The notes beneath the pieces are model-generated. The model had not been told where the DNA came from and did no database searches. It saw only the letters and a program-made list of their open reading frames with translations. Of a stretch of 64,000 nucleotides of DNA, positions 1 through 64,000 are shown piece after piece (position 1 is the first letter of the stretch; each line of letters opens with the position of its first letter). The translations under genes and the position numbers were made by a program. The stretch comes from Stenotrophomonas ginsengisoli (GTDB taxonomy: Bacteria > Pseudomonadota > Gammaproteobacteria > Xanthomonadales > Xanthomonadaceae): contig NZ_LDJM01000002.1 in NCBI RefSeq assembly GCF_001431485.1, positions 1-64,000 on the forward strand, read 5' to 3'.

Positions 1-1280
1 TCTTTACTCGGGCACCGGGTGCCGCTCACCGTGTCGATCACCGAGGTACCGGCAGCCACGGTCACGCGGGCCTTGTAGGTCACGGTGTGGGTGCCGATGG
101 CGGCACCGGCCGGCAGCGTGCACACCAGCGGATTGGCGGCATTGCAGCTGAAATCCGGCGCGACGATCGAGCCAGCCACCAGCTCCAGGCCGGTACCCAG
201 GGTATCGGTCAGGGTGGTCGCGGTGACGGTCTTGGCGTCGGTCACCACCACACTCAGGGTGTAGCTGATCTCGTCATTGACCTGGGCCGGAGTGCGCGGT
301 GCAACCGCGCTCTTGCTCAGGGCAACGGTTGGCAGCAGCACCGGATGGGAGGTGGTGCAACTGGCACCGGCCGTACAGGCCGCGCCAGTCACCGTATTGG
401 TGACCGTACCAGTGGCTGCGGCGTTGACCGTGACCTGGTAGGTGAGATCGAGGGTACCGACGGCAGTACCCGCCGGCAGCACGCAGCTCATGACCCTGCC
501 GCTGGCAGTACAACCGGCAGGCAACGGGGTAACGAAGTCGAGCCCTGGCGACAGGGTGTCGGTCAGCGTGGTGGCAGTGACGGTGGCCGCACCGCTAACG
601 GTGGCAGTCAGGGTGTAGCTGATCTGGTCACCGCGTTGTACGGCCGTGCCACTGGCCGGAGTGGCAGCCTTGGCCACAGTCACCACCGGCTGCACCACCG
701 TGCTGGTCACGGTGCTGCTGCAGGACGGGCCGGGCGTACCTTCGGTCGGGCAGCGGGCATCACCACCACCAGCGACCGTGGCGGTATTGACGACCTGCGG
801 CAACGCGGCCGGCAATACGCTGGCGGTCACCGTGATCGGCGGTGCTGCGGCACCGACAGCCACCGCGGCGGTACGCGTACAGACCACCACATTGCTGGGG
901 TTAGAGCAGGTCCAGCCCGTACCTGTGGCCGATACATAGCCCAGGCCAGCAGGCAGGGGGTCACGTACGGTGATCGTCCCGGAGGTTGCCAAGGTGCCGG
1001 TGTTGTTGACCTGCAGGGTGTAGATGACGTTGCCACCGACCACCAATGGGCTGGCCGTGGCGGTCTTGCTGATGGCCAGCTGCGGGGAGCCAACCTGATT
1101 GGTCACGGCGGAAGAAACGGTGCAGTTGCCCTGCTCGTTCGGGGTGGTGCAACGCCAGCCCGTCGGCGGCGAGAGATAGGCGGTGTTGGTCACCGAGGTC
1201 TGTGCAAGCGCACTGCCCGCCATTGCCAACAGGGCAAACACCACCCAGACCCGGCCAGTACGCAACAAATGACGATCCAT
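1..1280 (-). CDS. DUF11-repeat exported protein, partial (runs off left edge)
   Basis: An uninterrupted reading frame starts at the ATG at 1280 and is still open at base 1, giving at least 426 residues. The first ~26 residues form a signal peptide (Arg-containing start, hydrophobic stretch, cleavage after ALAQ). Behind it are repeated ~110-residue modules rich in Thr, Val and Ala. Each has the phrases 'SYTLTATV' or 'IYTLQVNNTG', then 'TLTDTLSPGL' or 'RDPLPAGLGY', which is the hallmark of DUF11 (conserved repeat) domains. Paired cysteines recur in each module. Such proteins are usually cell-surface or secreted beta-sandwich repeat proteins of unknown role. The true length and C-terminus lie outside the window. 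The long opposite-strand frame over the same bases is a shadow. Confidence 0.8.
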   Translation of the reverse strand, partial: MDRHLLRTGRVWVVFALLAMAGSALAQTSVTNTAYLSPPTGWRCTTPNEQGNCTVSSAVTNQVGSPQLAISKTATASPLVVGGNVIYTLQVNNTGTLATSGTITVRDPLPAGLGYVSATGTGWTCSNPSNVVVCTRTAAVAVGAAAPPITVTASVLPAALPQVVNTATVAGGGDARCPTEGTPGPSCSSTVTSTVVQPVVTVAKAATPASGTAVQRGDQISYTLTATVSGAATVTATTLTDTLSPGLDFVTPLPAGCTASGRVMSCVLPAGTAVGTLDLTYQVTVNAAATGTVTNTVTGAACTAGASCTTSHPVLLPTVALSKSAVAPRTPAQVNDEISYTLSVVVTDAKTVTATTLTDTLGTGLELVAGSIVAPDFSCNAANPLVCTLPAGAAIGTHTVTYKARVTVAAGTSVIDTVSGTRCPSK

Positions 1281-1755
1281 GTTCACAGCCGACCCCTGCA
1301 TGCCAATTCAGTCGATTCCCACGGATTTCCGCGGGTACTTTGGGATGCAAGGAAACGTGACCTGGGTCGCACAAATCAAGCGGCTCGCGCCGGAGTTTTG
1401 GCGCACAACAGACTGCGAAAAGCTAAACGGGTCATAAAGTGACGCTTAACGTCACATAACAAGCGTCAAATCAATGACTAAAATATGAATGGTAATTAAA
1501 CGTAAGAGGGATGTCGCGACGGCAACATCTATATGAATACGCATATTTGTGAGCGACTGCGCAAAAGTGTGGGCTTATTCACACTTTCCACGCCATGCTG
1601 GTGTTGACGCGAAATTGACACTATCGAAAGCGCCGATGACAACCGCCAGAATTACGTCACAGGCCAGTTTCCGCCCCTGCCCTCCCCCGGCAGAAAGCGT
1701 CGACGCAGCGATTGCATCAACGGCGATCAGCAGCGAGGCTGTCGCCATCCCCTTG
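1281..1755. other. Intergenic region, AT-richer, no gene seen
   Basis: About 475 bases separate the divergently oriented DUF11 protein and DUF2789 gene. The stretch around 1430-1560 is clearly AT-richer than its surroundings and should hold both promoters. Visible structure: an inverted repeat TGACGCTT/AAGCGTCA at about 1440-1469, and a smaller one, ATATGAATACGCATAT, at about 1531-1546. A rightward reading frame is open from 1549, but its first ~70 residues are low-complexity and match no family, so I do not treat that part as coding. Confidence 0.4.
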
Positions 1756-1773
1756 ATGACGCTGGATGCTTTG

Positions 1774-2031
1774 ATGGACACCCGTGAAATCCGCATGACG
1801 AACCTGTTCCTGCAGCTGGGCCTGCCCGCCGACGAGGACGCCATTGCCCGCTTCTTCCTCGACAACCAGTTGCCCGAGGAAGTGCCGCTGGCCGATGCGC
1901 CGATCTGGAACGAGGGCCAGCGCCAGTTCCTGCGCGAGGCACTCAAGGCCGACGACGAATGGTCGCTGGTGGTGGATGCGCTCAATGAGTCCCTGCACGA
2001 GGATGCGGTGAAGGCACGCACGGCCCGCTGA
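1774..2031 (+). CDS. DUF2789 family protein
   Basis: This is an 85-residue acidic protein that fits the small DUF2789 family in length and pattern: Met-Asp-Thr start, 'LFLQLGLPADEDAI', 'DNQLPEEVPLADAPIW' and a C-terminal helix ending near 'VVDALNESLHEDA'. The family is common in gammaproteobacteria and has no known function. I chose ATG 1774 because family members begin with MDT. ATG 1756 or an upstream GTG at 1549 are alternatives, and no start has a strong ribosome binding site. A clear terminator follows directly, so it is probably a single-gene transcript. Confidence 0.7.
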   Translation: MDTREIRMTNLFLQLGLPADEDAIARFFLDNQLPEEVPLADAPIWNEGQRQFLREALKADDEWSLVVDALNESLHEDAVKARTAR

Positions 2032-2045
2032 GCACGGCAGGCACG

Positions 2046-2078
2046 AAAAAGGCCGGGAACTCCCGGCCTTTTGTTTTG
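2046..2078 (+). terminator. Rho-independent terminator after the DUF2789 gene
   Basis: A GGCCGGGA/TCCCGGCC stem with a tight loop is flanked by A5 and a T-rich tail (TTTTGTTTT). It lies 15 bases after the DUF2789 stop and just past the end of the oppositely oriented CaiB gene, so it may act in both directions. Confidence 0.85.
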
Positions 2079-2118
2079 CATCCACGCCCACAAGCAGCGG
2101 GCTGGCGCTGCGCCGTGA

Positions 2119-3354
2119 TCAGCCGGTACGGCCGATCACTCCGGCATCGTGCAGGGCATCGCAGCCAGCCGTGTCGATCCCCAGCACCTGCTCCAGGACC
2201 TGGTCGGTGTGCTGGCCCAATACCGGCCCGGCGGCACGGTACTGTACCGGCGTGGCCGAGAAACACAGCGGGTTGCGGACCATGGCCACGTCCTGGCCAC
2301 TGGCATGGGGCAGCTCGATGCGCAGGCCGCGTGCCTTGACCTGGGCATCGTCAAAGACCTGGTCGATACGGTTGACCGGGTTGGCCGGCACCACCGCCGC
2401 TTCCAGCGCGGCCAGCCAGTGCGCCGCCGGCTGGGTGCGAAGGATGGCCTGCAGCAACGGCACCAGCTCGGCACGCGCCGCCACACGGTCGGCATTGGTC
2501 GCATAGCGTGGATCGGCGGCCAGGTCCGGACGCCCGATCACCTCGCAGAAGCGGGCGAACTGGCCGTCATTGCCCACGGCCAGCATGAAATAGCCATCGG
2601 CTGCCGGCATCACCTGGTAGGGCACGATGTTCGGATGCGCGGTGCCCTGACGGCCCGGCACCACCCCGCCGACCAGATAGTTGGAGGCCTGGTTGGCCAG
2701 CCACGCCACCTGGGTATCGAGCAGGGCCAGATCGATCTGCTGCCCTTCCCCGGTGCGCTCGGCATGGCGCAGCGCGGCCAGGATGCCGGCCACCGCGTAC
2801 ATGCCGGTGAGCAGGTCGGTGGCGGCCACGCCCACCTTCTGCGGGCCACCTCCCGGGGTGCCATCGGCCTCGCCGGTCACGCTCATCAGGCCGCCGATGG
2901 CCTGGATCGCCGCGTCATAGCCGGCGCGCTGGGCATACGGGCCGTCCTGGCCGTAGCCGGTGATGGAGCAGTACACCAGCTTGGGGTTGATCTGTTTCAG
3001 GCTGTCCCAGTCCAGGCCGTACTTCTTCAGCCCGCCGACCTTGTAGTTCTCCACCAGCACATCGCAATGCACCACCAGCTCGCGCAGCAACTGCTGGCCC
3101 TGGGGGGTGGCCATGTCGATGGCCACCGAACGCTTGCCACGGTTGGCGCACAGGTAATACGCCGATTCGCGGGTCGGGTTGCCATCGGCATCGATGAGGA
3201 ATGGCGGGCCCCAGCTGCGGGTGTCGTCCCCTGCCCCGGGCTTTTCGACCTTGATCACATCGGCGCCGAAATCGGCCAGCACCTGGGTGGCCCAGGGGCC
3301 GGCCAGAATGCGCGACAGGTCCAGCACACGCACACCATCGAGCGGCTGCATCAT
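2119..3354 (-). CDS. CaiB/BaiF family III CoA-transferase
   Basis: A complete 411-residue family III CoA-transferase, which moves CoA between acyl-CoA and carboxylic acid partners. The N-terminal CoA-binding part reads 'GVRVLDLSRILAGPWA' and 'DFGADVIKVEKPG'. The conserved block around residues 100-140 has 'LVENYKVGGLKKYGLD' and 'YCSITGYGQDGPYA'. The catalytic Asp is expected in 'VAATDLLTG' (about residue 180). The start ATGATG overlaps the stop of the upstream amidase, so translation is probably coupled. It is the last gene of a five-gene leftward operon (MmgE, MmgE, PaaK-like ligase, amidase, CaiB). The family is clear but the acid it activates cannot be read from sequence. Confidence 0.9.
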   Translation of the reverse strand: MMQPLDGVRVLDLSRILAGPWATQVLADFGADVIKVEKPGAGDDTRSWGPPFLIDADGNPTRESAYYLCANRGKRSVAIDMATPQGQQLLRELVVHCDVLVENYKVGGLKKYGLDWDSLKQINPKLVYCSITGYGQDGPYAQRAGYDAAIQAIGGLMSVTGEADGTPGGGPQKVGVAATDLLTGMYAVAGILAALRHAERTGEGQQIDLALLDTQVAWLANQASNYLVGGVVPGRQGTAHPNIVPYQVMPAADGYFMLAVGNDGQFARFCEVIGRPDLAADPRYATNADRVAARAELVPLLQAILRTQPAAHWLAALEAAVVPANPVNRIDQVFDDAQVKARGLRIELPHASGQDVAMVRNPLCFSATPVQYRAAGPVLGQHTDQVLEQVLGIDTAGCDALHDAGVIGRTG

Positions 3355-4745
3355 GGCCACCACTCCTTCACCGCCGCCGGCAAGGCGGCCACATGGCCCA
3401 CGGCCTGCTGGAAGGCCTGTGCCAGCGCCATGAGGGTGTATTCCTCACCGATGCGCCCGACCAGCTGCATGCCGATCGGCAGTTCGCCGGCACCCACCGG
3501 CAACGGCACCGACAGGGCTGGGTTGCCGGCCATGTTGGCATAGGCGGTGAGATCGGCCTGGCTGGCCGGCACCGGGCTGCCATGGGCAAAGGCCCGCTGC
3601 GGCGCGGTCGGCATGACCAGCACATCGCATCCGGCCAGGTACTGCTGCAGCTGTACCTGGGCGCGATCGGCCAGCAGGGACGCGGCGGCCAGATCGGCCG
3701 CGCTCTTGCCCTCGGCCCAGCCCATCAGCTTGACCAGCAGCGGCGAAAACAACGAACGGTCTCCACCCCAGGCCTCGGCATGCTCGATCAGCATTTCCGC
3801 TTCGCACATCAGCAGGCCGGCACGCCGTGCCTGGCCGGAGGTGAAGCTCGGCCCCGGCAAGGCCACACGCTGGTGGCCCAGGCCAGCCAGCACGCGCAGG
3901 CCGTCTTCGAAAGCGGCCTGCACATCGGCATCGACCTCGGCAGCGCTGCCGAAATCCACCACGCCGATGCGCAGCGCACCGGTCTGCGCCGGCAGGAAAT
4001 GGATGGGACGCGACTGCGCACAGTCCGGATCGAATGCCGCCAGGGTCTGCAGCAGCACCGGCAGGTCGCGGGCAGAACGGGCCAGCGGTCCAATGTGGTC
4101 CAGACGGCGGCACAGTGCCACCGTGCCGCGGGTACTGATCGCTCCCCAGCTGGGCTTCAATCCCACCACACCGCAGTAGGCGGCCGGGATGCGCACCGAG
4201 CCCATGGTGTCGGTGCCCAGCGCGGCCGCACACAGGCCGGCGGCCACCGCCGCACCACTGCCACCGGACGAACCGCCCGGGGTATAGCCGTGGCGGTGCG
4301 GGTTGTGGCAATCGCCGTAGAACGGGTTGGCGTTGTCCGCGCCCATCGCCGCTTCGTGCATGTTGAGCTTGCCGACAATCACCGCACCGGCCGCGCGCAG
4401 GGCCGCCACGGCCGGGTTGTCCTGGGCTGCCGGCACACTGTGCCGGCGCGTGCCCATGCCGGCGGTGGTCACCGCACCGGCCACGTCGATGTTGTCCTTG
4501 ATCGCCACCGGCACGCCTTCCAGCGCGCGGGCGGTACCGGCAGCAAGGCGCGCATCGCTGATCGCTGCCGCCGCCAGGGCGGCGTCGGCATCGACACTGA
4601 GATAGGCATTGACCGCCCCGGCACTGGCCGCGGTGGCGGCCAGGGTCTGGGTCACCAGTTCGACACTGGAAATCTGCCGGTCAGCGAGCAGGGCCCGCTG
4701 GTCGGTCAGGTCACGGGCCAGCAGCCCGGCATCGGCATGGCTCAC
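3351..4745 (-). CDS. Amidase signature family hydrolase
   Basis: A 464-residue amidase of the Ser-cisSer-Lys class, hydrolysing an amide to acid plus ammonia. The expected motifs are in order: the Lys in '[12 protein letters not shown]' (about residue 85), the Gly/Ser-rich core '[16 protein letters not shown]' (about 165-180), and '[16 protein letters not shown]' carrying the acyl-enzyme serine. Length is normal. I prefer the GTG start at 4745 because GAGGA lies 7 bases upstream and overlaps the stop of the preceding ligase gene. A TTG at 4763 is possible but lacks a site. It sits between a PaaK-like ligase and a CaiB transferase, which suggests it frees a carboxylate that is then activated with CoA. 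It could instead be an ester-acting member. Confidence 0.88.
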
Positions 4746-4755
4746 GGCAACGTCC

Positions 4756-6153
4756 TCAGGCAAAGCGCTTGTCGATCAGGCGCACCGGCTTCTGCCGCAC
4801 TTCGATACCGGTCAGCGGGGCCAGCGAACCCGGTGCGCACAGCACCACGCTCATTTCCACGCCCAGCTTCTGCTTGAGCAGGCTGCAGAAGGCTGCATTG
4901 ACCTGGGCATCGTCCAGCGCCGCGGAGGTTTCCACGTGCACGGCCAGTTCGTCGCGGCCGGTTTCATCGCGGCTGGCCATGCAGATGAACTCGCCGGCAA
5001 ACGCGGCGTGCTCTTCCAGGATCGGTGCCATCGCCTGCGGGAACACGTTGATGCCGCGGATCTTGACCATGTTGTCGCTGCGGCCGAGGAAGCCCTCGAT
5101 GCGTCGCAGGTTCATGCCCAGCGAAGACGGCGTGGTCAGCACGCGGGTCACGTCATGGGTGTTGAAGCGGATGATCGGGTAGATGTCGTCCTTGTACAGG
5201 CAGGTCACCACCATGTCGCCGACATCGCCATCGGCCACGATCTGGCCGTCGTCCACGCCGAGGATTTCCACGTACTGGGCGTCTTCCATCAGGTACAGGC
5301 CATCCTGGTCCGGGCCCTGGCCGGCAATCGCACCGGTGTCGCCCACGCCGTACCAGTCATACAGCTCCACCCCGCCCCAGGCCGCCGACAACGACTCGCG
5401 CGATTCACGGCCCAGGTGGCCGCAGATCATCCGCACCGGGATGTCCTTGCCCGGCTCCAGGCCCTGCTCGCGGGCCACATCGGCCAGCTTCTTGATGTAA
5501 TCGGCAAAGCCAACGATGACATTGGTGCCCATGCTCTTCATCAGCTGCACCTGCTGCGCCGAACGCATCTCGATGCCGGTGCCGGCCGAGCAGAACAGGG
5601 CCTGGGTGTAATGGGTGACCGCCTCGCGCACGTAGTGGCCGCCGTTGATCATGCCGTGGCCATACACCGAATGGACCACATCGCCCGGCTGCATGCCCTG
5701 CCAGCGGTAGAGGCGGGCCAGCAGCAGGCTCTGCACTTCGCGCGAATGCGGCGAGAACACCAGCGGCTGCGGGCGGCCGGTGGTGCCGGAGGTGGTGTGG
5801 AACACCAGCGGCTTGCTGCCGGCTTCGGTGCCGTCCTGCCAACCGTGGAAATCGCCCAGCGGCGGATATGCTTCCACCGAGGCCATGATCTCGTGCTTGC
5901 CGAACACCGGCAGCTTGGTGATGTCATCCAGGCTCTGGATGTCTTCCGGCTTGATCCCGGCATTGCCCCACAGGCGCTGGTAGAACGGGATCTGCCAGGC
6001 ACGGGCGACGCAGCGCAGGAACTTTTCGTTCTGCTCGGCGCGCAGCTGCTCGCGGCTGATGGCCTTGAACTTGTCGGTGAAAGCCTGGTCCAGCGGGAAC
6101 TGCTTGAGCAGCTCCTTGACATCGAACGACTCGAAATACGTGGCGTAGCTCAT
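4756..6153 (-). CDS. PaaK-like AMP-forming acyl/aryl-CoA ligase
   Basis: A 465-residue adenylate-forming enzyme of the phenylacetate-CoA ligase type. The ATP-binding loop is 'TTSGTTGRPQPL' at about residue 120. Other class motifs are 'DWYGVGDTGAIAG', 'RFNTHDVTRV' and 'RSDNMVKIRGINVFP', the last being the hinge and C-terminal lid. These enzymes make acyl-AMP and then acyl-CoA from a (usually aromatic) acid. The start ATG overlaps the stop of the upstream MmgE gene (ATGA), and a GAGGA near its own end serves the amidase. It is not PaaK itself: none of the phenylacetate epoxidase genes is nearby. The substrate is unknown. Confidence 0.85.
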   Translation of the reverse strand: MSYATYFESFDVKELLKQFPLDQAFTDKFKAISREQLRAEQNEKFLRCVARAWQIPFYQRLWGNAGIKPEDIQSLDDITKLPVFGKHEIMASVEAYPPLGDFHGWQDGTEAGSKPLVFHTTSGTTGRPQPLVFSPHSREVQSLLLARLYRWQGMQPGDVVHSVYGHGMINGGHYVREAVTHYTQALFCSAGTGIEMRSAQQVQLMKSMGTNVIVGFADYIKKLADVAREQGLEPGKDIPVRMICGHLGRESRESLSAAWGGVELYDWYGVGDTGAIAGQGPDQDGLYLMEDAQYVEILGVDDGQIVADGDVGDMVVTCLYKDDIYPIIRFNTHDVTRVLTTPSSLGMNLRRIEGFLGRSDNMVKIRGINVFPQAMAPILEEHAAFAGEFICMASRDETGRDELAVHVETSAALDDAQVNAAFCSLLKQKLGVEMSVVLCAPGSLAPLTGIEVRQKPVRLIDKRFA

Positions 6154-7541
6154 GGTGCCTCGACGATCAGCAGGTCGACCAGCGTTCGGACATCGGCGAT
6201 GTCCTCCAGATGGTCAATGTGGGAGATAAGGGTGGAACGGTGTTGCACGTCAAACTCACGCGCGGCGTGATCCAGGCAGTGGTGGAACTTCTCCAGCTGC
6301 TGCTCACGGCAAAGGGGGCGCTGCGGCGAACCGATGGCCGCATCACGGTGGTTGTGCAGGACCCGGCCATCGCGCAGGGTCACGCGCATGGACTGCGGCA
6401 CCAGTGCGTTGGGGTCGCTGCAGTCATTGGGCAGCAGCTGCACTGCCGGGGCAAAGGCGGCCAGGCGCGGATCGGCCAGTTTTCCCGGCGCATAGGCCGA
6501 CAGGCCGACCTTGCCGTCCAGAAGCACGGTGCCGAGCAGGAACGGCAGGCACAGGCGCGCATAGCTGGTCTGCATGTCGGCGGCATACGGGCGGCCGACC
6601 AGGCGGTGCACCAGCGGCGGTGCCAGCAGCTCGATGCCCGCCACGTTGTCCAGGGTCAGGCCATGGGCCGCACGCAGCTCCATCAGCATGTCCTGGGCGG
6701 CATGCGCTGCGCCGCCGGTGGGGAACACCTTGTGGCTGACGCTGAGCATCTGCGACTCAGCGCCATGCAGTTTCTGCAGCGACGGGCCGGTATCGAACTG
6801 CCCTTCAATCAATGGCAGGTAGCCGAACGGGCCTTCCAGCATGTCCTGCGGGGCCGGGAAACCATTGCGGGCCAGCTCCCAGCAGCTGAGTGCGGCCCGC
6901 GAGTTCAGGGCGATCTGCAGGGCCAGGGTCGGCGAGCCTTCCACATGCGCCTGCATGGTGCCGGACAGGTGCGAATAGGTCAGGCCCAGCGCGTTGCGCA
7001 CGGTGGCCTGGTCAGCAGCGTACAAGTGGGCGATGCCGGCCGTGGCACCGAGCGCACCGCACATGGCCGGACGGAAGAAGCGCATCGGCGCCCGCCCGCT
7101 GATGCCCAGCAGGGTGGCCACATCCACTGCCACGTTCAAGGCACTGATCAGGGTGCGGCCATCCACCACGCCCAGGCCACGGTTGGCCTTGTCTTCAGCC
7201 GCGGCGATCAGGGCCGAGGCGATCACCGCCATCGGGTGCACCACCGCCGGCATGTGCACGCAATCAAATTCCTGGCAGTGGATCTGCCAGCCATTGACCA
7301 TCGCCGCACTGGCCGCCGGCAGCGGTTCACCGGTGACCCAGGCCCGCGCCGCATTGCCACTGCCGTAGCTGGCCGCACTGGCACGCACCGCGGCGGTCAG
7401 CGGCACCTGGGTACCGGAGCCGGAAATGCCCACCGCCAGCGAGTCCATCAGGAACACCTTGCTGGCCGCTACCGCCTCGGCGCCGAGGTGGTCAAAACGC
7501 AGCGTGACAGCATGCTGCAGCAGGGCATCGGTCAGTGACAT
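6150..7541 (-). CDS. MmgE/PrpD family protein (first of a tandem pair)
   Basis: 463 residues from the ATG at 7541, the normal length for the MmgE/PrpD fold. Family members include 2-methylcitrate dehydratase, cis-aconitate decarboxylase and iminodisuccinate epimerase, all acting on small di- or tricarboxylates. Typical phrases are 'LDSLAVGISGSGTQ', 'NGWQIHCQEFDCVHMPAVVHP', 'MCGALGATAGIAHL' and 'SHKVFPTGGAAHAAQDM'. The start overlaps the end of the second MmgE gene by 10 bases. It is more likely a catabolic dehydratase, isomerase or decarboxylase of this cluster than housekeeping PrpD, since no prpC or acnD is nearby. Confidence 0.85.
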   Translation of the reverse strand: MSLTDALLQHAVTLRFDHLGAEAVAASKVFLMDSLAVGISGSGTQVPLTAAVRASAASYGSGNAARAWVTGEPLPAASAAMVNGWQIHCQEFDCVHMPAVVHPMAVIASALIAAAEDKANRGLGVVDGRTLISALNVAVDVATLLGISGRAPMRFFRPAMCGALGATAGIAHLYAADQATVRNALGLTYSHLSGTMQAHVEGSPTLALQIALNSRAALSCWELARNGFPAPQDMLEGPFGYLPLIEGQFDTGPSLQKLHGAESQMLSVSHKVFPTGGAAHAAQDMLMELRAAHGLTLDNVAGIELLAPPLVHRLVGRPYAADMQTSYARLCLPFLLGTVLLDGKVGLSAYAPGKLADPRLAAFAPAVQLLPNDCSDPNALVPQSMRVTLRDGRVLHNHRDAAIGSPQRPLCREQQLEKFHHCLDHAAREFDVQHRSTLISHIDHLEDIADVRTLVDLLIVEAP

Positions 7542-8899
7542 GGGCTTACCTGTGACAGCAACGGAGTGAGGGTATCCAGCGTGCCGCCTTCGGCCAGATT
7601 GCGCACTTGGACGATCAGCGCATGGGCCAGGCCGGGCTCCACCCCGCCCCACTGCGCCAGCTCCATCGCCTTGGTGTCGATATCGGCCGGGTGCATCGGC
7701 TGCTCCGGGTCACCCCAGGCATCGACGCGCTGGGCCTGCAGCACACGGCCATCGGCCAGCTGCACCCGCACGTTGGCACCGTAATGGGCCGGGAAGCGCG
7801 CCGAGCAGGCCGCATCCTCGACAACCTGCACAGCGCTGCGCAGGCGTGCAATGGCCGGATCAGCGCAGGCCGCATCGGTGTAATGGGCCAGCACCGGGGT
7901 GCCATGGGCACAGATCGCCGCCAGTGCGTGCTGCAGGGAAAATTTGGCCTGCAGCGCAGTCTGCGGCTCGGCCCGATCGCAGAAGCGCAGGGCCTCGGCA
8001 TAGGTGGCCACCTCGATGGCCACCACCTGGGCGCCATCACCGGGACGGCCACTGGCCAGTGCATCGTGCAGGGCATCGATGGCCGGGTGCGCATGCCGGC
8101 AGGCCGGCCACGGTTTGAGGCTGGTGCTGTGGATCAGCCAGTCCGCCTCTGCGGCCACCACGAGGGCCGGCTCGGCCTGCGGTGCAGTGGCGGCGAACAG
8201 GCCCTGCTCGCCTTCCAGGATGTAGCGCGGACCGCGCAGCCCGGCCTGGGCCAGCAGCGCGGCCTGCCAGCCGCTCTGCGCGGCCTGGGCGTTGTGCAAG
8301 GATTTGGTCGGCACGCTTTCATGGCGCATCTGCCACAGCCCGCCGGTACGACTGCCTGCCGTGCCCAGGGCATCAGCGGTCTGCGTTGCGTCCAGCCCCA
8401 GCACCGAGGCGGCGGCCGCGGTGGCGCCGAACGCGCCGGCGGTGGAGGTGGGGTGCCAGTAGCGGTAATGCGAGGTGCCCAGCGCGCGACCAACACGGAT
8501 GGTGGCCTCGTAGCCACGCACGATCGCATCGAGCAGGTCATGGCCGTTGCCGTTCTGGCGCTGGGTCGCGGCCAGGGCCACCGGAATCACCACCGGGCCC
8601 GGATGCAGGATCGCCGCGCGGTGCACGTCATCCATCTCCAGCACATTGCCCAGCGCGGCATTGATCAGCAGCGCATCGTGGATGTCGTGCTGGCCGGCCG
8701 ACAAGGCCGTGCACGGGCCCGGCGCGCACGAGGCCACCACGCCCTGCAGCTGCTGTGCCAGCGGGCCGCGCAAACCACCCAGGGCACAGCCCAGCCAGTC
8801 CACCAGCAGGGCCGCGGCACGTTGCCGCGCAGGCGCATCCACCGGCCGCTGCAGTTGCGTTGCCAGCTGTTGCACAAGCGAAGGAGAAGCCACGGTCAT
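7532..8899 (-). CDS. MmgE/PrpD family protein (second of a tandem pair)
   Basis: 455 residues from the ATG at 8899, which has AGGA 8 bases upstream. It has the same fold as its neighbour but is clearly divergent: 'LVDWLGCALGGLRGPLAQ', 'NVLEMDDVHRAAILHPGPVVIP', 'GYEATIRVGRALGTSHYRYWHPTSTAGAFGATAAAA' in broken form, and 'KPWPACRHAHPAIDA'. It is the first gene of the leftward operon, and its promoter region is shared with the acetyl-CoA hydrolase-like gene. Two non-identical MmgE/PrpD proteins side by side suggest either two successive steps or a heteromer; neither can be decided from sequence. Confidence 0.85.
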   Translation of the reverse strand: MTVASPSLVQQLATQLQRPVDAPARQRAAALLVDWLGCALGGLRGPLAQQLQGVVASCAPGPCTALSAGQHDIHDALLINAALGNVLEMDDVHRAAILHPGPVVIPVALAATQRQNGNGHDLLDAIVRGYEATIRVGRALGTSHYRYWHPTSTAGAFGATAAAASVLGLDATQTADALGTAGSRTGGLWQMRHESVPTKSLHNAQAAQSGWQAALLAQAGLRGPRYILEGEQGLFAATAPQAEPALVVAAEADWLIHSTSLKPWPACRHAHPAIDALHDALASGRPGDGAQVVAIEVATYAEALRFCDRAEPQTALQAKFSLQHALAAICAHGTPVLAHYTDAACADPAIARLRSAVQVVEDAACSARFPAHYGANVRVQLADGRVLQAQRVDAWGDPEQPMHPADIDTKAMELAQWGGVEPGLAHALIVQVRNLAEGGTLDTLTPLLSQVSPCH

Positions 8900-8970
8900 C
8901 ACGGATTCCTGGATCAAGAAGCGGCACGACAAACGGCGCATGGGCGCCCGTCCAGGTTTTGATGATAACC

Positions 8971-8998
8971 AACTTTGTCCGGACATATCATATGATCC
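8971..8998. promoter_or_regulatory. Divergent promoter region with TTGTCCGGACA operator-like palindrome
   Basis: The 127-base gap between the second MmgE gene and the acetyl-CoA hydrolase-like gene contains AACTTTGTCCGGACAT at 8971-8986, followed at once by a second short palindrome, ATCATATGAT. The first 15 bases recur exactly at 47971-47985 in front of block C. The shape (TTGTCC-GGACA) resembles GntR-family operators, and a GntR gene is encoded one gene downstream. It is therefore a candidate autoregulatory operator controlling both directions. Confidence 0.5.
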
Positions 8999-9026
8999 GC
9001 GCATTGGACCCACATTGGATGTTTGT

Positions 9027-10268
9027 ATGCCGCACGTGCTGGACAGCTCCCGCTTCCTGGATTACATCCGCGCTGCCAGCGAGGTGTATGCCCCCGGCTG
9101 CGCTGGCCATTCGCTGCTGTTCCAGCAGTGGCTGCAGGCCGAACCGCAGGCCAGCGCCGGCACCCGCTACAGCGGCGTGCAGATTCCCACGGTCAACCGT
9201 TTCGACTTTGCCGGCCTGCACCCGCAGGCACGCCAGCGCACCATCTTCCTGTCGGCCGAACTGCGCGCCAGCTGGCTCGATGGCCGGGTGGATTACCTGC
9301 CGCTGACCTACAGCGCCACCTGGCGCTGGCTGCGCGATACCGCGCGCTTCGACGTGGCCCTGGTGCAGGTGGCACCGCCGGATGAAAACGGCAACTGCTC
9401 GCTGGGCATTGCCTGCGACTTCACCCCGGCCGCCTGGCCCAATGCACGCATCGTGCTGGCCCACATCAACCCGCTGATGCCGCGCACCCGTGGCCCGTCC
9501 ATTCCCTACAGCGCAATCACCGCGGCCATCGTGGCCGAGGCGCCGCTGCTGGAAGTACCCGATCCGGCCGCCGATGGCGCCATGGATGCGGTGGCCGAGC
9601 GTGTGGCCGGGCTGATCGGCGATGGCGCGACCCTGCAGCTGGGCCTGGGCCGGCTGCAGTCGGCGGTGCTGCGTGCGGTGGCTGACCGGCGCAACCTGCG
9701 CATCCACAGCGGCATGGTCTCCGATGGCCTGCTCGGCCTGTATGAATCCGGTGCGCTGGCCGATGCCGAGGATGCCGTGGTGGCCGGCGTGGCCCTGGGC
9801 ACCGACGCGCTGTACCGGGCCTGCGAACGCATTGCCTTCCGCGAGGTCGGCTACACCCATGCCGCCGCCACACTCGGCAAGATCGACGGCCTGCACGCCA
9901 TCAACAGCGCGCTGTCGGTGGACCTGCTGGGCCAGGTCAACGGCGAATTCCTGTCCGGCAAGCAAATGAGCGGGGTCGGCGGCCTGCCCGATTTCATCCA
10001 CGGTGCTCGCCAAACCGTGGCCGGGCGCGGCATCATTGCCCTGCCTGCCAGCACCCCGAAGGGGCAATGCCGCATCGTGCCGATGCTGCCCGCTGGACCG
10101 GTAAGCCTTGCCCGCGTGGATGCCGACTGCATCGTCACCGAGCATGGCGTGGCTGACCTGCGTCATCTGGATGTACACCAACGTGCTGCCGCCCTGATCG
10201 CAATCGCCGCCCCCGAGCACCGTGAGGGCCTGGCCAGTGCCTGGCATGACCTCTCACGGACTCTCTAG
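9027..10268 (+). CDS. Acetyl-CoA hydrolase/CoA-transferase family protein
   Basis: 413 residues with the two-domain layout of the Cat1/4-hydroxybutyrate CoA-transferase family. The evidence is 'LQLGLGRLQSAVLRAV' (about residue 200), 'HSGMVSDGLLGLYESGAL', 'SGVGGLPDFIHGARQT' (about 320) and the C-terminal 'VTEHGVADLRHLDVHQRA'. Members transfer CoA between short-chain acids or hydrolyse acyl-CoA. It starts at ATG 9027, 128 bases from the divergent MmgE gene. The GntR regulator follows 19 bases after its stop, so the two are probably one transcript. Likely role: moving CoA to or from a small acid made in this pathway. Confidence 0.82.
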   Translation: MPHVLDSSRFLDYIRAASEVYAPGCAGHSLLFQQWLQAEPQASAGTRYSGVQIPTVNRFDFAGLHPQARQRTIFLSAELRASWLDGRVDYLPLTYSATWRWLRDTARFDVALVQVAPPDENGNCSLGIACDFTPAAWPNARIVLAHINPLMPRTRGPSIPYSAITAAIVAEAPLLEVPDPAADGAMDAVAERVAGLIGDGATLQLGLGRLQSAVLRAVADRRNLRIHSGMVSDGLLGLYESGALADAEDAVVAGVALGTDALYRACERIAFREVGYTHAAATLGKIDGLHAINSALSVDLLGQVNGEFLSGKQMSGVGGLPDFIHGARQTVAGRGIIALPASTPKGQCRIVPMLPAGPVSLARVDADCIVTEHGVADLRHLDVHQRAAALIAIAAPEHREGLASAWHDLSRTL

Positions 10269-10287
10269 TACAAGGATCTGGTTCCAC

Positions 10288-11028
10288 ATGACTGGCACGC
10301 GCCGAAGCAAACCCCGTTACGCCGAACTCGGCGATGAGCTGCAGGCAGCAATCGAGAAGGGCGAATATCCGGTCGGCACCCTGCTGCCGACCGAACTGGA
10401 GCTGTGCGAGCGCTTTCAGGTCAGCCGGCATACCGCCCGCGCCGCCCTGGCCCAGCTGATCAGTGCCGGCCTGGTGGACCGCCGCCCCGGCGCCGGCACC
10501 CGGGTCATCGCCCAGAACGTGGCCATGCGCTACGAGCACGAGATCGACACCGTCGACCTGCTGATGCAGTACGGCAACTCCACCCGCCTGCAGGTGATCA
10601 CCGCCCAGCGCCTGCCGGCCACGGCCGAGGTCGCCCGCCAGCTGGAAATTGCCGAAGGCAAGGATTACCTGCGCCTGTACACCCTGCGTCTTGAAGAGCC
10701 CAGCCGGCAGCCGCTGGCGGTGACCGAGATGTGGGTGCCGGTGCGTACCGGGGTGCCGGTGGACAAGCTGCTGGACGTGGCCAGCGCGGCCCGTGCGGTG
10801 GCCCGCTTCCTGGAGCCGAGCAAGCTGTCACGGGTGGAGCAGGTGTTTGATGCCACCTCCTTCAGCACCGAGGACGCACGCCAGCTGAGCATCAAGAAGA
10901 GCGAGCCGGCCATGCGCGTGCAGCGCCGCTACCGCGATGCCCAGGGCAAGATGCTGATGATCGCCACCAGCCTGCATCCGCCGGGGCGCTTTGCCTATTC
11001 GATGGTGCTCTCGCGCAACCATCGCTGA
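10288..11028 (+). CDS. GntR family regulator with UTRA (HutC-type) domain
   Basis: 246 residues. The N-terminal winged helix spans about residues 8-75: 'RYAELGDELQAAIEKGEYPV', 'LLPTELELCERFQVSRHTAR', 'ALAQLISAGLVDRRPGAGTR'. The C-terminal ligand-binding UTRA domain contains 'LRLYTLRLEEPSRQPLAVTE' and 'VEQVFDATSF'. Proteins of this type are usually repressors released by a pathway metabolite. ATG 10288 was chosen because AAGGA lies upstream and the DNA-binding domain begins directly after it. Its position behind the CoA-transferase and near the TTGTCCGGACA palindrome makes it the best candidate regulator of the catabolic genes. Confidence 0.9.
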   Translation: MTGTRRSKPRYAELGDELQAAIEKGEYPVGTLLPTELELCERFQVSRHTARAALAQLISAGLVDRRPGAGTRVIAQNVAMRYEHEIDTVDLLMQYGNSTRLQVITAQRLPATAEVARQLEIAEGKDYLRLYTLRLEEPSRQPLAVTEMWVPVRTGVPVDKLLDVASAARAVARFLEPSKLSRVEQVFDATSFSTEDARQLSIKKSEPAMRVQRRYRDAQGKMLMIATSLHPPGRFAYSMVLSRNHR

Positions 11029-11040
11029 GCGGCGCAACAG

Positions 11041-11085
11041 GCACAAAAAAGCCGGCAACTGCATGCAGTGCCGGCTTTTTTGTGC
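11041..11085 (+). terminator. Strong bidirectional terminator
   Basis: An almost perfect palindrome: A6 GCCGGCA, CTGCATGCAG, TGCCGGC T6, 10 bases after the GntR stop. It closes the rightward transcript, and by symmetry also the leftward transcript of the flavoprotein and 63-aa genes. Confidence 0.92.
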
Positions 11086-11191
11086 CCGGCCTTGGCCGGT
11101 GGTGCAGCCGGCCGATGCGTCCGGGGGAGGGAACGACACATCGGGCGGTCTGCCACCACCGCGGCCTGGCAGCAGCCAGGCCGGCCAGGGC

Positions 11192-11383
11192 TTACTTCTT
11201 GAACAACAGGGCCAGCACGTTCGGACGCAGCGCCATGCGCATCATCTGGCGGAACTCGGCCGGGGTCAGCGAGGTCTTGCACTGCATCATGCCGGCCACA
11301 CCGTTCATCACCAGAAGACCGTCTTCGGCGGTGACTTCGTTGATGCGCACATCCAGCTTGGTCATCGGGGTCACGACCTTCAT
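11192..11383 (-). CDS. Small 63-residue protein coupled to the flavoprotein gene
   Basis: It begins 2 bases after the stop of the flavoprotein gene and ends well before the terminator, so it is almost surely co-translated. The product contains 'KLDVRINEVTAEDGLLVMN' and 'SLTPAEFRQMMRMAL' and ends in Lys-Lys. There is no signal peptide, no membrane segment and a single cysteine. I do not recognise the family. Tight coupling and size suggest a small subunit or accessory protein for the adjacent flavin enzyme. Codon use looks like that of its neighbours. Confidence 0.65.
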   Translation of the reverse strand: MKVVTPMTKLDVRINEVTAEDGLLVMNGVAGMMQCKTSLTPAEFRQMMRMALRPNVLALLFKK

Positions 11384-11385
11384 GC

Positions 11386-12897
11386 TCAGCCCTCCCAGTT
11401 GGCCAGGCCGACGATGCCACGGCCCGCAGCGCGGCCGGAGATCATCGCTTCGGTCAGGTAGGAACCGTTCTGGTACAGGTCGGAGAACATCGAGCCCATT
11501 TCGCCGGCTTCATACAGGCGCGGGATCGGCTGGCCGGCGTGGTCGAGCACTTCGGACTTGATGTTGCGGCGGGCACCACCACCGGTGCAGACGATCACCG
11601 GGTCGATGCGCACGCCGTAGAACGGACCCTGTGCGATCGGCTGCAGGGTCAGCGGATTGCGGTCGAACACTTCGTCCTTGCCGGCGGCGCAGGCGGCGTT
11701 GTAGCGGTCCACTTCGGCGCGCAGCTTGGCCGGGTCACGGCCGATCAGCACGGCCAGTTCCTCGATGGTGTCGGCCTTCTGGATCCAACCCTTGGCGATT
11801 TCGGCCGAGTTGTCGTCCGACCACTGGTAACCACGCACCACCGGGTTCCAGCTCATCACTTCCACCACCAGCTTGTTGTACTGGCAGGTGTTGTGGTCAA
11901 AGATCATGTGCACCGGCTGCGCACGGTAGTGCGGGGTGTCCACCCAGTGGCCGTGTTTCTTTTCCTTGTAGTGGGTCAGCTGCAGCTCGGCGGTTTCGTT
12001 GTAGAAACGCTCGGTGTTGGCGTCCACTTCGATCCAGCTGAAGCTCTGCCAGAAGAACTGGCGCAGGAAGCCGTTGACGAACCCTTCCGGCTTGAAGCCC
12101 GGCCAGATACCGCCGGACTGGCCCTGGTTGCGCATGTGCCACAGGTCGGCACCGGCCTTCTGCAGGATCTTGATGCCGTCGCCGGTGTTGTGCGGGGTGC
12201 CCAGCGGGGCCGGATTGGCCAGGCCGAAGTAGTTGCGCTGCATGTCCAGGTTGGCTTCAAAGCCACCGGTGGCCATCACCACGCCCTTGTTGGCGCGGAT
12301 GTTGACGCGCTGGCCATTCTGCTCGGCAACCACGCCGAACACTTCCAGGCTGTCCGGGTCCTGGACCAGGTCCTTGACCGGCGATTCAAAGGCGATCTGG
12401 ATGCGCGGGCGCTGGCGGATGTTCTCGCGGAAGGCCAGGTACACGCCCGAAGGCAGCGGCAGGATGGTGGCGGTGCAGTGCACGGCCTCGCGGGCACCGA
12501 ATTCCGGGAATTCCAGCACCGCATCGCGCTCGGAGAAGCCGGTGCCATGGATGTACTGGGCGCCGGCCTGGGCGGCACGCTCCTGGATCCACGGTTCCAG
12601 CGCTTCCATGGCCTCGGACCACGGCACCAGCATGTCTTCCGGGATCGGGTTGGCCACGCTCATCTTGCGCTGGTATTCGGCCAGCACCTTGGCGTTCTTG
12701 GTGATCAGCAGCGACTGCCCGGCCACGCGGCTGTTGCCGCCGGTCTCGGCTTCCGGTGCCTTTTCCAGGATCAGGATGGACAGGTTCGGGTCGGCATCAT
12801 GTGCTTCGATGGCCGCGCTCATCGCCGCCAGGCCGAAGCCGCCGATGACGAGGTCGTACTGCTGGTCCCACTGCTTTACCGAATTCAAGCTGGCCAT
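11386..12897 (-). CDS. FAD-binding-2 flavoprotein (fumarate reductase / ketosteroid dehydrogenase-like)
   Basis: 503 residues, start ATG 12897 preceded by GGGAGGGATC. The N-terminal dinucleotide-binding motif is 'DLVIGGFGLAAMSAAIEAHD', in which the usual GxGxxG reads G-G-F-G-L-A. It is followed by 'EKAPEAETGGNSRVAGQ' and, near residue 225, 'GVVMATGGFEANLDM'. The C-terminal flavin-binding part is 'RLYEAGEMGSMFSDLYQNGSYLTEA'. The family dehydrogenates or reduces C-C bonds next to carbonyls (fumarate, urocanate, 3-ketosteroids). No haem or flavin-transfer domain is fused and no signal peptide is present, so it is cytosolic. It diverges from a LysR gene, its likely regulator. Confidence 0.85.
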   Translation of the reverse strand: MASLNSVKQWDQQYDLVIGGFGLAAMSAAIEAHDADPNLSILILEKAPEAETGGNSRVAGQSLLITKNAKVLAEYQRKMSVANPIPEDMLVPWSEAMEALEPWIQERAAQAGAQYIHGTGFSERDAVLEFPEFGAREAVHCTATILPLPSGVYLAFRENIRQRPRIQIAFESPVKDLVQDPDSLEVFGVVAEQNGQRVNIRANKGVVMATGGFEANLDMQRNYFGLANPAPLGTPHNTGDGIKILQKAGADLWHMRNQGQSGGIWPGFKPEGFVNGFLRQFFWQSFSWIEVDANTERFYNETAELQLTHYKEKKHGHWVDTPHYRAQPVHMIFDHNTCQYNKLVVEVMSWNPVVRGYQWSDDNSAEIAKGWIQKADTIEELAVLIGRDPAKLRAEVDRYNAACAAGKDEVFDRNPLTLQPIAQGPFYGVRIDPVIVCTGGGARRNIKSEVLDHAGQPIPRLYEAGEMGSMFSDLYQNGSYLTEAMISGRAAGRGIVGLANWEG

Positions 12898-13006
12898 GAT
12901 CCCTCCCGGGAATGTTGCGAATGTCCGTACTTTTGGACATGACCGTACATATCGCCAACCAATTTGCGTACGATCCACAACCAATGGTTGTTGATGGATG
13001 GCACCG
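12898..13006. promoter_or_regulatory. Divergent promoter region, flavoprotein / LysR
   Basis: The gap between the two start codons is AT-richer and carries the inverted repeat GTCCGTACTTTTGGAC, then ATGACCGTACATAT, so CCGTAC occurs twice about 20 bases apart. A LysR-type protein would be expected to bind here. The TGTCCGTAC element is also similar to the candidate operator at 58514. Confidence 0.45.
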
Positions 13007-13930
13007 ATGGACCTGCGTCAGCTGCGTTACTTCCTCGCCGTGGTCGAAAACGGCAGCTTTACACGGGCCGCGGCGGCCACCGGGCGCACCCAGCAGGCCC
13101 TGAGCAAGGGCATCACCGCGCTGGAGCAGCAACTGGGAGAACGCCTGTTCGCACGCGGCACCCGCCAGGCCCAGCTCACCGATGCCGGCCGCCTGCTGCT
13201 GGACCACGCCCGCACCGCCGATGAGGCCGTGCGCCGCTTCGAGGACCGCCTGACCGAGATGCAGACCGGCAGCGAAGGCCAGGTGCGCATCGGCACCGGC
13301 CCTTCCACCGCCGGCTCGCTGGTAGCCCCGGCAGTGTTGGCCCTGCGCCGGCACTGGCCGAAGATCGGCGTGCATGTGGTCGGCGGCATCGCCCCGGAGC
13401 TGCAACCGGCCCTGCTCGCGCGCGAGCTGGACGTGGTGGTGACCCTGCACACGGCAGGCGAGGACACGCCGGACCCGCGCATCCACAGCGAAGTGCTGAT
13501 GCATGACGAGTACCGGGTGGTGGCCAGCGTGCGTCATCCCTTGGCACGCAAGAAGAACATCGACCCGGCCCGGCTGATCGACCAGCACTGGATCTTCGGC
13601 CGCCGCCTGGGCGCGGTGGAGCTGGCCTTCCGCCAGCATTTCCTCGATGCAGGCCTGCAGCCACCGGCCAACACCATGGAGACCAGCTCACCGGAGTTCC
13701 TGCGTGCACTGGTACGCGAAGGCAGCTACCTGACCCTGCTGCCCAGCCGCCTGGCCCAGGCCGAACTGCTCACTGGCCAATGGGTGGCGCTGGATGTACC
13801 CGGAGTGCTGTGGCAGCGCCCGGTGATGGCCTATACCCGTGCCGGCGAACCGCAGAGTGCCCCGTTGGCCCGCCTGCTGCAGGCCCTGCGCAATGCCGCA
13901 CAGATCGCCGGGATGCGCGAACTGGTCTGA
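13007..13930 (+). CDS. LysR family transcriptional regulator
   Basis: 307 residues. The N-terminal winged helix-turn-helix is canonical ('MDLRQLRYFLAVVENGSFTR', 'AAAATGRTQQALSKGITALE'), followed by the linker helix and an effector domain ('GQVRIGTGPSTAGSLVAPAV', 'DVVVTLHTAGEDT', 'LVREGSYLTLLPSRLAQAEL'). I take the second ATG (13007) as start because LysR proteins begin MDLRQL; ATG 12998 adds three residues. It is transcribed away from the flavoprotein operon, the classic arrangement for control of the neighbouring gene by a pathway compound. Confidence 0.9.
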   Translation: MDLRQLRYFLAVVENGSFTRAAAATGRTQQALSKGITALEQQLGERLFARGTRQAQLTDAGRLLLDHARTADEAVRRFEDRLTEMQTGSEGQVRIGTGPSTAGSLVAPAVLALRRHWPKIGVHVVGGIAPELQPALLARELDVVVTLHTAGEDTPDPRIHSEVLMHDEYRVVASVRHPLARKKNIDPARLIDQHWIFGRRLGAVELAFRQHFLDAGLQPPANTMETSSPEFLRALVREGSYLTLLPSRLAQAELLTGQWVALDVPGVLWQRPVMAYTRAGEPQSAPLARLLQALRNAAQIAGMRELV

Positions 13931-13973
13931 GCAGCGCCGCCCGCTGCCCCGGGCAGGCCCTGTGCCGAGGCTG

Positions 13974-14918
13974 TCAACGCAGTGACTGCTGCAGGGCCTT
14001 CTGGGCGTACATCCGCGCATCGGCGCGGGCCAGCAGCGCATCACTGTGCTCGCCCGGCCGGTAGCGGGCAACGCCCACCGAGCCGGTGACCATCAACGAC
14101 TTGCCGGCATGGGTCATCGGCCCGAAGGCGCCACCGATGCGCTCGCGCAGCCAGCCTGCGGCATCGGTGTCCTGGACGATCACCACAAACTCATCGCCAC
14201 CGGTACGGGCAATGAAGGCGTCCTCGCCCAGGCAATGGCGCAGGCGCCGGCCCAGTTCGCGGATCAGGCGATCACCGGCCGAATGGCCATGCGCATCGTT
14301 GACCTGCTTGAAGTCATCCACATCAATCAGGGCCAGGGTCAGTTCGGGCGCCTCCTGCGCAGCCAGGCACTGGCCCAGGTACTGGTCAAACCCACGCCGG
14401 TTGGCCAGCCCGGACAGCGCATCGGTACAGGCGGCGGCCTGCAGTGCCGCGGCCTGGGCCTCCTGCAGCCGCGTACGCTCGGAGACATCGACAATGATCT
14501 CCAGGTCGTAGGCAATGCCCTCCACCACGGTGCGCTGGGCCGAAATCAGGGTGGAGATGACCCGGCCATCGGCATGGCGGATGTTCACCGGCTCGCCCAC
14601 ATAGCCGCCCTCGGCCTCCAGTTGCCGGTTGCGCCGGGCAAAACCCTCATCGACCACCGCCGCCACATTGGCCACCCGGGCCTGGCACAGCTCGCTCCAG
14701 CTGCGCCCGACCAGATCCAGATAGGCCTGGTTGACCTTCAGGTAGCGTGCGGCTTCGCCGTCGCTGCTGGTGATGGCAATGGCGATCGGGGAAAACTCGA
14801 ACATCCGCACCAGCATCGCGGTCAGGATGTAGGGCGAATTGACGTCCACCTGCGGTGATTTCAGGCAGGCGCAATCGCACGGCAATGCCGGGCTTGATTG
14901 CAGCAGTGTCAGCTTCAT
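13974..14918 (-). CDS. PAS-GGDEF diguanylate cyclase
   Basis: 314 residues. A PAS domain covers about residues 35-150 ('EFSPIAIAITSSDGEAARYL', 'VNIRHADGRVISTLISAQRT'). A GGDEF domain follows from about residue 165 ('DALSGLANRRGFDQYL', 'LIDVDDFKQVNDAHGHSAGD', active-site TGGDEF near residue 243). The intact signature and Mg-binding Asp predict synthesis of cyclic-di-GMP. No RxxD inhibition site is visible five residues before GGDEF, so product inhibition may be absent. There is no membrane segment. It is a single gene with no evident link to the catabolic blocks. Confidence 0.9.
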   Translation of the reverse strand: MKLTLLQSSPALPCDCACLKSPQVDVNSPYILTAMLVRMFEFSPIAIAITSSDGEAARYLKVNQAYLDLVGRSWSELCQARVANVAAVVDEGFARRNRQLEAEGGYVGEPVNIRHADGRVISTLISAQRTVVEGIAYDLEIIVDVSERTRLQEAQAAALQAAACTDALSGLANRRGFDQYLGQCLAAQEAPELTLALIDVDDFKQVNDAHGHSAGDRLIRELGRRLRHCLGEDAFIARTGGDEFVVIVQDTDAAGWLRERIGGAFGPMTHAGKSLMVTGSVGVARYRPGEHSDALLARADARMYAQKALQQSLR

Positions 14919-15165
14919 TGTCCATCTCCCCCCGAGTTTGCCGCCGCGCCGTCACCGGCCCGCCCGCGCGCAACGGCATGAACGGCGAATCTAGCGCCAA
15001 TGCCAGCCGCATTTGTGAAGATGATCACAAAACCACGCCACCTCCGCGGGTACGCATGCAGCACTCATCCCCTGCCTGCCACCGCCGGCCATGACACCTG
15101 GCCCCATTGCCGACTGGCCTCACTATTGATCGAATAGACGCCTGTTCACCTTCGCGGGATGTCGC

Positions 15166-15453
15166 ATGTTGTCGTGGCGTGGTTATGGTCTGCTCGGCAT
15201 CTTGCTGCCGATCCTGTGCATGGCAGTAATGGCCTTGGTGCTGGGCGATATCAGCCACCCGGCCAGTGCCGGGGTGTTCTGGGGCCTGCTGCTGGCCAGC
15301 TGCCCGCTGTTGTGGGTGCTGGGCAGGCGCCTGAATGGCGATGCCGAACCCGGCGACGAACCGCACCGCTTCATGGGCCTGGCCCTGCACAAGGTACCGC
15401 TGCTGTATCTGGGCCTGTTCGTGCTGTACCTGCTGGGCAAGGCCCTGCAATGA
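15166..15453 (+). CDS. Small integral membrane protein
   Basis: 95 residues with two or three hydrophobic segments ('LGILLPILCMAVMALVLG', 'WGLLLASCPLLWVLG', 'VPLLYLGLFVLYLLG') joined by a short acidic loop. The family is unknown to me. The next gene starts inside its stop codon (ATGA), and a SUMF1-domain gene follows, so this is the first of a translationally coupled set. Confidence 0.7.
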   Translation: MLSWRGYGLLGILLPILCMAVMALVLGDISHPASAGVFWGLLLASCPLLWVLGRRLNGDAEPGDEPHRFMGLALHKVPLLYLGLFVLYLLGKALQ

Positions 15454-15884
15454 GCAGCGATTTTTACACCCTGTACCGTCGCAACCGCCTGCGTGGCGTG
15501 CTGCTGTTCCTGAGCCTGGCCTGCCTGGTCGGTTTCATTGCCGATGTGGTGGACCGCCATGCCTTGACCGGCGGCATCCCGGCCACGGTCACCCGTGCTT
15601 CCACCTTCACCACCCAAGCCAACCAGTGGTTTGCCAGCGGGGATGGCCAGCTGGATGTGCGCATCACCCCGGACAGGGGCACCGCCTTTGTCTATCCGCT
15701 GCTTTTCAGCCGCGCTGATATCGAGCACCTGCTGGCCGACGGCAGCCTCCGCATCAAGTACGTGGCCGACCGCCCGGCCCGCCACTGGCGCGACGGTGAG
15801 CCGCTGCCGCCGCTGGACTGGTACCTGCTGGGCCTGAGCCTGTTGTTGGCCGGTGTGTTCGGCCTGTCACTGAGGATGCGTTGA
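15450..15884 (+). CDS. Membrane-anchored protein, DUF3592-like
   Basis: 144 residues. Two transmembrane helices at the ends (about residues 15-33 and 122-140) enclose a ~85-residue beta-rich domain ('IPATVTRASTFTTQANQWFA', 'IRVKYVADRPARHW'-like). This is the layout of DUF3592-type proteins. It starts at ATG 15450 overlapping the previous stop, and the next gene starts 2 bases after its own. Function unknown; the domain should face the periplasm. Confidence 0.68.
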   Translation: MSSDFYTLYRRNRLRGVLLFLSLACLVGFIADVVDRHALTGGIPATVTRASTFTTQANQWFASGDGQLDVRITPDRGTAFVYPLLFSRADIEHLLADGSLRIKYVADRPARHWRDGEPLPPLDWYLLGLSLLLAGVFGLSLRMR

Positions 15885-15886
15885 AC

Positions 15887-16768
15887 ATGCCCGCCCACCC
15901 ACACACCTGCCTGGTGGCCATCCTGCTCGGCCTGGCCCTGCTGTGCCCTGCTCCGGCTTGGGCGCGTGGCCCGTTGCTGGCTGCCAGTGCCGGCCCGTCA
16001 CCGGCCGAACGCATCGGCCTGCGCTCGATGCGCCTGCCCGCCGGCAGTTTTGCCATGGGTGGCTGCAACGGCAGCAGCTGCCAGCCCGATGATGCCCGTG
16101 CGCAACCCGAGGAAGGCCCGCCCACCCGGGTGCAGGTGCCCGGCTTCATCCTCGGCAAGTTCGAGATCACCCTCGGCCAGTACCTGACCTTCATCCAGGC
16201 CACCGGTGCCCAGAAAACCCTGCATCCGCACTTCCATGACTACAACACCCGCGGCCCGGATGCGCCGGTGGTGCTGGTCAGCTGGAAGGATGCGCAGGCG
16301 TTCGTGGCCTGGCTCAACAGCGCCGGCCGCGGCGGCTGGCGCCTGCCCACCGAAGCCGAATGGGAATATGCCTGCCGTGCCGGCGGGCGCCACCTGTACT
16401 GCGGCAGCAACAATGCCGATGCGGTGGCCTGGTACTCCGGCAATGCCGACCATGGCACGGGCATCAACTGGCAGCAGCCGGTCGGACGCAAGCCGGCCAA
16501 CCGCTTTGGCCTGCATGACATGAGCGGCAATGTGGCCGAATGGGTACAGGACTGCTGGCACGACAGCCATGCCGGCCGTCCGGCCGATGCCAGCGCGCGC
16601 AACGATGGCTGCCGCGCCGGTGACGGCTTTGCCCGGCGTGTGGTGCGCGGCGGCGCACATGACCTGCTGCACTGGCTCAGCCGGGCCAGCGCGCGGCGGG
16701 CCAGCAATGCCGGCGGGGCCGACACCACCAGCGGCTTCCGGGTCGCCCGCGACCTGCCGCCTGCCTGA
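15887..16768 (+). CDS. Exported SUMF1 / formylglycine-generating-enzyme-like domain protein
   Basis: 293 residues from ATG 15887, with a signal peptide ending near 'APAWARG'. The C-type-lectin-like SUMF1 domain is evident: 'MRLPAGSFAMGGC', 'FEITLGQYLTF', 'PVVLVSWKDAQAFVAWLN', 'RLPTEAEWEYACRAGG', 'FGLHDMSGNVAEWVQD', 'RVVRGGAHD', 'GFRVARDL'. True formylglycine-generating enzymes have a Cys pair just after the RGGxW block. Here that stretch reads 'GGAHDLLHWLSRASARR' with no Cys, so sulfatase activation is unlikely. The extra Cys residues elsewhere may form disulfides. More probably a structural, ligand-binding or non-classical oxidase member. Confidence 0.82.
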   Translation: MPAHPHTCLVAILLGLALLCPAPAWARGPLLAASAGPSPAERIGLRSMRLPAGSFAMGGCNGSSCQPDDARAQPEEGPPTRVQVPGFILGKFEITLGQYLTFIQATGAQKTLHPHFHDYNTRGPDAPVVLVSWKDAQAFVAWLNSAGRGGWRLPTEAEWEYACRAGGRHLYCGSNNADAVAWYSGNADHGTGINWQQPVGRKPANRFGLHDMSGNVAEWVQDCWHDSHAGRPADASARNDGCRAGDGFARRVVRGGAHDLLHWLSRASARRASNAGGADTTSGFRVARDLPPA

Positions 16769-16867
16769 GCAATGCAGTGCCATGAAGCCCTTGCCACCTG
16801 CAGCCACACCGCCGCTGCAAGCGTCCCGAAGGCCCTTGCTGTACCGTGCAGGCAGTCTTCCACCCGG

Positions 16868-17722
16868 GTGTACCTGAGGAAAGCCTTGCCTGCATTGCTG
16901 CCGGGCGGCACCTGCCTTGCCCTGGCCACCACCGCGCAGGCCCAGCCCGGCCCGCCCCGCTCGCCCTGGGGCATCGGTGTGGCCGCGGCGGTGTCTGACA
17001 GCGTGCATGCCGGTGAGGGCACCCGCGTGCTGCCGATCCCACTGCTGTCCTACGAGACTCCGCGCTTCCATTTCCGCGGGCTCACCGCCGGCTGGCGGGT
17101 GGCCGGTGACGACGCACTGGAAGTGTCGTTGCTGGCCAAGGCCCGCCTGGACGGGTTCGATGCCGATGACCTGGGCCGCCGCCAGCTTGCTGCCAACGGG
17201 GTGGATCGCAACGGGCGGTCTGACCGTGACAAGGGCCTGGACCTGGACCTGGACCTGGACCTGGGGATGGACTGGAGCAGACGCGGCGGCAAGTTGCAGC
17301 GCGAGCTGCTCAGCGATGCGACCAACCGCAGCGGTGGCCATGAAATCCCGCTGCAGTACGGCTACCCGCTGCGTATCGGTGCGACAGCGCTGACCCCGCA
17401 GATCGGTGCCAGCTGGCAGTCGTCCGACCTGGCCAACTACTACGGCACGCTGGAACGCGGGATCACCCGCAGTGCACCACGCTACCGCCCCGGGACCGTC
17501 ACCGTGCCGCACCTGGGCGTGTCGCTGCTGCGCCCGCTGGGCACGCGCTGGGCCCAGGTCGGCAATGCCCGCTACAGCCGCCTGCCCTCGGCACTGGCCG
17601 ACAGCCCGCTGGTGCATGCCGGCACCGATGGCCCGCTGTCGCTGTTTGTCGGCGTCTCTGGCGGCTTCACCCCGTGCTGGGTGCGCCCGGATCAAGCAAC
17701 GGCCGCCTGCCGGCGCGGGTGA
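16868..17722 (+). CDS. MipA/OmpV family outer-membrane protein
   Basis: 284 residues from GTG 16868, which places a signal peptide ending 'ATTAQAQ' at the N-terminus. ATG 16772 would add 32 residues without signal character. The body has MipA/OmpV features: 'WGIGVAAAVSDSVHAGEGTR', 'PLLSYETPRFHFRGLTAGWR', 'QYGYPLRIGATALTPQIGAS', 'NYYGTLERGITRS'. Family barrels normally end in an aromatic such as YRF. Here the end runs into 'GVSGGFTPCWVRPDQATA', which suggests a frameshifted or replaced last strand. A run of four CCTGGA units encodes a Leu-Asp repeat in the middle. It lies 99 bases after the SUMF1-domain gene on the same strand. Confidence 0.75.
   Translation: MYLRKALPALLPGGTCLALATTAQAQPGPPRSPWGIGVAAAVSDSVHAGEGTRVLPIPLLSYETPRFHFRGLTAGWRVAGDDALEVSLLAKARLDGFDADDLGRRQLAANGVDRNGRSDRDKGLDLDLDLDLGMDWSRRGGKLQRELLSDATNRSGGHEIPLQYGYPLRIGATALTPQIGASWQSSDLANYYGTLERGITRSAPRYRPGTVTVPHLGVSLLRPLGTRWAQVGNARYSRLPSALADSPLVHAGTDGPLSLFVGVSGGFTPCWVRPDQATAACRRG
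17236..17264 (+). repeat. Hexanucleotide tandem repeat (CCTGGA) in the MipA-like gene
   Basis: Four perfect CCTGGA units (17236-17259) plus a near-copy encode an alternating Leu-Asp stretch in a predicted loop. Because the unit is a multiple of three, slippage would change loop length without breaking the frame. Confidence 0.9.
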
Positions 17723-17737
17723 GCGGACGGCAGGCGC

Positions 17738-18613
17738 TCACACCCGCAGGGCCAGATGGCGCAGGGCATCGGCACTGCCGATCACCCGCAGGCGCGGCAG
17801 GGCCAACTCCTCGCCCAGGTAGGCGGCATTGGCCCCGCCCAGCCAGACCGGGATGTCCGCATGCAGTGCCGCATCCAGGCTGCGCAGCTCATCGAGCACC
17901 TGGCCGGCATGGGCCGGGTAGATCGAGCTGATCGCCACGGCCGCGGCCTGCACCCGGTTGGCCACCCGCGCCAGCTCCACTGCCGGCAATTCGGCCCCCA
18001 GGTACAGCACCGGCACCCCGGCATCGAAAGCCTGCAGGGCCGCACCGATCAACCCCAGCTGGTGCTGCTCGCCGGGCAGGGTGGCAAACAGCACGCGGGC
18101 TTTGTGCTCGCGTGGGTGCTGGTTGAGGATGGACAGCAGGCGGGCCTGCAGCAGGCTGCTGACCAGGCGCTCCTGGGCAATGGCCAGGCGGCCATCGGCC
18201 CAGCGCACTCCCACCTCGTGCAGCAGCGGGTTGACCAGGCGCCCGATCAGCACCGACAACGGCAAGGTGGCGATGGCCACGGTCAATTCGCGGTCAAATA
18301 CATCCACCTGGTAATCGGCAATGGCATCGAGCATGCGCCCGGGCAGGTCATCCACCGCACCGTAGGCCAGTTGCCGGCTGTCCTCCAGCAGGCCCTGCAG
18401 GGCAGCATCGTCCAGCGCCGCCAGACGGCTGATGGCATGGCCACGGTCGGTGAGCCGGTACAGCAGGGTCAGCCGCTGCAACATCGCCGCGTCGTAGCTG
18501 CGCCGCCCCTTGTCGTCGCGGTGCGGCACCACCGCCGCGTAGCGGCGCTCCCAGGCGCGCAGTGTTTCCGGGGTGAGGCCGGTCAGCCCGGCAGTGGCTT
18601 TGACGGAGTACAT
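17738..18613 (-). CDS. MerR regulator with B12-binding-type C-terminus (CarH/LitR-like)
   Basis: 291 residues from ATG 18613. The MerR helix-turn-helix is N-terminal ('YSVKATAGLTGLTPETLRAW', 'ERRYAAVVPHRDDKGRRSYD'). It is followed by a helical domain and a Rossmann-like B12-binding domain with 'LPGEQHQLGLIGAAL', which contains the ExHxxG lower-ligand motif. CarH-type photoreceptors also have a Wx9EH motif preceded by an upper-ligand His. Here the block is 'VRWADGRLAIAQERLVSS', so Trp and Glu are kept but both His positions are replaced. Light sensing through bis-His cobalamin is therefore doubtful. It diverges from a fasciclin gene, with repeated GTAC elements between them. Confidence 0.85.
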   Translation of the reverse strand: MYSVKATAGLTGLTPETLRAWERRYAAVVPHRDDKGRRSYDAAMLQRLTLLYRLTDRGHAISRLAALDDAALQGLLEDSRQLAYGAVDDLPGRMLDAIADYQVDVFDRELTVAIATLPLSVLIGRLVNPLLHEVGVRWADGRLAIAQERLVSSLLQARLLSILNQHPREHKARVLFATLPGEQHQLGLIGAALQAFDAGVPVLYLGAELPAVELARVANRVQAAAVAISSIYPAHAGQVLDELRSLDAALHADIPVWLGGANAAYLGEELALPRLRVIGSADALRHLALRV

Positions 18614-18620
18614 GGCCAAA

Positions 18621-18664
18621 ATGTACAGCCTTTGTACAACCCAGTGTTGTACGAATTTATAACT
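18621..18664 (+). promoter_or_regulatory. Promoter and repeated GTAC operator between MerR and fasciclin genes
   Basis: Three GTAC-centred elements (ATGTACAG, TTTGTACAAC, GTTGTACG) occur within about 33 bases. TTGTAC at 18632 followed about 17-18 bases later by TTTATA or TTATAA reads as a sigma-70 promoter for the rightward fasciclin gene, with the elements covering the -35 box and spacer. Placing an operator inside the spacer is typical of MerR-type control and also suits autorepression of the leftward gene. Confidence 0.55.
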
Positions 18665-18710
18665 GCAACCACCACAGACTGGGCCCACGTTCCCAACTGG
18701 TGTTGCCACG

Positions 18711-19259
18711 ATGAACCTGCACAACCTGATCACCGCCAAGACCCTGCGCATCCTTCCCCTGGCACTGGGCATGGCCCTGGCCGCCCCGCTGGCCATGGCC
18801 GCCGGCACCGGTGGCACCCACGCAGCCCCGGCACAGAGCCGTGCCAGCGCCGACATCGTGGACACCGCCGTGGCGGCGGGCCAGTTCACCACCCTGGCCG
18901 CCGCACTGAAGGCCGCAGGCCTGGTCGACACCCTCAAGGGCAGCGGCCCGTTCACCGTGTTTGCCCCCACCGATGCCGCCTTTGCCGCCCTGCCGGCCGG
19001 CACCGTGGAAAACCTGCTCAAGCCGGAAAACAAGGATCAGCTGGTGTCCATCCTGACCTACCACGTGGTGCCCGGCAGCGTGCCGGCCGCCACGGTGGTG
19101 ACCCTGAGCGAAGCGGCCACGGTCAATGGTGACAAGGTGGACATCCGCACCGCCAACGGTGAGGTGATGGTCGATGGCGCCAAGGTCACCACCGCTGACG
19201 TGGCTGCCAGCAATGGCGTGATCCACGTCATCGACAAGGTGCTGATGCCCGGCAACTGA
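18711..19259 (+). CDS. Exported fasciclin-domain protein
   Basis: 182 residues. A signal peptide is cleaved near 'PLAMAAG'. A single FAS1 domain runs from about residue 48: '[20 protein letters not shown]', '[20 protein letters not shown]' (the H1-like box), '[10 protein letters not shown]' (the YH motif) and '[15 protein letters not shown]' (the end box). Such proteins are periplasmic or surface adhesion-like proteins of unclear bacterial function. It is paired with a DUF378 membrane gene 35 bases downstream and diverges from a MerR/B12-type regulator. Confidence 0.9.
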
Positions 19260-19294
19260 ACCTCCCCCACCCTTGTAAATGCGGAGATGCACGC

Positions 19295-19501
19295 ATGAAG
19301 TTCCTCAACGTCCTGACCCTGGTGCTGGTGATCGTTGGTGGCATCAACTGGGGCCTGGTGGGCGCTGCGCAGTTTGACCTGGTCGCCGCGCTGTTCGGCG
19401 GTCAAGACGCGCCCCTGGCTCGAGTGGTCTATGTGTTGGTCGGCCTGTCGGCCTTGTGGCAGCTGGTCGTGCTGCTGACCGGCAAGCGCGCCCACCGCTG
19501 A
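19295..19501 (+). CDS. DUF378 family small membrane protein
   Basis: 68 residues with two hydrophobic helices and the DUF378 pattern 'GGINWGLVGAAQFDLVAALFGG' in shortened form, then 'VVYVLVGLSALWQL' and a basic tail. A ribosome site GCGGAGATG precedes the start. The family is widespread and of unknown role, often stress-associated. It probably shares the fasciclin transcript. Confidence 0.87.
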   Translation: MKFLNVLTLVLVIVGGINWGLVGAAQFDLVAALFGGQDAPLARVVYVLVGLSALWQLVVLLTGKRAHR

Positions 19502-19601
19502 TAGATCGTTGTACCGTCATTGCCGGGTCAATCCCCTGCCCGGCAGTGTCAGCGCCCTGGCCATCCCGCGCTCCCCTCGCGGGGTGGCCATCTTCAATGC
19601 A

Positions 19602-19640
19602 AAAGGCAGTGGCCAGGACGCCCCGGCCACTGCCTTGTGT
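19602..19640. terminator. Convergent terminator between DUF378 and RIO kinase genes
   Basis: A long GGCAGTGGCC/GGCCACTGCC hairpin with AAAA on one side and TTGTG on the other sits between two convergent genes. It can serve both. Confidence 0.65.
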
Positions 19641-19665
19641 GCTGCACACTGCCACACCGCAGGGC

Positions 19666-20529
19666 TCAGTAATCCTCGTCCTCGGCAGCGGCCTGACGGC
19701 CCTGCTCGCGGATCAGCGCCATCTCGCGGGCGTCGTTGATCGCCTCGCGCACGCTGTCCAGGTCCACCGCGCTCTCATCCGGGGTGTACTCGCCGGTGAG
19801 CACGGTATCCGGGAACAGGTCACCGGCCTGGAACAGCTCCCACATCTGCTCACCGAACCAGGTGTCCAGCAGCTCGGGCGCGCTGCGGCCCAGAAACGCG
19901 GTGAGGTTGTTGACGTCACGCAGCAGCATGTTGCGTGCGGCATTGTTGCCGGCCGCGCTGACCACCTGCGGAAAATCGATCACGATCGGGCCATCCGGGC
20001 CCACCAGCACGTTGTAAGGCGACAGGTCACCGTGGATCAGGCCGCAGCAGAGCATCTTCTTGATCTGCTCCAGCAACACCGCGTGGTACTGGCGCGCCAC
20101 CTCGGCCTCCAGCTCCACCTCGCCCAGGCGGGCGGCACTGAAGCCTTCGGCATCGGTGACCAGTTCCATCACCAGCACGCCATGGAAGTAGCCGAACGGC
20201 TCGGGTACGCGTACACCTGCCGCACGCAGTTGGTACAAGGCATCGACCTCGGTGTTCTTCCACTCCGCTTCCTGCTGCTTGCGCCCGTACTTGCTGGATT
20301 TGGCAATCGCGCGCGCCTCGCGGCTGCCGCGCACCTTGCGCCCTTCCTGGTATTGCACGCGCTGCTGGAAGCTGCGCTGGGCCATGTCCTTGTAGACCTT
20401 GGCGCAACGCACCTCGTCACCACTGCGCACCACGTACACGGCCGCTTCCTTGCCGCTTTTCAGAGGACGCAGGACCTCGTCAATCACGCCGTCGTCAATC
20501 AATTCCTGGAGTTGGGCCGGTGTCTTCAC
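19666..20529 (-). CDS. RIO1-type serine protein kinase
   Basis: 287 residues of the bacterial RIO kinase family. Visible elements: 'DEVLRPLKSGKEAAVYVVRS' (ATP loop), the catalytic Lys in 'VRCAKVYKD', 'EGRKVRGSREARAIAKSSKY', the hinge 'GVLVMELVTDAEG', the catalytic loop 'CGLIHGDLSPYNVLV' and the metal-binding Asp in 'VIDFPQVVSAAGNN'. All key residues are intact. The GTG at 20529 is chosen because homologues begin MKTP and this frame begins (V)KTPAQLQ. An upstream in-frame extension has no family similarity. It is a single gene, probably housekeeping, unconnected with its neighbours. Confidence 0.88.
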   Translation of the reverse strand: MKTPAQLQELIDDGVIDEVLRPLKSGKEAAVYVVRSGDEVRCAKVYKDMAQRSFQQRVQYQEGRKVRGSREARAIAKSSKYGRKQQEAEWKNTEVDALYQLRAAGVRVPEPFGYFHGVLVMELVTDAEGFSAARLGEVELEAEVARQYHAVLLEQIKKMLCCGLIHGDLSPYNVLVGPDGPIVIDFPQVVSAAGNNAARNMLLRDVNNLTAFLGRSAPELLDTWFGEQMWELFQAGDLFPDTVLTGEYTPDESAVDLDSVREAINDAREMALIREQGRQAAAEDEDY

Positions 20530-20728
20530 TGTGTCTCGCAAGCAGGGCCGCGGCAGCGGCGTGGTGGTCAAGGCTCCATTGTTGCCCAAAGCCCGGCTCA
20601 AAACCTGACATCGACTGGCCACGCGGCAGGTAGCCCGTGGCCAGTGTTCACAATGGGCACTGACGCACAGCAGGCTGGGCCAATCCCTGCAAGGATGGCG
20701 GGTTTGTTCCTGCCTGCCCTGCCCGCCC

Positions 20729-21178
20729 ATGCCTGTCCTGACGCAACGAACCCTGCTGGCCACCCTCACCGTTACCGCCCTGCTGGCCGGCGGCATTGGC
20801 CTGAGCCTGGGCATGCGCCTGGGCAAGGGCCCGCAGCATGACCTGGCCCGCGACAATCTGATTGCCATGCAGCCGCTGCTGCAGTTGCCGCCCACCGATG
20901 ACCCCGGCTTCGCCCAGGCCCTGCAGCAGTTGCAGCACAGCCACAGCCAGCACCTGCTGATGAGCTACCGCCATGCCGATACGGCGCAGCGCCGGCAGAT
21001 CGCCGTGGCCCTGGGCCGGGCCAATGCCCAAGGCTGGTACAGCACCGCCGATTTCTCCCGCCTGCAAGCCAGCCTGACCTGCCTTGAGCAAAGCCCCGAA
21101 CAGCCCCTGCCCCAGTGCCTGGCACAGCAGCTGCAGCCGGCCGACGAAGCCAGCCCCGTAGCCACCACCCAGCCCTGA
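20729..21178 (+). CDS. Hypothetical membrane-anchored or exported protein
   Basis: 149 residues. An uncleaved signal or single N-terminal helix ('LLATLTVTALLAGGIGLSLG') is followed by a Gln-rich helical region containing 'PGFAQALQQLQHSHSQHLLM' and 'RRQIAVALGRANAQGWYS', with two cysteines at 'LTCLEQ' and 'PQCLAQ'. I recognise no family. It lies alone between the RIO kinase gene and another exported hypothetical. Confidence 0.6.
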   Translation: MPVLTQRTLLATLTVTALLAGGIGLSLGMRLGKGPQHDLARDNLIAMQPLLQLPPTDDPGFAQALQQLQHSHSQHLLMSYRHADTAQRRQIAVALGRANAQGWYSTADFSRLQASLTCLEQSPEQPLPQCLAQQLQPADEASPVATTQP

Positions 21179-21301
21179 TCCTGCGGGTACGCCCGGACAG
21201 CCGCGCACGGCACCCCTCAAGGCTTGAGCTCCATCGCAGGTGGGCAGCTGCCGATCGCGTTATGGTCGGCGCTGGATCTGGCCTGCACCAAGGAGTGGAC
21301 A

Positions 21302-22396
21302 ATGCCGCACCCATCCCCATTACGGCTTTCCTGCAGCCTGGGCGTCGCGCTGCTGGCTGCAGCCGGCAGCCACGTACGAGCACAGCCCTTTACCGACAAC
21401 CCCTATCTCAGCCCGGAGGTCAATGCCGCCCTCGCTGACCCGCAGTTACCAGTCCGCAAGTACCGGGGAGACCTCAGTGGCTGGACCAAGCGCTTTGAAA
21501 CCTGCATCAGTACCCAGAACCGCGACCTTCCCGCCCCACGTCGCCAGTGCATAGCGGACGAGATCGAGTACAAACTGGGTGTTACATCCGTCTACCATAA
21601 GACACTACTGGACGCCGCCCGGCAGAAAGCCCCGCAAAGCGTTGCCGATATCGATGGACAACATCAGCAATGGCTTGAGCAGTATCACTCAAGCTGTGAG
21701 ATCGAAAAAAACCAATCCACGCCATTTTCACGGGAGCAGTGCCAACTCGATTTGATTGATGAATTCATTCATCAGACAGCGCAACGAAAGACTTCGATAT
21801 TGTCCTATCGAGAGGCTATCGCTGAGCAGCTTCCTCCCACGGCCCATGGCTCGGCCACCCTGATCCTGGGTGATGCCCGGATCGCGGTCTCGGTGGATGC
21901 CTGCCCAGGGGTCAAGAGCGACCTTTTCCGCGCTTGTGAGAATGTGCGCCTTGCGGTCAGCACGCCGGACATTGCTGAGCAGCACCTGCAGCTGCCCGAA
22001 GTGATTTTCTCCGACCATGAGAACGATGCCAGTGCCAATCGTGGCACGCTGGAGCAGGGTTTTGCCTGGGGCAAGTACAGCCTGATGCTGCTGGACCTCA
22101 ACAATGACGGGCACGAGGACCTGATGGCCTGGACTGGCTTCGACGGCAGCTACGGCGACCCGTCCTACACCTACTTCCTGTATGACGCCGATGCCAAGGC
22201 CTTTGTCGAAAATACCGCCATCCAGGCATTGGTGGAGATGCACTCACTGTCGCGCGTTGTCGATGGCCAATTCGAATTCTGGTACCGCAGCGGGCCGTGC
22301 GAACGGGGAGAAAAAAGCATCCGCTTCGAAGGGAACGTGCCAAGGGTCATCAAAAGCAGTGACGAGAACAGCTGCACAAACGCCGATCAAGGCTGA
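21302..22396 (+). CDS. Exported hypothetical protein, LprI-like N-terminus and VCBS-like C-terminus
   Basis: 364 residues from ATG 21302, which has AAGGAG about 7 bases upstream. A signal peptide ends near 'SHVRAQP'. The mature N-terminal half is helical with spaced Cys residues ('FETCISTQ', 'RRQCIADEIEYKLG', 'SSCEIEKN', 'REQCQLDLIDEFIH'), like lysozyme-inhibitor LprI-type domains. The C-terminal half has a 'LLDLNNDGHEDLMAWTGFDG' calcium-loop-like repeat resembling FG-GAP/VCBS elements. It is periplasmic; function unknown. The terminator at 22452 follows. Confidence 0.62.
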   Translation: MPHPSPLRLSCSLGVALLAAAGSHVRAQPFTDNPYLSPEVNAALADPQLPVRKYRGDLSGWTKRFETCISTQNRDLPAPRRQCIADEIEYKLGVTSVYHKTLLDAARQKAPQSVADIDGQHQQWLEQYHSSCEIEKNQSTPFSREQCQLDLIDEFIHQTAQRKTSILSYREAIAEQLPPTAHGSATLILGDARIAVSVDACPGVKSDLFRACENVRLAVSTPDIAEQHLQLPEVIFSDHENDASANRGTLEQGFAWGKYSLMLLDLNNDGHEDLMAWTGFDGSYGDPSYTYFLYDADAKAFVENTAIQALVEMHSLSRVVDGQFEFWYRSGPCERGEKSIRFEGNVPRVIKSSDENSCTNADQG

Positions 22397-22449
22397 TCGC
22401 CGCACCAGGCCCGGCCCTGACCCGGACAACCGTTACTGGCAGCCCTTAC

Positions 22450-22486
22450 AAAACAACGGCCAGGCAATGCCTGGCCGTTGTTTCAA
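22450..22486. terminator. Convergent terminator
   Basis: The perfect stem AACAACGGCCAGGC/GCCTGGCCGTTGTT with a 3-base loop lies between the exported hypothetical and the flavin oxidase gene, which converge here. Confidence 0.85.
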
Positions 22487-22509
22487 CCGTTGAACCTTGA
22501 GGCAGTGCT

Positions 22510-24072
22510 TCAGCGGCTGAGCACGCCGGGGTTCATCAGGCCCTTGGGGTCGAGCTGGGCCTTGATCGCATCAAGCACGGCCAGGGCGGCCGGGTCGCGG
22601 CCGGCGCGGTAGTCGTAGAACTTGCCCAGCTGCAGGTTGGCCGCACCGTGGGCACGCATGACATCGGCGATCTGGCGCTTGAGCGTGTCCGCGGCGGCGC
22701 GGGCTTGCAGGTGCTCACCCGGGCAGCCGATGCGCTGCTGGTGGTCGGCATCCACGGTACGCACATGGAAGGCGTTGTGGCTGTCGGGCCAGTAGATGCA
22801 CGGCTCGATCACCGCGACCTGCTCGCCCACGCTGGACATCAGGGTGCCGATGAACAGGCCATGCTGTTCCATGGTCGCCGCTTCGCGGGCGAACAGGTCC
22901 TGCAGGGCGTTGAACATGCCCACCGCCTTGGAGTGCGGCACCAGCGCATGCACCGGGGCCCAGCGCTCGCCCTGCGGGCCGAGCATGGAGTTCCAGGCGG
23001 CAAACGGGTTGGCGGCCATCATCTTCGGAATCGACGGTTCCACCGATTCGCCGAGGTTGCCGACCAGCTTTTTGGCACGCGCGACGCGATCGGCCACTTC
23101 GGCCGCGCTGTCGCCCTCCAGGGTGATGTGCAGCGAGAACTGCTGCTGGTCCACGATGTCACGGCCCTTCACCGCCAGCTTCAGGCCGGAGATCAGGCCG
23201 CCCTTCTTGATCACGTTGGTCAGCGACTTCACGTCGCTGGCCAGGCTGGCGCGGCGCATGCGGATGGCGGTCAGCGACGGGTCAAAGGCCGCCGTCTCGC
23301 TGGCCAGGCCGTGACGGGCCAGCACGCCCAGGGCGCCAAACAGGCCATCGGCGCTGGTGAACTGCCAGGACAGGTAGTCCATGTGGCTGTGCAGCGGGAT
23401 CAGCTTGAGCACCACGCGGGTCTTGATGCCGAGCAGTCCGCAGTCACCGAGGAACACGCCGGTCAGGTCCGGGCCGTACCAGCGGAAGAACGGGCTGGTG
23501 TTGGCCGCCGCCGCCGAGCCGGTGGTGAGGATGTCACCGTTGGCGGTGACCACCTGCAGGCCGAGCACCGCATCGGCAGAGCAGCCGTAACGGGCCGAGC
23601 CGTTGAAGATGGCGCCCTGCGACATGCCGCCGCCGACGGTGGCGTGCGAGCCGGACATCGGGCCGAAGTACGGGGTGCGCACGCCCTTGGCGTCCAGGGC
23701 GGTCTTCAGATCGCGCCAGGTCACGCCGGCTTCGACGATGACGTAGGCGTCCTCGACGTTGATCTCCACGATCTTGTCCAGGCCGCCGGTATCGACCAGC
23801 ACGCTCGGGCTTTGCGCGGCGATGTAACCGCCGGTGTAACTCATGCCGCCGCCACGCGGGATCACCGCAATGCCGGCGGCGGTGAGCTCACGTACCGCAT
23901 CGGCCAGTTCGGCCGCGGTGGACGGGCGCAGCACCGCCAGCAGCGGCTGGCCGGCGGAATACACATCGGTACCGAAATAGGCCAGTTCGGCCGGATCGGT
24001 GATCACCGCAGCACCCAGACGGGCCTGCAGCTGGGCCAGCACGGCCGGGGCGGAATCGACAGCAGCATTCAT
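22510..24072 (-). CDS. VAO-type FAD-linked oxidase (paralogue of the 60.6-kb gene)
   Basis: 520 residues from ATG 24072. The N-terminal FAD-binding domain of the vanillyl-alcohol-oxidase/GlcD type includes 'AVLRPSTAAELADAVRELTA', 'VIPRGGGMSYTGGYIA', 'IVEAGVTWRDLKTALDAKGV', 'TVGGGMSQGAIFNGSARYG' and 'LGDCGLLGIKTRVVLKLIP'. The C-terminal cap ends in 'QLDPKGLMNPGVLSR', typical of D-lactate or cresol-type oxidases. The usual reaction is oxidation of a hydroxy acid, phenol or alcohol. No Fe-S partner is adjacent. It is the last gene of the seven-gene leftward operon of block B, 19 bases after the alpha/beta hydrolase. A full-length paralogue lies at 60570-62147. Confidence 0.87.
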   Translation of the reverse strand: MNAAVDSAPAVLAQLQARLGAAVITDPAELAYFGTDVYSAGQPLLAVLRPSTAAELADAVRELTAAGIAVIPRGGGMSYTGGYIAAQSPSVLVDTGGLDKIVEINVEDAYVIVEAGVTWRDLKTALDAKGVRTPYFGPMSGSHATVGGGMSQGAIFNGSARYGCSADAVLGLQVVTANGDILTTGSAAAANTSPFFRWYGPDLTGVFLGDCGLLGIKTRVVLKLIPLHSHMDYLSWQFTSADGLFGALGVLARHGLASETAAFDPSLTAIRMRRASLASDVKSLTNVIKKGGLISGLKLAVKGRDIVDQQQFSLHITLEGDSAAEVADRVARAKKLVGNLGESVEPSIPKMMAANPFAAWNSMLGPQGERWAPVHALVPHSKAVGMFNALQDLFAREAATMEQHGLFIGTLMSSVGEQVAVIEPCIYWPDSHNAFHVRTVDADHQQRIGCPGEHLQARAAADTLKRQIADVMRAHGAANLQLGKFYDYRAGRDPAALAVLDAIKAQLDPKGLMNPGVLSR

Positions 24073-24091
24073 GGGGGTACGTCCTTGGGGG

Positions 24092-25672
24092 TTACGACAG
24101 CAGGGCGGCAGCGCGCCCCTGGTAATCATTGGCCGGTTCGGCCGATACGCTCAGCGGCACGCGCAGCTGGCGCAGTTGTGCGGGAAGGTCGGACGGGGTG
24201 GCGGCGGCCAGCAGCGGGGCCAGGCGCGGGCCCAGACGCAGCAGTTCGACCACATTGGCATGCACCCGGGCCGGGGCCGGCGCATCGACCAGGCGGCGCG
24301 CAGCGGCGCAGGATGCCATCCACGGCCAGATCAAGTGGCGCTCGCGCTCCCAATGCCAGGCATCGCCCAGATGGCCACCGGCGCGGTCCACCGTGGTCAC
24401 CGGCAGGTTGGCCAGCAGGCAGGCCTGCTCGTCGGCAGTGAGCAGCCACGGCGTATCCAGATGGGCCTTGCCCAGGCGCTGGCCGTAATGCGCGGCCAGG
24501 CCCGGCAGGTAGGCGGCCGCGGCCCCGTGCAGGCTCAGCTGCAACGTTGCCGCCGGTGCACAGGCATCGATCAGGGCCGCAATGCCGGCCAACATGGTGG
24601 CCACATCCAGGGTGGCATCGGTCTCGCTGGAGGCACCATGGCCGGGCAGGTCCAGCAGCAGCAGCGGGCCCTCGGCGGCCACATCGGCCGGAGTGAACGG
24701 GGCGCTGCCCGGCGCGTGCAGCCAGACCGACAGCGGCCCTTGCCCGCGACGCAGCCAGCCGGCCACCTCGCCGGCAGCAGAGCCCACCAGCACACGCTGC
24801 CAATGGTCGGCGCGGGGCGATTGGACGATGGCCGGGGCCACCGGCTCGGCGGCCAGGGTGGCCGGCAGCCAGGTATCCAGCCGCTGCAGCATGGCCGGGA
24901 TGCTGCCCGGCTCCTCGACCACGGCCACGTTGGCCGGCAGGTCGGTCAGGCGCGGCATGTGGGCCAGCAGCGGGTCACCGTGGCGGAACACGATCAGGCT
25001 GGGCACACGCAGCTGGCTGACCCAGTGGTGGTCGTTGTGGGCAAAGGCAGCGGCATAGCCGGTGCGGTAGTGGTCGCCCACGTCCAGCACGTCCATCACC
25101 GCGTCATGGGTGGCCTGCACCGTGGCCGGGGGAATCGCCATGGCCGCGGCGGCGCGGCCGTCGTACCACGGGAAGAAATACTTCTGCTCGCGGATGCGGC
25201 ACCACAGCCAGCGCAGGTGCGAGCCATCCCACTGCGGTACGAAGGGCGGCAGGTAGGCATCGCCGTACAGGGCGCTTTCTGCCGGGGTGAAGGCGGCATA
25301 GCCGTCCACCACCAGGGCGCTCACTGTCTGCGGGTGGGCCCAGGCCAGCCAGGTGGCGACCAGGCCGCCGGTATGCATGCCGAACACCGCCACCCGCTCC
25401 AGCCCCAGAGCCTGCACCAGTTCCCAGGTGGCATGGCCGAAGGCGGCCATGTCACGCGGGCCGTCAACCGGCAGCGGATCGGAATAGCCGAAGCCCGGCG
25501 TGTCCGGGGCGATCACGGTGAAGTGCGGCGCGTAGCGGGCCATCATCTCGGCCCACATGCGCGAATTCTGCGGCGACTGGTGGATCAGCAGCAGCGCCGG
25601 GCCCTGCCCAGCGCGCCGGTAATGCACCTGGCGGCCGTTGATGTCGACGAAATGGCGGGTAATTGCGTGCAT
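24092..25672 (-). CDS. Double alpha/beta-hydrolase-fold protein with atypical nucleophile sites
   Basis: 526 residues, twice the length of a normal alpha/beta hydrolase. Residues ~1-260 form one domain: 'VHYRRAGQGPALLLIHQSPQ', 'VIAPDTPGFGYSDPLP', and a nucleophile elbow reading 'VAVFGMHTGGLVATW', where GxSxG would put His at the Ser position. A second half begins near residue 280 with 'GPLLLLDLPGHGASSETDAT' and 'LQLSLHGAAAAYLPGL', where the elbow also lacks Ser, and ends with 'DRAGGHLGDAWHWERERHL', which resembles a catalytic-His region. Such replacement suggests a cofactor-free lyase/oxygenase-like or non-hydrolytic role. Its start overlaps the stop of the upstream MDR gene by one base. Confidence 0.78.
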   Translation of the reverse strand: MHAITRHFVDINGRQVHYRRAGQGPALLLIHQSPQNSRMWAEMMARYAPHFTVIAPDTPGFGYSDPLPVDGPRDMAAFGHATWELVQALGLERVAVFGMHTGGLVATWLAWAHPQTVSALVVDGYAAFTPAESALYGDAYLPPFVPQWDGSHLRWLWCRIREQKYFFPWYDGRAAAAMAIPPATVQATHDAVMDVLDVGDHYRTGYAAAFAHNDHHWVSQLRVPSLIVFRHGDPLLAHMPRLTDLPANVAVVEEPGSIPAMLQRLDTWLPATLAAEPVAPAIVQSPRADHWQRVLVGSAAGEVAGWLRRGQGPLSVWLHAPGSAPFTPADVAAEGPLLLLDLPGHGASSETDATLDVATMLAGIAALIDACAPAATLQLSLHGAAAAYLPGLAAHYGQRLGKAHLDTPWLLTADEQACLLANLPVTTVDRAGGHLGDAWHWERERHLIWPWMASCAAARRLVDAPAPARVHANVVELLRLGPRLAPLLAAATPSDLPAQLRQLRVPLSVSAEPANDYQGRAAALLS

Positions 25673-26685
25673 TACGGATGTTCCACTGCAACGAGGGCCT
25701 TGCCGGTGTTTTCGCCATTGAGCAGGCCGATGAAGCCGGCCGCGGCCTGTTCCAGCCCGTGATGGATGTGCTCGCGGTAGTGCAGCTGGCCAGCGGCGAT
25801 CAGCCCGGCCAGCTCCTGGCGGCAGGTACCGAAATCGGCCAGATGGTCATACACCACCAGCCCTTCCAGCCGCGCGCGTGCACCGATCACCGGGCCCAGG
25901 TTCGGGCCGGGCGGGCGCTGCGCACGGTTGTACTGGTCACTCAGGCCGCACAGCACCACGCGGGCGCGCAGGGCCAGCTGGCCGAGCACGGTTTCCAGCA
26001 CCGCGCCGCCCACATTGTCGAAATAGCCGTCGATGCGCTGCGGGCAGGCCGCACGCAATGCATCGGCAAAATCAGGGGCGCGGTAATTGACGCAGGCATC
26101 AAAGCCATAGGTGGCGGTGACCAGGTCGCACTTTTCATCCGTGCTGGTCAGCCCGACCACGCGCGCGCCGGCGGCCTTGCACAGCTGGCCGGCAACCGAG
26201 CCGACCGCACCGGCCGCGGTGGAGATGACGATGGTCTGCCCGGCTTCGGGCGCCAGGATGCGGCGCACCCCGGCCCAGGCGGTGAGCCCGGGAATGCCCA
26301 GCACGCCGACCGCCGTGGCTGGTGGCGCCAGTGTTGCATCCACCGCCTGCAGGGCGTTGGCATCGGCCACGGCGTACTGCGCCCAGCCCAGCAGGCCGGT
26401 CACCCACTGTCCAGCAGCGAAGCGGCCACTGGCATCGTCCACCACCTGGCCCACGGCATAACCGGGCACCACTGCACCCAGCGGCGGGCACGGAGCCACG
26501 TAGCGCCCGCCCAGCTGGGCCCGCAGGAACGGGTCCAGCGAGAGCCAGTACAGGCGCACCAGCACCTGCCCGGCTCCCGGTTGCGGCACCGGCAACGATT
26601 GCAGGGAAAAGTCCGACGGCTGCGGCATCCCGTCCGGGATGGCGCGCAGACACACCGCCTGCATCGTGGCCGGCACGCGCTGCAT
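25672..26685 (-). CDS. NADP-dependent MDR-family oxidoreductase
   Basis: 337 residues, zinc-free medium-chain reductase of the leukotriene B4 dehydrogenase / CurA type: 'WLSLDPFLRAQLGGRYVAPC', 'GYAVGQVVDDASGRFAAGQW', 'LGIPGLTAWAGVRRIL', nucleotide loop 'TAAGAVGSVAGQLCKAAGAR', 'DGYFDNVGGAVLETVLGQLA'. These enzymes reduce activated C=C bonds of enones or enals. It starts 2 bases after the acyl-CoA dehydrogenase stop; a second ATG 7 codons in (26664) is an alternative. It is in the middle of the block B operon, so it should act on an unsaturated carbonyl intermediate. Confidence 0.88.
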   Translation of the reverse strand: MQRVPATMQAVCLRAIPDGMPQPSDFSLQSLPVPQPGAGQVLVRLYWLSLDPFLRAQLGGRYVAPCPPLGAVVPGYAVGQVVDDASGRFAAGQWVTGLLGWAQYAVADANALQAVDATLAPPATAVGVLGIPGLTAWAGVRRILAPEAGQTIVISTAAGAVGSVAGQLCKAAGARVVGLTSTDEKCDLVTATYGFDACVNYRAPDFADALRAACPQRIDGYFDNVGGAVLETVLGQLALRARVVLCGLSDQYNRAQRPPGPNLGPVIGARARLEGLVVYDHLADFGTCRQELAGLIAAGQLHYREHIHHGLEQAAAGFIGLLNGENTGKALVAVEHP

Positions 26686-26687
26686 GA

Positions 26688-27851
26688 TCAGAACGCGTTG
26701 ATGCCGGTCAGCTCACGGCCGACCACCAGCTGGTGCACGGTCTCGGTGCCTTCATAGGTAATGACCGATTCCAGATTCAGGGCATGACGGATGGCCGCAT
26801 GCTCGGTGGTGATGCCGGCACCGCCGAGCAGGTCACGGCATTCGCGGGCGATGTCGATGGCCATGCGGCAGTTGTTCCACTTGGCAATGCTGACCTGGGT
26901 CGGCTGCATCTTGTCCGCTTCCTTCAGGCGGCCCAGCTGCAGCGACAGCAGCTGTGCGGCGGTGATGCGGCGGGCCATGTCGGCCATCTTGATCTGGGCG
27001 CTCTGGGTAGCCGCGACCGGGCGGCCGAACAGGATGCGCTCCTTGGTGTAGGCCAGCACTTCTTCCAGGCAGGCCTGGGCGGCGCCGATCGGGCCCCAGG
27101 TGATGCCGTAGCGGGCCTGGGTCAGGCAGCCCAGCGGACCCTTCAGGCCCTTCACGTTGGGCAGGCGGTTGGCATCGGGCACGCGCACGTTGTCAAAGAA
27201 CAGTGCGCCGGTGGCCGAGGCTCGCAGGCTCATCTTGTGCTTGATTTCCTGCACGCTGAAGCCCGGGGTGCCCTTCTCGATCACAAAGCCCTGGATGCCG
27301 TCTTCGGTGTGGGCCCAGACAATGGCGATGTCGGCCATCGGTGCATTGGTGATCCACATCTTCGAACCGTTGATCACCCACTCGTTGCCGTCCTTGACGG
27401 CACGGGTCTTCATGCTGGCCGGGTCCGAACCGCCGTGGGCCTCGGTCAGGCCGAAGCAGCCGATGACCTTGCCGGCGGCCATGTCCGGCAGCCAGCGCAT
27501 GCGCTGCTCTTCGCTGCCGTAGGCATAGATGGGGTACATGCACAGCGAGCTCTGCACCGAGACAAAGCTGCGCAGGCCCGAATCGCCGCGCTCCAGCTCC
27601 TGGCAGATCAGGCCGTAGCTGACATAGCCCAGGTTGGAGCCGCCGTACTGTTCCGGCAAGGTGGCGCCCAGCAGGCCCATGTCGGCCACTTCGGCGATCA
27701 GTTCCTTCGGGAACTGGCCCTTGTCGAAGCAGTCACCGATGATCGGCAGCACGCGCTCGTTGGTGAAACGGGCCACCGATTCCTGGATGGCACGCTCTTC
27801 TTCGGTGAGCAGGGAGGCAACGTCGTACAGGTCAAACGGATTCAGGCTCAT
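26688..27851 (-). CDS. Glutaryl-CoA-dehydrogenase-like acyl-CoA dehydrogenase
   Basis: 387 residues. The sequence follows the glutaryl-CoA dehydrogenase branch of acyl-CoA dehydrogenases closely: 'DSGLRSFVSVQSSLCMYPIY', 'GCFGLTEAHGGSDPASMKTR', 'WITNAPMADIAIVWAHTEDG', 'KMSLRASATGALFFDNVRVP', 'LGGAGITTEHAAIRHALNLE', and the catalytic base in 'YEGTETVHQLVVGR'. The Arg in the RSxxSVQSS block, which pairs with the distal carboxylate in glutaryl-CoA enzymes, is kept. A dicarboxylyl-CoA such as glutaryl-CoA is therefore a reasonable substrate. Start ATG 27851. Electrons would go via ETF to the quinone oxidoreductase encoded at 51941. Confidence 0.9.
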   Translation of the reverse strand: MSLNPFDLYDVASLLTEEERAIQESVARFTNERVLPIIGDCFDKGQFPKELIAEVADMGLLGATLPEQYGGSNLGYVSYGLICQELERGDSGLRSFVSVQSSLCMYPIYAYGSEEQRMRWLPDMAAGKVIGCFGLTEAHGGSDPASMKTRAVKDGNEWVINGSKMWITNAPMADIAIVWAHTEDGIQGFVIEKGTPGFSVQEIKHKMSLRASATGALFFDNVRVPDANRLPNVKGLKGPLGCLTQARYGITWGPIGAAQACLEEVLAYTKERILFGRPVAATQSAQIKMADMARRITAAQLLSLQLGRLKEADKMQPTQVSIAKWNNCRMAIDIARECRDLLGGAGITTEHAAIRHALNLESVITYEGTETVHQLVVGRELTGINAF

Positions 27852-27904
27852 GCAATTCTCACTGGCACACAAGGTGCTGGGCGGTGGGGGTGAAGTTACG
27901 GTAT

Positions 27905-29314
27905 TCAGGCGGACAGGATGGCGGCAGCGGCGCGTTCGCCGGACTGCACGGCAGCCTCCATGCCCGGGACATGCAGTTCGGTCTGCTCGCCGGCAAAGTG
28001 CAGGCGGCCGAACGGGGTGTTGTTCCACTGCCGGGTCTGCGCAAAGCGCCCCGGCTTGATCTCGGCAAACGCGCCACCGGCCAGCGGATCACCGCCCCAG
28101 CTGCGCGTTTCCAGCAATTGCAGGGCACCACGGCTGGCCGGGCGCACGCGGGCGAATTCGTCGATGATCCACTGCGCGCGGGCGGCCGCATCCAGGGTGT
28201 CGGCCTTTTCGGCCAGCGCACCACTGAGCCAGACGATCAGGCGGTTGATCTGGCCATCGTCGCCGGGCACGGCAAACACGCGCTGCAGCGCACCGGTGCC
28301 CCACAGCCACAACGGCAGGCCGTCCTCTTCCCAGAACGGTCGGGTCGGCTGCAGGTGCACGGTGGTCACCGCATTGCCGCCACGCTCGGCCCAGATGGCC
28401 TGCTGCGCGGCCGGCGGTGCCGGGTCGATGACGATGCGCGACAGCGGCAGGCTGGGAATGGCCAGCACCACGTGGCCGGCCTGGAAGCGACGGCCATCGG
28501 CACACCGTACCTGCACACCACGGCCACTGCTTTCAATGGCCGCGACCTGGGCATTGCGTACCACCTCGGCCGACAGCGAGGCGGCCATGGCTTCCGGCAG
28601 CGCCTGGCTGCCACCGCTGACCCAGCCGGTGCCCGGGGCGCCGTAACGGCGCAGGGCATCGCGGCGCAGCACGTCCAGCGCGCTCACCGTATGCAGCGAG
28701 GAATAGGCACTGCCAACATCCATCAGGCCGATGGCATCGGCCGACCAGCCCCTGGCGGCCAGGTGCTGGGCCAGCGACACGTCCAGGGCCAGGTTGGCCG
28801 GGTCGTTCCAGCTGTCCAGCGCCGGCAGCGCGTTTTCATTCAGGGCGGTGCTCAGCAACAGGGTCGGTGGCAGCTCGCGCTCACGCCCGGTCAGGGTGTT
28901 GTACGCGCTGCTGCCCCACTGCGAGGACGGGATGATCCCATCGCCGAGCTGGAAGCCCATGCCACTGGCCGGCGGACGGGCCACGGCCGGCGGCTCGATG
29001 CCCACCGCCACGCGCTGGGCGTGGGCATGCACGCGCGCATAGCCGGTGCCGACCTCGACCCCGCCAATTTCAAAACGCAGCCCGTTGCGGACCACGGTAT
29101 GCAAACGGCCACCGATGCGATCGGAGGCCTCCAGCACCCTCACCCGTGCACCGCCGGCTTCGAGCTGGTGCGCGGCGGCCAGGCCCGCCAGGCCGGCGCC
29201 GATGACCAGCACGTCGCTGCGTGCAGCACCACGGCCGATGCTGCGTGCCTGGGCCGGCAGCATCGCCAATGCCGATGCGGCACCAAGGCCAGCAAGGAAA
29301 TGTCGTCTGTGCAT
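27905..29314 (-). CDS. Tat-exported flavin amine oxidase
   Basis: 469 residues. The N-terminus 'MHRRHFLAGLGAASALAMLP' is a twin-arginine-type signal, predicting export of a folded flavoprotein. The FAD-binding motif is 'DVLVIGAGLAGLAAAHQLEA', then 'ASDRIGGRLHTVVRNG', and the C-terminal 'LHFAGEQTELHVPGMEAAVQ' is typical of monoamine or polyamine oxidases. Expected reaction: oxidative deamination, or desaturation, of an amine with H2O2 release in the periplasm. It is encoded between the TonB receptor and the acyl-CoA dehydrogenase in the block B operon. Confidence 0.87.
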   Translation of the reverse strand: MHRRHFLAGLGAASALAMLPAQARSIGRGAARSDVLVIGAGLAGLAAAHQLEAGGARVRVLEASDRIGGRLHTVVRNGLRFEIGGVEVGTGYARVHAHAQRVAVGIEPPAVARPPASGMGFQLGDGIIPSSQWGSSAYNTLTGRERELPPTLLLSTALNENALPALDSWNDPANLALDVSLAQHLAARGWSADAIGLMDVGSAYSSLHTVSALDVLRRDALRRYGAPGTGWVSGGSQALPEAMAASLSAEVVRNAQVAAIESSGRGVQVRCADGRRFQAGHVVLAIPSLPLSRIVIDPAPPAAQQAIWAERGGNAVTTVHLQPTRPFWEEDGLPLWLWGTGALQRVFAVPGDDGQINRLIVWLSGALAEKADTLDAAARAQWIIDEFARVRPASRGALQLLETRSWGGDPLAGGAFAEIKPGRFAQTRQWNNTPFGRLHFAGEQTELHVPGMEAAVQSGERAAAAILSA

Positions 29315-29335
29315 ACTGCCTGCCCTTGAATAGTG

Positions 29336-29361
29336 ACCGGCCTGGCTGCTGCCAGGCCGGT
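29336..29361. other. Intra-operon hairpin between TonB receptor and amine oxidase genes
   Basis: The perfect stem ACCGGCCTGGC/GCCAGGCCGGT with a 4-base loop has no T-run on the leftward strand, so it is more likely an mRNA stabiliser or attenuator reducing downstream expression after the receptor gene than a full terminator. Confidence 0.5.
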
Positions 29362-29371
29362 GGATTGGTAC

Positions 29372-31804
29372 TTAGAACTTGTAGCTGACTTCCACACCGT
29401 ACATGCGCGGCATCGACGGGGTGATACCGAAATCACGCAGGTTGGTGACAGCCAGACCCGTCAACGGCGGCACCGCCGGCACGGCCACATAGGCTTCCGG
29501 GTCGATGGCACGCTGTGCCTCTTCCGGGGTGCGGTCGTTGAAGGCGTTGTTGACGTAGGCGCTGACCTGCCACTGCTCGCTCGGACGCAGGGTGAAGCGC
29601 AGGTTGGTACGGGTCGCCGCACCGACCGAGGCCAGGTTGTCCACCTGCACGTAACGGCGGCCTTCGTAGGCCACGTCGGTGTTCAGGGTGTACTCCCAGC
29701 CGTTGGCAAACGCACCGTCATACATCAGGCCCAGGGTGGCCTTGTGCTTGGGCACGCGCGGCAGCTTGTAGCCGGCCGCATTGGCCGCCGCGTCCGCCAA
29801 GGTCGGGGCCGGGCCGGTACCGAACAGGTCGGCCTGGTCCTGGCTGATGAAGCTCTTGATCTGCGCATCGGTGTAGGAATAGGCCAGCGACGCCAGCCAG
29901 CCCGGGGCGAACACCCACTGGCTTTCCAGCTCGAAGCCCTTGATTTCCGACTCACCCACGTTGGTGGTGTAGCTGGTGGAGAACAGGGTGCCGTTCTTGC
30001 GGATCACCGGGCCGGTTTCGGTCAGCTGCTGGTTGGTCCAGTCGATCAGGTAGACGTTGGCATTCAGGCGCAGGGTGCCGTCCAGCCAGTCGCTCTTGAT
30101 GCCCAGCTCGTAGTTGATGGCTTCTTCTTCCTCGTAGGAGGACAGGCCGGCGGCAATCAGGCGGTCACGCTCGGCTTCCTGGAAGTCGGCGCGGTAGACG
30201 TCGGAGTTGAAGCCGCCCGGCTTGGTGCCCTTGGAGATCAAACCGTAGACGTTGACGTTGTCTGCGGCCTGGTAGCTCAGGGTCCAGCGCGGGGTGAAGC
30301 TGGTGAAGGTCTCGTTCAGTGCCCAGGCCTGGGTGTAGGTGTTGGCACCGAGCACACGGCGGTCCACACCGCCCTTGCTGATTTCGTCCCACGCATAGCG
30401 GGCTTCGATCGAGGTGGTCCACTTGTCGGTGATGTTCCAGTTCACCATGGCGTAGACCGCCTTGTTGGTGGTTTCATCATCCGGATCGGTCGGCACCTGC
30501 TGCACCGAACGGGTGCCCGGCAGGTAGAAGCCGGTCAGGTCACCACCCCAGCCCGGCTGGGCCTGCTGGTTGTAGTAGTACAGGCCGACCATGCCCGACA
30601 CGTCCAGCGACTGGTCGCTGCTCAGGCGCAGGTCCTGCGACCAGTTCTTCACCGCGGTGTTGGTGAAGGTTTCAAACGCACCGCCGTAGCCACGGTCGCT
30701 GCTGTAGTCCTGGTCGGTACCGGCGTAGGTCGAGCTGTCGTTGTAGGCAGTGGTCGAGGTGAAGGTCCAGTTGTTGTCGAAGAAGTATTCGGCACGCAGG
30801 CTGGTACGCAGGAAGTCGGTCTTGCGGCCGGCAAAGTAACCGGCAGCGGTGAACTCGTCGGTGTTGATGGCGTAATCGGTCGGCGCCTTGACGTCACCAC
30901 ACCAGTAGCCCCGGTGGCGGTTGGCCAGCACCGGGTACAGGCCGAAGTACAGCGCGCCGGTTTCCTGCGGCAGGTAGCAGTTGAGGTTTTCGCTGCCGAT
31001 GGTGGCAATGGCGAAATGCTCGTCGCGGCTCTTCTGCTGCATCACGCGGGCGGTGATGTCCAGCTTCTCGGTCGGCGACCAGGCCACGGCAACCATGCCG
31101 CTGATGGTCTCGGTACCGCCCAGGTCCTTCTTGTCGGAAGCCTGGTTGTAGTACATGCCGTCATTGCCGCGCTTGTTCAGGCTGACGTCGTAACCGAAGG
31201 TGCCGTCCTCATTGCCACCGGAGTGGAACAGGCCCAGCTTTTCCTGGCCGAAGTTGCCGGCGCCCAGGGTCAGCTTGGTGCCCGGGGCGCTGCCCGGGCG
31301 GCGGGTGATGAAGTCCACCGCACCGGAGAAGGTACGACGGCCGTAAGCGGCCGACTGCGGGCCACGCACCACTTCCACGCGCTGGATGTTTTCCAGGCCA
31401 TAGCTGGAAATGTCGCCTTCCACGTAGATGCCGTCGATGAAGAACGAGGCATTGGCCTCGCCCTGGATGTTGGACATGCCGCGGATCACCGGGCGGTCAA
31501 AGCCACGGCCGTAGCCGGACTTGAAGGAGAAGCTCGGCGACATGGCGGCGATGTCGCGCACATCCACCAGGCCCTTCTTCTCGATGGTGGCCTCGGAGAT
31601 GGCCGAGATCGGCAGCGGCATCTGCTGCAGCGGCTCGGCGACACCACGGGCGGTGACTTCGATCGATTCCAGGCTGGTGACCGGGCCAGCGGCGGCATCG
31701 GCCGGTTCGGCAGCGGGGTTGTCTGCAGCAACGGCGTGACCTGCACTGATCATCAGTGCAAGTGCGATGGAGGAGCACAGCAGGTCGGGCTTGACGGTTT
31801 TCAT
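29372..31804 (-). CDS. TonB-dependent outer-membrane receptor
   Basis: 810 residues from ATG 31804. A signal peptide ends near 'GHAVAADN'. A TonB-box-like start 'LESIEVTARG' precedes the plug domain ('LVDVRDIAAMSPSFSFKSGY', 'PVIRGMSNIQGEANASFFID', 'IQRVEVVRGPQSAAYGRRTF', 'SGAVDFITRRPG'). A long beta-barrel follows and ends in 'PRMYGVEVSYKF', with the expected terminal Phe. It belongs to the FecA/catechol-type iron-substrate receptors that sphingomonads and xanthomonads also use for organic substrates. As the second gene of a catabolic operon it is the likely entry port for the pathway substrate; siderophore uptake is the alternative. Confidence 0.92.
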   Translation of the reverse strand: MKTVKPDLLCSSIALALMISAGHAVAADNPAAEPADAAAGPVTSLESIEVTARGVAEPLQQMPLPISAISEATIEKKGLVDVRDIAAMSPSFSFKSGYGRGFDRPVIRGMSNIQGEANASFFIDGIYVEGDISSYGLENIQRVEVVRGPQSAAYGRRTFSGAVDFITRRPGSAPGTKLTLGAGNFGQEKLGLFHSGGNEDGTFGYDVSLNKRGNDGMYYNQASDKKDLGGTETISGMVAVAWSPTEKLDITARVMQQKSRDEHFAIATIGSENLNCYLPQETGALYFGLYPVLANRHRGYWCGDVKAPTDYAINTDEFTAAGYFAGRKTDFLRTSLRAEYFFDNNWTFTSTTAYNDSSTYAGTDQDYSSDRGYGGAFETFTNTAVKNWSQDLRLSSDQSLDVSGMVGLYYYNQQAQPGWGGDLTGFYLPGTRSVQQVPTDPDDETTNKAVYAMVNWNITDKWTTSIEARYAWDEISKGGVDRRVLGANTYTQAWALNETFTSFTPRWTLSYQAADNVNVYGLISKGTKPGGFNSDVYRADFQEAERDRLIAAGLSSYEEEEAINYELGIKSDWLDGTLRLNANVYLIDWTNQQLTETGPVIRKNGTLFSTSYTTNVGESEIKGFELESQWVFAPGWLASLAYSYTDAQIKSFISQDQADLFGTGPAPTLADAAANAAGYKLPRVPKHKATLGLMYDGAFANGWEYTLNTDVAYEGRRYVQVDNLASVGAATRTNLRFTLRPSEQWQVSAYVNNAFNDRTPEEAQRAIDPEAYVAVPAVPPLTGLAVTNLRDFGITPSMPRMYGVEVSYKF

Positions 31805-31932
31805 GGCGTTTTCCGGAAAGATGGGCCGGGGGATGCGGTGAGTGACATCGTCTGGGGGAGGAGGCACTGCATCACTTGCGTCTGGCGTCGTGCGGTCTTG
31901 CGTGTTGCGGTCGTACGGTGGCGCGGTCTGGC

Positions 31933-32787
31933 TCAGTCACTGCTGCCGTCAGCCGGCTGGCGGTCACGGTAGTAACTCCAGCTGGTGACGTTGGGTTGCA
32001 CCCATTGCGCCGGGGCAGTGGCGTATTCGGGGTAATCGCGGGCGATGCGCGCGCGGATGTCCTCGGGCAGTTCATCCACCGAAGCGCGCTTGTTGCCCTG
32101 GGCCACGTACAGCAGCGAGCCTTCGCGGGTGCCCAGCTTCATCCACGGCAGCCACGGGCCGACGCGGGTCCAGCCGTAGGTGACCGGCACCTGGCTCAGG
32201 CTGGCGTCTTCCATCGCTGCGCGCGGGGTGAAGAACATGAAGTGTTCCGAACCGATGTACATCGGGCCGGAGGATTCGGCCGGGAACTTCGCCGGCGACA
32301 ACGGGTTGGGATAGGCCAGCGGGATGTTCAAGGTCAGCATCAGGGTGTCGCCGGCCTGCACCCACGGCAGCGGTACGTCGTGGCCCGGCGCATTGAGCAC
32401 GGTGTTGACCGGGTCATTGGCCACGTGCACCACCTCGACGGTCTGGCCGCTGTACGGGTTGTCCCACTGGTCGATGATCTGGCCGGTGGCCAGGTCGCGG
32501 TAGAAGGTCAACTCACGGGTGACCAGGCGCCAGGTGCCGTCGGCCAGCTTCTCCGAACGGCAGATGTTGTAGCCCTCGAAGCCCAGCAGCGGCGCAGCCT
32601 TCTTCTCCGGCTCCTGCGCAAACAGGGTACCTTCCCACCACAGCAGCACATCTTGCTTGGGGTCCAGCGAGCAGCGCATCTTGACCAGCGCTTCGGTACG
32701 CCCGGCGGCAGAATCAAGGTCCAGCGCGCTGGCCTGCGCCGAAAGTGCGATTGCAGTGCCGGCCAACAATGTGAAAAGTGTCTTCAT
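31933..32787 (-). CDS. Exported DUF1838 family protein
   Basis: 284 residues with a signal peptide ending 'ALSAQASALD'. The rest fits DUF1838: 'EALVKMRCSLDPKQDVLLWW', 'EGTLFAQEPEKKAAPLLGFE', 'YNICRSEKLADGTWRLVTRE', 'TYGWTRVGPWLPWMKLGTRE', 'GSLLYVAQGNKRASVDELPE'. No catalytic signature is known. It is the first gene of the leftward block B operon, directly before the TonB receptor, and faces the methyltransferase gene across a structured gap. A periplasmic substrate-handling role is an inference from position only. Confidence 0.82.
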   Translation of the reverse strand: MKTLFTLLAGTAIALSAQASALDLDSAAGRTEALVKMRCSLDPKQDVLLWWEGTLFAQEPEKKAAPLLGFEGYNICRSEKLADGTWRLVTRELTFYRDLATGQIIDQWDNPYSGQTVEVVHVANDPVNTVLNAPGHDVPLPWVQAGDTLMLTLNIPLAYPNPLSPAKFPAESSGPMYIGSEHFMFFTPRAAMEDASLSQVPVTYGWTRVGPWLPWMKLGTREGSLLYVAQGNKRASVDELPEDIRARIARDYPEYATAPAQWVQPNVTSWSYYRDRQPADGSSD

Positions 32788-32898
32788 TCCCAGTCCCCCC
32801 GCCGCCTCGAAGGCTGCCTGTCGTAGTACGAAATGGTGTCATTGCGAAGGCCGCGTGATGACCACCAAGTGACATATAGCTATAACATTAGATCATAC

Positions 32899-33078
32899 TT
32901 GTCCAGTCATTTAGCCCTGCCGAAAGGCACCCCGTCAATGACCGGACAAACTTGCGCAAAGCATTGCCCTGCAACGCTTTGCTTTGTTGCAAAGCAGCAA
33001 AACAAGCTGACTGCGAATTGATCCAGATCAAGGAAACCGGCAGGTCTGGACCCGTACCTTGACCTGGCCGGTTTTTTT
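32899..33078 (+). ncRNA. Candidate small RNA or structured leader
   Basis: Between the two 22-bp repeats lies about 180 bases with no open frame but with successive stem-loops. A 13-bp stem, TTGTCC(A)GTCATT/AATGAC(C)GGACAA (32899-32949), encloses a small GCC-GAAA-GGC hairpin. GCAAAGC/GCTTTGC and CTTTGC/GCAAAG stems lie at about 32956-32998. A classic terminator stem with seven T ends the element at 33078. The terminator points rightward but lies before the methyltransferase start, so the RNA would end ahead of any gene. It is either an independent small RNA or an attenuating leader. Transcription is not proven. Confidence 0.4.
33034..33078 (+). terminator. Rho-independent terminator upstream of the methyltransferase gene
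   Basis: AAACCGGCAGGTC pairs with GACCTG(G)CCGGTTT with one bulged base, followed by T7. It is oriented rightward, 60 bases before the methyltransferase start, and has no coding gene in front of it on that strand. Confidence 0.8.
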
Positions 33079-33138
33079 GACATATAGCTATATCATTAGA
33101 ACCTGGGCACCCGCCCTGTCCTGACCCGGAGCAACGCC

Positions 33139-34326
33139 ATGAGCGAGCAAGTCCTGCCCCCCAGCTGGCAACACGTAGGCCGCCACGACCTGTTCCCGGT
33201 CAGCGCGCACGATGACACCGCGCGCTTCGACTTCCTGGCCAACCTCAATGGCTACCTGGCCAGCCAGGTCAGCCCCAAGGTCAAGCAGTCCTACGACAAG
33301 CGGGTCAAGCCGGCATTCGAGAAGGCCGTCGGCCGCGAACCGGCCAGCCGCCATGAAGTGCGCAAGGCCATGGCCGGCGATCCGGTCTACCAGACCTGGA
33401 GTGCGCTGCGCCGCAGCTCGATGGAAATGCGCCAGCAGGCCGGCCGCTCGCTGGTGCTGCGCCAGGCCGATGCCCTGATCGACAAGGCCCGCCGCTACAA
33501 CCAGGCCGATGACGGCCTGAAGCTGGACGCCAGCGTGCAGGTGCCGCGCTACGCCAGCGCGGTGGACATCCACTGCATGCCCGGTGGCTACCACACCGAA
33601 CTGACTGCCGATGACGTCACCGCGGCGGCCAACTACGACTGCGGCATCTTCGCCACCACCGGCGGCATGCTCGGCCGTTACAACGATGGCGGCGGCCAGG
33701 CCCTGGCCCAGTGGCTGGCCGAGCACCACCCGGACTTCAAGCCCAAGCGCATCCTGGATATCGGCTGCACCGTCGGCCACAACATCGTGCCGCTGGCCCA
33801 GGCCTTCCCGGAGGCCGAGGTGATCGCCATCGACGTGGCCACCCCGATGCTGCGCTACGCCCATGCCCGCGCCCGCTCGCTGGGGGTGAACAACATCACC
33901 TTCGTGCAGGCCAATGGCGAGGCGCTGGACTTCCCCGATGGCCACTTCGACATCGTCATGACCTCGATGTTCTGGCACGAGACCAGTTCCAAGGCCATGC
34001 CCAGGATGCTCGGCGAATGCCACCGCGTGCTGGCCGCAGGCGGCCTGACCGCCCACCTGGAACAGCCGCAGTACCACGGCATGGACCCGTACGAGCAGTT
34101 CATCCGCGACTGGGATGCCTACAACAACAACGAGCCGTTCTGGAGCGTCATGCACGAGTACGACCTGCAGGACATGATGACCAAGGCAGGCTTTGCCCCG
34201 CAGCAGTACTTTGAAACCAAGATCCGCGGTGTGGTTGACCGCGACATCTTCCCGGTGGCCAGCGAAAAGGGCGAGGACCACGGTCGCGCCGCCCTGTGGA
34301 CGATGTTCGGAGCGTGGAAAGCATGA
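33139..34326 (+). CDS. Class I SAM-dependent methyltransferase
   Basis: 395 residues. A ~200-residue N-terminal extension of unknown fold precedes a Rossmann methyltransferase domain: motif I 'RILDIGCTVGHNIVPLA' (about residue 212), 'AEVIAIDVATPMLRYAHARA', 'FVQANGEALDFPDGHFDIVM', and 'ECHRVLAAGGLTAHLEQPQY'. It is the type acting on small molecules (UbiE/COQ5-like). It heads a rightward operon: the next gene starts within its stop codon (ATGA). In this catabolic context it may O- or N-methylate an intermediate or a signal; the substrate is unknown. One copy of the ATATAGCTATA element lies in its promoter. Confidence 0.85.
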   Translation: MSEQVLPPSWQHVGRHDLFPVSAHDDTARFDFLANLNGYLASQVSPKVKQSYDKRVKPAFEKAVGREPASRHEVRKAMAGDPVYQTWSALRRSSMEMRQQAGRSLVLRQADALIDKARRYNQADDGLKLDASVQVPRYASAVDIHCMPGGYHTELTADDVTAAANYDCGIFATTGGMLGRYNDGGGQALAQWLAEHHPDFKPKRILDIGCTVGHNIVPLAQAFPEAEVIAIDVATPMLRYAHARARSLGVNNITFVQANGEALDFPDGHFDIVMTSMFWHETSSKAMPRMLGECHRVLAAGGLTAHLEQPQYHGMDPYEQFIRDWDAYNNNEPFWSVMHEYDLQDMMTKAGFAPQQYFETKIRGVVDRDIFPVASEKGEDHGRAALWTMFGAWKA

Positions 34327-34688
34327 GCAACACGATTGACCCCATCAGCCAGGCCGGTACCCGCGCCAAGGGCAAGCGTCCCTACTTCTTCAAGGACGCC
34401 GATGTCGAGCGCCTGCTCGGTATCGTCATGGCGGTGGCCATGGAAAACGCAGTAACCCGCCAGCGCCTGGACGCGCTGGAACGGCTGGTCGAGCAAAAGG
34501 GATTGCTCACCCGCCAGGAGCTGGAACAGTTCACCCCGGACCGCACGGCAGAAGCCGAGCGCACGGTGTGGATGAAGGAATATATCGCCCGGGTGCTGCG
34601 CATCGTGCAGCAGGAAACCGAAGCGATCGAAGGCGGTGCTATGGACGTGCCGATGGAAGAAGTGATGGATGCACTTCGCAATGACTGA
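34323..34688 (+). CDS. 121-residue hypothetical coupled to the methyltransferase
   Basis: It starts at ATG 34323 overlapping the methyltransferase stop. The product is a charged, mostly helical protein: 'KRPYFFKDADVERLLGIVMA', 'RQRLDALERLVEQKGLLTRQ', 'ELEQFTPDRTAEAERTVWMK', then a helical tail. The phrase 'ALERLVEQKGLLTRQELE' faintly recalls the N-terminal helix of nitrile hydratase subunits, but no metal-binding Cys motif is present, so I make no functional call. It is perhaps a small partner of the methyltransferase. Confidence 0.65.
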   Translation: MSNTIDPISQAGTRAKGKRPYFFKDADVERLLGIVMAVAMENAVTRQRLDALERLVEQKGLLTRQELEQFTPDRTAEAERTVWMKEYIARVLRIVQQETEAIEGGAMDVPMEEVMDALRND

Positions 34689-34744
34689 GACCTGCGCCGA
34701 GGCCAGGCCTCAAATCTGACATCAACACGACAAAGAGAACCGTT

Positions 34745-35251
34745 ATGCCGAACATGCAGCTGCACATGCCGATCCTGGCCCGCCACGAAGGCATCTGGGA
34801 TGGCTTCTACCGCTACTACGATGCCGACGGCAACAAGATCGACGAGCACAAGTCGCGCCTGATCTGCCGCTTCACCGACGACGAAGCCGTTCCCTACCAC
34901 CAGACCAACCACTACAGCTGGGACGATGGCAAGGTGGAAGTGCGTGACTTCGCCACCCGCTACGAGTTCGGCCGCGTCATCTTCGACAACGAGCTGATCT
35001 ACGGCTGGGCTGCCGAAGTGCCGCTGGACGACTTCCACCGCACCGTGATGCTGTACTGGAAGCGCAAGGGCGAGGAAGGCCTGGAACTGTACGAAATGAT
35101 CCAGATCTCCGACTGCGGCCAGCTGCGCAACCGCGTGTGGCACTGGTACAAGAACGGCGTGCTGGTCCAGCGCACCCTGATTGACGAAAAGTTCGTCAGC
35201 AAGGACTGGCAGAAGGTGACCGGCCACAGCTTCAACGGCGAAGCCATCTGA
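34745..35251 (+). CDS. 168-residue lipocalin-like (DUF3598-type) hypothetical
   Basis: No signal peptide. Alternating beta strands with many aromatic residues: 'MPILARHEGIWDGFYRYYDA', 'RLICRFTDDEAVPYHQTNHY', 'FATRYEFGRVIFDNELIYGW', 'LYEMIQISDCGQLRNRVWHW'. The N-terminal HEGxWxGxY pattern is that of DUF3598/lipocalin-like binding proteins. It is encoded between the 121-aa gene and the nitrilase-like gene and is followed by a terminator. It could bind the small, possibly hydrophobic, pathway compound in the cytoplasm. The family call is tentative. Confidence 0.6.
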   Translation: MPNMQLHMPILARHEGIWDGFYRYYDADGNKIDEHKSRLICRFTDDEAVPYHQTNHYSWDDGKVEVRDFATRYEFGRVIFDNELIYGWAAEVPLDDFHRTVMLYWKRKGEEGLELYEMIQISDCGQLRNRVWHWYKNGVLVQRTLIDEKFVSKDWQKVTGHSFNGEAI

Positions 35252-35288
35252 TGACGGCACCACGCCGCCATTGATCTTCGCAACACCG

Positions 35289-35327
35289 CGCAACCCCGGA
35301 CGGTAACGCCCGGGGTTGTGTCTTTCC
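35289..35327 (+). terminator. Terminator or attenuator before the nitrilase-like gene
   Basis: CAACCCCGG pairs with CCGGGGTTG around an 11-base loop and is followed by TGTCTTTCC. It lies 40 bases after the 168-aa gene and 16 bases before the nitrilase-like gene's start, so it may lower read-through into it. Confidence 0.65.
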
Positions 35328-35342
35328 ATTACGAGGTAACAG

Positions 35343-36485
35343 ATGAGCAACTCCAGGAGACAGTTCCTTTCCGGTGCCGCAGGCCTGGCCGCCCTTGGTG
35401 TGGCCGGCCCTTCCCTGCTCGGTGCCAGCGCACCGGCGCAGGCGGCCATGGGCAAGGGCCCGGACACGCCCAACCAGCGTGACGACGGCACCTACGACGT
35501 GGTTGAACTGGCAAAGCCGGCCTGGATGCTCGGCCTGGTGCAGTCGCGCGTGCACAGCTTCGATGCCAAGGAATGGAAAGCCGGCACCCGCCGCAACCTG
35601 GCCCACATGCTGGACCTGATCGACAAGGCCCACTACCACGCCAAGCCGGACCTGCTGCAGTTCCACGAGTTCCCGCTGACCGGCTGGCGCAAGTGGACCC
35701 GCAACGAAATCCTGAAGTTCGCCATCACCATCCCCGGTGAGGAAACCGAGGCCATTGCCGCCAAGGCACGCCAGTACGGCACCTGGATCGTGTTCGGCGC
35801 CTACGCCACCGATCCGGACTGGCCGGGCCACGTGCTGTCGATCACCACGATCATCAACGACAAGGGCGAGATCGTCGACAAGCACTGGAAGGCACGCAAC
35901 CTCAAGGGCGCCTTCCCGGATTTCGAGCTGTTCACCACCACTACCTACGACGTGCTGGACCGCTACGTGGAAATGTACGGCCGCGATGCCGTGGTGCCGG
36001 TTACCCGCACCCCGCTGGGCAACATCTGCACCTCCTCCACCCAGCGTGAGCCGGAGCTGTTCCGCGCGATGGCCCTGAAGGGCGCGGAAATCTTCCTGCG
36101 CACCGCTTCGGGCGGCTTCTCGCCGCTGGACGTGCAGGCCTGTGCGCTCTACAACGGCGTGTACTCGTCCATCGTCAACAACTCCATCTCCCCGGACAAC
36201 GGCCCCTACTTCGATGACCCGGGTTCGGGCGGCACCGCCGTCTACGGCCCGCAGGGCACCGTGGTGGCCGAAGCCGCCGGCGCCCACGAAACCCTGGTGC
36301 TGGCCAGCATCCCGATCGGCACCCTGCGCGCACGCAAGCGCCAGCCGGTGATGCACGCCGACCTGTACAACGACATCTACGCCAACTACCGCAGTGCCTA
36401 CGCCCCCAACCTGTGGGAAGAGCACCTGCCCGAGTCGCTGGAAGATGCCGCCCAGTACATCCGCGGCAAGTCGCGCTGGAAGTGA
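35343..36485 (+). CDS. Tat-exported nitrilase-superfamily (C-N) hydrolase
   Basis: 380 residues. The N-terminal twin-arginine signal ('MSNSRRQFLSGAAGLAALGV', ending in 'APAQAAM') predicts periplasmic export. The C-N hydrolase triad is visible: Glu in 'LLQFHEFPLTG', Lys in 'DKHWKARNLKG' and Cys in 'LGNICTSSTQREPELFRAMA'. Members hydrolyse nitriles, amides or N-carbamoyl compounds. An exported nitrilase is unusual, since most are cytosolic. Together with the Tat-exported amine oxidase it suggests that part of this pathway runs in the periplasm. Confidence 0.85.
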   Translation: MSNSRRQFLSGAAGLAALGVAGPSLLGASAPAQAAMGKGPDTPNQRDDGTYDVVELAKPAWMLGLVQSRVHSFDAKEWKAGTRRNLAHMLDLIDKAHYHAKPDLLQFHEFPLTGWRKWTRNEILKFAITIPGEETEAIAAKARQYGTWIVFGAYATDPDWPGHVLSITTIINDKGEIVDKHWKARNLKGAFPDFELFTTTTYDVLDRYVEMYGRDAVVPVTRTPLGNICTSSTQREPELFRAMALKGAEIFLRTASGGFSPLDVQACALYNGVYSSIVNNSISPDNGPYFDDPGSGGTAVYGPQGTVVAEAAGAHETLVLASIPIGTLRARKRQPVMHADLYNDIYANYRSAYAPNLWEEHLPESLEDAAQYIRGKSRWK

Positions 36486-36510
36486 GTTTCCTGCGGGCTT
36501 GACTGCATAC

Positions 36511-36540
36511 AACAACGGCGCCGAAAGGCGTCGTTGTTGG
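36511..36540 (+). terminator. Terminator of the AACAACGGCGCC family
   Basis: AACAACGGCGCC-GAAA-GGCGTCGTTGTT follows the nitrilase-like gene by 26 bases. The same stem recurs at 38377, 40466 and 40681, a repeated terminator type of this genome. Confidence 0.85.
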
Positions 36541-36596
36541 TTTCAGGCTTGCTGTCACTTGGAAAGTTCACTCTGACCCGAGTTTTCCGAGTTTTC

Positions 36597-37292
36597 CGCA
36601 TCCCGACCCAGGTGGCCTTCAGCCAGTCCACCCGCTGGCCGTCGCTGGATACCGACCGCGCCGAGGGCTGCATCCGCGACGTGGCGCATGCCTTCTCCAG
36701 CGAAGGCGGGCTGGCCGTGCTGTACGGCAACCTCGCCGCCGATGGCTGCGTGGTCAAGACCGCCGGCGTGGACGAATCCATCCACGTGTTCGAAGGCAAC
36801 GCCCGCGTCTATGAAAGCCAGGACGCCGCGGTCAAGGGCATCCTCGGCAACGAAGTGCAGGCCGGCGACGTGGTGGTGATCCGCTACGAAGGGCCGAAGG
36901 GCGGCCCGGGCATGCAGGAGATGCTGTACCCGACCAGCTACCTGAAATCCAAGGGGCTGGGCAAGGCCTGCGCGCTGCTCACCGACGGCCGCTTCTCCGG
37001 CGGCACCTCGGGCCTGAGCATCGGCCATTGCTCGCCGGAAGCAGCCGGCGGCGGCACGATTGGCCTGGTCCGCGACGGCGACCGCATCCTGATCGACATC
37101 CCGCAGCGCGGCATCAACCTGCTGGTGGACGACGCTGAGCTGACCCGTCGCCGCACCGAGCAGGAGGCCAAGGGCTGGAAGCCGGCGCAGGCCCGCCCTC
37201 GCAAGGTCAGCACCGCACTGAAGGCCTATGCCCTGCTCGCCACCAGCGCCGACAAGGGCGCCGTGCGTGACAAGGCCCTGCTCGACGGTTGA
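36597..37292 (+). pseudogene. ilvD: 3' fragment of ilvD (dihydroxy-acid dehydratase)
   Basis: About 230 residues match only the C-terminal third of IlvD: '[20 protein letters not shown]', '[20 protein letters not shown]', '[20 protein letters not shown]', '[20 protein letters not shown]', and the family's end '[20 protein letters not shown]'. Full-length enzymes are about 610 residues. The N-terminal part with two of the three Fe-S cysteines is absent. Similarity starts abruptly near 36597, directly after a block B terminator, so the catabolic DNA has replaced the 5' two-thirds. An open frame continues upstream to an ATG at 36534, but that part is unrelated. It cannot be functional; an intact ilvD must lie elsewhere if the strain is prototrophic. 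Confidence 0.9.
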
Positions 37293-37322
37293 CGCCGCGC
37301 GCGGGGGCGGCAGACTGGTGCG

Positions 37323-37919
37323 ATGGATACCACCCCGCCCCCCCTGATACCCCGCGCGATCTGCCACTGGAACGACCAGCCCTACCGGCTGACAGAGGCG
37401 CAGCTGGGTGCGTTCGTCGATGAGCACATCCCTGCCCTGATCTGGGACTTCGACATCCAGGCCGAACGCATCGACCCCGATGACGTGCTGCTGGACGAAG
37501 ACGACCTGCCACCGGACAGCCTGCACCTGCGCGTCCACGACTGCCCCGCCTTCCACAGCGGCCCGGGCGAAGTGACGCGCTGGAATGACATCGCGGGCAA
37601 ACACATTGCGCTGACCGGCGAGGACGAACCGGAAGTGCTGGTCTACACCGGCGAGCATCTCGGCCTGACCGACGGCGCCTTCGAGCTGCGCGAGATCGAC
37701 GGCCGGCTGTGGATCCACCTGCACGGACACTGCGATGGCATGCACGGCCCGGCGCGCATCGTGCTGGATGCACCGCTGGACTTCGGCACGATCGCCTGCG
37801 GCCGCAGCGACGAAGCCCATGCACGCGCGCGCATCGCCAGCGTAGTGGACCCGGCGCACTACACCTTTGAAAGCGACCGCTATGGCGTGGCCCGCTTCAG
37901 GCCGATCGGGGGCCGCTGA
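37323..37919 (+). CDS. 198-residue acidic hypothetical
   Basis: It lies 30 bases after the ilvD fragment. The sequence is strongly acidic with several Trp and His: '[20 protein letters not shown]', '[20 protein letters not shown]', '[20 protein letters not shown]', '[20 protein letters not shown]'. No signal peptide or membrane segment is present and I recognise no family. Sitting between ilvD and an integron-integrase remnant, it may be a captured cassette or a local host gene. Confidence 0.6.
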
Positions 37920-37924
37920 GCGTC

Positions 37925-38095
37925 GGCCGCCATCCCCTCCGCCTGCGATGGCGTCACGGGCAACAGGTCCAGCGGGCTGCGGACACCGCCGGCGCCGCGC
38001 CCAAACACATGCGTATACAACTGCGTGGTCGTCACGTCCTTGTGCCCCAGCAGTTACTGCAAGGTACGGATATCGCATCCCGCATCGAGCAGGTG
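37925..38095 (-). pseudogene. Remnant of an integron-type tyrosine recombinase (IntI C-terminus)
   Basis: Read leftward, about 57 codons encode 'THLLDAGCDIRTLQ', a TAA stop, then '[20 protein letters not shown]' and '[16 protein letters not shown]'. This is the end of a tyrosine recombinase, with the catalytic HxxH/W and Tyr region (LLGHKD, LYTH) and the GVRSPLD tail typical of IntI integron integrases. The stop lies where relatives have Glu or Asp (TLQELLGH), and upstream similarity is lost near 38095 in a tandem duplication. It is clearly dead. In Xanthomonas the chromosomal integron lies beside ilvD, exactly as here. Confidence 0.8.
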
Positions 38096-38097
38096 CG

Positions 38098-38200
38098 TGA
38101 AAACACGATCCATGAAAACACGATCCAGAGTGTACTTCCAAGCGTCTCGCGTGCACTGAAAACACGATCCAGAGTGTACTTCCAAGCGTCTCGCGTGCAC
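38098..38200. repeat. Perfect 44-bp tandem duplication with a 14-bp partial copy
   Basis: The unit beginning TGAAAACACGATCC and ending GCGTGCAC occurs at 38113-38156 and again at 38157-38200 without mismatch. The first 14 bases occur once more at 38098-38111. Its inner part (GTGTACTTCC...GTCTCGCGTGCAC) is weakly inverted-repetitive. It interrupts the integrase remnant and may mark the recombination scar. Confidence 0.9.
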
Positions 38201-38376
38201 TCGAACGTCAGCTTTGATGTGCGCAGACAAGAACAGCGACATCCATGTCATAGACCGCCGCGCCCACAAGCCATGACGACACGCGGAACATATGGACGAG
38301 TCATTCGGACGAATCATCCGATGCATGCACCCCACCTAGCACGAGAACACCCTTCAGCGACGTGGCAGCTATGAAC

Positions 38377-38404
38377 AACAACGGCGCCCAAAGGCGCCGT
38401 TGTT
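38377..38404. terminator. AACAACGGCGCC-type hairpin
   Basis: A perfect 12-bp stem AACAACGGCGCC/GGCGCCGTTGTT with a CAAA loop, 33 bases past the end of the leftward GGDEF gene. Confidence 0.8.
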
Positions 38405-38437
38405 ACATGCAGCATCCAAGCAGATGGGCAACAGCCA

Positions 38438-39733
38438 TCAATCCACCGCCAGCTTCTTGCCACCGACAATCTCGGCCATGGTGCGTTGGCCGTGCAGGCG
38501 CACGCAGTTGCGGCCGGCATCCTTGGCCGCATACAGGGCCTTGTCGGCCGCCTTGATCACCGCATGCGGGCTGCTGCCGGCACGCTGGTCGGCCACGCCC
38601 ATGCTGGCGGTGACATGCACCACCGGGCCATTGCCGCCCTGGCCACGACGCTGGCTGCCTTGGGCGTCGTCGCGCCCCCGCTCGCTGCGGTTGCGCAGCT
38701 GCATCCGTGCCTGCTCGATGGCCATACGCACGTCTTCAATCGCCTCACGGGCAGTACGCGCATCGCGGCCATCGAACAGCAGGGTGAATTCCTCGCCACC
38801 GTAGCGGAACGCCCGGCCACCGCCGCCTACCCGGGCCAGGCGGCTTGCCACCAGTTTGAGCACCTCATCGCCGGCATCGTGGCCATGGGTGTCATTGAAC
38901 TTCTTGAAGTGGTCCACATCGACCATGGCGATGGTGTACTGGCTGCCCACCCGCTTGAGCGCCTCGTTCAAGGCGCGGCGGCCCGGCAGGCCGGTCAGGT
39001 CATCGCGGAAGGCCAGGTCAAAGGCCTCCTGCACGACAGCGCAGATCAGCAGGGCCATGGCCACCAGCGGCGTGGTCACCAGCACGGCCGGGGTCATGAA
39101 GATGCGTGGCAACATAACGTACATGCACAGCAGGGCCAGCAGCGCGGCAATGTCACAGGGCCGGCGCCGGCGGTGCGCACGCCAAGCCAGCGCCGCACCG
39201 AGCAGCAGGAACAGCCAACCCGGCAACTGCGCCAAGGCGCTGATATCGGTCTGCAGGGCGGGCCAGTGCACGTCGGAGATCATCCGCTGCATGCCTTCCG
39301 GGTTCTGCTGTGCCAGCAGCGAGAACGGCAGCAGCACACAGGCCAGGACCAGGCAGCGCAGGCCGATATCCCGCCTTGGCCGCCCGCGTTCGGGCCAGAA
39401 GGCCATGCCGGCAAACAGCAACGGCAGCCACAGGCTGATGCTGTGGAAGATCACCTGTGTGGCGGGCAGCAGCATCCCCGTACGCTGGAAGTGGGCCACC
39501 GGCACCTGCAGCAGCACCAGGCTGGCATACAGCAGCAACAGCTGGAACAACACGCGCACACGGCCATACAGCAGGCACAGACCACTGCCGATACCCAAAA
39601 CAATCAACGGCAGCACCCGGTGCATCTGGTTGCTGACATCACCCTCCCCCGCACTGCCCCACAGCAACACCCCCAGCCCAAGGGCCGGCACGGTGAACAG
39701 CAACGAGGCAATTTTTCGCAATACGGAAGTCAA
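38438..39733 (-). CDS. Membrane-bound GGDEF diguanylate cyclase
   Basis: About 431 residues. Six or seven hydrophobic helices in the first ~250 residues ('IASLLFTVPALGLGVLLWGS', 'PLIVLGIGSGLCLLYGRV', 'VLFQLLLLYASLVLLQVP', 'IAALLALLCMYVMLP') form a membrane sensor. A complete GGDEF domain follows ('DDLTGLPGRRALNEAL', 'AMVDVDHFKKFNDTHGHDAG', active site RYGGEEF). A Gly/Arg/Gln-rich insert ('QLRNRSERGRDDAQGSQRRG') interrupts the catalytic domain after GGEEF, which is unusual. No ATG fits; TTG 39733 with GGGA upstream is the best start. Product would be cyclic-di-GMP. Confidence 0.8.
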   Translation of the reverse strand: MTSVLRKIASLLFTVPALGLGVLLWGSAGEGDVSNQMHRVLPLIVLGIGSGLCLLYGRVRVLFQLLLLYASLVLLQVPVAHFQRTGMLLPATQVIFHSISLWLPLLFAGMAFWPERGRPRRDIGLRCLVLACVLLPFSLLAQQNPEGMQRMISDVHWPALQTDISALAQLPGWLFLLLGAALAWRAHRRRRPCDIAALLALLCMYVMLPRIFMTPAVLVTTPLVAMALLICAVVQEAFDLAFRDDLTGLPGRRALNEALKRVGSQYTIAMVDVDHFKKFNDTHGHDAGDEVLKLVASRLARVGGGGRAFRYGGEEFTLLFDGRDARTAREAIEDVRMAIEQARMQLRNRSERGRDDAQGSQRRGQGGNGPVVHVTASMGVADQRAGSSPHAVIKAADKALYAAKDAGRNCVRLHGQRTMAEIVGGKKLAVD

Positions 39734-39967
39734 CAGCGCATTCCCACAAACAACCGGCCAGCGCACACAGCGGCACAAGCGATGGACAGGTTGTTGGATA
39801 ACGGCCGCTGCATTGCCAGCTTTAGCCCGCATGGCTCTGCGCTGCGTACAGGCGCATGCGCTGCATGGGCCGGGCAATCCCCCAGCCGCCCGGCGTGGGG
39901 AGCGGATCACCTGGGCTGCACAGGCAGCGGGGTATCACTGCAGCCTCCAACGCCAAGGAGTTCGCAG

Positions 39968-40438
39968 ATGCCTATTACCCGGGCCAAAGCCACTACCCTG
40001 CTCAACCAGCGCGAGATGGCGCTGTTCGATGACAGCCGTGCCAATGCACTGCGCCAGCTGGATGAGAAAGCCCTGAGCGCCCGCATCACCCGTGCCCGTG
40101 CCGGCCGCGACCGTGCACGTGACCTGGTGCAGCGACAGACATTGAGCAGCCGCGATGCAACCGGCAGCAAGCGGGGAAACAGTGGCAACGCCAATGCCCG
40201 CAGCGCAGACAAGGCCGCGCTGATGGCCGATATCCTGGCCCGCTTCGAAGGCCAGCTGACCAAGTGCCAGGCCAGTACGGCCGGCCCTGCAATGACGTCC
40301 AAGCAGGCTCCCGCCAGCAAGGTAGCGAAGGCACCGGCCAAGGCCGTGCGCAAGGCCGCCCGACGCCGCACGGTGGTGCCGGCCACCGCCGCCAGCCTGA
40401 GCAAACCCAACCGCACCCGCCAACGCGTGGTGCTGTAA
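39968..40438 (+). CDS. 156-residue basic hypothetical with Ala/Lys/Arg-rich tail
   Basis: Start ATG 39968 with AAGGAG upstream. The N-terminal half is helical ('REMALFDDSRANALRQLDEK', 'ITRARAGRDRARDLVQRQTL'). The C-terminal third is a histone-like basic tail ('KAPAKAVRKAARRRTVVPAT'), suggesting nucleic-acid binding. I recognise no named family. An AACAACGGCGCC-type terminator follows. Confidence 0.7.
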   Translation: MPITRAKATTLLNQREMALFDDSRANALRQLDEKALSARITRARAGRDRARDLVQRQTLSSRDATGSKRGNSGNANARSADKAALMADILARFEGQLTKCQASTAGPAMTSKQAPASKVAKAPAKAVRKAARRRTVVPATAASLSKPNRTRQRVVL

Positions 40439-40465
40439 ACGCCTGCACGGCCTATGGCCAGAGCC

Positions 40466-40493
40466 ACCAACGGCGCCATCAGGCGCCGTTGTT
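40466..40493 (+). terminator. AACGGCGCC-type terminator after the basic hypothetical
   Basis: CCAACGGCGCC-ATCA-GGCGCCGTTGTT lies 27 bases after the gene's stop; it belongs to the same repeat family as 36511, 38377 and 40681. Confidence 0.75.
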
Positions 40494-40510
40494 ATGTGGG
40501 GGATCGGGAA

Positions 40511-40812
40511 GGCATCGCGGCGAGCGCCGCTCCCACAAAAGCATCCCGGCTTGGACCTCTCCTACAAAAGCATCGCGGCCAGGGCCGCTCCTACAAACAG
40601 CGCTGGTCTGTTTGGGCTGGGCTGGCCATTGCCGATCCAGCGGTAGGAGCGCATCCGGGCGCGACCGCTTGAGGCCATGAACACCAACGGCGCCAGAAGG
40701 CGCCGTTGGTGTGTTTGGCTATCGGCAAGGCATCGCGGCGAGCGCCGCTCCCACAAAAGCATCGCGGCCTGGGCCCCTCCTAGAAAAGCCATCGCGGACG
40801 GGGCCGCTCCCC
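40511..40812. repeat. REP-like repeat cluster
   Basis: About seven degenerate units of the form GCATCGCGGC-n-GCCGCTCCCACA occur at about 40511, 40539, 40568, 40643 (inverted), 40731, 40757 and 40788. The 40511 and 40731 units are identical over 27 bases. Another ACACCAACGGCGCC terminator hairpin (40681-40712) sits inside. This fills the 400-base space between two converging genes. Such repeats bind gyrase or stop transcription in related genomes. Confidence 0.85.
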
Positions 40813-40840
40813 CAGGCTGGGGCTAACACCAAGCCAGGTC

Positions 40841-41959
40841 TCAACCCAGGCCGAGTTCCTTGAGCACGGCGTCGGTGGAGCCGCCGATGGCATCCAGGGC
40901 GGGGTTGATGCGGCCGGGTTCGTTGGCGAACTTGATCGGGATGCCCAGGTGCTTGCCGCCGTCCGGGTCGGTCCAGACCATCTCGCGGGCGGCGGTGTGC
41001 GGATCATTGAAGGCTTCGGTCAATGTCTTGACCGGTGCCCAGCACACATCCAGGCCGTGCAGGAACAGGCTCCATTCGCTCAGGGTGCGGCGGATGAAGG
41101 TATTGGCGAGGAATTCCTTGACCGGGTTCTGCACCGGGCCGGGCGGCTGGTGGCACAGGTGGATCAGGTCCGGGCGGCCAAGAGCGCCGAGCAGGTTCTC
41201 GGCAAACTTGTGTTCCGAGCCACCAATGGCCAGCCAGCGGCCATCGCTGCACTGGTACAGGCGGTACATGGCATTGCCACCCCAGCTGCGCTCGTCCTGG
41301 ATGACCGGGTCACGGCCATTGGCAAACGGCGGGCCGACTACATTGGGCAGCCAGCTCATCAGCGCGTCCTGCATCGAGATGTCGATGAAGTCGCCGGCAC
41401 CGGTCTTTTCCCGGCGCAGCAGGGCCATCAGGATGCCGCTCATGGCCATCAGCGAGCCGGCCATGTCGGCCACCGGCATGTGCGGCATGGCCGGGGTGCC
41501 GTCCGGGGCGCGGTTGAGGCTGACCACACCGGTGTCGGCCTGCATGGCCAGGTCGTGTGCGGGGCGGTTGACCTTGGGCCCGGTCTGGCCGAAGGCGCTG
41601 ATCGAGCAGTACACCACGCGCGGGTTGATGGCCTGGCAGCTGGCGTAATCAATGCCCAGACGCTTGGCCACGCCGGGGCGGAAGGCCTCCACCACCACAT
41701 CGGCCCATTCCACCAGCTTGGCAAACGCGGTCTTGCCGGCCTCGCTCTTCAGGTCCAGCACGATGCAGCGCTTGCCACGGTGGGTATTGCGGAACCAGGT
41801 GGCGACGCCCGCCTGCTTCAGGCCAACCTCGCGCACCGGCTCGCCGGTGGGCGGCTCGATCTTGATCACATCGGCGCCGTGGTCGGCCATCACCATGGTC
41901 AGGTGCGGGCCGGGCAGGAACAGCGACAGGTCCAGGACGCGGACGCCTTCCAGCTTCAT
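40841..41959 (-). CDS. CaiB/BaiF CoA-transferase
   Basis: 372 residues, family III CoA-transferase: 'VRVLDLSLFLPGPHLTMVMA', 'DHGADVIKIEPPTGEPVREV', 'THRGKRCIVLDLKSE', 'VVVEAFRPGVAKRLGIDYAS', 'VYCSISAFGQTGPKVNRPAH', and the catalytic Asp expected in 'MPVADMAGSLMAMSG'. It is slightly short for the family but complete. Its start overlaps the stop of the upstream CaiB gene by 4 bases, so the two distinct transferases are made together, perhaps as a heterodimer. In itaconate-type pathways a CaiB enzyme loads CoA from succinyl-CoA before the MaoC and CitE steps; the same set of genes is present here. Confidence 0.9.
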   Translation of the reverse strand: MKLEGVRVLDLSLFLPGPHLTMVMADHGADVIKIEPPTGEPVREVGLKQAGVATWFRNTHRGKRCIVLDLKSEAGKTAFAKLVEWADVVVEAFRPGVAKRLGIDYASCQAINPRVVYCSISAFGQTGPKVNRPAHDLAMQADTGVVSLNRAPDGTPAMPHMPVADMAGSLMAMSGILMALLRREKTGAGDFIDISMQDALMSWLPNVVGPPFANGRDPVIQDERSWGGNAMYRLYQCSDGRWLAIGGSEHKFAENLLGALGRPDLIHLCHQPPGPVQNPVKEFLANTFIRRTLSEWSLFLHGLDVCWAPVKTLTEAFNDPHTAAREMVWTDPDGGKHLGIPIKFANEPGRINPALDAIGGSTDAVLKELGLG

Positions 41960-43140
41960 GCCAGCTCTCCCAGCAGGCGCACGATGGCGGCATCGTCATA
42001 GCCCAGCTCGGCCAGCAGCTCCTGGGCATCGGCATTGAGCGGCGGGCAGGCTGCGCCAGTGAGGCGCTGGCCATCCAGCTTGACCGGGTTGCACAGCACG
42101 CGCTGCGGGCCCTGCGGGTGGTCGATGGTCTGCACCATGCCCACGCGCTCCACGTACGGGTTGTCCAGCGCGGCGGCCACGTCCAGGATCGGCGCCACCG
42201 GAATCTTGCCGGCAAACACCTCCATCCACTGCGCGGTGGTGCGGGTGGACAGCACCGCGTCCACCAGCGGGGTCAGCTCCAGGCGCGATTCACGACGGGC
42301 GGCAAAGTTGGCAAAGCGGGCCTCGCCTGCCCACTCCGGCGAGCCGATGCCGGCGATGAAGGTCTGCCAGAACTTCTCCAGCATGCACATCACCATGATC
42401 CAGCCATCGGCGGTGCGGTAGACCTGGCACGGCACGGTGGACGGATGCGCGCTGCGCTCCAGGCGCTCGGTGCGGTGGCCGTTGTTGAGGTACCAGGTGG
42501 CCGGGTAGCTGAGCTGGTGCAGGGCCACGTCGAACAGACTCACGTCCACATCGCGGCCGATGCCGGTGCGCATCGCACCGACCACGCCGGCCAGCAGGGC
42601 CATGGACATGGTGGTGCCGGTCATGAAGTCGACCATGGACAGGCCGAAGCGCGCCGGCGGTGCATCCGGCTCACCGGTCAGGGCCATGAAGCCGGCTTCG
42701 GCCTGCATCAGGTAGTCATAGCCCGGCCAGGCCGCACGCTCGTTGTCACGACCGTATGCGGACAGGTGCGCGCAGACGATCTTCGGGTTGATCCTGGACA
42801 GGGTGGCGTAATCCAGGCCGAGCTTTTCCGGCTGGTCACCACGCAGGTTGTTGAGCACGGCATCGGCGGTGCCGATCAGCTTTTCAAACACCTCACGGCC
42901 TTCGGCGGCCTTCAAGTCCAGGCGCAGCGAGCGCTTGTTGAGGTTGAAGGTCTGGAAGAACAGGCTGTCGCCCTGGCCCAGGAAATACGGGCCGGTGGAG
43001 CGCGACACATCGCCGCCCGGCGGCGATTCAATCTTGATCACCTCCGCGCCGAGGTCAGCCAGGTGCATCGAGCCATAGGGGCCGGCGCCGTATTGTTCCA
43101 CGGCAACGATGCGCAGGCCCTTGAGCGGAAGGTCTTTCAT
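41956..43140 (-). CDS. CaiB/BaiF CoA-transferase
   Basis: 394 residues, second family III CoA-transferase of block C: 'GLRIVAVEQYGAGPYGSMHL', 'ADLGAEVIKIESPPGGDVSR', 'NKRSLRLDLKAAEGREVFEK', 'VCAHLSAYGRDNERAAWPGY', and the catalytic Asp in 'GLSMVDFMTGTTMSM'. It differs from the neighbouring copy throughout, so the pair is not a recent duplication. It is preceded by the acyl-CoA dehydrogenase (83-base gap). Confidence 0.9.
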   Translation of the reverse strand: MKDLPLKGLRIVAVEQYGAGPYGSMHLADLGAEVIKIESPPGGDVSRSTGPYFLGQGDSLFFQTFNLNKRSLRLDLKAAEGREVFEKLIGTADAVLNNLRGDQPEKLGLDYATLSRINPKIVCAHLSAYGRDNERAAWPGYDYLMQAEAGFMALTGEPDAPPARFGLSMVDFMTGTTMSMALLAGVVGAMRTGIGRDVDVSLFDVALHQLSYPATWYLNNGHRTERLERSAHPSTVPCQVYRTADGWIMVMCMLEKFWQTFIAGIGSPEWAGEARFANFAARRESRLELTPLVDAVLSTRTTAQWMEVFAGKIPVAPILDVAAALDNPYVERVGMVQTIDHPQGPQRVLCNPVKLDGQRLTGAACPPLNADAQELLAELGYDDAAIVRLLGELA

Positions 43141-43223
43141 GATTCATCCCAATACTGAAAATAAAAACGCTGCGGCAACCCGCAAGGGCCACCGCAGCGA
43201 GAGACACGCGACGGTGGCGCGGA

Positions 43224-44393
43224 TCAGATCTTGTTGCGGGCAACCAGCTGCTTGGCAATGATGATGCGCTGCATCTCGTTGGTGCCTTCGCCGATGCACA
43301 TCAGCATCGCATCGCGGTAGAAGCGCTCGATGTCATATTCCACCGAGTAGCTGTAGCCGCCGAAGATACGCATGCCTTCCTGGGCGCAGAACACGCCGGT
43401 TTCGGTGGCAAAGTACTTGGCCATGCCCGCTTCCATGTCGCAACGCTCGCCCTTGTCATAGGCATTGGCGGCGCTTTCGATCAGCAGCTTGGAGGCCTCG
43501 ACCTTGGCCGCCATTTCACCCAGCTTGAGCTGGATGGCCTGGTGCTCGGCAATCGGCTTGCCGAAGGTCATGCGCTCCTGGGCGTAGCGCACCGCCAGGC
43601 GCAGCGCGCCTTCGGCGATGCCACAACCACGGGCGGCGACGTTGATACGGCCCAGTTCCAGGCCACCGACGGCATGCAGGAAGCCCTTGCCTTCTTCGCC
43701 GCCGAGCACGCAGTCGGCCGGCACCTTGTAGTTCTCGAACACCAGCTCGCAGGTGTCGATGGCGCGGTAACCGGCCTTCTTCATCTTCTTGGCGACGATG
43801 AAGCCTTCGCTCTTTTCGGCGATGAACATGGTCATGCCCTTGTGGCGCGGCTGCGCCTCCGGGTCGGTCTTGGCCAGCAACAGGATCATGTCGCCGTACA
43901 TCGAGTTGGTGATCCAGGTCTTGGCGCCGTTGATGACGTAATGGTCACCCTCGCGCTTGGCCACGGTGCGGATCGCCTGCAGGTCGGTGCCGGCATTGGG
44001 CTCGGTCAGGCCCAGGCCACCACGCAGCTCACCGGTGGCCATGCGCGGCAGGTACTTGCGCTTCTGCTCTTCGGTACCGCAACGCTCGATGGCCGCAGCC
44101 ATGATCAGGTGCGAGTTGAAGATGCCCGACGGCGCCATCCACACCGAAGCGACCTTGACCACGATCTTGGCGTAGATGCGCGCCGGCAGGCCCAGGCCGC
44201 CGTATTCGGGCGAGATGGTGGCACCGAACAGGCCAAGGTCCTTCATCTCCTCGACCAGCTGATGCGGGTACTTGTCTTCCTGGTCGTACTCCTGGGCAAT
44301 CGGGGCAACCGACTTTTCCACCCAGTTGTCGATGGCGTCGAGCAGGGTCTGCTCTTCTTCCGGGCCCCACATCAGATCCATTTCGGTGCTCAT
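43224..44393 (-). CDS. Acyl-CoA dehydrogenase
   Basis: 389 residues with all acyl-CoA dehydrogenase blocks: 'LGLFGATISPEYGGLGLPAR', 'GGLGLTEPNAGTDLQAIRTV', 'KTWITNSMYGDMILLLAKTD', 'GGLELGRINVAARGCGIAEG', 'RIFGGYSYSVEYDIERFYRD', and the catalytic Glu in 'CIGEGTNEMQRIIIA'. ATG 44393 is preferred because GAGG lies 9 bases before it; ATG 44399 is two codons upstream. It introduces a 2,3-double bond into an acyl-CoA and passes electrons to ETF. MaoC, the next enzyme, is encoded 11 bases upstream and would hydrate the product. Confidence 0.92.
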   Translation of the reverse strand: MSTEMDLMWGPEEEQTLLDAIDNWVEKSVAPIAQEYDQEDKYPHQLVEEMKDLGLFGATISPEYGGLGLPARIYAKIVVKVASVWMAPSGIFNSHLIMAAAIERCGTEEQKRKYLPRMATGELRGGLGLTEPNAGTDLQAIRTVAKREGDHYVINGAKTWITNSMYGDMILLLAKTDPEAQPRHKGMTMFIAEKSEGFIVAKKMKKAGYRAIDTCELVFENYKVPADCVLGGEEGKGFLHAVGGLELGRINVAARGCGIAEGALRLAVRYAQERMTFGKPIAEHQAIQLKLGEMAAKVEASKLLIESAANAYDKGERCDMEAGMAKYFATETGVFCAQEGMRIFGGYSYSVEYDIERFYRDAMLMCIGEGTNEMQRIIIAKQLVARNKI

Positions 44394-44404
44394 CGCCATA
44401 TTCC

Positions 44405-44923
44405 TCAGTAGTTGACCTTGTCTTCGACCGAGTGGCCGATCTTGGCAATCAGCATGGTGCGGGTGAAGGTGCACACCAGCTTGCCGTCCTGGTTGTAGCC
44501 ATCGGTCTGCACGGTGACGATGCCGGCGCCCGGACGCGAAGCCGACTCACGCTTGCCCAGCACCTTGGATTCGCACATCAGGGTGTCGCCGACAAACAGC
44601 GGGAAGGTCATCTTGATGTCGCCCCAGCCCAGGTTGGCAATGGCCTTCTGCGACACGTCGGTCACGCTCATGCCCACCATCAGGGCCACGGTGAACGGCG
44701 AGCAGACGATGCACTTGCCGAATTCCGATTCCTTTGCGTACTCCTTGTCGAAGTGCATCGGATGGGTGTTCATGGTCAGCAGGGTGAACCAGGTGTTGTC
44801 GGTTTCGGTGATCGAACGGCCCGGGCGGTGCTCGTAGATGTCACCGACATTGAACTCTTCGTAGTGACGACCGAAGGTCTCACGGAAACGGTTTTCAGCG
44901 ATCTGCTTGACGTTCTGAACCAT
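44405..44923 (-). CDS. MaoC-like enoyl-CoA hydratase
   Basis: 172 residues, single hot-dog domain. The hydratase motif region reads 'ITETDNTWFTLLTMNTHPMH' followed by 'CSPFTVALMVGMSVTDVS', with the Asp and His of the MaoC catalytic pair in place. The family includes itaconyl-CoA and mesaconyl-CoA hydratases as well as R-specific enoyl-CoA hydratases. Neighbours (CaiB, acyl-CoA dehydrogenase, CitE-type lyase) fit a hydratase that makes a 3-hydroxy- or malyl-type CoA ester for cleavage. A good ribosome site (GGGAGGT, rc) precedes the start. Confidence 0.88.
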   Translation of the reverse strand: MVQNVKQIAENRFRETFGRHYEEFNVGDIYEHRPGRSITETDNTWFTLLTMNTHPMHFDKEYAKESEFGKCIVCSPFTVALMVGMSVTDVSQKAIANLGWGDIKMTFPLFVGDTLMCESKVLGKRESASRPGAGIVTVQTDGYNQDGKLVCTFTRTMLIAKIGHSVEDKVNY

Positions 44924-45018
44924 GGGAGGTGTCCTTTTTCGTTCGGTTTGTGCTGGCTTGCGGGCGCAGCTTGGTCAAAGAGGGGCAATGCCCCATGTTC
45001 AATGCAGCGATAAAGCGG

Positions 45019-45873
45019 TCAGTCCTGGCGCAGGCCGTGCAGCCCCAGGGCAATGGCACGTTCGGCAGCAATTTCGATCGGGCGGTCCACCAGCTTGCCG
45101 TCCACCGCCACCGCGCCACCGCCGTTGTCGGCCATGGCCGCGACCACGCGGCGGGCATAATCCAGCTCGTTGGCGGTAGGCAGGTAACGGCTCTGGATGG
45201 TGTCCACCTGGGCCGGGTGGATCGCCGCCTTGGCGGTGAAGCCCAGGGCGATCACGCGGTCGGTTTCCTCACGCAGGCCGGCCTCGTCCTTGATGTCCAG
45301 GTACGGCACGTCCATGCAGCCGACATTGGCCTCGGCAGCGATGGTGGCCAGCTGCACGCGCGGGTGGAAGAAACTCTCCCAGCCGGCGCGGCCACGCAGG
45401 GCCACGATGTAGTCGAAGCCGCCAAACATCAGGGCCTGCACGCGGCCGCTGGCGGCCACGATCTGGCGCGCATCCAGCAGGCCCTTGGGGGTTTCGATCT
45501 GCACGATGAAGCCGGTGTCGATCGCGGCCAGGGCTGCATCGGCGGCAGCCAGTTCAGCCGCGCTTTCCACCTTGGGCAGCATCACGAAGGCCGGACGCAC
45601 ACCGGCCGCGGCCAGGGCGGCCAGGTCGGCCTTGCCCAGCTCGCTGCTGACCGGGTTCACGCGCAGGCCGATCTCGTTGCCGCCGGCCTGGGCCTGGGCA
45701 AGAAATTCGATCACCGCGGCGCGGGCCGTTTCCTTGTCGCCCGGGGCAACCGCGTCTTCCAGGTCAATGCAGACTTGGTCGGCACCGGTGGCCACGGCCT
45801 TGGCGAAACGCTCCGGGCGCGAACCCGGAACGAACAGCAGGCAACGGCGCGGGTTGCTCAGCGGCGTGCTCAC
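45019..45873 (-). CDS. CitE/HpcH-type CoA-ester lyase
   Basis: 284 residues of the HpcH/HpaI / citrate-lyase-beta family: 'RCLLFVPGSRPERFAKAVAT', 'VCIDLEDAVAPGDKETARAA', 'EIGLRVNPVSS', 'FIVQIETPKGLLDARQI', 'LMFGGFDYIVALRG', 'GFTAKAAIHPAQVDTIQSRY'. The Mg-binding Glu and Asp and the substrate-binding Arg are present. Such enzymes split malyl-, citramalyl- or methylmalyl-CoA esters into acetyl-CoA (or propionyl-CoA) and a keto acid. Its stop-side partner MaoC lies 95 bases downstream; a weak GGGGCATTGCCCC hairpin in the gap may tune expression. Confidence 0.88.
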   Translation of the reverse strand: MSTPLSNPRRCLLFVPGSRPERFAKAVATGADQVCIDLEDAVAPGDKETARAAVIEFLAQAQAGGNEIGLRVNPVSSELGKADLAALAAAGVRPAFVMLPKVESAAELAAADAALAAIDTGFIVQIETPKGLLDARQIVAASGRVQALMFGGFDYIVALRGRAGWESFFHPRVQLATIAAEANVGCMDVPYLDIKDEAGLREETDRVIALGFTAKAAIHPAQVDTIQSRYLPTANELDYARRVVAAMADNGGGAVAVDGKLVDRPIEIAAERAIALGLHGLRQD

Positions 45874-46736
45874 TTGGCAGCCACCTGGGCGGCAAAGTGC
45901 TCGGCAATCTGGCGGCGGGTGGCATACCAGGTACCCGGCTTGGTCGCCACGTACTGCAGGAACTTCTCGAAGGCACCGATGCGGCCCGGGCGGCCGATGA
46001 TGCGCAGGTGCAGGCCCAGCGACATCACCTTCGGGCTGTGCTCGCCTTCGGCGTACAGGGTGTCGAAGGAATCAACGGCGTAGTCCAGCCAGTCCTTGGG
46101 CAGGTAGGACGGGGCCACCCACATCTTCATGTCGTTGGTGTCCAGCTGGTACGGCACCACGATCATCGGCTTGTCGCTGCCTTCCACCTCACCCCAGAAC
46201 GGGGCATCGGCCGAGTAGTCGTCCATGTGGTAGAGGTAGCCCTCTTCCTGCAGCAGGCGACGGGTGTCGGCGGTGTGCAGGTAGCGCGAGAGCCAGCCGA
46301 CCGGACGCTGGCCGGTGGTCGCCTCGATGCTGTCGGCCGCATCACGGATGAACTGGCGCTCCTGCTCCTGGTTGAAGCGGAACTGGTGGATCCAGCGGTG
46401 GCCGTGCGAGCAGACCTCGTGGCGGTTGTCGCGCAGGTAGGCGGCAATCTCCGGGGCACGTTCCAGCGACACCGCCGCTGCGGTGTAGGTGCTGGTGACG
46501 TTGTACTTGTCCAGCAGGGCGGCAATGCGGGCATGGCCTTCGTTGATGCCGTAGCGGTAGTTGGACTCGTTGCCGTAGTTGCGCACCGGCTTGGACAGGG
46601 TGACGTGCAGCTCGTCCACCGGCTCGGTGATCTTGTCACCCTGGCCGACGTTGTACTCGGACAGCTCCTCGACATTGACCACCACCGACAGGGCGAGGCG
46701 GGCATTGTTGGGCCAGGAATAGGCGGGCTTGCTCAT
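45870..46736 (-). CDS. PuuE-like polysaccharide-deacetylase-fold hydrolase (1 of 3)
   Basis: 288 residues. The NodB-fold entry reads 'LALSVVVNVEELSEYNVG', with N-x-E-E in place of the usual TFDD, and the metal-site block is 'EVCSHGHRWIHQFRFNQEQE'. This is the pattern of PuuE-type allantoinases and bacterial cyclic-imide hydrolases rather than of sugar deacetylases. No signal peptide is present, again arguing for a cytosolic ring-opening amidohydrolase. The start overlaps neither neighbour, but its stop overlaps the CitE start by 4 bases. Likely reaction: hydrolysis of a cyclic amide, imide or ureide. Confidence 0.82.
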   Translation of the reverse strand: MSKPAYSWPNNARLALSVVVNVEELSEYNVGQGDKITEPVDELHVTLSKPVRNYGNESNYRYGINEGHARIAALLDKYNVTSTYTAAAVSLERAPEIAAYLRDNRHEVCSHGHRWIHQFRFNQEQERQFIRDAADSIEATTGQRPVGWLSRYLHTADTRRLLQEEGYLYHMDDYSADAPFWGEVEGSDKPMIVVPYQLDTNDMKMWVAPSYLPKDWLDYAVDSFDTLYAEGEHSPKVMSLGLHLRIIGRPGRIGAFEKFLQYVATKPGTWYATRRQIAEHFAAQVAAK

Positions 46737-46766
46737 GGGACGATCTCGAATGGGGGTGGGGCGAGG

Positions 46767-47609
46767 TCAGTGGTTTTCTTCACCGCCGGAGACGTTGATC
46801 GCCTCGCCGGTTATGTAGACCGCATCGTCGGAACACAAAAAGGCGGTGGCCGCGGCGGTATCGCCCGGCAGGCCCGGGCGACCCAGCGGAATGCGCGCGC
46901 GCATGTCGGCCAGGTACTGGTCCACGCTCTTGCCCTGCTTGGCAGCGAAGTATTCGTTCTGCCAGGCGCCCAGGCCGGTGGTGACATGGTTGGGGCAGAC
47001 GGCATTGACGTTGATGCCGTGGCCGCCCAGCTCCAGCGCAGCAACCCGGGTCAGGCCGACCAGGCCGTGCTTGGAGGAGCAGTAGGCCGCCGCGTGCGGG
47101 AAGGCCGACTTGGCCGCCTGCGAGGCGATGTTGACGATGCGCCCGCTGCCCTGGGCAATCATCTGCCGGCCGGCGTGCTTGATGGTCAGGAACGGGCCGC
47201 GCAGGTTGACCCCGAGCACCGCATCCCACTCGCTGGCCTCGATATCGACAATGCCCTTCATCAGGTAACCGATGCCGGCGTTGTTGACCAGGATGTCCAG
47301 CGCACCGAACTTTTCCACCGTGGCGGCGACAACCGCCTGCACCTGGGCCTCGTCGAGCACATCCAGGGCCATGGCCACGCACTGGCCACCAGTAGCGGCA
47401 GCCAGCTCGGCGGCCACCTGGGCCATTTCCTCATCGGTGCCCACGGCGGTGACCGGCATTTCGGCACCACGCGCCTGGCCGATGTCGGTGAGCACCACGT
47501 TGCAGCCTTCTTCGAGCAGGCGGCGGGCAATGCCCTCGCCCAGGCCACCACGACGACCGGCACCGGTGATCAGTGCAACCTTGCCCTTGAGTTCGGGAAA
47601 ACGTGCCAT
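46767..47609 (-). CDS. Short-chain dehydrogenase/reductase
   Basis: 280 residues, classical SDR: nucleotide motif 'VALITGAGRRGGLGEGIARR', 'DILVNNAGIGYLMKGIVDIE', catalytic Ser and Tyr-x3-Lys in 'VNIASQAAKSAFPHAAAYCS' followed by SKHG, and the end 'CSDDAVYITGEAINVSGGEE'. It oxidises or reduces a hydroxyl/keto group with NAD(P). A ~20-residue insertion after the first nucleotide strand ('GQARGAEMPVTAVGTDEEMA') is uncommon. It lies 23 bases after the RedY/HapK-like gene in the block C leftward operon. Confidence 0.9.
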   Translation of the reverse strand: MARFPELKGKVALITGAGRRGGLGEGIARRLLEEGCNVVLTDIGQARGAEMPVTAVGTDEEMAQVAAELAAATGGQCVAMALDVLDEAQVQAVVAATVEKFGALDILVNNAGIGYLMKGIVDIEASEWDAVLGVNLRGPFLTIKHAGRQMIAQGSGRIVNIASQAAKSAFPHAAAYCSSKHGLVGLTRVAALELGGHGINVNAVCPNHVTTGLGAWQNEYFAAKQGKSVDQYLADMRARIPLGRPGLPGDTAAATAFLCSDDAVYITGEAINVSGGEENH

Positions 47610-47632
47610 TGGACGAAAGTTTCCTTGTGCGA

Positions 47633-47941
47633 TTACAGGGCGCTGGTGAGGATGAACAGCGGGTTGTCGGCGAACTGCTGGAACTGTGCTGCGCCGGCCT
47701 GGGCAGCCGGGTCGGACAGGTCGGCGCCGAAGGCGGCCATGTCCGGCACGCGGATGATTTCGACGTACTGGTAGGGCGAGGCGCCCTCACCGATCAGCAG
47801 GCCCGAGGCCTTGAGCACTTCGAACTTTTCCACCGAAGGCAGGCCGTTGACCACCGGCAGGTCGCTGTCGCGCACCCAGGCTTCGTACTGGGCGACATCC
47901 ACGCCAGCCTTGAGATTGAACAGCACGATGACGGTCTGCAT
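47633..47941 (-). CDS. RedY/HapK-like small ferredoxin-fold protein
   Basis: 102 residues from ATG 47941, which has GGAGGAAGTC upstream. The sequence 'QTVIVLFNLKAGVDVAQYEA', 'WVRDSDLPVVNGLPSVEKFE', 'YQYVEIIRVPDMAAFGADLS' fits the dimeric alpha-beta barrel proteins annotated RedY/HapK or EthD-like, which often accompany oxygenase or pigment genes. First gene of the block C leftward operon, directly behind the 18-bp palindrome. Role unknown; could be a small cyclase, isomerase or monooxygenase-type domain. Confidence 0.72.
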   Translation of the reverse strand: MQTVIVLFNLKAGVDVAQYEAWVRDSDLPVVNGLPSVEKFEVLKASGLLIGEGASPYQYVEIIRVPDMAAFGADLSDPAAQAGAAQFQQFADNPLFILTSAL

Positions 47942-47971
47942 GACTTCCTCCGGGATTGAATACTGTGGCAA

Positions 47972-47989
47972 ACTTTGTCCGGACAAAGT
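47972..47989. promoter_or_regulatory. Perfect 18-bp palindromic operator ACTTTGTCCGGACAAAGT
   Basis: It lies in the 141-base divergent gap between the RedY/HapK-like and MFS genes. The left 15 bases with a leading A (AACTTTGTCCGGACA) are identical to those upstream of block A at 8971. The shape is that expected for a GntR-family dimer, placing block C under the same control as block A. Confidence 0.65.
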
Positions 47990-48082
47990 GTAGGCATGCC
48001 TTCCCGCCCCGGTCAACGCCGGAAACGGAAAATCCCCCCACGGGCATGTCGTGCTTCCGTGGTTCCTTGCGAGGTATGAAAG

Positions 48083-49306
48083 ATGAAGCGTTACTACCCG
48101 TGGTTGATGGCGTTGATGGGGATGTTGGTGCTGTTGGTTTCCAACGGCCTGACCGTGACCGGGCTGACCGCCTTTGACGAGTCACTGCTCGCCGAATTCG
48201 GCTGGAGTCGCAGCGAGTTGAAACTGCGTGACCTGCTCACCCTGGTGCTGGCCGGTTGGATGGCACCGTTCCTGGGGGCACTGATCGACCGCATCGGCCC
48301 ACGCAAGCTGGTGCTGGCCGGCGTCGCCCTGCTGGCTGCCCTGTATGCGGCGTATGCCCACGTGCAGTCGCTCACCCACCTGTATCTGATCCATATCGGC
48401 TTTGCTGCCGTACTGGTCGCCGCCGGCCTCAACGTAGCGGTGATCTTCATCTCCCAGTGGTTCCACACCCACCGCGGCACCGCCATCGGCATTGCGCTGA
48501 TCGGCACCTCCCTGGGGGGCATGGTGTTTCCCAAACTGGGGGTGAAACTGCTCGAATCCATGGACTGGCGTGCGGCCCTGCTGTGGGAAACCGCCATCCC
48601 GGTGGCCTTCCTGCTGCTGGCCTTTGCCTTCATGCGCAGTCCGCAGGCTCTGGGCATGACCCCGTGGGGCGCGGAAAAGGCCGCGGCGGCAACGGCCGCC
48701 ATCCCCGAAGCCGAGCGCCACACCGACCTGTCTTATACCCAGGCCATGCGCACCCGCACCTTCTGGGCGTTGGCCGTGGTGGCCATGGCCACCTTCTTCT
48801 CGATCATCGCCGCCTCCTCCAACCTGTTCCTGCACATGCGCGACCTGGGATTTGAACCGGCCCAGGCCGGCAACGGTCTGGGTGTGATGTTCGGCCTGGC
48901 CATGGTGGGCAAGTTCGCCTTCGGCCTGCTGGCCGACATCTTTCCGCCCAAGCGGGTGTTCCTGCTCAACCTGGCCCTGATGACCGCCGGTGGTTTCATC
49001 ATGGCCACCATGCGTGTGGACCTGATCTGGTACGCCCTGATCCTGTTCGGTCTGGGCTGGGGCGGCCTGTACACGATGATCCAGCTGCTGGCGGTCAATG
49101 CCTTTGGCTTGAGCTCGGCCGGCAAGATCCTGGGCACCATCACCCTGCTTGATGCCACCACTGCCGGTCTGGGCGTGTGGCTGGCTGCCAAGATCTCGGA
49201 CATGACCGGCAGCTATGCGCCGGCTTTCCAGCTGATCAGTGGCCTGCTGGTGCTGGCCCTGCTTGTCGCAACACTGGTGCGCAACGAACGCACCGCCACT
49301 GCCTGA
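48083..49306 (+). CDS. MFS transporter
   Basis: 407 residues with twelve predicted transmembrane helices. Conserved major-facilitator features include 'LIDRIGPRKLVLAGVALLAA' in the first cytoplasmic loop, 'GTAIGIALIGTSLGGMVFPK' and 'LLADIFPPKRVFLLNLALMT'. It resembles the oxalate/formate-type and monocarboxylate-type MFS carriers. A GCGAGG site precedes the start. Position at the head of the rightward block C operon suggests that it imports the pathway substrate or an intermediate across the inner membrane, complementing the TonB receptor of block B. Confidence 0.9.
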   Translation: MKRYYPWLMALMGMLVLLVSNGLTVTGLTAFDESLLAEFGWSRSELKLRDLLTLVLAGWMAPFLGALIDRIGPRKLVLAGVALLAALYAAYAHVQSLTHLYLIHIGFAAVLVAAGLNVAVIFISQWFHTHRGTAIGIALIGTSLGGMVFPKLGVKLLESMDWRAALLWETAIPVAFLLLAFAFMRSPQALGMTPWGAEKAAAATAAIPEAERHTDLSYTQAMRTRTFWALAVVAMATFFSIIAASSNLFLHMRDLGFEPAQAGNGLGVMFGLAMVGKFAFGLLADIFPPKRVFLLNLALMTAGGFIMATMRVDLIWYALILFGLGWGGLYTMIQLLAVNAFGLSSAGKILGTITLLDATTAGLGVWLAAKISDMTGSYAPAFQLISGLLVLALLVATLVRNERTATA

Positions 49307-49338
49307 TTCCCACCTTGCCGCCAGACGGAGAACTCCCC

Positions 49339-50013
49339 ATGCCTGTAATGGAAACGTCCAACCTGACCGCCCGCCAGTACTGGGACCAGGTCCGTGCCAA
49401 CCCCAACCGCGCCAAGTTCGGCTTCGGCAAGCGCCCGGCCATCGTCAACATCGATGTCCAGCGCGCCTACACCGACCTGGATGCCTTCAAGACCGCCTAC
49501 GAGACCGACCCGCGCCAGATCGAGCACATCAATGCCCTCTCGGGCCTGGTGCGTGACCTCGGCGGCCCGGTGGTGTGGACCTATGTGGCCTACCTGGAAT
49601 CGGGCATCGATGCCGGCACCTGGGGCACCCGCACCAACACCCCCGATTCGCTGCAGAACATCAAGCACGGCTCCGAGCGCGCCCAGTTCGACCCGCGTGC
49701 CGACATCCAGCCGGCCGACATCGTCATGCACAAGCGCATGGCCAGCCCGTTCTTCGAGACCAACCTGTGGTCGCTGCTGACCTTCCAGCAGGTGGACACG
49801 CTGATCATCACCGGCGGCTCGACCTCCGGCTGCGTGCGCGCCTGCGTGATCGACAGCCTGTCGCGCGGCTACCGCTCCATCGTTCCGGAGCAGTGCGTGG
49901 CCGACAAGCACGAGATCCCGCACTTCGCCAACCTCGCCGACATCATGCTCAAGTACGGCGATGTGGAATCGGTGGATTACGTGGCCGACCAGCTCAAGGC
50001 CCTGCGCGCATGA
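49339..50013 (+). CDS. Isochorismatase-family amidohydrolase
   Basis: 224 residues from ATG 49339 (GGAG upstream). Cysteine-hydrolase triad: Asp in 'AIVNIDVQRAYTDLDAFK', Lys in 'IVMHKRMASPFFETNL', Cys in 'LIITGGSTSGCVRACVIDSL'. The Cys identifies the amidase branch (N-carbamoylsarcosine amidase, maleamate amidase, ureidoacrylate hydrolase), not true isochorismatase. With PuuE-like proteins on both sides of the divergent promoter, the likely reaction is hydrolysis of the linear amide or carbamoyl product of ring opening, releasing ammonia or carbamate. The next gene overlaps its stop (ATGA). Confidence 0.88.
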   Translation: MPVMETSNLTARQYWDQVRANPNRAKFGFGKRPAIVNIDVQRAYTDLDAFKTAYETDPRQIEHINALSGLVRDLGGPVVWTYVAYLESGIDAGTWGTRTNTPDSLQNIKHGSERAQFDPRADIQPADIVMHKRMASPFFETNLWSLLTFQQVDTLIITGGSTSGCVRACVIDSLSRGYRSIVPEQCVADKHEIPHFANLADIMLKYGDVESVDYVADQLKALRA

Positions 50014-50945
50014 GTACCCCGACCAAGGCCGACCCGGGCCTGTACGACTACCTGCCGTGGGACAGCCGGCCCAAGATCACCTGGCCGGGCAATGCCCGCG
50101 TGGCCCTGTGGATCGCGCCGAACATCGAGTTCTACGAATACGCCCCGCCGGCCAACCCGCACCGCAAGGCCTGGCCGCGCCCGCTGCCGGATATCCTCGG
50201 CTACGGCACCCGTGACTACGGCAACCGTGTCGGCCACCAGCGCATGATGCGGGTGCTGGACCAGTACGGCCTGCGCGGCTCGGTCTCCCTGTCCACCGCC
50301 CTGCTGCAGCACCATCCCGAAGTGATCGCGATGGCCGCCGAGCGCAACTGGGAATTCTTCAGCCACGGCATCTACAACACCCGCTACACCTATGGCCTGG
50401 ACCAGGCCCAGGAGCGGGAGATGATCCAGCTGTCGATGGACCTGATCAAGCAGCACACCGGCCAGCACTGCGATGGCTACCTGGCCCCGGCCCTGTCGCA
50501 TTCGCCGGACACCATCGACCTGTTCGCCGAATGCGGTGGCAACTACACCTGCGACCTGTTCCACGACGACCAGCCGACCCCGGTGATCACCCGCTCGGGC
50601 AAGAAGTTCGTGTCCGTGCCGTATTCGCTGGAGCTCAACGACACCATCGTCTACGTCACCAACAAGATCGAGCCGCGCCGCTACGGGCAGATGATCAAGG
50701 ACGCCTTCGACCGCCTGTACGCCGAAGGCGAGCACTCCGGCACGGTGATGTGCGTGCCGCTGCATGCCTACCAGGTCAGCCACCCGCACCGCCTGGCCGC
50801 CTTCCAGGACGCCATGGACTACATCTGCAGCCATGACGGGGTGTGGAAGGCCACCGGCCGCGAGATCGCCCAGCACTATCTGGACAACCATTACGACGCC
50901 GCCCTGGCCGCCCAGGCAGCGGTGCGCGCCGAGGAGGCGGTATGA
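50010..50945 (+). CDS. PuuE-like polysaccharide-deacetylase-fold hydrolase (2 of 3)
   Basis: 311 residues, start ATG 50010 overlapping the isochorismatase-type stop. The fold entry is 'VALWIAPNIEFYEYAPPANP' and the metal-site block is 'EFFSHGIYNTRYTYGLDQAQ'. The first His is kept, but the second His of the usual HxxxH is replaced, so metal binding must differ. Other fold landmarks are 'DGYLAPALSHSPDTIDLFAE' and 'PLHAYQVSHPHRLAAF'. No signal peptide. The next gene starts inside its stop codon, implying stoichiometric synthesis and perhaps a hetero-oligomer. Confidence 0.82.
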   Translation: MSTPTKADPGLYDYLPWDSRPKITWPGNARVALWIAPNIEFYEYAPPANPHRKAWPRPLPDILGYGTRDYGNRVGHQRMMRVLDQYGLRGSVSLSTALLQHHPEVIAMAAERNWEFFSHGIYNTRYTYGLDQAQEREMIQLSMDLIKQHTGQHCDGYLAPALSHSPDTIDLFAECGGNYTCDLFHDDQPTPVITRSGKKFVSVPYSLELNDTIVYVTNKIEPRRYGQMIKDAFDRLYAEGEHSGTVMCVPLHAYQVSHPHRLAAFQDAMDYICSHDGVWKATGREIAQHYLDNHYDAALAAQAAVRAEEAV

Positions 50946-51877
50946 GCCAAGACGCGACAAACCAGGACCCGCGCCTGGACGCTTACCCGAAGATCGGCCA
51001 CGGCATGGACCAGGACCGCTACACTTGGTCGATGCTGGCCGAACGTGCCCCGGTGCAGTGGCCCGGCGGCAAGCCGCTGGCGCTGTGGATCAACCTGTCG
51101 CTGGAGCACTTCCCGCTCAACCCCAAGGGTGAGGGCTTCAAGCCGCACGGCTCGATGACCATGCCCTACCCGGACCTGCGCCATTACACCCTGCGCGATT
51201 ACGGCAACCGCGTCGGCGTGTTCCGCGTGCTCGACGCCCTCAAGGCCACCGGCCTGCAGGCCAGCCTGGCCATCAACGGCGAGCTGGCCGTGCGTTACCC
51301 GGCCCTGCTGCGCCGCCTGGGCGCCACCGGCTTCGAGTTCCTGGCCCATGGCTGGAACATGGACAGCGTGCACTACGGCGGGCTGGATGCCGCGCGCGAG
51401 GCCGGCTTCATTGCCGACACCCTGGCCGCATTGGCCCCGTACGCGCCGGCGCCGATCAGCGGCTGGCTCAGCCCTGCCCGCTCGCAATCGGAAAACACGC
51501 CCGAATTGCTGGCCGCCGCCGGGCTGTCGTGGTTCGGTGACTGGGTCAACGACGAGCTGCCCTACGCATTCAGCACCGCCAATGGCGAGCTGACCAGCCT
51601 GCCGCTGTCGCTGGAACTGGAAGACCGCTTCATCGTCGGCGAAAATCTGCACGCCGAAAGCGAGTATGCCGACCAGGTCATCGATGCCTGCGACTTCCTG
51701 CTGGAAGAAGCCCAACGCACCGGTGCCGGCCGCCTGCTGGCCCTGAACATCCACCCCTGGGTGATGGGCCAGCCGCACCGGATCAAGCACCTGGAACGGG
51801 TGCTGGCATACTTGGCGGCACGATCGCAGCTGATCTACAACGCTGCCCCCTCGCAGATCATCGCCGCAACGCGCTGA
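50942..51877 (+). CDS. PuuE-like polysaccharide-deacetylase-fold hydrolase (3 of 3)
   Basis: 311 residues, exactly the length of its upstream neighbour, with which it overlaps by 4 bases. Fold entry 'LALWINLSLEHFPLNPKGEG', metal-site block 'EFLAHGWNMDSVHYGGLDAA', then 'ISGWLSPARSQSENTPELLA' and 'LALNIHPWVMGQPHRIKHLE'. The spacing between His residues again differs from canonical NodB. The strong divergence from copy 2 despite equal length suggests an old duplication with distinct roles. Confidence 0.82.
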   Translation: MSQDATNQDPRLDAYPKIGHGMDQDRYTWSMLAERAPVQWPGGKPLALWINLSLEHFPLNPKGEGFKPHGSMTMPYPDLRHYTLRDYGNRVGVFRVLDALKATGLQASLAINGELAVRYPALLRRLGATGFEFLAHGWNMDSVHYGGLDAAREAGFIADTLAALAPYAPAPISGWLSPARSQSENTPELLAAAGLSWFGDWVNDELPYAFSTANGELTSLPLSLELEDRFIVGENLHAESEYADQVIDACDFLLEEAQRTGAGRLLALNIHPWVMGQPHRIKHLERVLAYLAARSQLIYNAAPSQIIAATR

Positions 51878-51940
51878 CCCTGCCCCCACAGGCAATGCCG
51901 CCCTTTCCCGGGGCGGCCCACCCAACGAGCAACGCACTGC

Positions 51941-53620
51941 ATGAACACTGAAGCCAACAATGCCCTGCCGCCGCGCGAAGCGATGGAATTTGACGTCGTC
52001 ATTGTCGGTGGCGGCCCCGCCGGCCTGGCCACCGCCATCCGTCTGCGCCAGCTGGCCGTGGAAAAGGGCAATGAACTCAGCGTCTGCGTGCTGGAAAAGG
52101 GTTCCGAAGCCGGTGCCCACATCCTGTCCGGCGCGATCATGGACCCCAAGGCCCTGACCGAACTGTTCCCGGACTGGCAGAGCATGGGCGCACCGCTGAA
52201 GCAGGCCGTCACCAAGGATGAATTCCTGTTCCTGAGCGAAACCGGGGCCAAGTCCACCCCCGAAGCCCTGCTGCCGGAATGCTTCCACAACCACGGCAAC
52301 TACATCGTTTCCCTGGGCGAAGTGACCCGCTGGCTGGCCCAGCAGGCCGAGGCACTGGAAGTGGCCATCTTCCCCGGCTTTGCCGCTGCTGAAGTGCTGT
52401 ACTCCGCCGAAGGCGCGGTGATGGGCGTGGCCACCGGCGACATGGGCATCCTCAAGGATGGCAGCCAGGGCCCGAACTTCGAGCGCGGCATGGAGCTGCA
52501 CGCCAAGTACACCATCTTCGCCGAAGGCTCGCGGGGCCACCTCGGCCGCCAGCTCATCAGCAAGTTCAAGCTGGACGAAGGCCGTGACCCGCAGTCCTAC
52601 GGCATCGGCATCAAGGAGCTGTGGCAGGCCGACCCGGCCACCCACCAGCCGGGCCTGGTGGTGCACGCCGCCGGCTGGCCGCTGGACAGCGACACCTACG
52701 GCGGCTCGTTCCTGTACCACGCCGAGGGCGGCAAGATCGCCGTCGGCTTTGTGGTCGGCCTGGACTACAAGAACCCGTGGCTGAGCCCGTTCGAGGAATT
52801 CCAGCGCTTCAAGACCCACCCCGCCATTGCCAAGCACCTGGCCGGTGGCAAGCGCATTGCCTACGGCGCCCGCGCGATTACCGCCGGCGGCATCCTGTCC
52901 CTGCCCAAGACCGTGTTCCCGGGCGGCGCCCTGGTCGGCTGCGAGGCCGGTTACCTCAATGCCAGCCGCATCAAGGGCAGCCATGCCGCGATCAAGACCG
53001 GCATGCTCGCTGCCGAGGCCGCCTTCGAGGCCCTGGCCGCCGGCCGCAGCCATGACGAACTGGCCGCCTACCCGGAGGCCTTCGAGAAGAGCTGGCTGCA
53101 TACCGAGCTGCTGCAGGCCAAGAACTTCAAGCAGTGGTTCAAGAAGGGCCGCACCGTGGCCACCCTGATGACCGGCATCGAGCAGTGGCTGCTGCCCAAG
53201 CTGGGCATCCGCAACGCACCGTGGACCATCCACCGCACCGTGGCCGACCACCAGTGCCTGGAGCCGGCGGCCAAGCACCAGAAGATCAACTACCCCAAGC
53301 CGGACGGCGTGCTCACCTTCGACCGCCTCAGCTCGGTGTTCCTGTCCTCGACCAACCACGACGAGCACCAGCCTTCGCACCTGACGTTGAAGGACGCCAG
53401 CATCCCGGTCAGCGTCAACCTGGCCACCTATGCCGGCCCGGAAGCGCGTTACTGCCCGGCCGGTGTGTACGAGTTCGTCGGTGAGGGCAGCGATACCCGC
53501 CTGCAGATCAACGCGCAGAACTGCGTGCACTGCAAGACCTGCGACATCAAGGACCCGACCCAGAACATCGTCTGGGTTACCCCGCAGGGTGGTGGTGGTC
53601 CAAACTATTCGGCGATGTAA
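51941..53620 (+). CDS. Electron-transfer flavoprotein-ubiquinone oxidoreductase
   Basis: 559 residues, full length. FAD motif 'DVVIVGGGPAGLATAIRLRQ', 'HILSGAIMDPKALTELFPDW', 'GSRGHLGRQLISKFKLDEGR', 'GGSFLYHAEGGKIAVGFVVG', membrane-association region, and the C-terminal 4Fe-4S cluster in 'YCPAGVYEFV' and 'NCVHCKTCDIKDPTQNIVW'. It takes electrons from acyl-CoA dehydrogenases via ETF into the quinone pool. Most genomes have one copy, often near etfAB. Here it stands inside block C, 63 bases after a deacetylase-fold gene and 41 before a PrpB-type gene, so it is either the sole copy or a dedicated second one. Confidence 0.92.
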   Translation: MNTEANNALPPREAMEFDVVIVGGGPAGLATAIRLRQLAVEKGNELSVCVLEKGSEAGAHILSGAIMDPKALTELFPDWQSMGAPLKQAVTKDEFLFLSETGAKSTPEALLPECFHNHGNYIVSLGEVTRWLAQQAEALEVAIFPGFAAAEVLYSAEGAVMGVATGDMGILKDGSQGPNFERGMELHAKYTIFAEGSRGHLGRQLISKFKLDEGRDPQSYGIGIKELWQADPATHQPGLVVHAAGWPLDSDTYGGSFLYHAEGGKIAVGFVVGLDYKNPWLSPFEEFQRFKTHPAIAKHLAGGKRIAYGARAITAGGILSLPKTVFPGGALVGCEAGYLNASRIKGSHAAIKTGMLAAEAAFEALAAGRSHDELAAYPEAFEKSWLHTELLQAKNFKQWFKKGRTVATLMTGIEQWLLPKLGIRNAPWTIHRTVADHQCLEPAAKHQKINYPKPDGVLTFDRLSSVFLSSTNHDEHQPSHLTLKDASIPVSVNLATYAGPEARYCPAGVYEFVGEGSDTRLQINAQNCVHCKTCDIKDPTQNIVWVTPQGGGGPNYSAM

Positions 53621-53661
53621 CGACAGACCCATTTTCGTAGTACGCAACCGTAGGAGTCACG

Positions 53662-54549
53662 ATGAGCATTGCAAGCCCCGGTGCGCGCTTCCGCGTCGCA
53701 CTGAAGGAAGAAAGCCCGCTGCAAATCCCGGGCACGATCAACGCCAACCATGCGCTGTTGGCCAAGCGTGCCGGCTTCCGCGCCATCTACCTGTCCGGTG
53801 GCGGCGTTGCCGCTGGCTCGCTGGGCCTGCCGGATCTGGGCATCCTGACCATGGATGACGTGCTCACCGACATCCGCCGCATCACCGATGTCTGCGACCT
53901 GCCGCTGATCTCGGACATCGACACCGGCTTCGGCCCGTCGGCGTTCAACATCGGCCGCACCATCAAGTCGCTGATCAAGGCCGGCGCGGCCGGTTGCCAC
54001 ATCGAAGACCAGGTCGGCGCCAAGCGCTGCGGCCACCGCCCGAACAAGGAAGTGGTGTCCATCGGCGAGATGGCCGACCGCGTCAAGGCGGCCGCCGATG
54101 CCAAGACCGACCCGGACTTCTTCCTGATCGCCCGTACCGACGCCATCGCCGTGCACGGCGTGGATGCGGCCATCGAGCGCGCCATTGCCTGCGTGGAAGC
54201 CGGTGCCGACGCCATCTTCGCCGAGGCCTCCTACGACCTGGAGACCTACCAGCGCTTCCGTGACGCGATCAAGGTGCCGCTGCTGGCCAACCTGACCGAG
54301 TTCGGCCAGACCCCGCTGTTCTCCACCGAAGAGCTGGCCTCGGTCGGTGTGGACATGTGCATCTACCCGCTGTCGGCGTTCCGCGCCATGAACAAGGCCG
54401 CCGAGGCCGTGTTCACCGCGATCCGCCGCGACGGCCACCAGCGCAACGTGGTGGACACCATGCAGACCCGCATGGAGCTGTATGACCGCATCGGCTACCA
54501 CGACTACGAAGCCCGTCTGGACAGCGTGTTCGCCGCCGCCAAGAAGTAA
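53662..54549 (+). CDS. PrpB-type 2-methylisocitrate lyase / PEP mutase family
   Basis: 295 residues with the isocitrate-lyase/PEP-mutase barrel: '[20 protein letters not shown]', '[20 protein letters not shown]', catalytic loop '[17 protein letters not shown]' (KRCGH carries the active Cys), '[17 protein letters not shown]', '[20 protein letters not shown]'. Length and motifs match PrpB, which cleaves 2-methylisocitrate to pyruvate and succinate. No prpC or acnD is nearby, so it may act on a related tricarboxylate or hydroxy-dicarboxylate; together with the two MmgE/PrpD proteins of block A it could form a methylcitrate-like shunt. Ribosome site TAGGAG. Confidence 0.85.
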
Positions 54550-54560
54550 GCCGCAACACC

Positions 54561-54611
54561 CTGTGGGAGCGTCCCCGGCCGCGCCTGTCGCGCCCGGGTG
54601 CGCTCCCACAG
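54561..54611 (+). repeat. REP-like inverted repeat after the PrpB-type gene
   Basis: CTGTGGGAGCG and its exact reverse complement CGCTCCCACAG frame a GC-rich loop, 11 bases after the stop. It is the same core as the 40.5-kb REP units and probably ends the block C transcript. The following 220 bases before the cytochrome gene contain a short GGCACT tandem run and no gene. Confidence 0.75.
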
Positions 54612-54830
54612 TCATTTCAGGCACCAGCCAGGCACCCGCCAGCCGGGATCACTGCCGCACCTCGCTCTCACCTCAAACTGTAGTCCTGCCCAAGACACAA
54701 GCGGCCCAGGCCGCGATTGCGGCACCGGCACTGGCACTGGCACTGGCCCTGCCTGATCGCAGGCACGACAATGAGGCATCCGGCTGCCGCCACAGGCCGC
54801 CACCTTGTTTGCCACGACGTCGATCCCGCC

Positions 54831-55244
54831 ATGCCCCACTTCCGCCCTGCCCGCGCCCTTGCCTGCATCGTGCTGGCGGCCACTGTACTGAGCGCCTGCC
54901 AGCGCAACAGCGAACCGGAGGACCCGGCCCTGCGCGCCCAGCGTCTGGCCTTCGAGGTCTGCGCCTACTGCCATTCCAGCACCCCGGGCGGCATGCACAA
55001 GGTCGGGCCGAACCTGTACGGCGTATTCGGGCGCGAGGCCGCCAGTGCGCCGGGCTATGACTATTCCACCGCCTTGCGCGAATCGGACCTGGTCTGGGAC
55101 GAAGGCACCCTGGAAGCCTTCCTGCGCAGCCCGTCCAGCGTGGTCCCCGGCAGCAAGATGGTCAACGCCACCGTGGACCCGGCGCGCCGCGCCGCGGTGA
55201 TCGAGTACCTGAAATCACAGGCGCAACCGGCGCACACGCCGTAA
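54831..55244 (+). CDS. Lipoprotein c-type cytochrome
   Basis: 137 residues. A lipoprotein signal ends in 'TVLSAC', followed by a class I cytochrome domain: haem-binding 'CAYCHSS', 'GPNLYGVFGREAASAPGYDY', and axial Met in 'VVPGSKMVNATVDPARRAAV'. It would be anchored in the periplasm and carry electrons. The upstream frame without signal is not used because the lipobox fixes the start. No clear link to the surrounding genes, though periplasmic electron transfer might serve an exported oxidoreductase. Confidence 0.85.
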   Translation: MPHFRPARALACIVLAATVLSACQRNSEPEDPALRAQRLAFEVCAYCHSSTPGGMHKVGPNLYGVFGREAASAPGYDYSTALRESDLVWDEGTLEAFLRSPSSVVPGSKMVNATVDPARRAAVIEYLKSQAQPAHTP

Positions 55245-55267
55245 GCACCGGCGCGGTGCATGCGCAC

Positions 55268-56887
55268 TTACATGCGCATGCCGGCAGATGCCGCCTGCTG
55301 TGGGTTGTCACGCTCCTGCTGGCGCTGCGCCTCCTGCTGCTGGTTGATGTTCTCCAGCGCCTTCCAAGAGCTTTCCACCGGCACTGACAGCGCCTCGGCC
55401 GTATTGACCTGCAGACGCATGCGCAGCGCATCATCGGCATTGCCCTGCACCAGGAACACGTGCTGGCCAGCCGGGCCGGCTGCGCTGTCGCGGCTGAGCA
55501 TCACATGGTCAACCCGCTCCATGCCGTTGGCCTTGGCCACGGTGAGAAGGCTGGCGGTCATCCGCTCGCTGGTGGCGTCGTAGCTGCGGCCAAGGCCGGC
55601 ATCCATCTGCTCGACCTTCTGCCGGATTTGCTGATGCAGGGCGTGATCAGGATGACCGGGCATATCCGGGGTCAGCGGCCGCTCCGGTGTCGCCGTGGCC
55701 GCCACTTGTCCGGGTACCGGGCCGATAGTCACTTGCTGCCGTGCGAAGCGTGCATTGAGCGCCTCGTCACGCGGCTCGGCGTTGTTGGGGTCGGCCACCT
55801 TGTCGACCATGTGCTTGGGCACCAGTCGCTCGATGTAACCACCTTCACTCTGCCGGTCCACCTTGCTGCCCATCTGGTAAAGCAGCATGCCCTCCTCGGA
55901 ACGGTGGATCACGTTCATGCGTGGATCCTGGCTTTCCTCGCGTTTTTCCAGGAACGGCTGGTTGCTCAGGCCGTTGAGGTAATCGGTCATCAGGTTGGCA
56001 CTGCGCGCGCCCAGGCCATCGCGGTGGTAACTGCCGCCGACATCCGAATGCGCCCCCGGCACGGTGACCGCCAGCAGACGGCCATCAGCGGTCATGCCTG
56101 GGTCGATGATGTGGGTGGCCTTGAACGTGCCACGGCGCTCGTCCTCGGAAATGATCTGGAAGCCGGAAATCACCGATGGCGGCAGCCGCCGGTCCTTGTC
56201 GTTGACCGGCACCCCGGTGCCTACCGGGTCATACAGTGCCACCGCCTGGGCAATGCTGCCCGGCGCCTGCAACGGCGGCTGCGTGTAGGTGACTCCGATG
56301 ATTTGATTGTTGCGGTCACGCTGATAAACAGCGCCGTCAGGATCCTGGATGCCACGCTCATGTACCAATCGAGTGAAGCCTGCTGCCTGTTCGGCACCAC
56401 GACTGAAGCCTGTGGACGCCACCGTGATCACCGCATCCGGGTTTTCTTCTTTCCACTTGGCCGCCTGCTCGATGAACTGTGCATACATTTCTTCCAAGCG
56501 CTGGTCGTAGGTGTGACCACGCGCACCATCCCAGATACGAGCCGACCAACTGCCCTGGGTGCCAGGGCCAGCAACGTAACCAGAGACGATGCTGTAATCA
56601 CCTTCGGCATTCCTCGCCCGGATCGCATGGTGCGTGTGTGCCACATTGGTGGCGTGTTCCGGGTCATTGAACGCATCATTGCCGGTGCCATCGAAGCTGG
56701 CCACAAACATGCGTGAAGCAGGGTTGTGCGCATCGTGCAGTACAGGTGTCTGTATCTTCGACAAGCTGTCACGGGCAACTGCAAATTTCTGCATATCCTG
56801 CGCGGTGGCCGGGTAATGGGAGACCCCGTCGCCTAGGACGCCATCAGCTTCAAGCTTGTGCTTTTCCTTCCCTGGACCGCCGCCCAT
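55268..56887 (-). CDS. T4SS antibacterial effector: DUF2235 lipase-like domain plus XVIPCD
   Basis: 539 residues. A DUF2235/Tle1-like alpha/beta domain spans about 55-340: 'MFVASFDGTGNDAFNDPEHA', nucleophile 'ASTGFSRGAEQAAGFTRLV', 'VTVPGAHSDVGGSY' with Asp and His. From about residue 412 a second domain begins 'HPDHALHQQI' and contains 'NGMERVDHVMLS' and 'VFLVQGNADDALRMRLQVNT', then a Gln-rich tail. These are the two conserved blocks of the XVIPCD, the C-terminal signal that targets Xanthomonadaceae effectors to the VirB/VirD4 killing T4SS. Predicted role: phospholipase toxin injected into rival bacteria. Start ATG 56887 (GGAGG upstream). Confidence 0.88.
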   Translation of the reverse strand: MGGGPGKEKHKLEADGVLGDGVSHYPATAQDMQKFAVARDSLSKIQTPVLHDAHNPASRMFVASFDGTGNDAFNDPEHATNVAHTHHAIRARNAEGDYSIVSGYVAGPGTQGSWSARIWDGARGHTYDQRLEEMYAQFIEQAAKWKEENPDAVITVASTGFSRGAEQAAGFTRLVHERGIQDPDGAVYQRDRNNQIIGVTYTQPPLQAPGSIAQAVALYDPVGTGVPVNDKDRRLPPSVISGFQIISEDERRGTFKATHIIDPGMTADGRLLAVTVPGAHSDVGGSYHRDGLGARSANLMTDYLNGLSNQPFLEKREESQDPRMNVIHRSEEGMLLYQMGSKVDRQSEGGYIERLVPKHMVDKVADPNNAEPRDEALNARFARQQVTIGPVPGQVAATATPERPLTPDMPGHPDHALHQQIRQKVEQMDAGLGRSYDATSERMTASLLTVAKANGMERVDHVMLSRDSAAGPAGQHVFLVQGNADDALRMRLQVNTAEALSVPVESSWKALENINQQQEAQRQQERDNPQQAASAGMRM

Positions 56888-56901
56888 ATCCGCCTCCGGA
56901 C

Positions 56902-57534
56902 TCAGTAGTGGTACTCAGCCACCAAAAAAAGGTCACTTCGGTTGCGCGTATACCGATTACCCGGAACTCGCTCTGTACGGATGGAGATGCGTGCGCGCTG
57001 GTATACCCGTACCGTCCTGTCATCTACCTCAAGATGGATTTCCGGGTCTGTACTGATACCTTGCGGATAGATCCCTGCCGCCAGGTCATCATCAGGCACC
57101 TGGTGCAAGGTCAGACCATCGGAAAAAATTCTGGAAAAATCGATTTCTGCGCTGTGCTCTTCGCCATCGAGCGAGGTCCAGCGCAACTTCGCCGGCCCCG
57201 GCCAGTTGTCTACCCCGATATACCCGGCCAGTGGCCAGCGTTCACGCGGAACCGAATCGACATAAGACGGGGAACGGACACGTCGGTACTGACTGGAGAA
57301 AAATCCATCGCCGTTGTATTCCACATAAAACGTCAACGTGTCATAGACATGCACATCGAATTTATGTTTCACAAAGCGCAACGGCAGTTGGTTGCCGTCC
57401 ACCACACGCGGGCGGGTATCCATCTGCAGGCGGTCGGCCACCAGGCCGGCGGTGTGCGGGGTAGCTTCCATGGCAGTGGCGCATCCAATCAAGGGAACAA
57501 CAAGGGTCAACAGCATCAAGGCGGGTAGCCGCAT
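56902..57534 (-). CDS. Candidate immunity lipoprotein to the T4SS effector (copy 1)
   Basis: 210 residues, 14 bases upstream of the effector gene on the same strand. Lipoprotein signal ends 'PLIGC'. The mature part is beta-rich: 'GLVADRLQMDTRPRVVDGNQ', 'DTLTFYVEYNGDGFF', 'NWPGPAKLRWTSLDGEEHSA', 'GISTDPEIHLEVDDRTVRVY'. X-Tfi immunity proteins of this secretion system are typically periplasmic lipoproteins encoded next to the effector, matching this case. No enzymatic motif is seen. It shares about 80% identity (by eye) with the next gene upstream. Confidence 0.78.
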   Translation of the reverse strand: MRLPALMLLTLVVPLIGCATAMEATPHTAGLVADRLQMDTRPRVVDGNQLPLRFVKHKFDVHVYDTLTFYVEYNGDGFFSSQYRRVRSPSYVDSVPRERWPLAGYIGVDNWPGPAKLRWTSLDGEEHSAEIDFSRIFSDGLTLHQVPDDDLAAGIYPQGISTDPEIHLEVDDRTVRVYQRARISIRTERVPGNRYTRNRSDLFLVAEYHY

Positions 57535-57682
57535 GGTCTTCGCGCTGGCATAGGGGCCGTGGCTGCAGTGTAAGGCCTATACGACGCACGCTTGCAAGCC
57601 GGCAAGTTGTGATCAAGGCCATTGCGTGACCACCATCACCGATGGAAGTCACTGGCCGCTGCGGAATACCGGCCCCGCTTGC

Positions 57683-58315
57683 TCAGTACTGGTATTCAGC
57701 CACCAGAAAAAGATCACTTCGATTGCGTGTGTAACGGTTACCTGGCACCTGCTCAGTACGAGTCGACATCCGGGCGCGCTGGTATACGCGCACCGTACGG
57801 TTGTCCACCTCAAGATGGATTTCCGGGTCTGTACTGATGCCTTGGCGGTACATGCCTGCAGGCAGCTCGTTGTCCGGCACGGCATGCAAGGTCAACCCAT
57901 CGGCAAAGATGCGGGGAAAATCGATTTCTGCCGTGTGCTCTACACCATCCAAGGATGTCCAGCGTAGCTTCACCGGGCCGGGCCAGTTGGCTACAGACGA
58001 ATACCCCGCAGTCGGCCAGCGCTCACGCGGAATGGAATCTGCATAAGACGGCGAACGGGTGTTGCGGTAGTTGCTGGCGAAAAACCCATCCCCGTTGTAT
58101 TCCACATAAAACGCCAGTGTGTCGTAGACATGCACCGCAAAGTCATGGCGGACAAAGCGCAACGGCAGCGGGTTGCCGTCCACCACACGCGGGCGGGTAT
58201 CCATCTGCAGGCGGTCGGCCACCAGGCCGGATGCTTGCAGGCTGGCAGGCATCGCGGTGGCGCAGCCTGCCAGCAAAGCGACAACAAGCAACAGCATCGA
58301 CGTGTGCAATCGCAT
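57683..58315 (-). CDS. Candidate immunity lipoprotein (copy 2, tandem paralogue)
   Basis: 210 residues, the same length as copy 1, with a lipobox 'ALLAGC' and nearly the same mature sequence; differences are spread over the whole protein but cluster near the N-terminus and in one loop ('FFASNYRNTRSPSY' versus 'FFSSQYRRVRSPSY'). ATG 58315 is used, with AGG upstream; ATG 58321 adds two residues. About 150 bases separate the copies. Tandem immunity paralogues may widen protection against related effectors from other strains. Confidence 0.75.
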   Translation of the reverse strand: MRLHTSMLLLVVALLAGCATAMPASLQASGLVADRLQMDTRPRVVDGNPLPLRFVRHDFAVHVYDTLAFYVEYNGDGFFASNYRNTRSPSYADSIPRERWPTAGYSSVANWPGPVKLRWTSLDGVEHTAEIDFPRIFADGLTLHAVPDNELPAGMYRQGISTDPEIHLEVDNRTVRVYQRARMSTRTEQVPGNRYTRNRSDLFLVAEYQY

Positions 58316-58513
58316 GGCCATCCTGCCTGCGTGAAAATTCCATCCGGAGTATAGGCAGCATGGCAGCGTGCGCCGGCTGCGCAGGAAAAGACTGCGACGG
58401 CGCTCACGCTCAGCCACGGCAATCGACCGGCAAACACCATGGCGTACCTGCATTTCATGCTGCACTGCACTGACACCTTGCAGCTTTAGTTGGCTGGTTC
58501 TTCCTGCTATTGA

Positions 58514-58525
58514 TTGTCCGTACAA
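58514..58525. promoter_or_regulatory. TTGTCCGTACAA operator-like element
   Basis: One base differs from the TTGTCCGGACAA core at 47974. It lies about 160 bases before the VOC gene in the gap between the immunity lipoprotein and that operon, suggesting that the 58.7-kb operon belongs to the same regulon as blocks A and C. Confidence 0.4.
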
Positions 58526-58685
58526 ACCACGGCATACCGGCCGTGCAAGGCGGAGACACGGCAATGCAGGATGTGCGTTGGATGTTGTTGCAATGCCCCG
58601 GGCCAGCGCAGGCCAGTAGCTGGCACCGGCCCCGACCGGCAGCAGCGATTGCGCTGCTGCAGGCACAGCCCGGATGGGCCTGCCG

Positions 58686-59192
58686 ATGAGCCTGGCTTTT
58701 TCGCGTTACACCATTTTCTGCCGTGACCTGGCCGCCTCGCTGGCGTTCTACCGCGACACCCTGGGCCTGGTCATCGTCGAGGAAAAGACCCTGTCCGGGC
58801 CGATGGCCGGCGGCCTGTTGCAGCTGCCTGCCTGCACCATGCGTATCGCCCTGCTTGCCGCCGACAGCGACGGCCCGGTGATCGTCGGCCTGTTTCAAAT
58901 CAGCGATACGCCGCTGCAGCAGCTGCAGCCACCACTGGGACAACCGGCCCACGGGCAGTCGGCCCTGGTGCTGGCCACCGACCGTTTCGATGCCCTGCAC
59001 GCGGCCCTGGTCCAGGGCGGTTACCGCTTCCTGACCCCGCCTCTGGCCTATCCCAAGCCCAATGCCAGCGCACGTACGCCGGCCGGCCTGTACCGCGAAA
59101 TGATCGTGTATGACCCGGACAACATCCCGGTCAGCCTGATGCAGATCGACCCTTTGCCCAGCAGCGTTGCACAACCCGGAGCTGATGTATGA
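58686..59192 (+). CDS. VOC (glyoxalase/dioxygenase fold) protein
   Basis: 168 residues. Vicinal-oxygen-chelate fold: 'SRYTIFCRDLAASLAFYRDT', 'LGLVIVEEKTLSGPMAGGLL', 'LVLATDRFDALHAALVQGGY', 'REMIVYDPDNIPVSLMQIDP'. Acting classes include glyoxalases, extradiol dioxygenases and isomerases; the metal ligands cannot be fixed by eye. It may start at ATG 58686 or at 58674. First gene of a tightly overlapping four-gene operon (4-bp, 1-bp and 4-bp overlaps). Confidence 0.82.
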   Translation: MSLAFSRYTIFCRDLAASLAFYRDTLGLVIVEEKTLSGPMAGGLLQLPACTMRIALLAADSDGPVIVGLFQISDTPLQQLQPPLGQPAHGQSALVLATDRFDALHAALVQGGYRFLTPPLAYPKPNASARTPAGLYREMIVYDPDNIPVSLMQIDPLPSSVAQPGADV

Positions 59193-59911
59193 GTGGTGTT
59201 GCCCGTTCGATCACCGGCACGATTGCCTATACCTCCAACCAGGCCCACCGCCTCGGTGCCGAGCGTGGCCGCGAAAGCTTCCGCATGGACATCCACCGCG
59301 ACGGTTCACGCGTGCTGGCCGCGCACAGCGAAATTGACGATGCCCCGGCCGTGGTGCGCGATGTCAACCTGCGTGTGGATGCGGCCAACCTGCCCCGCGA
59401 GTGCTTTGTGCGCATCGCTGTGGGCGGCCGGTTCCGCGGTTCGGGCTGGTTCGCCTTCAACGCCCGCGAGGCACAGTGCGAATCCACCACCACGGTGGAA
59501 GGCCGGGTCAGCCAGCGCTATGCGCTGGACGCCCCGCTGCGCGCCTTCGGCAACCACGCCATCATCAACGACAGCTACGCCATGTCGCTGTATGACCTGA
59601 GCCAGGGCCCGGGCCGGCAGACCTTCTTCATGCTGCTGTCCTCGCCCGACCACCGCGGCGCCACCGGGCCGATGCTGTACCCGGTGCAGCTGTCCATCGA
59701 ATATGTCGGCGAGCAGGACATCAGCGTGCTGGCCGGTACCTTCCGCGCCCGCCATTTCCGCATCCTGGATGTGGGCATGCCCGAGGAGCACCCCGAGTAC
59801 GACCTGTGGGTCACTGCCGATGAGGATTACGTGCTGCTGCGGGCCACGGTCACCGGCTACATGCAGACCGCCTACGAGCTGAGCAGCTACCACGTGCAGG
59901 AACACGCCTGA
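59189..59911 (+). CDS. 240-residue hypothetical, beta-rich
   Basis: No signal peptide. Regular strands with 'DIHRDGSRVLAAHSEIDDAP', 'CFVRIAVGGRFRGSGWFAFN', 'MLYPVQLSIEYVGEQDISVL', 'AGTFRARHFRILDVG' and 'EYDLWVTADEDYVLLRATVT' recall DUF3108-type ligand-binding barrels, but I am not certain. Starts inside the VOC stop codon and its last base is the first base of the next gene. Probably a substrate-binding or cyclase-like partner in this small pathway. Confidence 0.68.
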   Translation: MSGVARSITGTIAYTSNQAHRLGAERGRESFRMDIHRDGSRVLAAHSEIDDAPAVVRDVNLRVDAANLPRECFVRIAVGGRFRGSGWFAFNAREAQCESTTTVEGRVSQRYALDAPLRAFGNHAIINDSYAMSLYDLSQGPGRQTFFMLLSSPDHRGATGPMLYPVQLSIEYVGEQDISVLAGTFRARHFRILDVGMPEEHPEYDLWVTADEDYVLLRATVTGYMQTAYELSSYHVQEHA

Positions 59912-60573
59912 TGCTGCTCACTGTCCTGCTGGTGGCGCATATCGCCGTGCTCGGCTACTGGCTCGGTTCGGAGCTGGTGATCAACAGCACCTACCGCTAC
60001 GTCTCCTATGGCCGCCATGTGCCGTTTGCCGAGCGCAGCCGGCTGATGGAGCACGTCATGCACGTGGACCAGCACGTGCGTTACGCCCTGGTCCTGCAGG
60101 CCGGCCTGGGCTTCTCCCTGGCCACCGGTTACGGAATGATCCCCGGTGGAGAACCGCTGCTGTGGGCCATCGGCACCGCCACCGTGGCCTGGCTGGGCTT
60201 TGTCGAAGCGGTGCACCGCCTGCGCCACGGCGCCATCGGCAAGACCCTGGGCGCAATTGACCGGGGCTCGCGCTATGTGTTCATGGCCGCCCTGCTGGCC
60301 CTGGCCTGCGGCCTGCTCGGCGGTGCCTGGGAACTGCCGCTGTGGCTGCGCCTGAAGATCGGCCTGTTCGCCGGGGTGATGGCCTCGGGCGTGGGCATCC
60401 GTCTGGCCCTGATCAGCCACTTCCGCACCTGGGCAGTGATGGCCAGCGAAGGCCCCAGCGATACCAGCAACGCCATCATCGAACGCACCTATGTGCGCGC
60501 CACCGCCGTGCTGGTGCTGCTGTGGCTGTTCATTGCCGCCATCGTGGTGGTCAGCGTGTGGAAGCCGATGTGA
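59911..60573 (+). CDS. Integral membrane protein, five to six helices
   Basis: 220 residues with hydrophobic segments near residues 1-20, 50-70, 75-95, 120-140, 150-170 and 195-215; His residues cluster in the loops and helices ('EHVMHVDQHVRY', 'VEAVHRLRHGAIG', 'ALISHFRTWAVM'). This could bind haem or quinone, like cytochrome b-type membrane anchors, but no named family is evident. It sits directly before the flavin oxidase, whose GTG start overlaps its stop. It may pass electrons from that oxidase to quinone. Confidence 0.7.
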   Translation: MLLTVLLVAHIAVLGYWLGSELVINSTYRYVSYGRHVPFAERSRLMEHVMHVDQHVRYALVLQAGLGFSLATGYGMIPGGEPLLWAIGTATVAWLGFVEAVHRLRHGAIGKTLGAIDRGSRYVFMAALLALACGLLGGAWELPLWLRLKIGLFAGVMASGVGIRLALISHFRTWAVMASEGPSDTSNAIIERTYVRATAVLVLLWLFIAAIVVVSVWKPM

Positions 60574-62147
60574 GCGGGCACAACGCTGCTCTGGATGCCC
60601 TGGCCGGGCTGCTGGGCCAGCAGCACCTGCAGCGCGATGCCGACAGCCTGCAGCGCGCCGCCAGCGACTTGTATAGCAGCGGCGCCCTGCCGCTGGCGGT
60701 GGCCTGCCCGCAGCAGGTGGACCAGGTACCGGCGCTGGTGCAGCTGGCCAGCGCCCATGACCTGGCCCTGGTGCCGCGCGGTGGCGGCCTGAGCTACACC
60801 GGCGGCTATACCGGCATCGACGTGCCCTACCTGCTGGTGGACCTGTCGGCGCTGAACCGGATCGAGCACATCGATGCCGACGACATGTACGTGGTGGTGC
60901 AGGCCGGGGTCAGCTGGAAGCAGCTGTACGAGGCGCTGCAGCCGCTGGGCCTGCGCACGCCCTACTTCGGCACCTTTTCCGGGGCCGGGGCCAGCATCGG
61001 TGGCGGCCTCAGCCATGGCGCGCTGTTTTTCGGCAGCGCCCGCTATGGCAGTGCCGCCGACAACGTGTTGGCCCTGGAAGTGGCCACCGCCGATGGCCAG
61101 CTGCTGCATACCGGCCAATGGGCCTGGCAACAGCCGGCCGCACCGGTGTTCCGTGGCTATGGCCCGGACCCGACCGATCTGTTCCTGCATGACGGCGGCG
61201 CCTTCGGCATCAAGACCCGCGCCGCCCTGCGCCTGATCCGCACACCGGCACACAGCGCCCCGGCCAGTTTCGCCTTTGCCGATTTCGCCGCTGCGGGCCG
61301 CGCCTTGTCGGCCATCGCCCGCGAGGGCCTGGCCGAAGAGGCCTATGTGCTGGACCCGGCCGCGATGGCCATGAACCTGGAACGCGAGCGCTCGCTGCAG
61401 GCCGCGTTCAATGCCGCCCGCCATGTGTGTGCCGCCAGCCCCGGCGCGGTGGGCAAACTGCGTGCGCTGGCCTCCTTGGCCGCCGGTGGCCGCACGCCCG
61501 TGCCGGCCAATGCCTTCAGCCTGCACCTGATCGCCGCCGGCAACTGCCCTGCCGCCATTGCCCATGACCTGGGCCGTGCCCGCCGCCTGGCCCAGGCCCA
61601 CGCTGGCGTGGCCATTGCCCCCAGCGTGCCGCGCATCGCCCGCGCCAACCCGTTCCCCGGGCTGGATGCGGTGCTCGGTGCCACGGGATCGCGCTGGGCG
61701 GCACTGAACTGCAAGCTGGCCCACTCCCAGGCACCGGCACTGATCACCGCCCACCAGGCGTTGATCGCCCGCCATGCCGATGCCCTGGCCGCCCATGGCG
61801 TACGCGTGACCTGGCTGTGTTCGGCCCTGTTCAACCACAGTTTCAGCTTCGAGGCGGTGTTCCATTGGCATGACCAGTGGCAGCCCACCCACGCCCCGCA
61901 CCTGTCCGCCGAAGCCCGCGCCCGCCTGCGCGAGCCCGATGCCAACCCGCAGGCCCGCGCCCTGGTGGCCGAGCTGCGCCAACAGACCTGCGCCCTGTTC
62001 GCCTCGCTGGGCGCAGCCTCCAACCAGATCGGCCGCACCTACCCCTATCTGGACAACCTCGCCCCCGGCCCGCGCCAGTTGGTGCAGGACATCAAGCAAC
62101 GCCTGGACCCGCAGCGGCGCATGAACCCCGGCGTGCTCGGCCTGTAG
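60570..62147 (+). CDS. VAO-type FAD-linked oxidase (paralogue of the 22.5-kb gene)
   Basis: 525 residues starting at GTG 60570, overlapping the previous stop (GTGA). It repeats the layout of the block B oxidase: 'LVPRGGGLSYTGGYTGIDVP', 'VVVQAGVSWKQLYEALQPLG', 'RTPYFGTFSGAGASIGGGLS', 'HGALFFGSARYGSAADNVLA', 'HDGGAFGIKTRAALRLIR', ending 'LDPQRRMNPGVLGL'. The two clearly share an ancestor but differ at most surface positions, and the substrate cap (about 240-420) is more divergent. Electron acceptor may be the membrane protein encoded just upstream. Confidence 0.87.
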   Translation: MSGHNAALDALAGLLGQQHLQRDADSLQRAASDLYSSGALPLAVACPQQVDQVPALVQLASAHDLALVPRGGGLSYTGGYTGIDVPYLLVDLSALNRIEHIDADDMYVVVQAGVSWKQLYEALQPLGLRTPYFGTFSGAGASIGGGLSHGALFFGSARYGSAADNVLALEVATADGQLLHTGQWAWQQPAAPVFRGYGPDPTDLFLHDGGAFGIKTRAALRLIRTPAHSAPASFAFADFAAAGRALSAIAREGLAEEAYVLDPAAMAMNLERERSLQAAFNAARHVCAASPGAVGKLRALASLAAGGRTPVPANAFSLHLIAAGNCPAAIAHDLGRARRLAQAHAGVAIAPSVPRIARANPFPGLDAVLGATGSRWAALNCKLAHSQAPALITAHQALIARHADALAAHGVRVTWLCSALFNHSFSFEAVFHWHDQWQPTHAPHLSAEARARLREPDANPQARALVAELRQQTCALFASLGAASNQIGRTYPYLDNLAPGPRQLVQDIKQRLDPQRRMNPGVLGL

Positions 62148-62518
62148 GCACGCACGCCCGGCTGCCACCCAGCCTGAGCGGCAGCGTTGACATGCTCGGT
62201 CACACCCTGGCTGTGACGGAATTGGTGGCGGCTACAAGACCGCCTTGGCGAAACGCAAATTCTTCCTCCCGACCGCGTCACTGCGCCTGCTGCATCGACT
62301 AGCGTCCAGTTGCCGGCCACCCGGCCAGCCAATGCAGCCGCCTCAGGCCGCACCACAGGGGGAAAGCATGCAGCCGTTACCGGTCCAGCCGTGTCCTGTT
62401 CTTGGCCATGCCCACTGCGGCGTCCCAGTACCACCCGGGTATGCCGGTATTACCCAGCAACACCGGCCCTCACCGCTGTCCGCCTGAACGTGTCTGCATC
62501 CCAGCCAAGGAGATGATC
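62148..62518. other. Intergenic region, no gene recognised
   Basis: 370 bases between the flavin oxidase and the first small exported protein. Short open frames exist on both strands but none has a ribosome site plus family similarity. A possible -35 TTGACA at about 62186 and an inverted repeat GTCACA-CCCTGGC-TGTGAC nearby are the only visible elements; a promoter for the small-protein cluster is expected here. Confidence 0.35.
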
Positions 62519-62770
62519 ATGCGCAAGCGTTACGCCCCGTTGTTCCTGCTCGCCCTGCTGGCCCCGGCCAGTGCCATGGCCTTCAGTGTTTCCGGATCCG
62601 GCTACAACCATCAAACCGCTTACCAAAACGTGCTGCAGCAGATCAACAACCGCTGCCCGATGGGTGGCTACATCAGCAGCATCACCTACCACAGCATTGC
62701 CGGCGGGGTGATCGCCGTGGCCCAGGCGCAGTGCGGCAAGGGGCTTTCTCCTTCCGATCCCTGGAACTGA
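62519..62770 (+). CDS. Small exported protein (1 of 3)
   Basis: 83 residues, start ATG 62519 with AAGGAG 6 bases upstream. Signal peptide ends near 'ASAMAFS'. The mature ~62-residue part has 'GSGYNHQTAYQNVLQQINNR', Cys at 'NRCPMG' and 'QAQCGKG', and a basic-free tail. Together with the two following genes it forms a tandem family with the same plan: signal peptide, a central helix with Gln/Asn, two cysteines probably paired. Confidence 0.72.
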   Translation: MRKRYAPLFLLALLAPASAMAFSVSGSGYNHQTAYQNVLQQINNRCPMGGYISSITYHSIAGGVIAVAQAQCGKGLSPSDPWN

Positions 62771-62816
62771 GTGGCCCACATCACTTGACCGCCCCCTGGC
62801 AATGGAGAGCACCACG

Positions 62817-63068
62817 ATGAAAAAACGCTTGTATCGCAGCCTGGCCTGCCTGGCCGCATTGCTGCCTGGCATCGCACTGGCACAGGCCAACCTGTTCCCG
62901 GTGGTTGGCTACGGCCAGACCTCGCTTGAAGCGCGTCTGGACATGGTGGAGCAGGCACGCGCCATGTGCGGCAGCGACCGGCATGCCCACATCACCAACA
63001 TCCAGATCGCTCCACAGCCCAGCGGCTACTACGAGGTATACGCCTGGGTCAGCTGCACCGGCGGCTGA
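62817..63068 (+). CDS. Small exported protein (2 of 3)
   Basis: 83 residues. Signal peptide ends 'GIALAQA'; mature part 'FPVVGYGQTSLEARLDMVEQ', Cys at 'AMCGSD' and 'VSCTGG'. GGAGAG precedes the start. It has the same helix-plus-two-Cys plan as its neighbours but less than half identity, so the family is old or fast evolving. Function unknown. Confidence 0.72.
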   Translation: MKKRLYRSLACLAALLPGIALAQANLFPVVGYGQTSLEARLDMVEQARAMCGSDRHAHITNIQIAPQPSGYYEVYAWVSCTGG

Positions 63069-63118
63069 TAACCGCACCCCGTTGCATTCCGCCTTGCATA
63101 CAACCCGCTGAGGACACC

Positions 63119-63424
63119 ATGAAAACCATCCACAAGACCCGTTTCGCGCTGTTGGGCGGCCTGCTGCTGGCCGCGCTGCCCATGCTCGGCCATGCCCAGT
63201 CCATCGGTGGCTCCTACACCATCCACGGCCATGGCTACACGACCGACCAGGCCTGGCAGAACCTGATCGACCAGGCCAACCAGCTGTGCACCTTCGGCTT
63301 TCCCGGCGTGCAGAGCTTCAGTTACTCCCAATCAGGGCCGTACTGGATCGTTACCGGTCAGGTGACCTGCAATCGCCCCGGCCTGGCCCCCACCCTGCCG
63401 GGTGACCCGGGCATCATCGGCTGA
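63119..63424 (+). CDS. Small exported protein (3 of 3)
   Basis: 101 residues, start ATG 63119 (GAGG upstream). Signal peptide ends 'GHAQS'; mature part 'YTIHGHGYTTDQAWQNLIDQ', Cys at 'QLCTFG' and 'VTCNRPG', and a Pro/Gly-rich extension absent from the other two. A weak stem-loop follows. Co-located with its paralogues, likely one transcript. Confidence 0.72.
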   Translation: MKTIHKTRFALLGGLLLAALPMLGHAQSIGGSYTIHGHGYTTDQAWQNLIDQANQLCTFGFPGVQSFSYSQSGPYWIVTGQVTCNRPGLAPTLPGDPGIIG

Positions 63425-63429
63425 GCCAA

Positions 63430-63470
63430 CGCGCAGCCCTGCTGCTGGTCGCTGGGCAGAGGGCTGCGCG
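63430..63470 (+). terminator. Hairpin after the small exported protein cluster
   Basis: CGCGCAGCCCT pairs exactly with AGGGCTGCGCG around a 19-base loop, 5 bases after the last stop; no T-run follows, so termination may be weak or Rho-assisted. Confidence 0.5.
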
Positions 63471-63597
63471 TATACCCGCACTGCCGATACTGCGACAACC
63501 TGTCACTTATCTGCGCCGGGGCCGGGCCGGACAATGGCCCGGTTATCGTTTGATTGCCCTGCCTGTGCCTGTTGTCCCTGCCCTTGCTGCCGAACTT

Positions 63598-64000
63598 GTG
63601 CGTTGCGCGCGCCTTGCGCGTGGCCCGCGCAGTGGCTGGGCCAGCCGGTTCTGGCTGTGGCTGGCCATGGCCTCGGCCTTGCTGATGGCCATCGCCCCGG
63701 TGGTGAGCTACACCTTGCAGGCCCTCGGCCCGGTGCAGGAGATCGCGGCAGGCCATGGGGCCGATACCCGCAGCAAACATCACGCCATGCACGGCCAGGT
63801 TGCCGAGGTCGCCACAGCAGCCAGCGCACACAAGCCACCCGCTGCAACGCCATCACCTCCCGGCCATGCCCCCCAGGCCGGCCATCCCACCCACCACGCG
63901 CCGGCTTTGGCCTCGTCCGCCTCCGTGCAGGACACGTACACGGCCGGGGCCATCGCTGCGGATCACGCGCAACCCGCGGCCAACCCCCACGCCGACCACG
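63598..64000 (+). CDS. His-rich membrane protein, DUF2946-like, partial (runs off right edge)
   Basis: A frame open to the window end. It has one membrane helix ('FWLWLAMASALLMAIAPVVS') followed by a His-rich region ('GHGADTRSKHHAMHGQ', 'PGHAPQAGHPTHHAPALA'). That is the plan of DUF2946 proteins, which are associated with metal, especially copper, homeostasis. The start is uncertain: GTG 63598 or TTG 63550 in frame; an ATG at 63534 is in another frame with a Cys/Pro/Arg-rich product that looks spurious. Only the N-terminal part is in view. Confidence 0.5.
   Translation, partial: MRCARLARGPRSGWASRFWLWLAMASALLMAIAPVVSYTLQALGPVQEIAAGHGADTRSKHHAMHGQVAEVATAASAHKPPAATPSPPGHAPQAGHPTHHAPALASSASVQDTYTAGAIAADHAQPAANPHADH

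Follow-up and report, generated by a model that had tools for sequence, protein, structure and literature searches.

Repressors of the GntR/HutC type, among them HutC, NagR/YvoA with its dre sites and DasR, combine a GntR DNA-binding domain with a UTRA effector domain, and their sites are dispersed over several operons, including that of the regulator's own gene. GntR operators have the form GT-N4-AC. An excerpt of PMC4333415 reports imperfect palindromes for the native dre sites, and a second excerpt, of PMC6343905, places FNR class I sites at -61.5 or -71.5. Small RNAs with intrinsic termination close a structured intergenic stretch with a GC-rich hairpin and a T run.

Elements resembling each of these systems occur in a gap of the Stenotrophomonas ginsengisoli genome. 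To its left the DUF1838/TonB-receptor operon starts at 32787 on the minus strand, and to its right the methyltransferase operon starts at 33139 on the plus strand. A preliminary description of this DNA had proposed a small RNA or attenuator, framed by two operator-like repeats. The small RNA found little support in our comparison with related genomes, and the gap is most likely, judging from its sequence and that of its relatives, a control region common to the two catabolic operons, which diverge from it, in a species near S. koreensis. We consider it probable that this region is an FNR-activated, GntR-repressed divergent promoter region. Systems of this kind are already known; the regulon itself is uncharacterised, and a narrow search of the literature on DUF1838 and on HutC operators found no description of it. 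For this catabolic regulon, which belongs to relatives of Stenotrophomonas and Lysobacter, the analysis offers a candidate regulator and operators, along with a second motif and a putative oxygen input.

Materials and methods

The stretch analysed, hereafter called the window, comprises positions 1-64,000 of the forward strand of contig NZ_LDJM01000002.1 of S. ginsengisoli (GCF_001431485.1). The gap DNA was searched in 91 genomes of the genus, of which 10 gave a match, the window's own included. With the DUF1838 protein as query, the best 80 of 96 matches corresponded to 79 distinct loci. The gaps of ten loci on the Xanthomonadaceae side (L011-L019 and L036) were compared, L024 was inspected for motif 2, and the other 68 loci were scanned for motifs only. 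Two DNA searches scored at most seven and at most eight candidates per genome, and absences in them are weaker than those in the genus-wide motif and protein searches. A family sample of 395 genomes was also used, which overlaps the genus sample of 91. The ten comparison genomes for motif 2 were taken by handle number, not randomly.

Results and discussion

Two direct repeats and their relatives

The features of the gap and related sites are collected in Table 1. The direct repeats of the preliminary description were borne out, as copies of 23 nt rather than 22 bp, lying on the same strand and identical at 22 of 23 positions; they are in direct orientation although the operons diverge. They are the only two matches within the window at three or fewer mismatches, and none was obtained in 100 shuffles.

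Table 1. Coordinates of the gap features, of the flanking genes and of two distant motif 2 sites (positions in the window)
Feature	Position	Strand	Remarks
Exact motif 2 site TTTGTCCGGACATA	8974..8987	+	Inside the first 40 bp of the MmgE/PrpD ORF (7532-9013, minus)
DUF1838 protein	31933..32787	-	First gene of the left operon; TonB receptor (29372-31867) next
Left operator repeat TGACATATAGCTATAACATTAGA, motif 1	32870..32892	+	Putative operator, upstream of the DUF1838/TonB-receptor operon
Motif-2-like site ATACTTGTCCAGTCAT	32895..32910	+	Adjoins the left repeat; several relatives have the palindrome ATGATTGTCCAATCAT
Motif 2 site TTTGTCCGGTCATT	32937..32950	-	Other stem arm; one mismatch to TTTGTCCGGACAWW
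Short hairpins	32956..33014		Pairs kept in S. koreensis no more than by chance; GTTGCNNNGCAAC-like palindrome in gaps of other species (by eye)
Perfect FNR/ANR box TTGATCCAGATCAA	33018..33031		TTGAT-N4-ATCAA, centre 33024.5
GC-rich hairpin, then seven T	33034..33078	+	Terminator-like in the window species
Putative -35 TTGACC	33059..33064	+	Methyltransferase operon; conserved spacing to -10
Right operator repeat TGACATATAGCTATATCATTAGA, motif 1	33078..33100	+	Upstream of the methyltransferase operon; contains the putative -10
Putative -10 TATAGC	33083..33088	+	Predicted; inside the right operator
Class I methyltransferase	33139..34326	+	First gene of the right operon
Exact motif 2 site TTTGTCCGGACAAA	47974..47987		Between divergent SDR (46767-47609, minus) and MFS (48083-49306, plus) genes

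Among the relatives found, S. koreensis (G007) alone has the gap in full; it matches the entire query at 75% identity, and the inner 185 nt align at 69% identity with no gaps. In seven further genomes (G004, G025, G037, G051, G113, G115 and G130) the match is limited to the left repeat and the TTGTCC site beside it, and the other gaps could not be usefully aligned across the inner segment. Two repeats are present in the Stenotrophomonas loci L011-L015 and in S. koreensis, and L018 and L019 have one diverged repeat. The left repeat occurs in all nine genus genomes with the regulator described below, and it is the sole copy in the Lysobacter loci L016 and L036, from which the inner segment is missing.

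At two or fewer mismatches the repeat (motif 1) was found in 9 of the 91 genus genomes, with 4-5 sites each, as compared to 0/91 for the same pattern read backwards. A GntR/UTRA (HutC-type) protein, first met through a third, looser copy of motif 1 in the window's genome, is encoded at E<=1e-20 in exactly these nine genomes, and the repeat is therefore a dispersed regulon motif. A copy lies directly upstream of the gene of this protein (gntR1) in 9/9 genomes, at two or fewer mismatches in eight and with 3 in G051. The same holds for its paralogue gntR2, 45-51% identical, which has a motif 1 copy directly upstream in all nine, in eight by that pattern search and in S. koreensis by other scans, and which lies 3.6-10.5 kb from gntR1 in the seven genomes with both genes on one contig. 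A third GntR match in G037, 30% identical, was set aside.

In the family sample, motif 1 matches were present in 15 of the 395 genomes, the regulator (E<=1e-40) in 10 and both in 9, at no more than six proteins scored per genome, by which some regulators may have been missed. Nine of the ten regulator genomes have 2-5 matches, as against one each in 6 of the 385 others, and five of these six share a single site in one genus. One genome, G192, has the regulator and no motif 1 match.

The Pfam matches of the protein are GntR and UTRA; among named proteins in the PDB the repressor YvoA/NagR matches it best, and DasR was also matched. It stays below the NCBIfam cut-off of all 25 listed families (27 matched), with 108.6 bits of 220 for HutC and 71.7 of 156.8 for PhnF, and is thus HutC-like and not HutC itself. 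Most motif 1 sites contain the core GNTATANC, the gntR1 site of G051 being one that does not, and few have the strict GT-N4-AC form; the core may fit that form of GntR operators. The proposal of the preliminary description that the repeats are operator-like thus gained strong comparative support from the recurrence of the motif and its co-occurrence with the regulator. We infer that motif 1 is the operator of this GntR/HutC-type regulator, which would also control its own gene and its paralogue; another protein of the same pathway that binds motif 1 could give an equal co-occurrence. As in the HutC, NagR/YvoA and DasR systems, GntR and UTRA domains are joined, the sites are spread over several operons including the regulator's own, and the motif 1 sites may be imperfect palindromes like the native dre sites, whereas the operator sequence differs and two paralogous regulators are present.

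Two other origins of the repeat were considered. An insertion-sequence or MITE end was set aside, since the copies inspected are upstream of regulon genes. A plain -10 element is possible in part, but 21 bp alike across genera are more than a -10 needs.

A putative promoter and an FNR box before the methyltransferase operon

The hexamer TTGACC is followed after 18 bp by TATAGC in the window, in S. koreensis, in G397, which belongs to another genus, and in L016 and L036. In L011-L015, L092 and L094 it is followed by TATAGA after 20 bp, a long spacer that is found in 7 of 12 gaps. It is present in L019 and missing in L018. The promoter scan lists a promoter for neither operon; TATAGC escapes it because its rule demands a T at the last position, and for the DUF1838 operon no good -35/-10 pair was found.

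Upstream of the hexamers lies a perfect FNR/ANR box, and its centre keeps a distance of 34.5 bp to TTGACC in the window and likewise in S. koreensis and G397. The exact box is missing from the gaps of L011-L016, L018, L019 and L036. A transcript start near 33095, inferred from the hexamers, would place the box at -70.5, close to the class I position of -71.5. The locus resembles class I FNR/ANR-activated promoters in the perfect box and in the presence of an FNR-type protein in the genome, and may do so in the distance of about 70.5 bp between the box and the predicted start; unlike them, it has a putative GntR-type operator over the -10.

Four suitably placed cysteines are the rule for an FNR-type Fe-S regulator, and the FNR-type protein encoded at L196:985-1749 has Cys 28, 31, 39 and 127. 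The genome holds 13 TTGAT-N4-ATCAA boxes, compared to 0 for the reversed pattern. Typical FNR targets account for four only, at cydA, at hemN (two) and at a hemerythrin gene; the remaining ones are that of the gap, one each at an SDR gene and between flagellin-like genes, and six that could be linked to no known FNR target.

Some observations were made by eye in the same comparisons. The perfect box at L142:1501-1514 of the window's genome lies between two flagellin-like genes. G020 matches the gap DNA over the FNR box, there upstream of an azurin-like gene, and L176, the G397 locus upstream of the methyltransferase, has an apparent coding-sequence end in place of the second repeat.

The 13-bp stem and a second motif

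The 13-bp inverted repeat with an inner hairpin was confirmed, with arms at 32899-32911 and 32937-32949, 12 of 13 positions paired and a short inner stem. Its proposed embedding of a regulon half-site received strong support from the relatives, one arm being one mismatch away from TTTGTCCGGACA, which we call motif 2; both arms are facing TTGTCC..TCATT sites. In 11 distinct sequences, taken from loci of Stenotrophomonas and of the Lysobacter type, TTGTCC (ATGTCC in two loci) begins 29 bp after the start of the left repeat; the L018 and L019 repeats, which have diverged, and the G397 (L176) repeat have no such site beside them. The exact motif TTTGTCCGGACAWW was found in 9/9 regulon genomes, at 63 places by our own count, and in 0/10 comparison genomes. 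At one mismatch the comparison genomes gave 0-2 matches, and the reversed control 0-4 per strand.

TGTCCGGACA also occurs near several gntR2 sites, and several motif 1 sites, that of gntR1 included, have no exact copy of it within 250 bp. In the other Stenotrophomonas gaps the two TTGTCC sites are more than 100 bp further apart and form no 13-bp hairpin. As part of the reading that we regard as probable, the stem would arise from a second regulon motif, whose sites face each other, and not from pairing in an RNA.

Taken together, the arrangement suggests the following mechanism. A GntR/UTRA regulator on the right operator would cover the -10 of TTGACC-18-TATAGC and block RNA polymerase, and an effector, presumably a metabolite of the pathway, would release it. 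The left operator would act likewise on the DUF1838/TonB-receptor operon, the FNR/ANR box would add activation of the methyltransferase operon at low oxygen, and the facing TTGTCC sites would serve the second regulon motif. Among the points against this explanation is the minus strand, whose fold in the window and in S. koreensis is far more stable than chance would give, to an extent that the operators alone do not explain.

Alternatives: DNA looping, a structured leader and a small RNA

The preliminary description had offered DNA-loop repression as an alternative. Such a model would have a single regulator complex contact both repeats, with the intervening 208 bp as the loop. Near-identical operators do flank an inner segment in 9/9 genus genomes, but their spacing varies (208, 208, 289, 309, 309, 320, 321, 322 and 322 bp), giving 19.8 to 30.7 turns without a common helical phase, and the two Lysobacter gaps have one repeat copy each. 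The spacing thus gives no support to looping, which we hold to be unlikely.

The excess minus-strand folding could instead reflect a structured leader, in that DUF1838 transcripts starting to the right of 32893 would carry a folded regulatory 5' region. The minus strand of 32893-33077 has an unusually stable fold in the window and in S. koreensis despite many differing pairs, with a z of about -4.8 to -5.34 in the former and -4.9 in the latter. The S. koreensis energy is -72.2 against -53.3 (sd 4.3), and 0 of 300 simulated descendants were as low; 19 of 63 pairs are broken where 25.5 were expected (P=0.025), and the consensus fold, at -44.2 against -27.3 (sd 4.5), beats 99.7% of 300 simulated pairs. 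Much of this excess, however, is the operator stem, in which 2 of 14 pairs are broken as against 5.5 (P=0.04). Two-sided changes do not exceed chance either (3 vs 2.6 for the window fold, 2 vs 5.2 for the consensus fold), the gaps of five other species show nothing consistent (minus z from -1.45 to +1.59), and the promoter scan found no minus-strand promoter. The two species appear to share some folding capacity, more of it on the minus strand and part of it owed to the operator stem; that it belongs to a regulatory leader seems to us quite unlikely.

The small RNA or attenuator first proposed would run on the plus strand for about 150-180 nt, starting near the left repeat and ending at the T run. 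The two further stems that had been listed are present, one at 32956-32967/32971-32982 and the other an overlapping palindrome at 32978-33001. Of the perfect terminator, the seven T at 33072-33078 stood, while the stem proved imperfect, with 11 outer and 2 inner pairs and -19.5 kcal/mol for 38 nt. The terminator scan does not list this hairpin and its T run, probably, as we guess, through its loop-length and bulge rules. As had been stated, the plus strand upstream of the T run offers no recognisable gene for it to serve. The DUF1838 and TonB-receptor genes in that region are read from the opposite strand, and the ORF list has one plus-strand ORF there (31876-32826), antisense to them.

On either strand, the 185 nt between the repeats fold more stably than every one of 200 dinucleotide shuffles, with a z of -5.30 on the plus and -5.34 on the minus strand; this excess of structure is genuine, but does not by itself point to a plus-strand RNA. 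A small RNA would agree with the strong plus-strand fold and terminator-like end in the window, with a plus-strand promoter match at 32869-32896 (GTGACA-16-GATCAT; 0.1 in shuffles), with a T run that is identical in S. koreensis, and with a two-species consensus fold of -30.8 against -21.3 (sd 4.3), which beats 97.7% of 300 simulated pairs. The relatives argue against it. In S. koreensis 23 of the 65 pairs of the plus fold break, where randomly placed substitutions would break 27.1 (sd 3.1; P=0.13), and of the 18 pairs in the terminator region 9 break (7.4 expected); in the operator stem of the same fold 2 of 12 break (5.0 expected, P=0.06). The covariation check suggested in the preliminary description, a weak test with one relative that has the whole segment, gave compensatory changes at the level of chance (2 vs 2.8 expected for the window fold, 6 vs 4.6 for the consensus fold). 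The plus-strand z falls to -1.1 in S. koreensis and lies between -1.43 and +0.64 in the gaps of five other species.

The terminator fares no better. The 47 nt after the FNR box reach -8.8 kcal/mol in S. koreensis as compared to -23.2 in the window, and S. koreensis keeps the seven T behind a compact hairpin of 5 bp (-3.5). T runs reach no more than 2 in the corresponding G397 segment, whose hairpin (-15.5 kcal/mol) lies mostly to the left of TTGACC, and 3-5 in nine other gaps. The plus-strand promoter match at the left repeat is gone in S. koreensis (by eye), the Lysobacter gaps L016 and L036 are without the inner segment, and Rfam gave 0 matches at the gathering score over the window, its single match of 9.7 bits against a threshold of 70 being at chance level. 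Hairpin and T run, moreover, overlap the conserved TTGACC and the right repeat, i.e. the putative methyltransferase promoter. The gap therefore resembles intrinsically terminated small RNAs in that a GC-rich hairpin and a T run end a structured intergenic stretch, and differs from them in this overlap, in lacking a conserved promoter or terminator and in compensatory changes that do not exceed chance in S. koreensis, the single relative that has the segment entire. We judge a plus-strand small RNA or attenuator very unlikely. Large fold z values on both strands, even next to a T run, can come from an operator-rich promoter and do not necessarily imply a small RNA.

Also very unlikely is a composite of two paralogous GntR/UTRA regulators whose operators, GNTATANC and GTCCGGAC, would be interleaved at the same promoters, joined to an FNR oxygen input and, in the S. 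koreensis clade, to an inner segment turned into a stably folded minus-strand leader RNA of the DUF1838 operon.

Extent of the regulon

The two exact motif 2 sites elsewhere in the window suggest that the regulon may spread over much of the window. The MmgE/PrpD ORF that contains one of them is given with its listed start, and the true start may be further in. Two CoA-transferase family III genes, an acyl-CoA dehydrogenase gene and an HpcH/HpaI lyase gene lie at 40841-45873, and MmgE/PrpD genes at 6150-9013; they look like an acyl-CoA catabolic pathway.

The PWM scan was built on ten hand-picked sites, the window's own among them, and its scores for those ten are circular; its new matches, L126:16406, L128:13255 and L128:11483, are leads only. 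At the betaproteobacterial DUF1838 locus L024, GTTGTCTGGACAAC and TATGTCCGGACAAC lie at 7040-7125, upstream of its TonB receptor gene, and motif 2 may on this ground be common beyond the Xanthomonadaceae.
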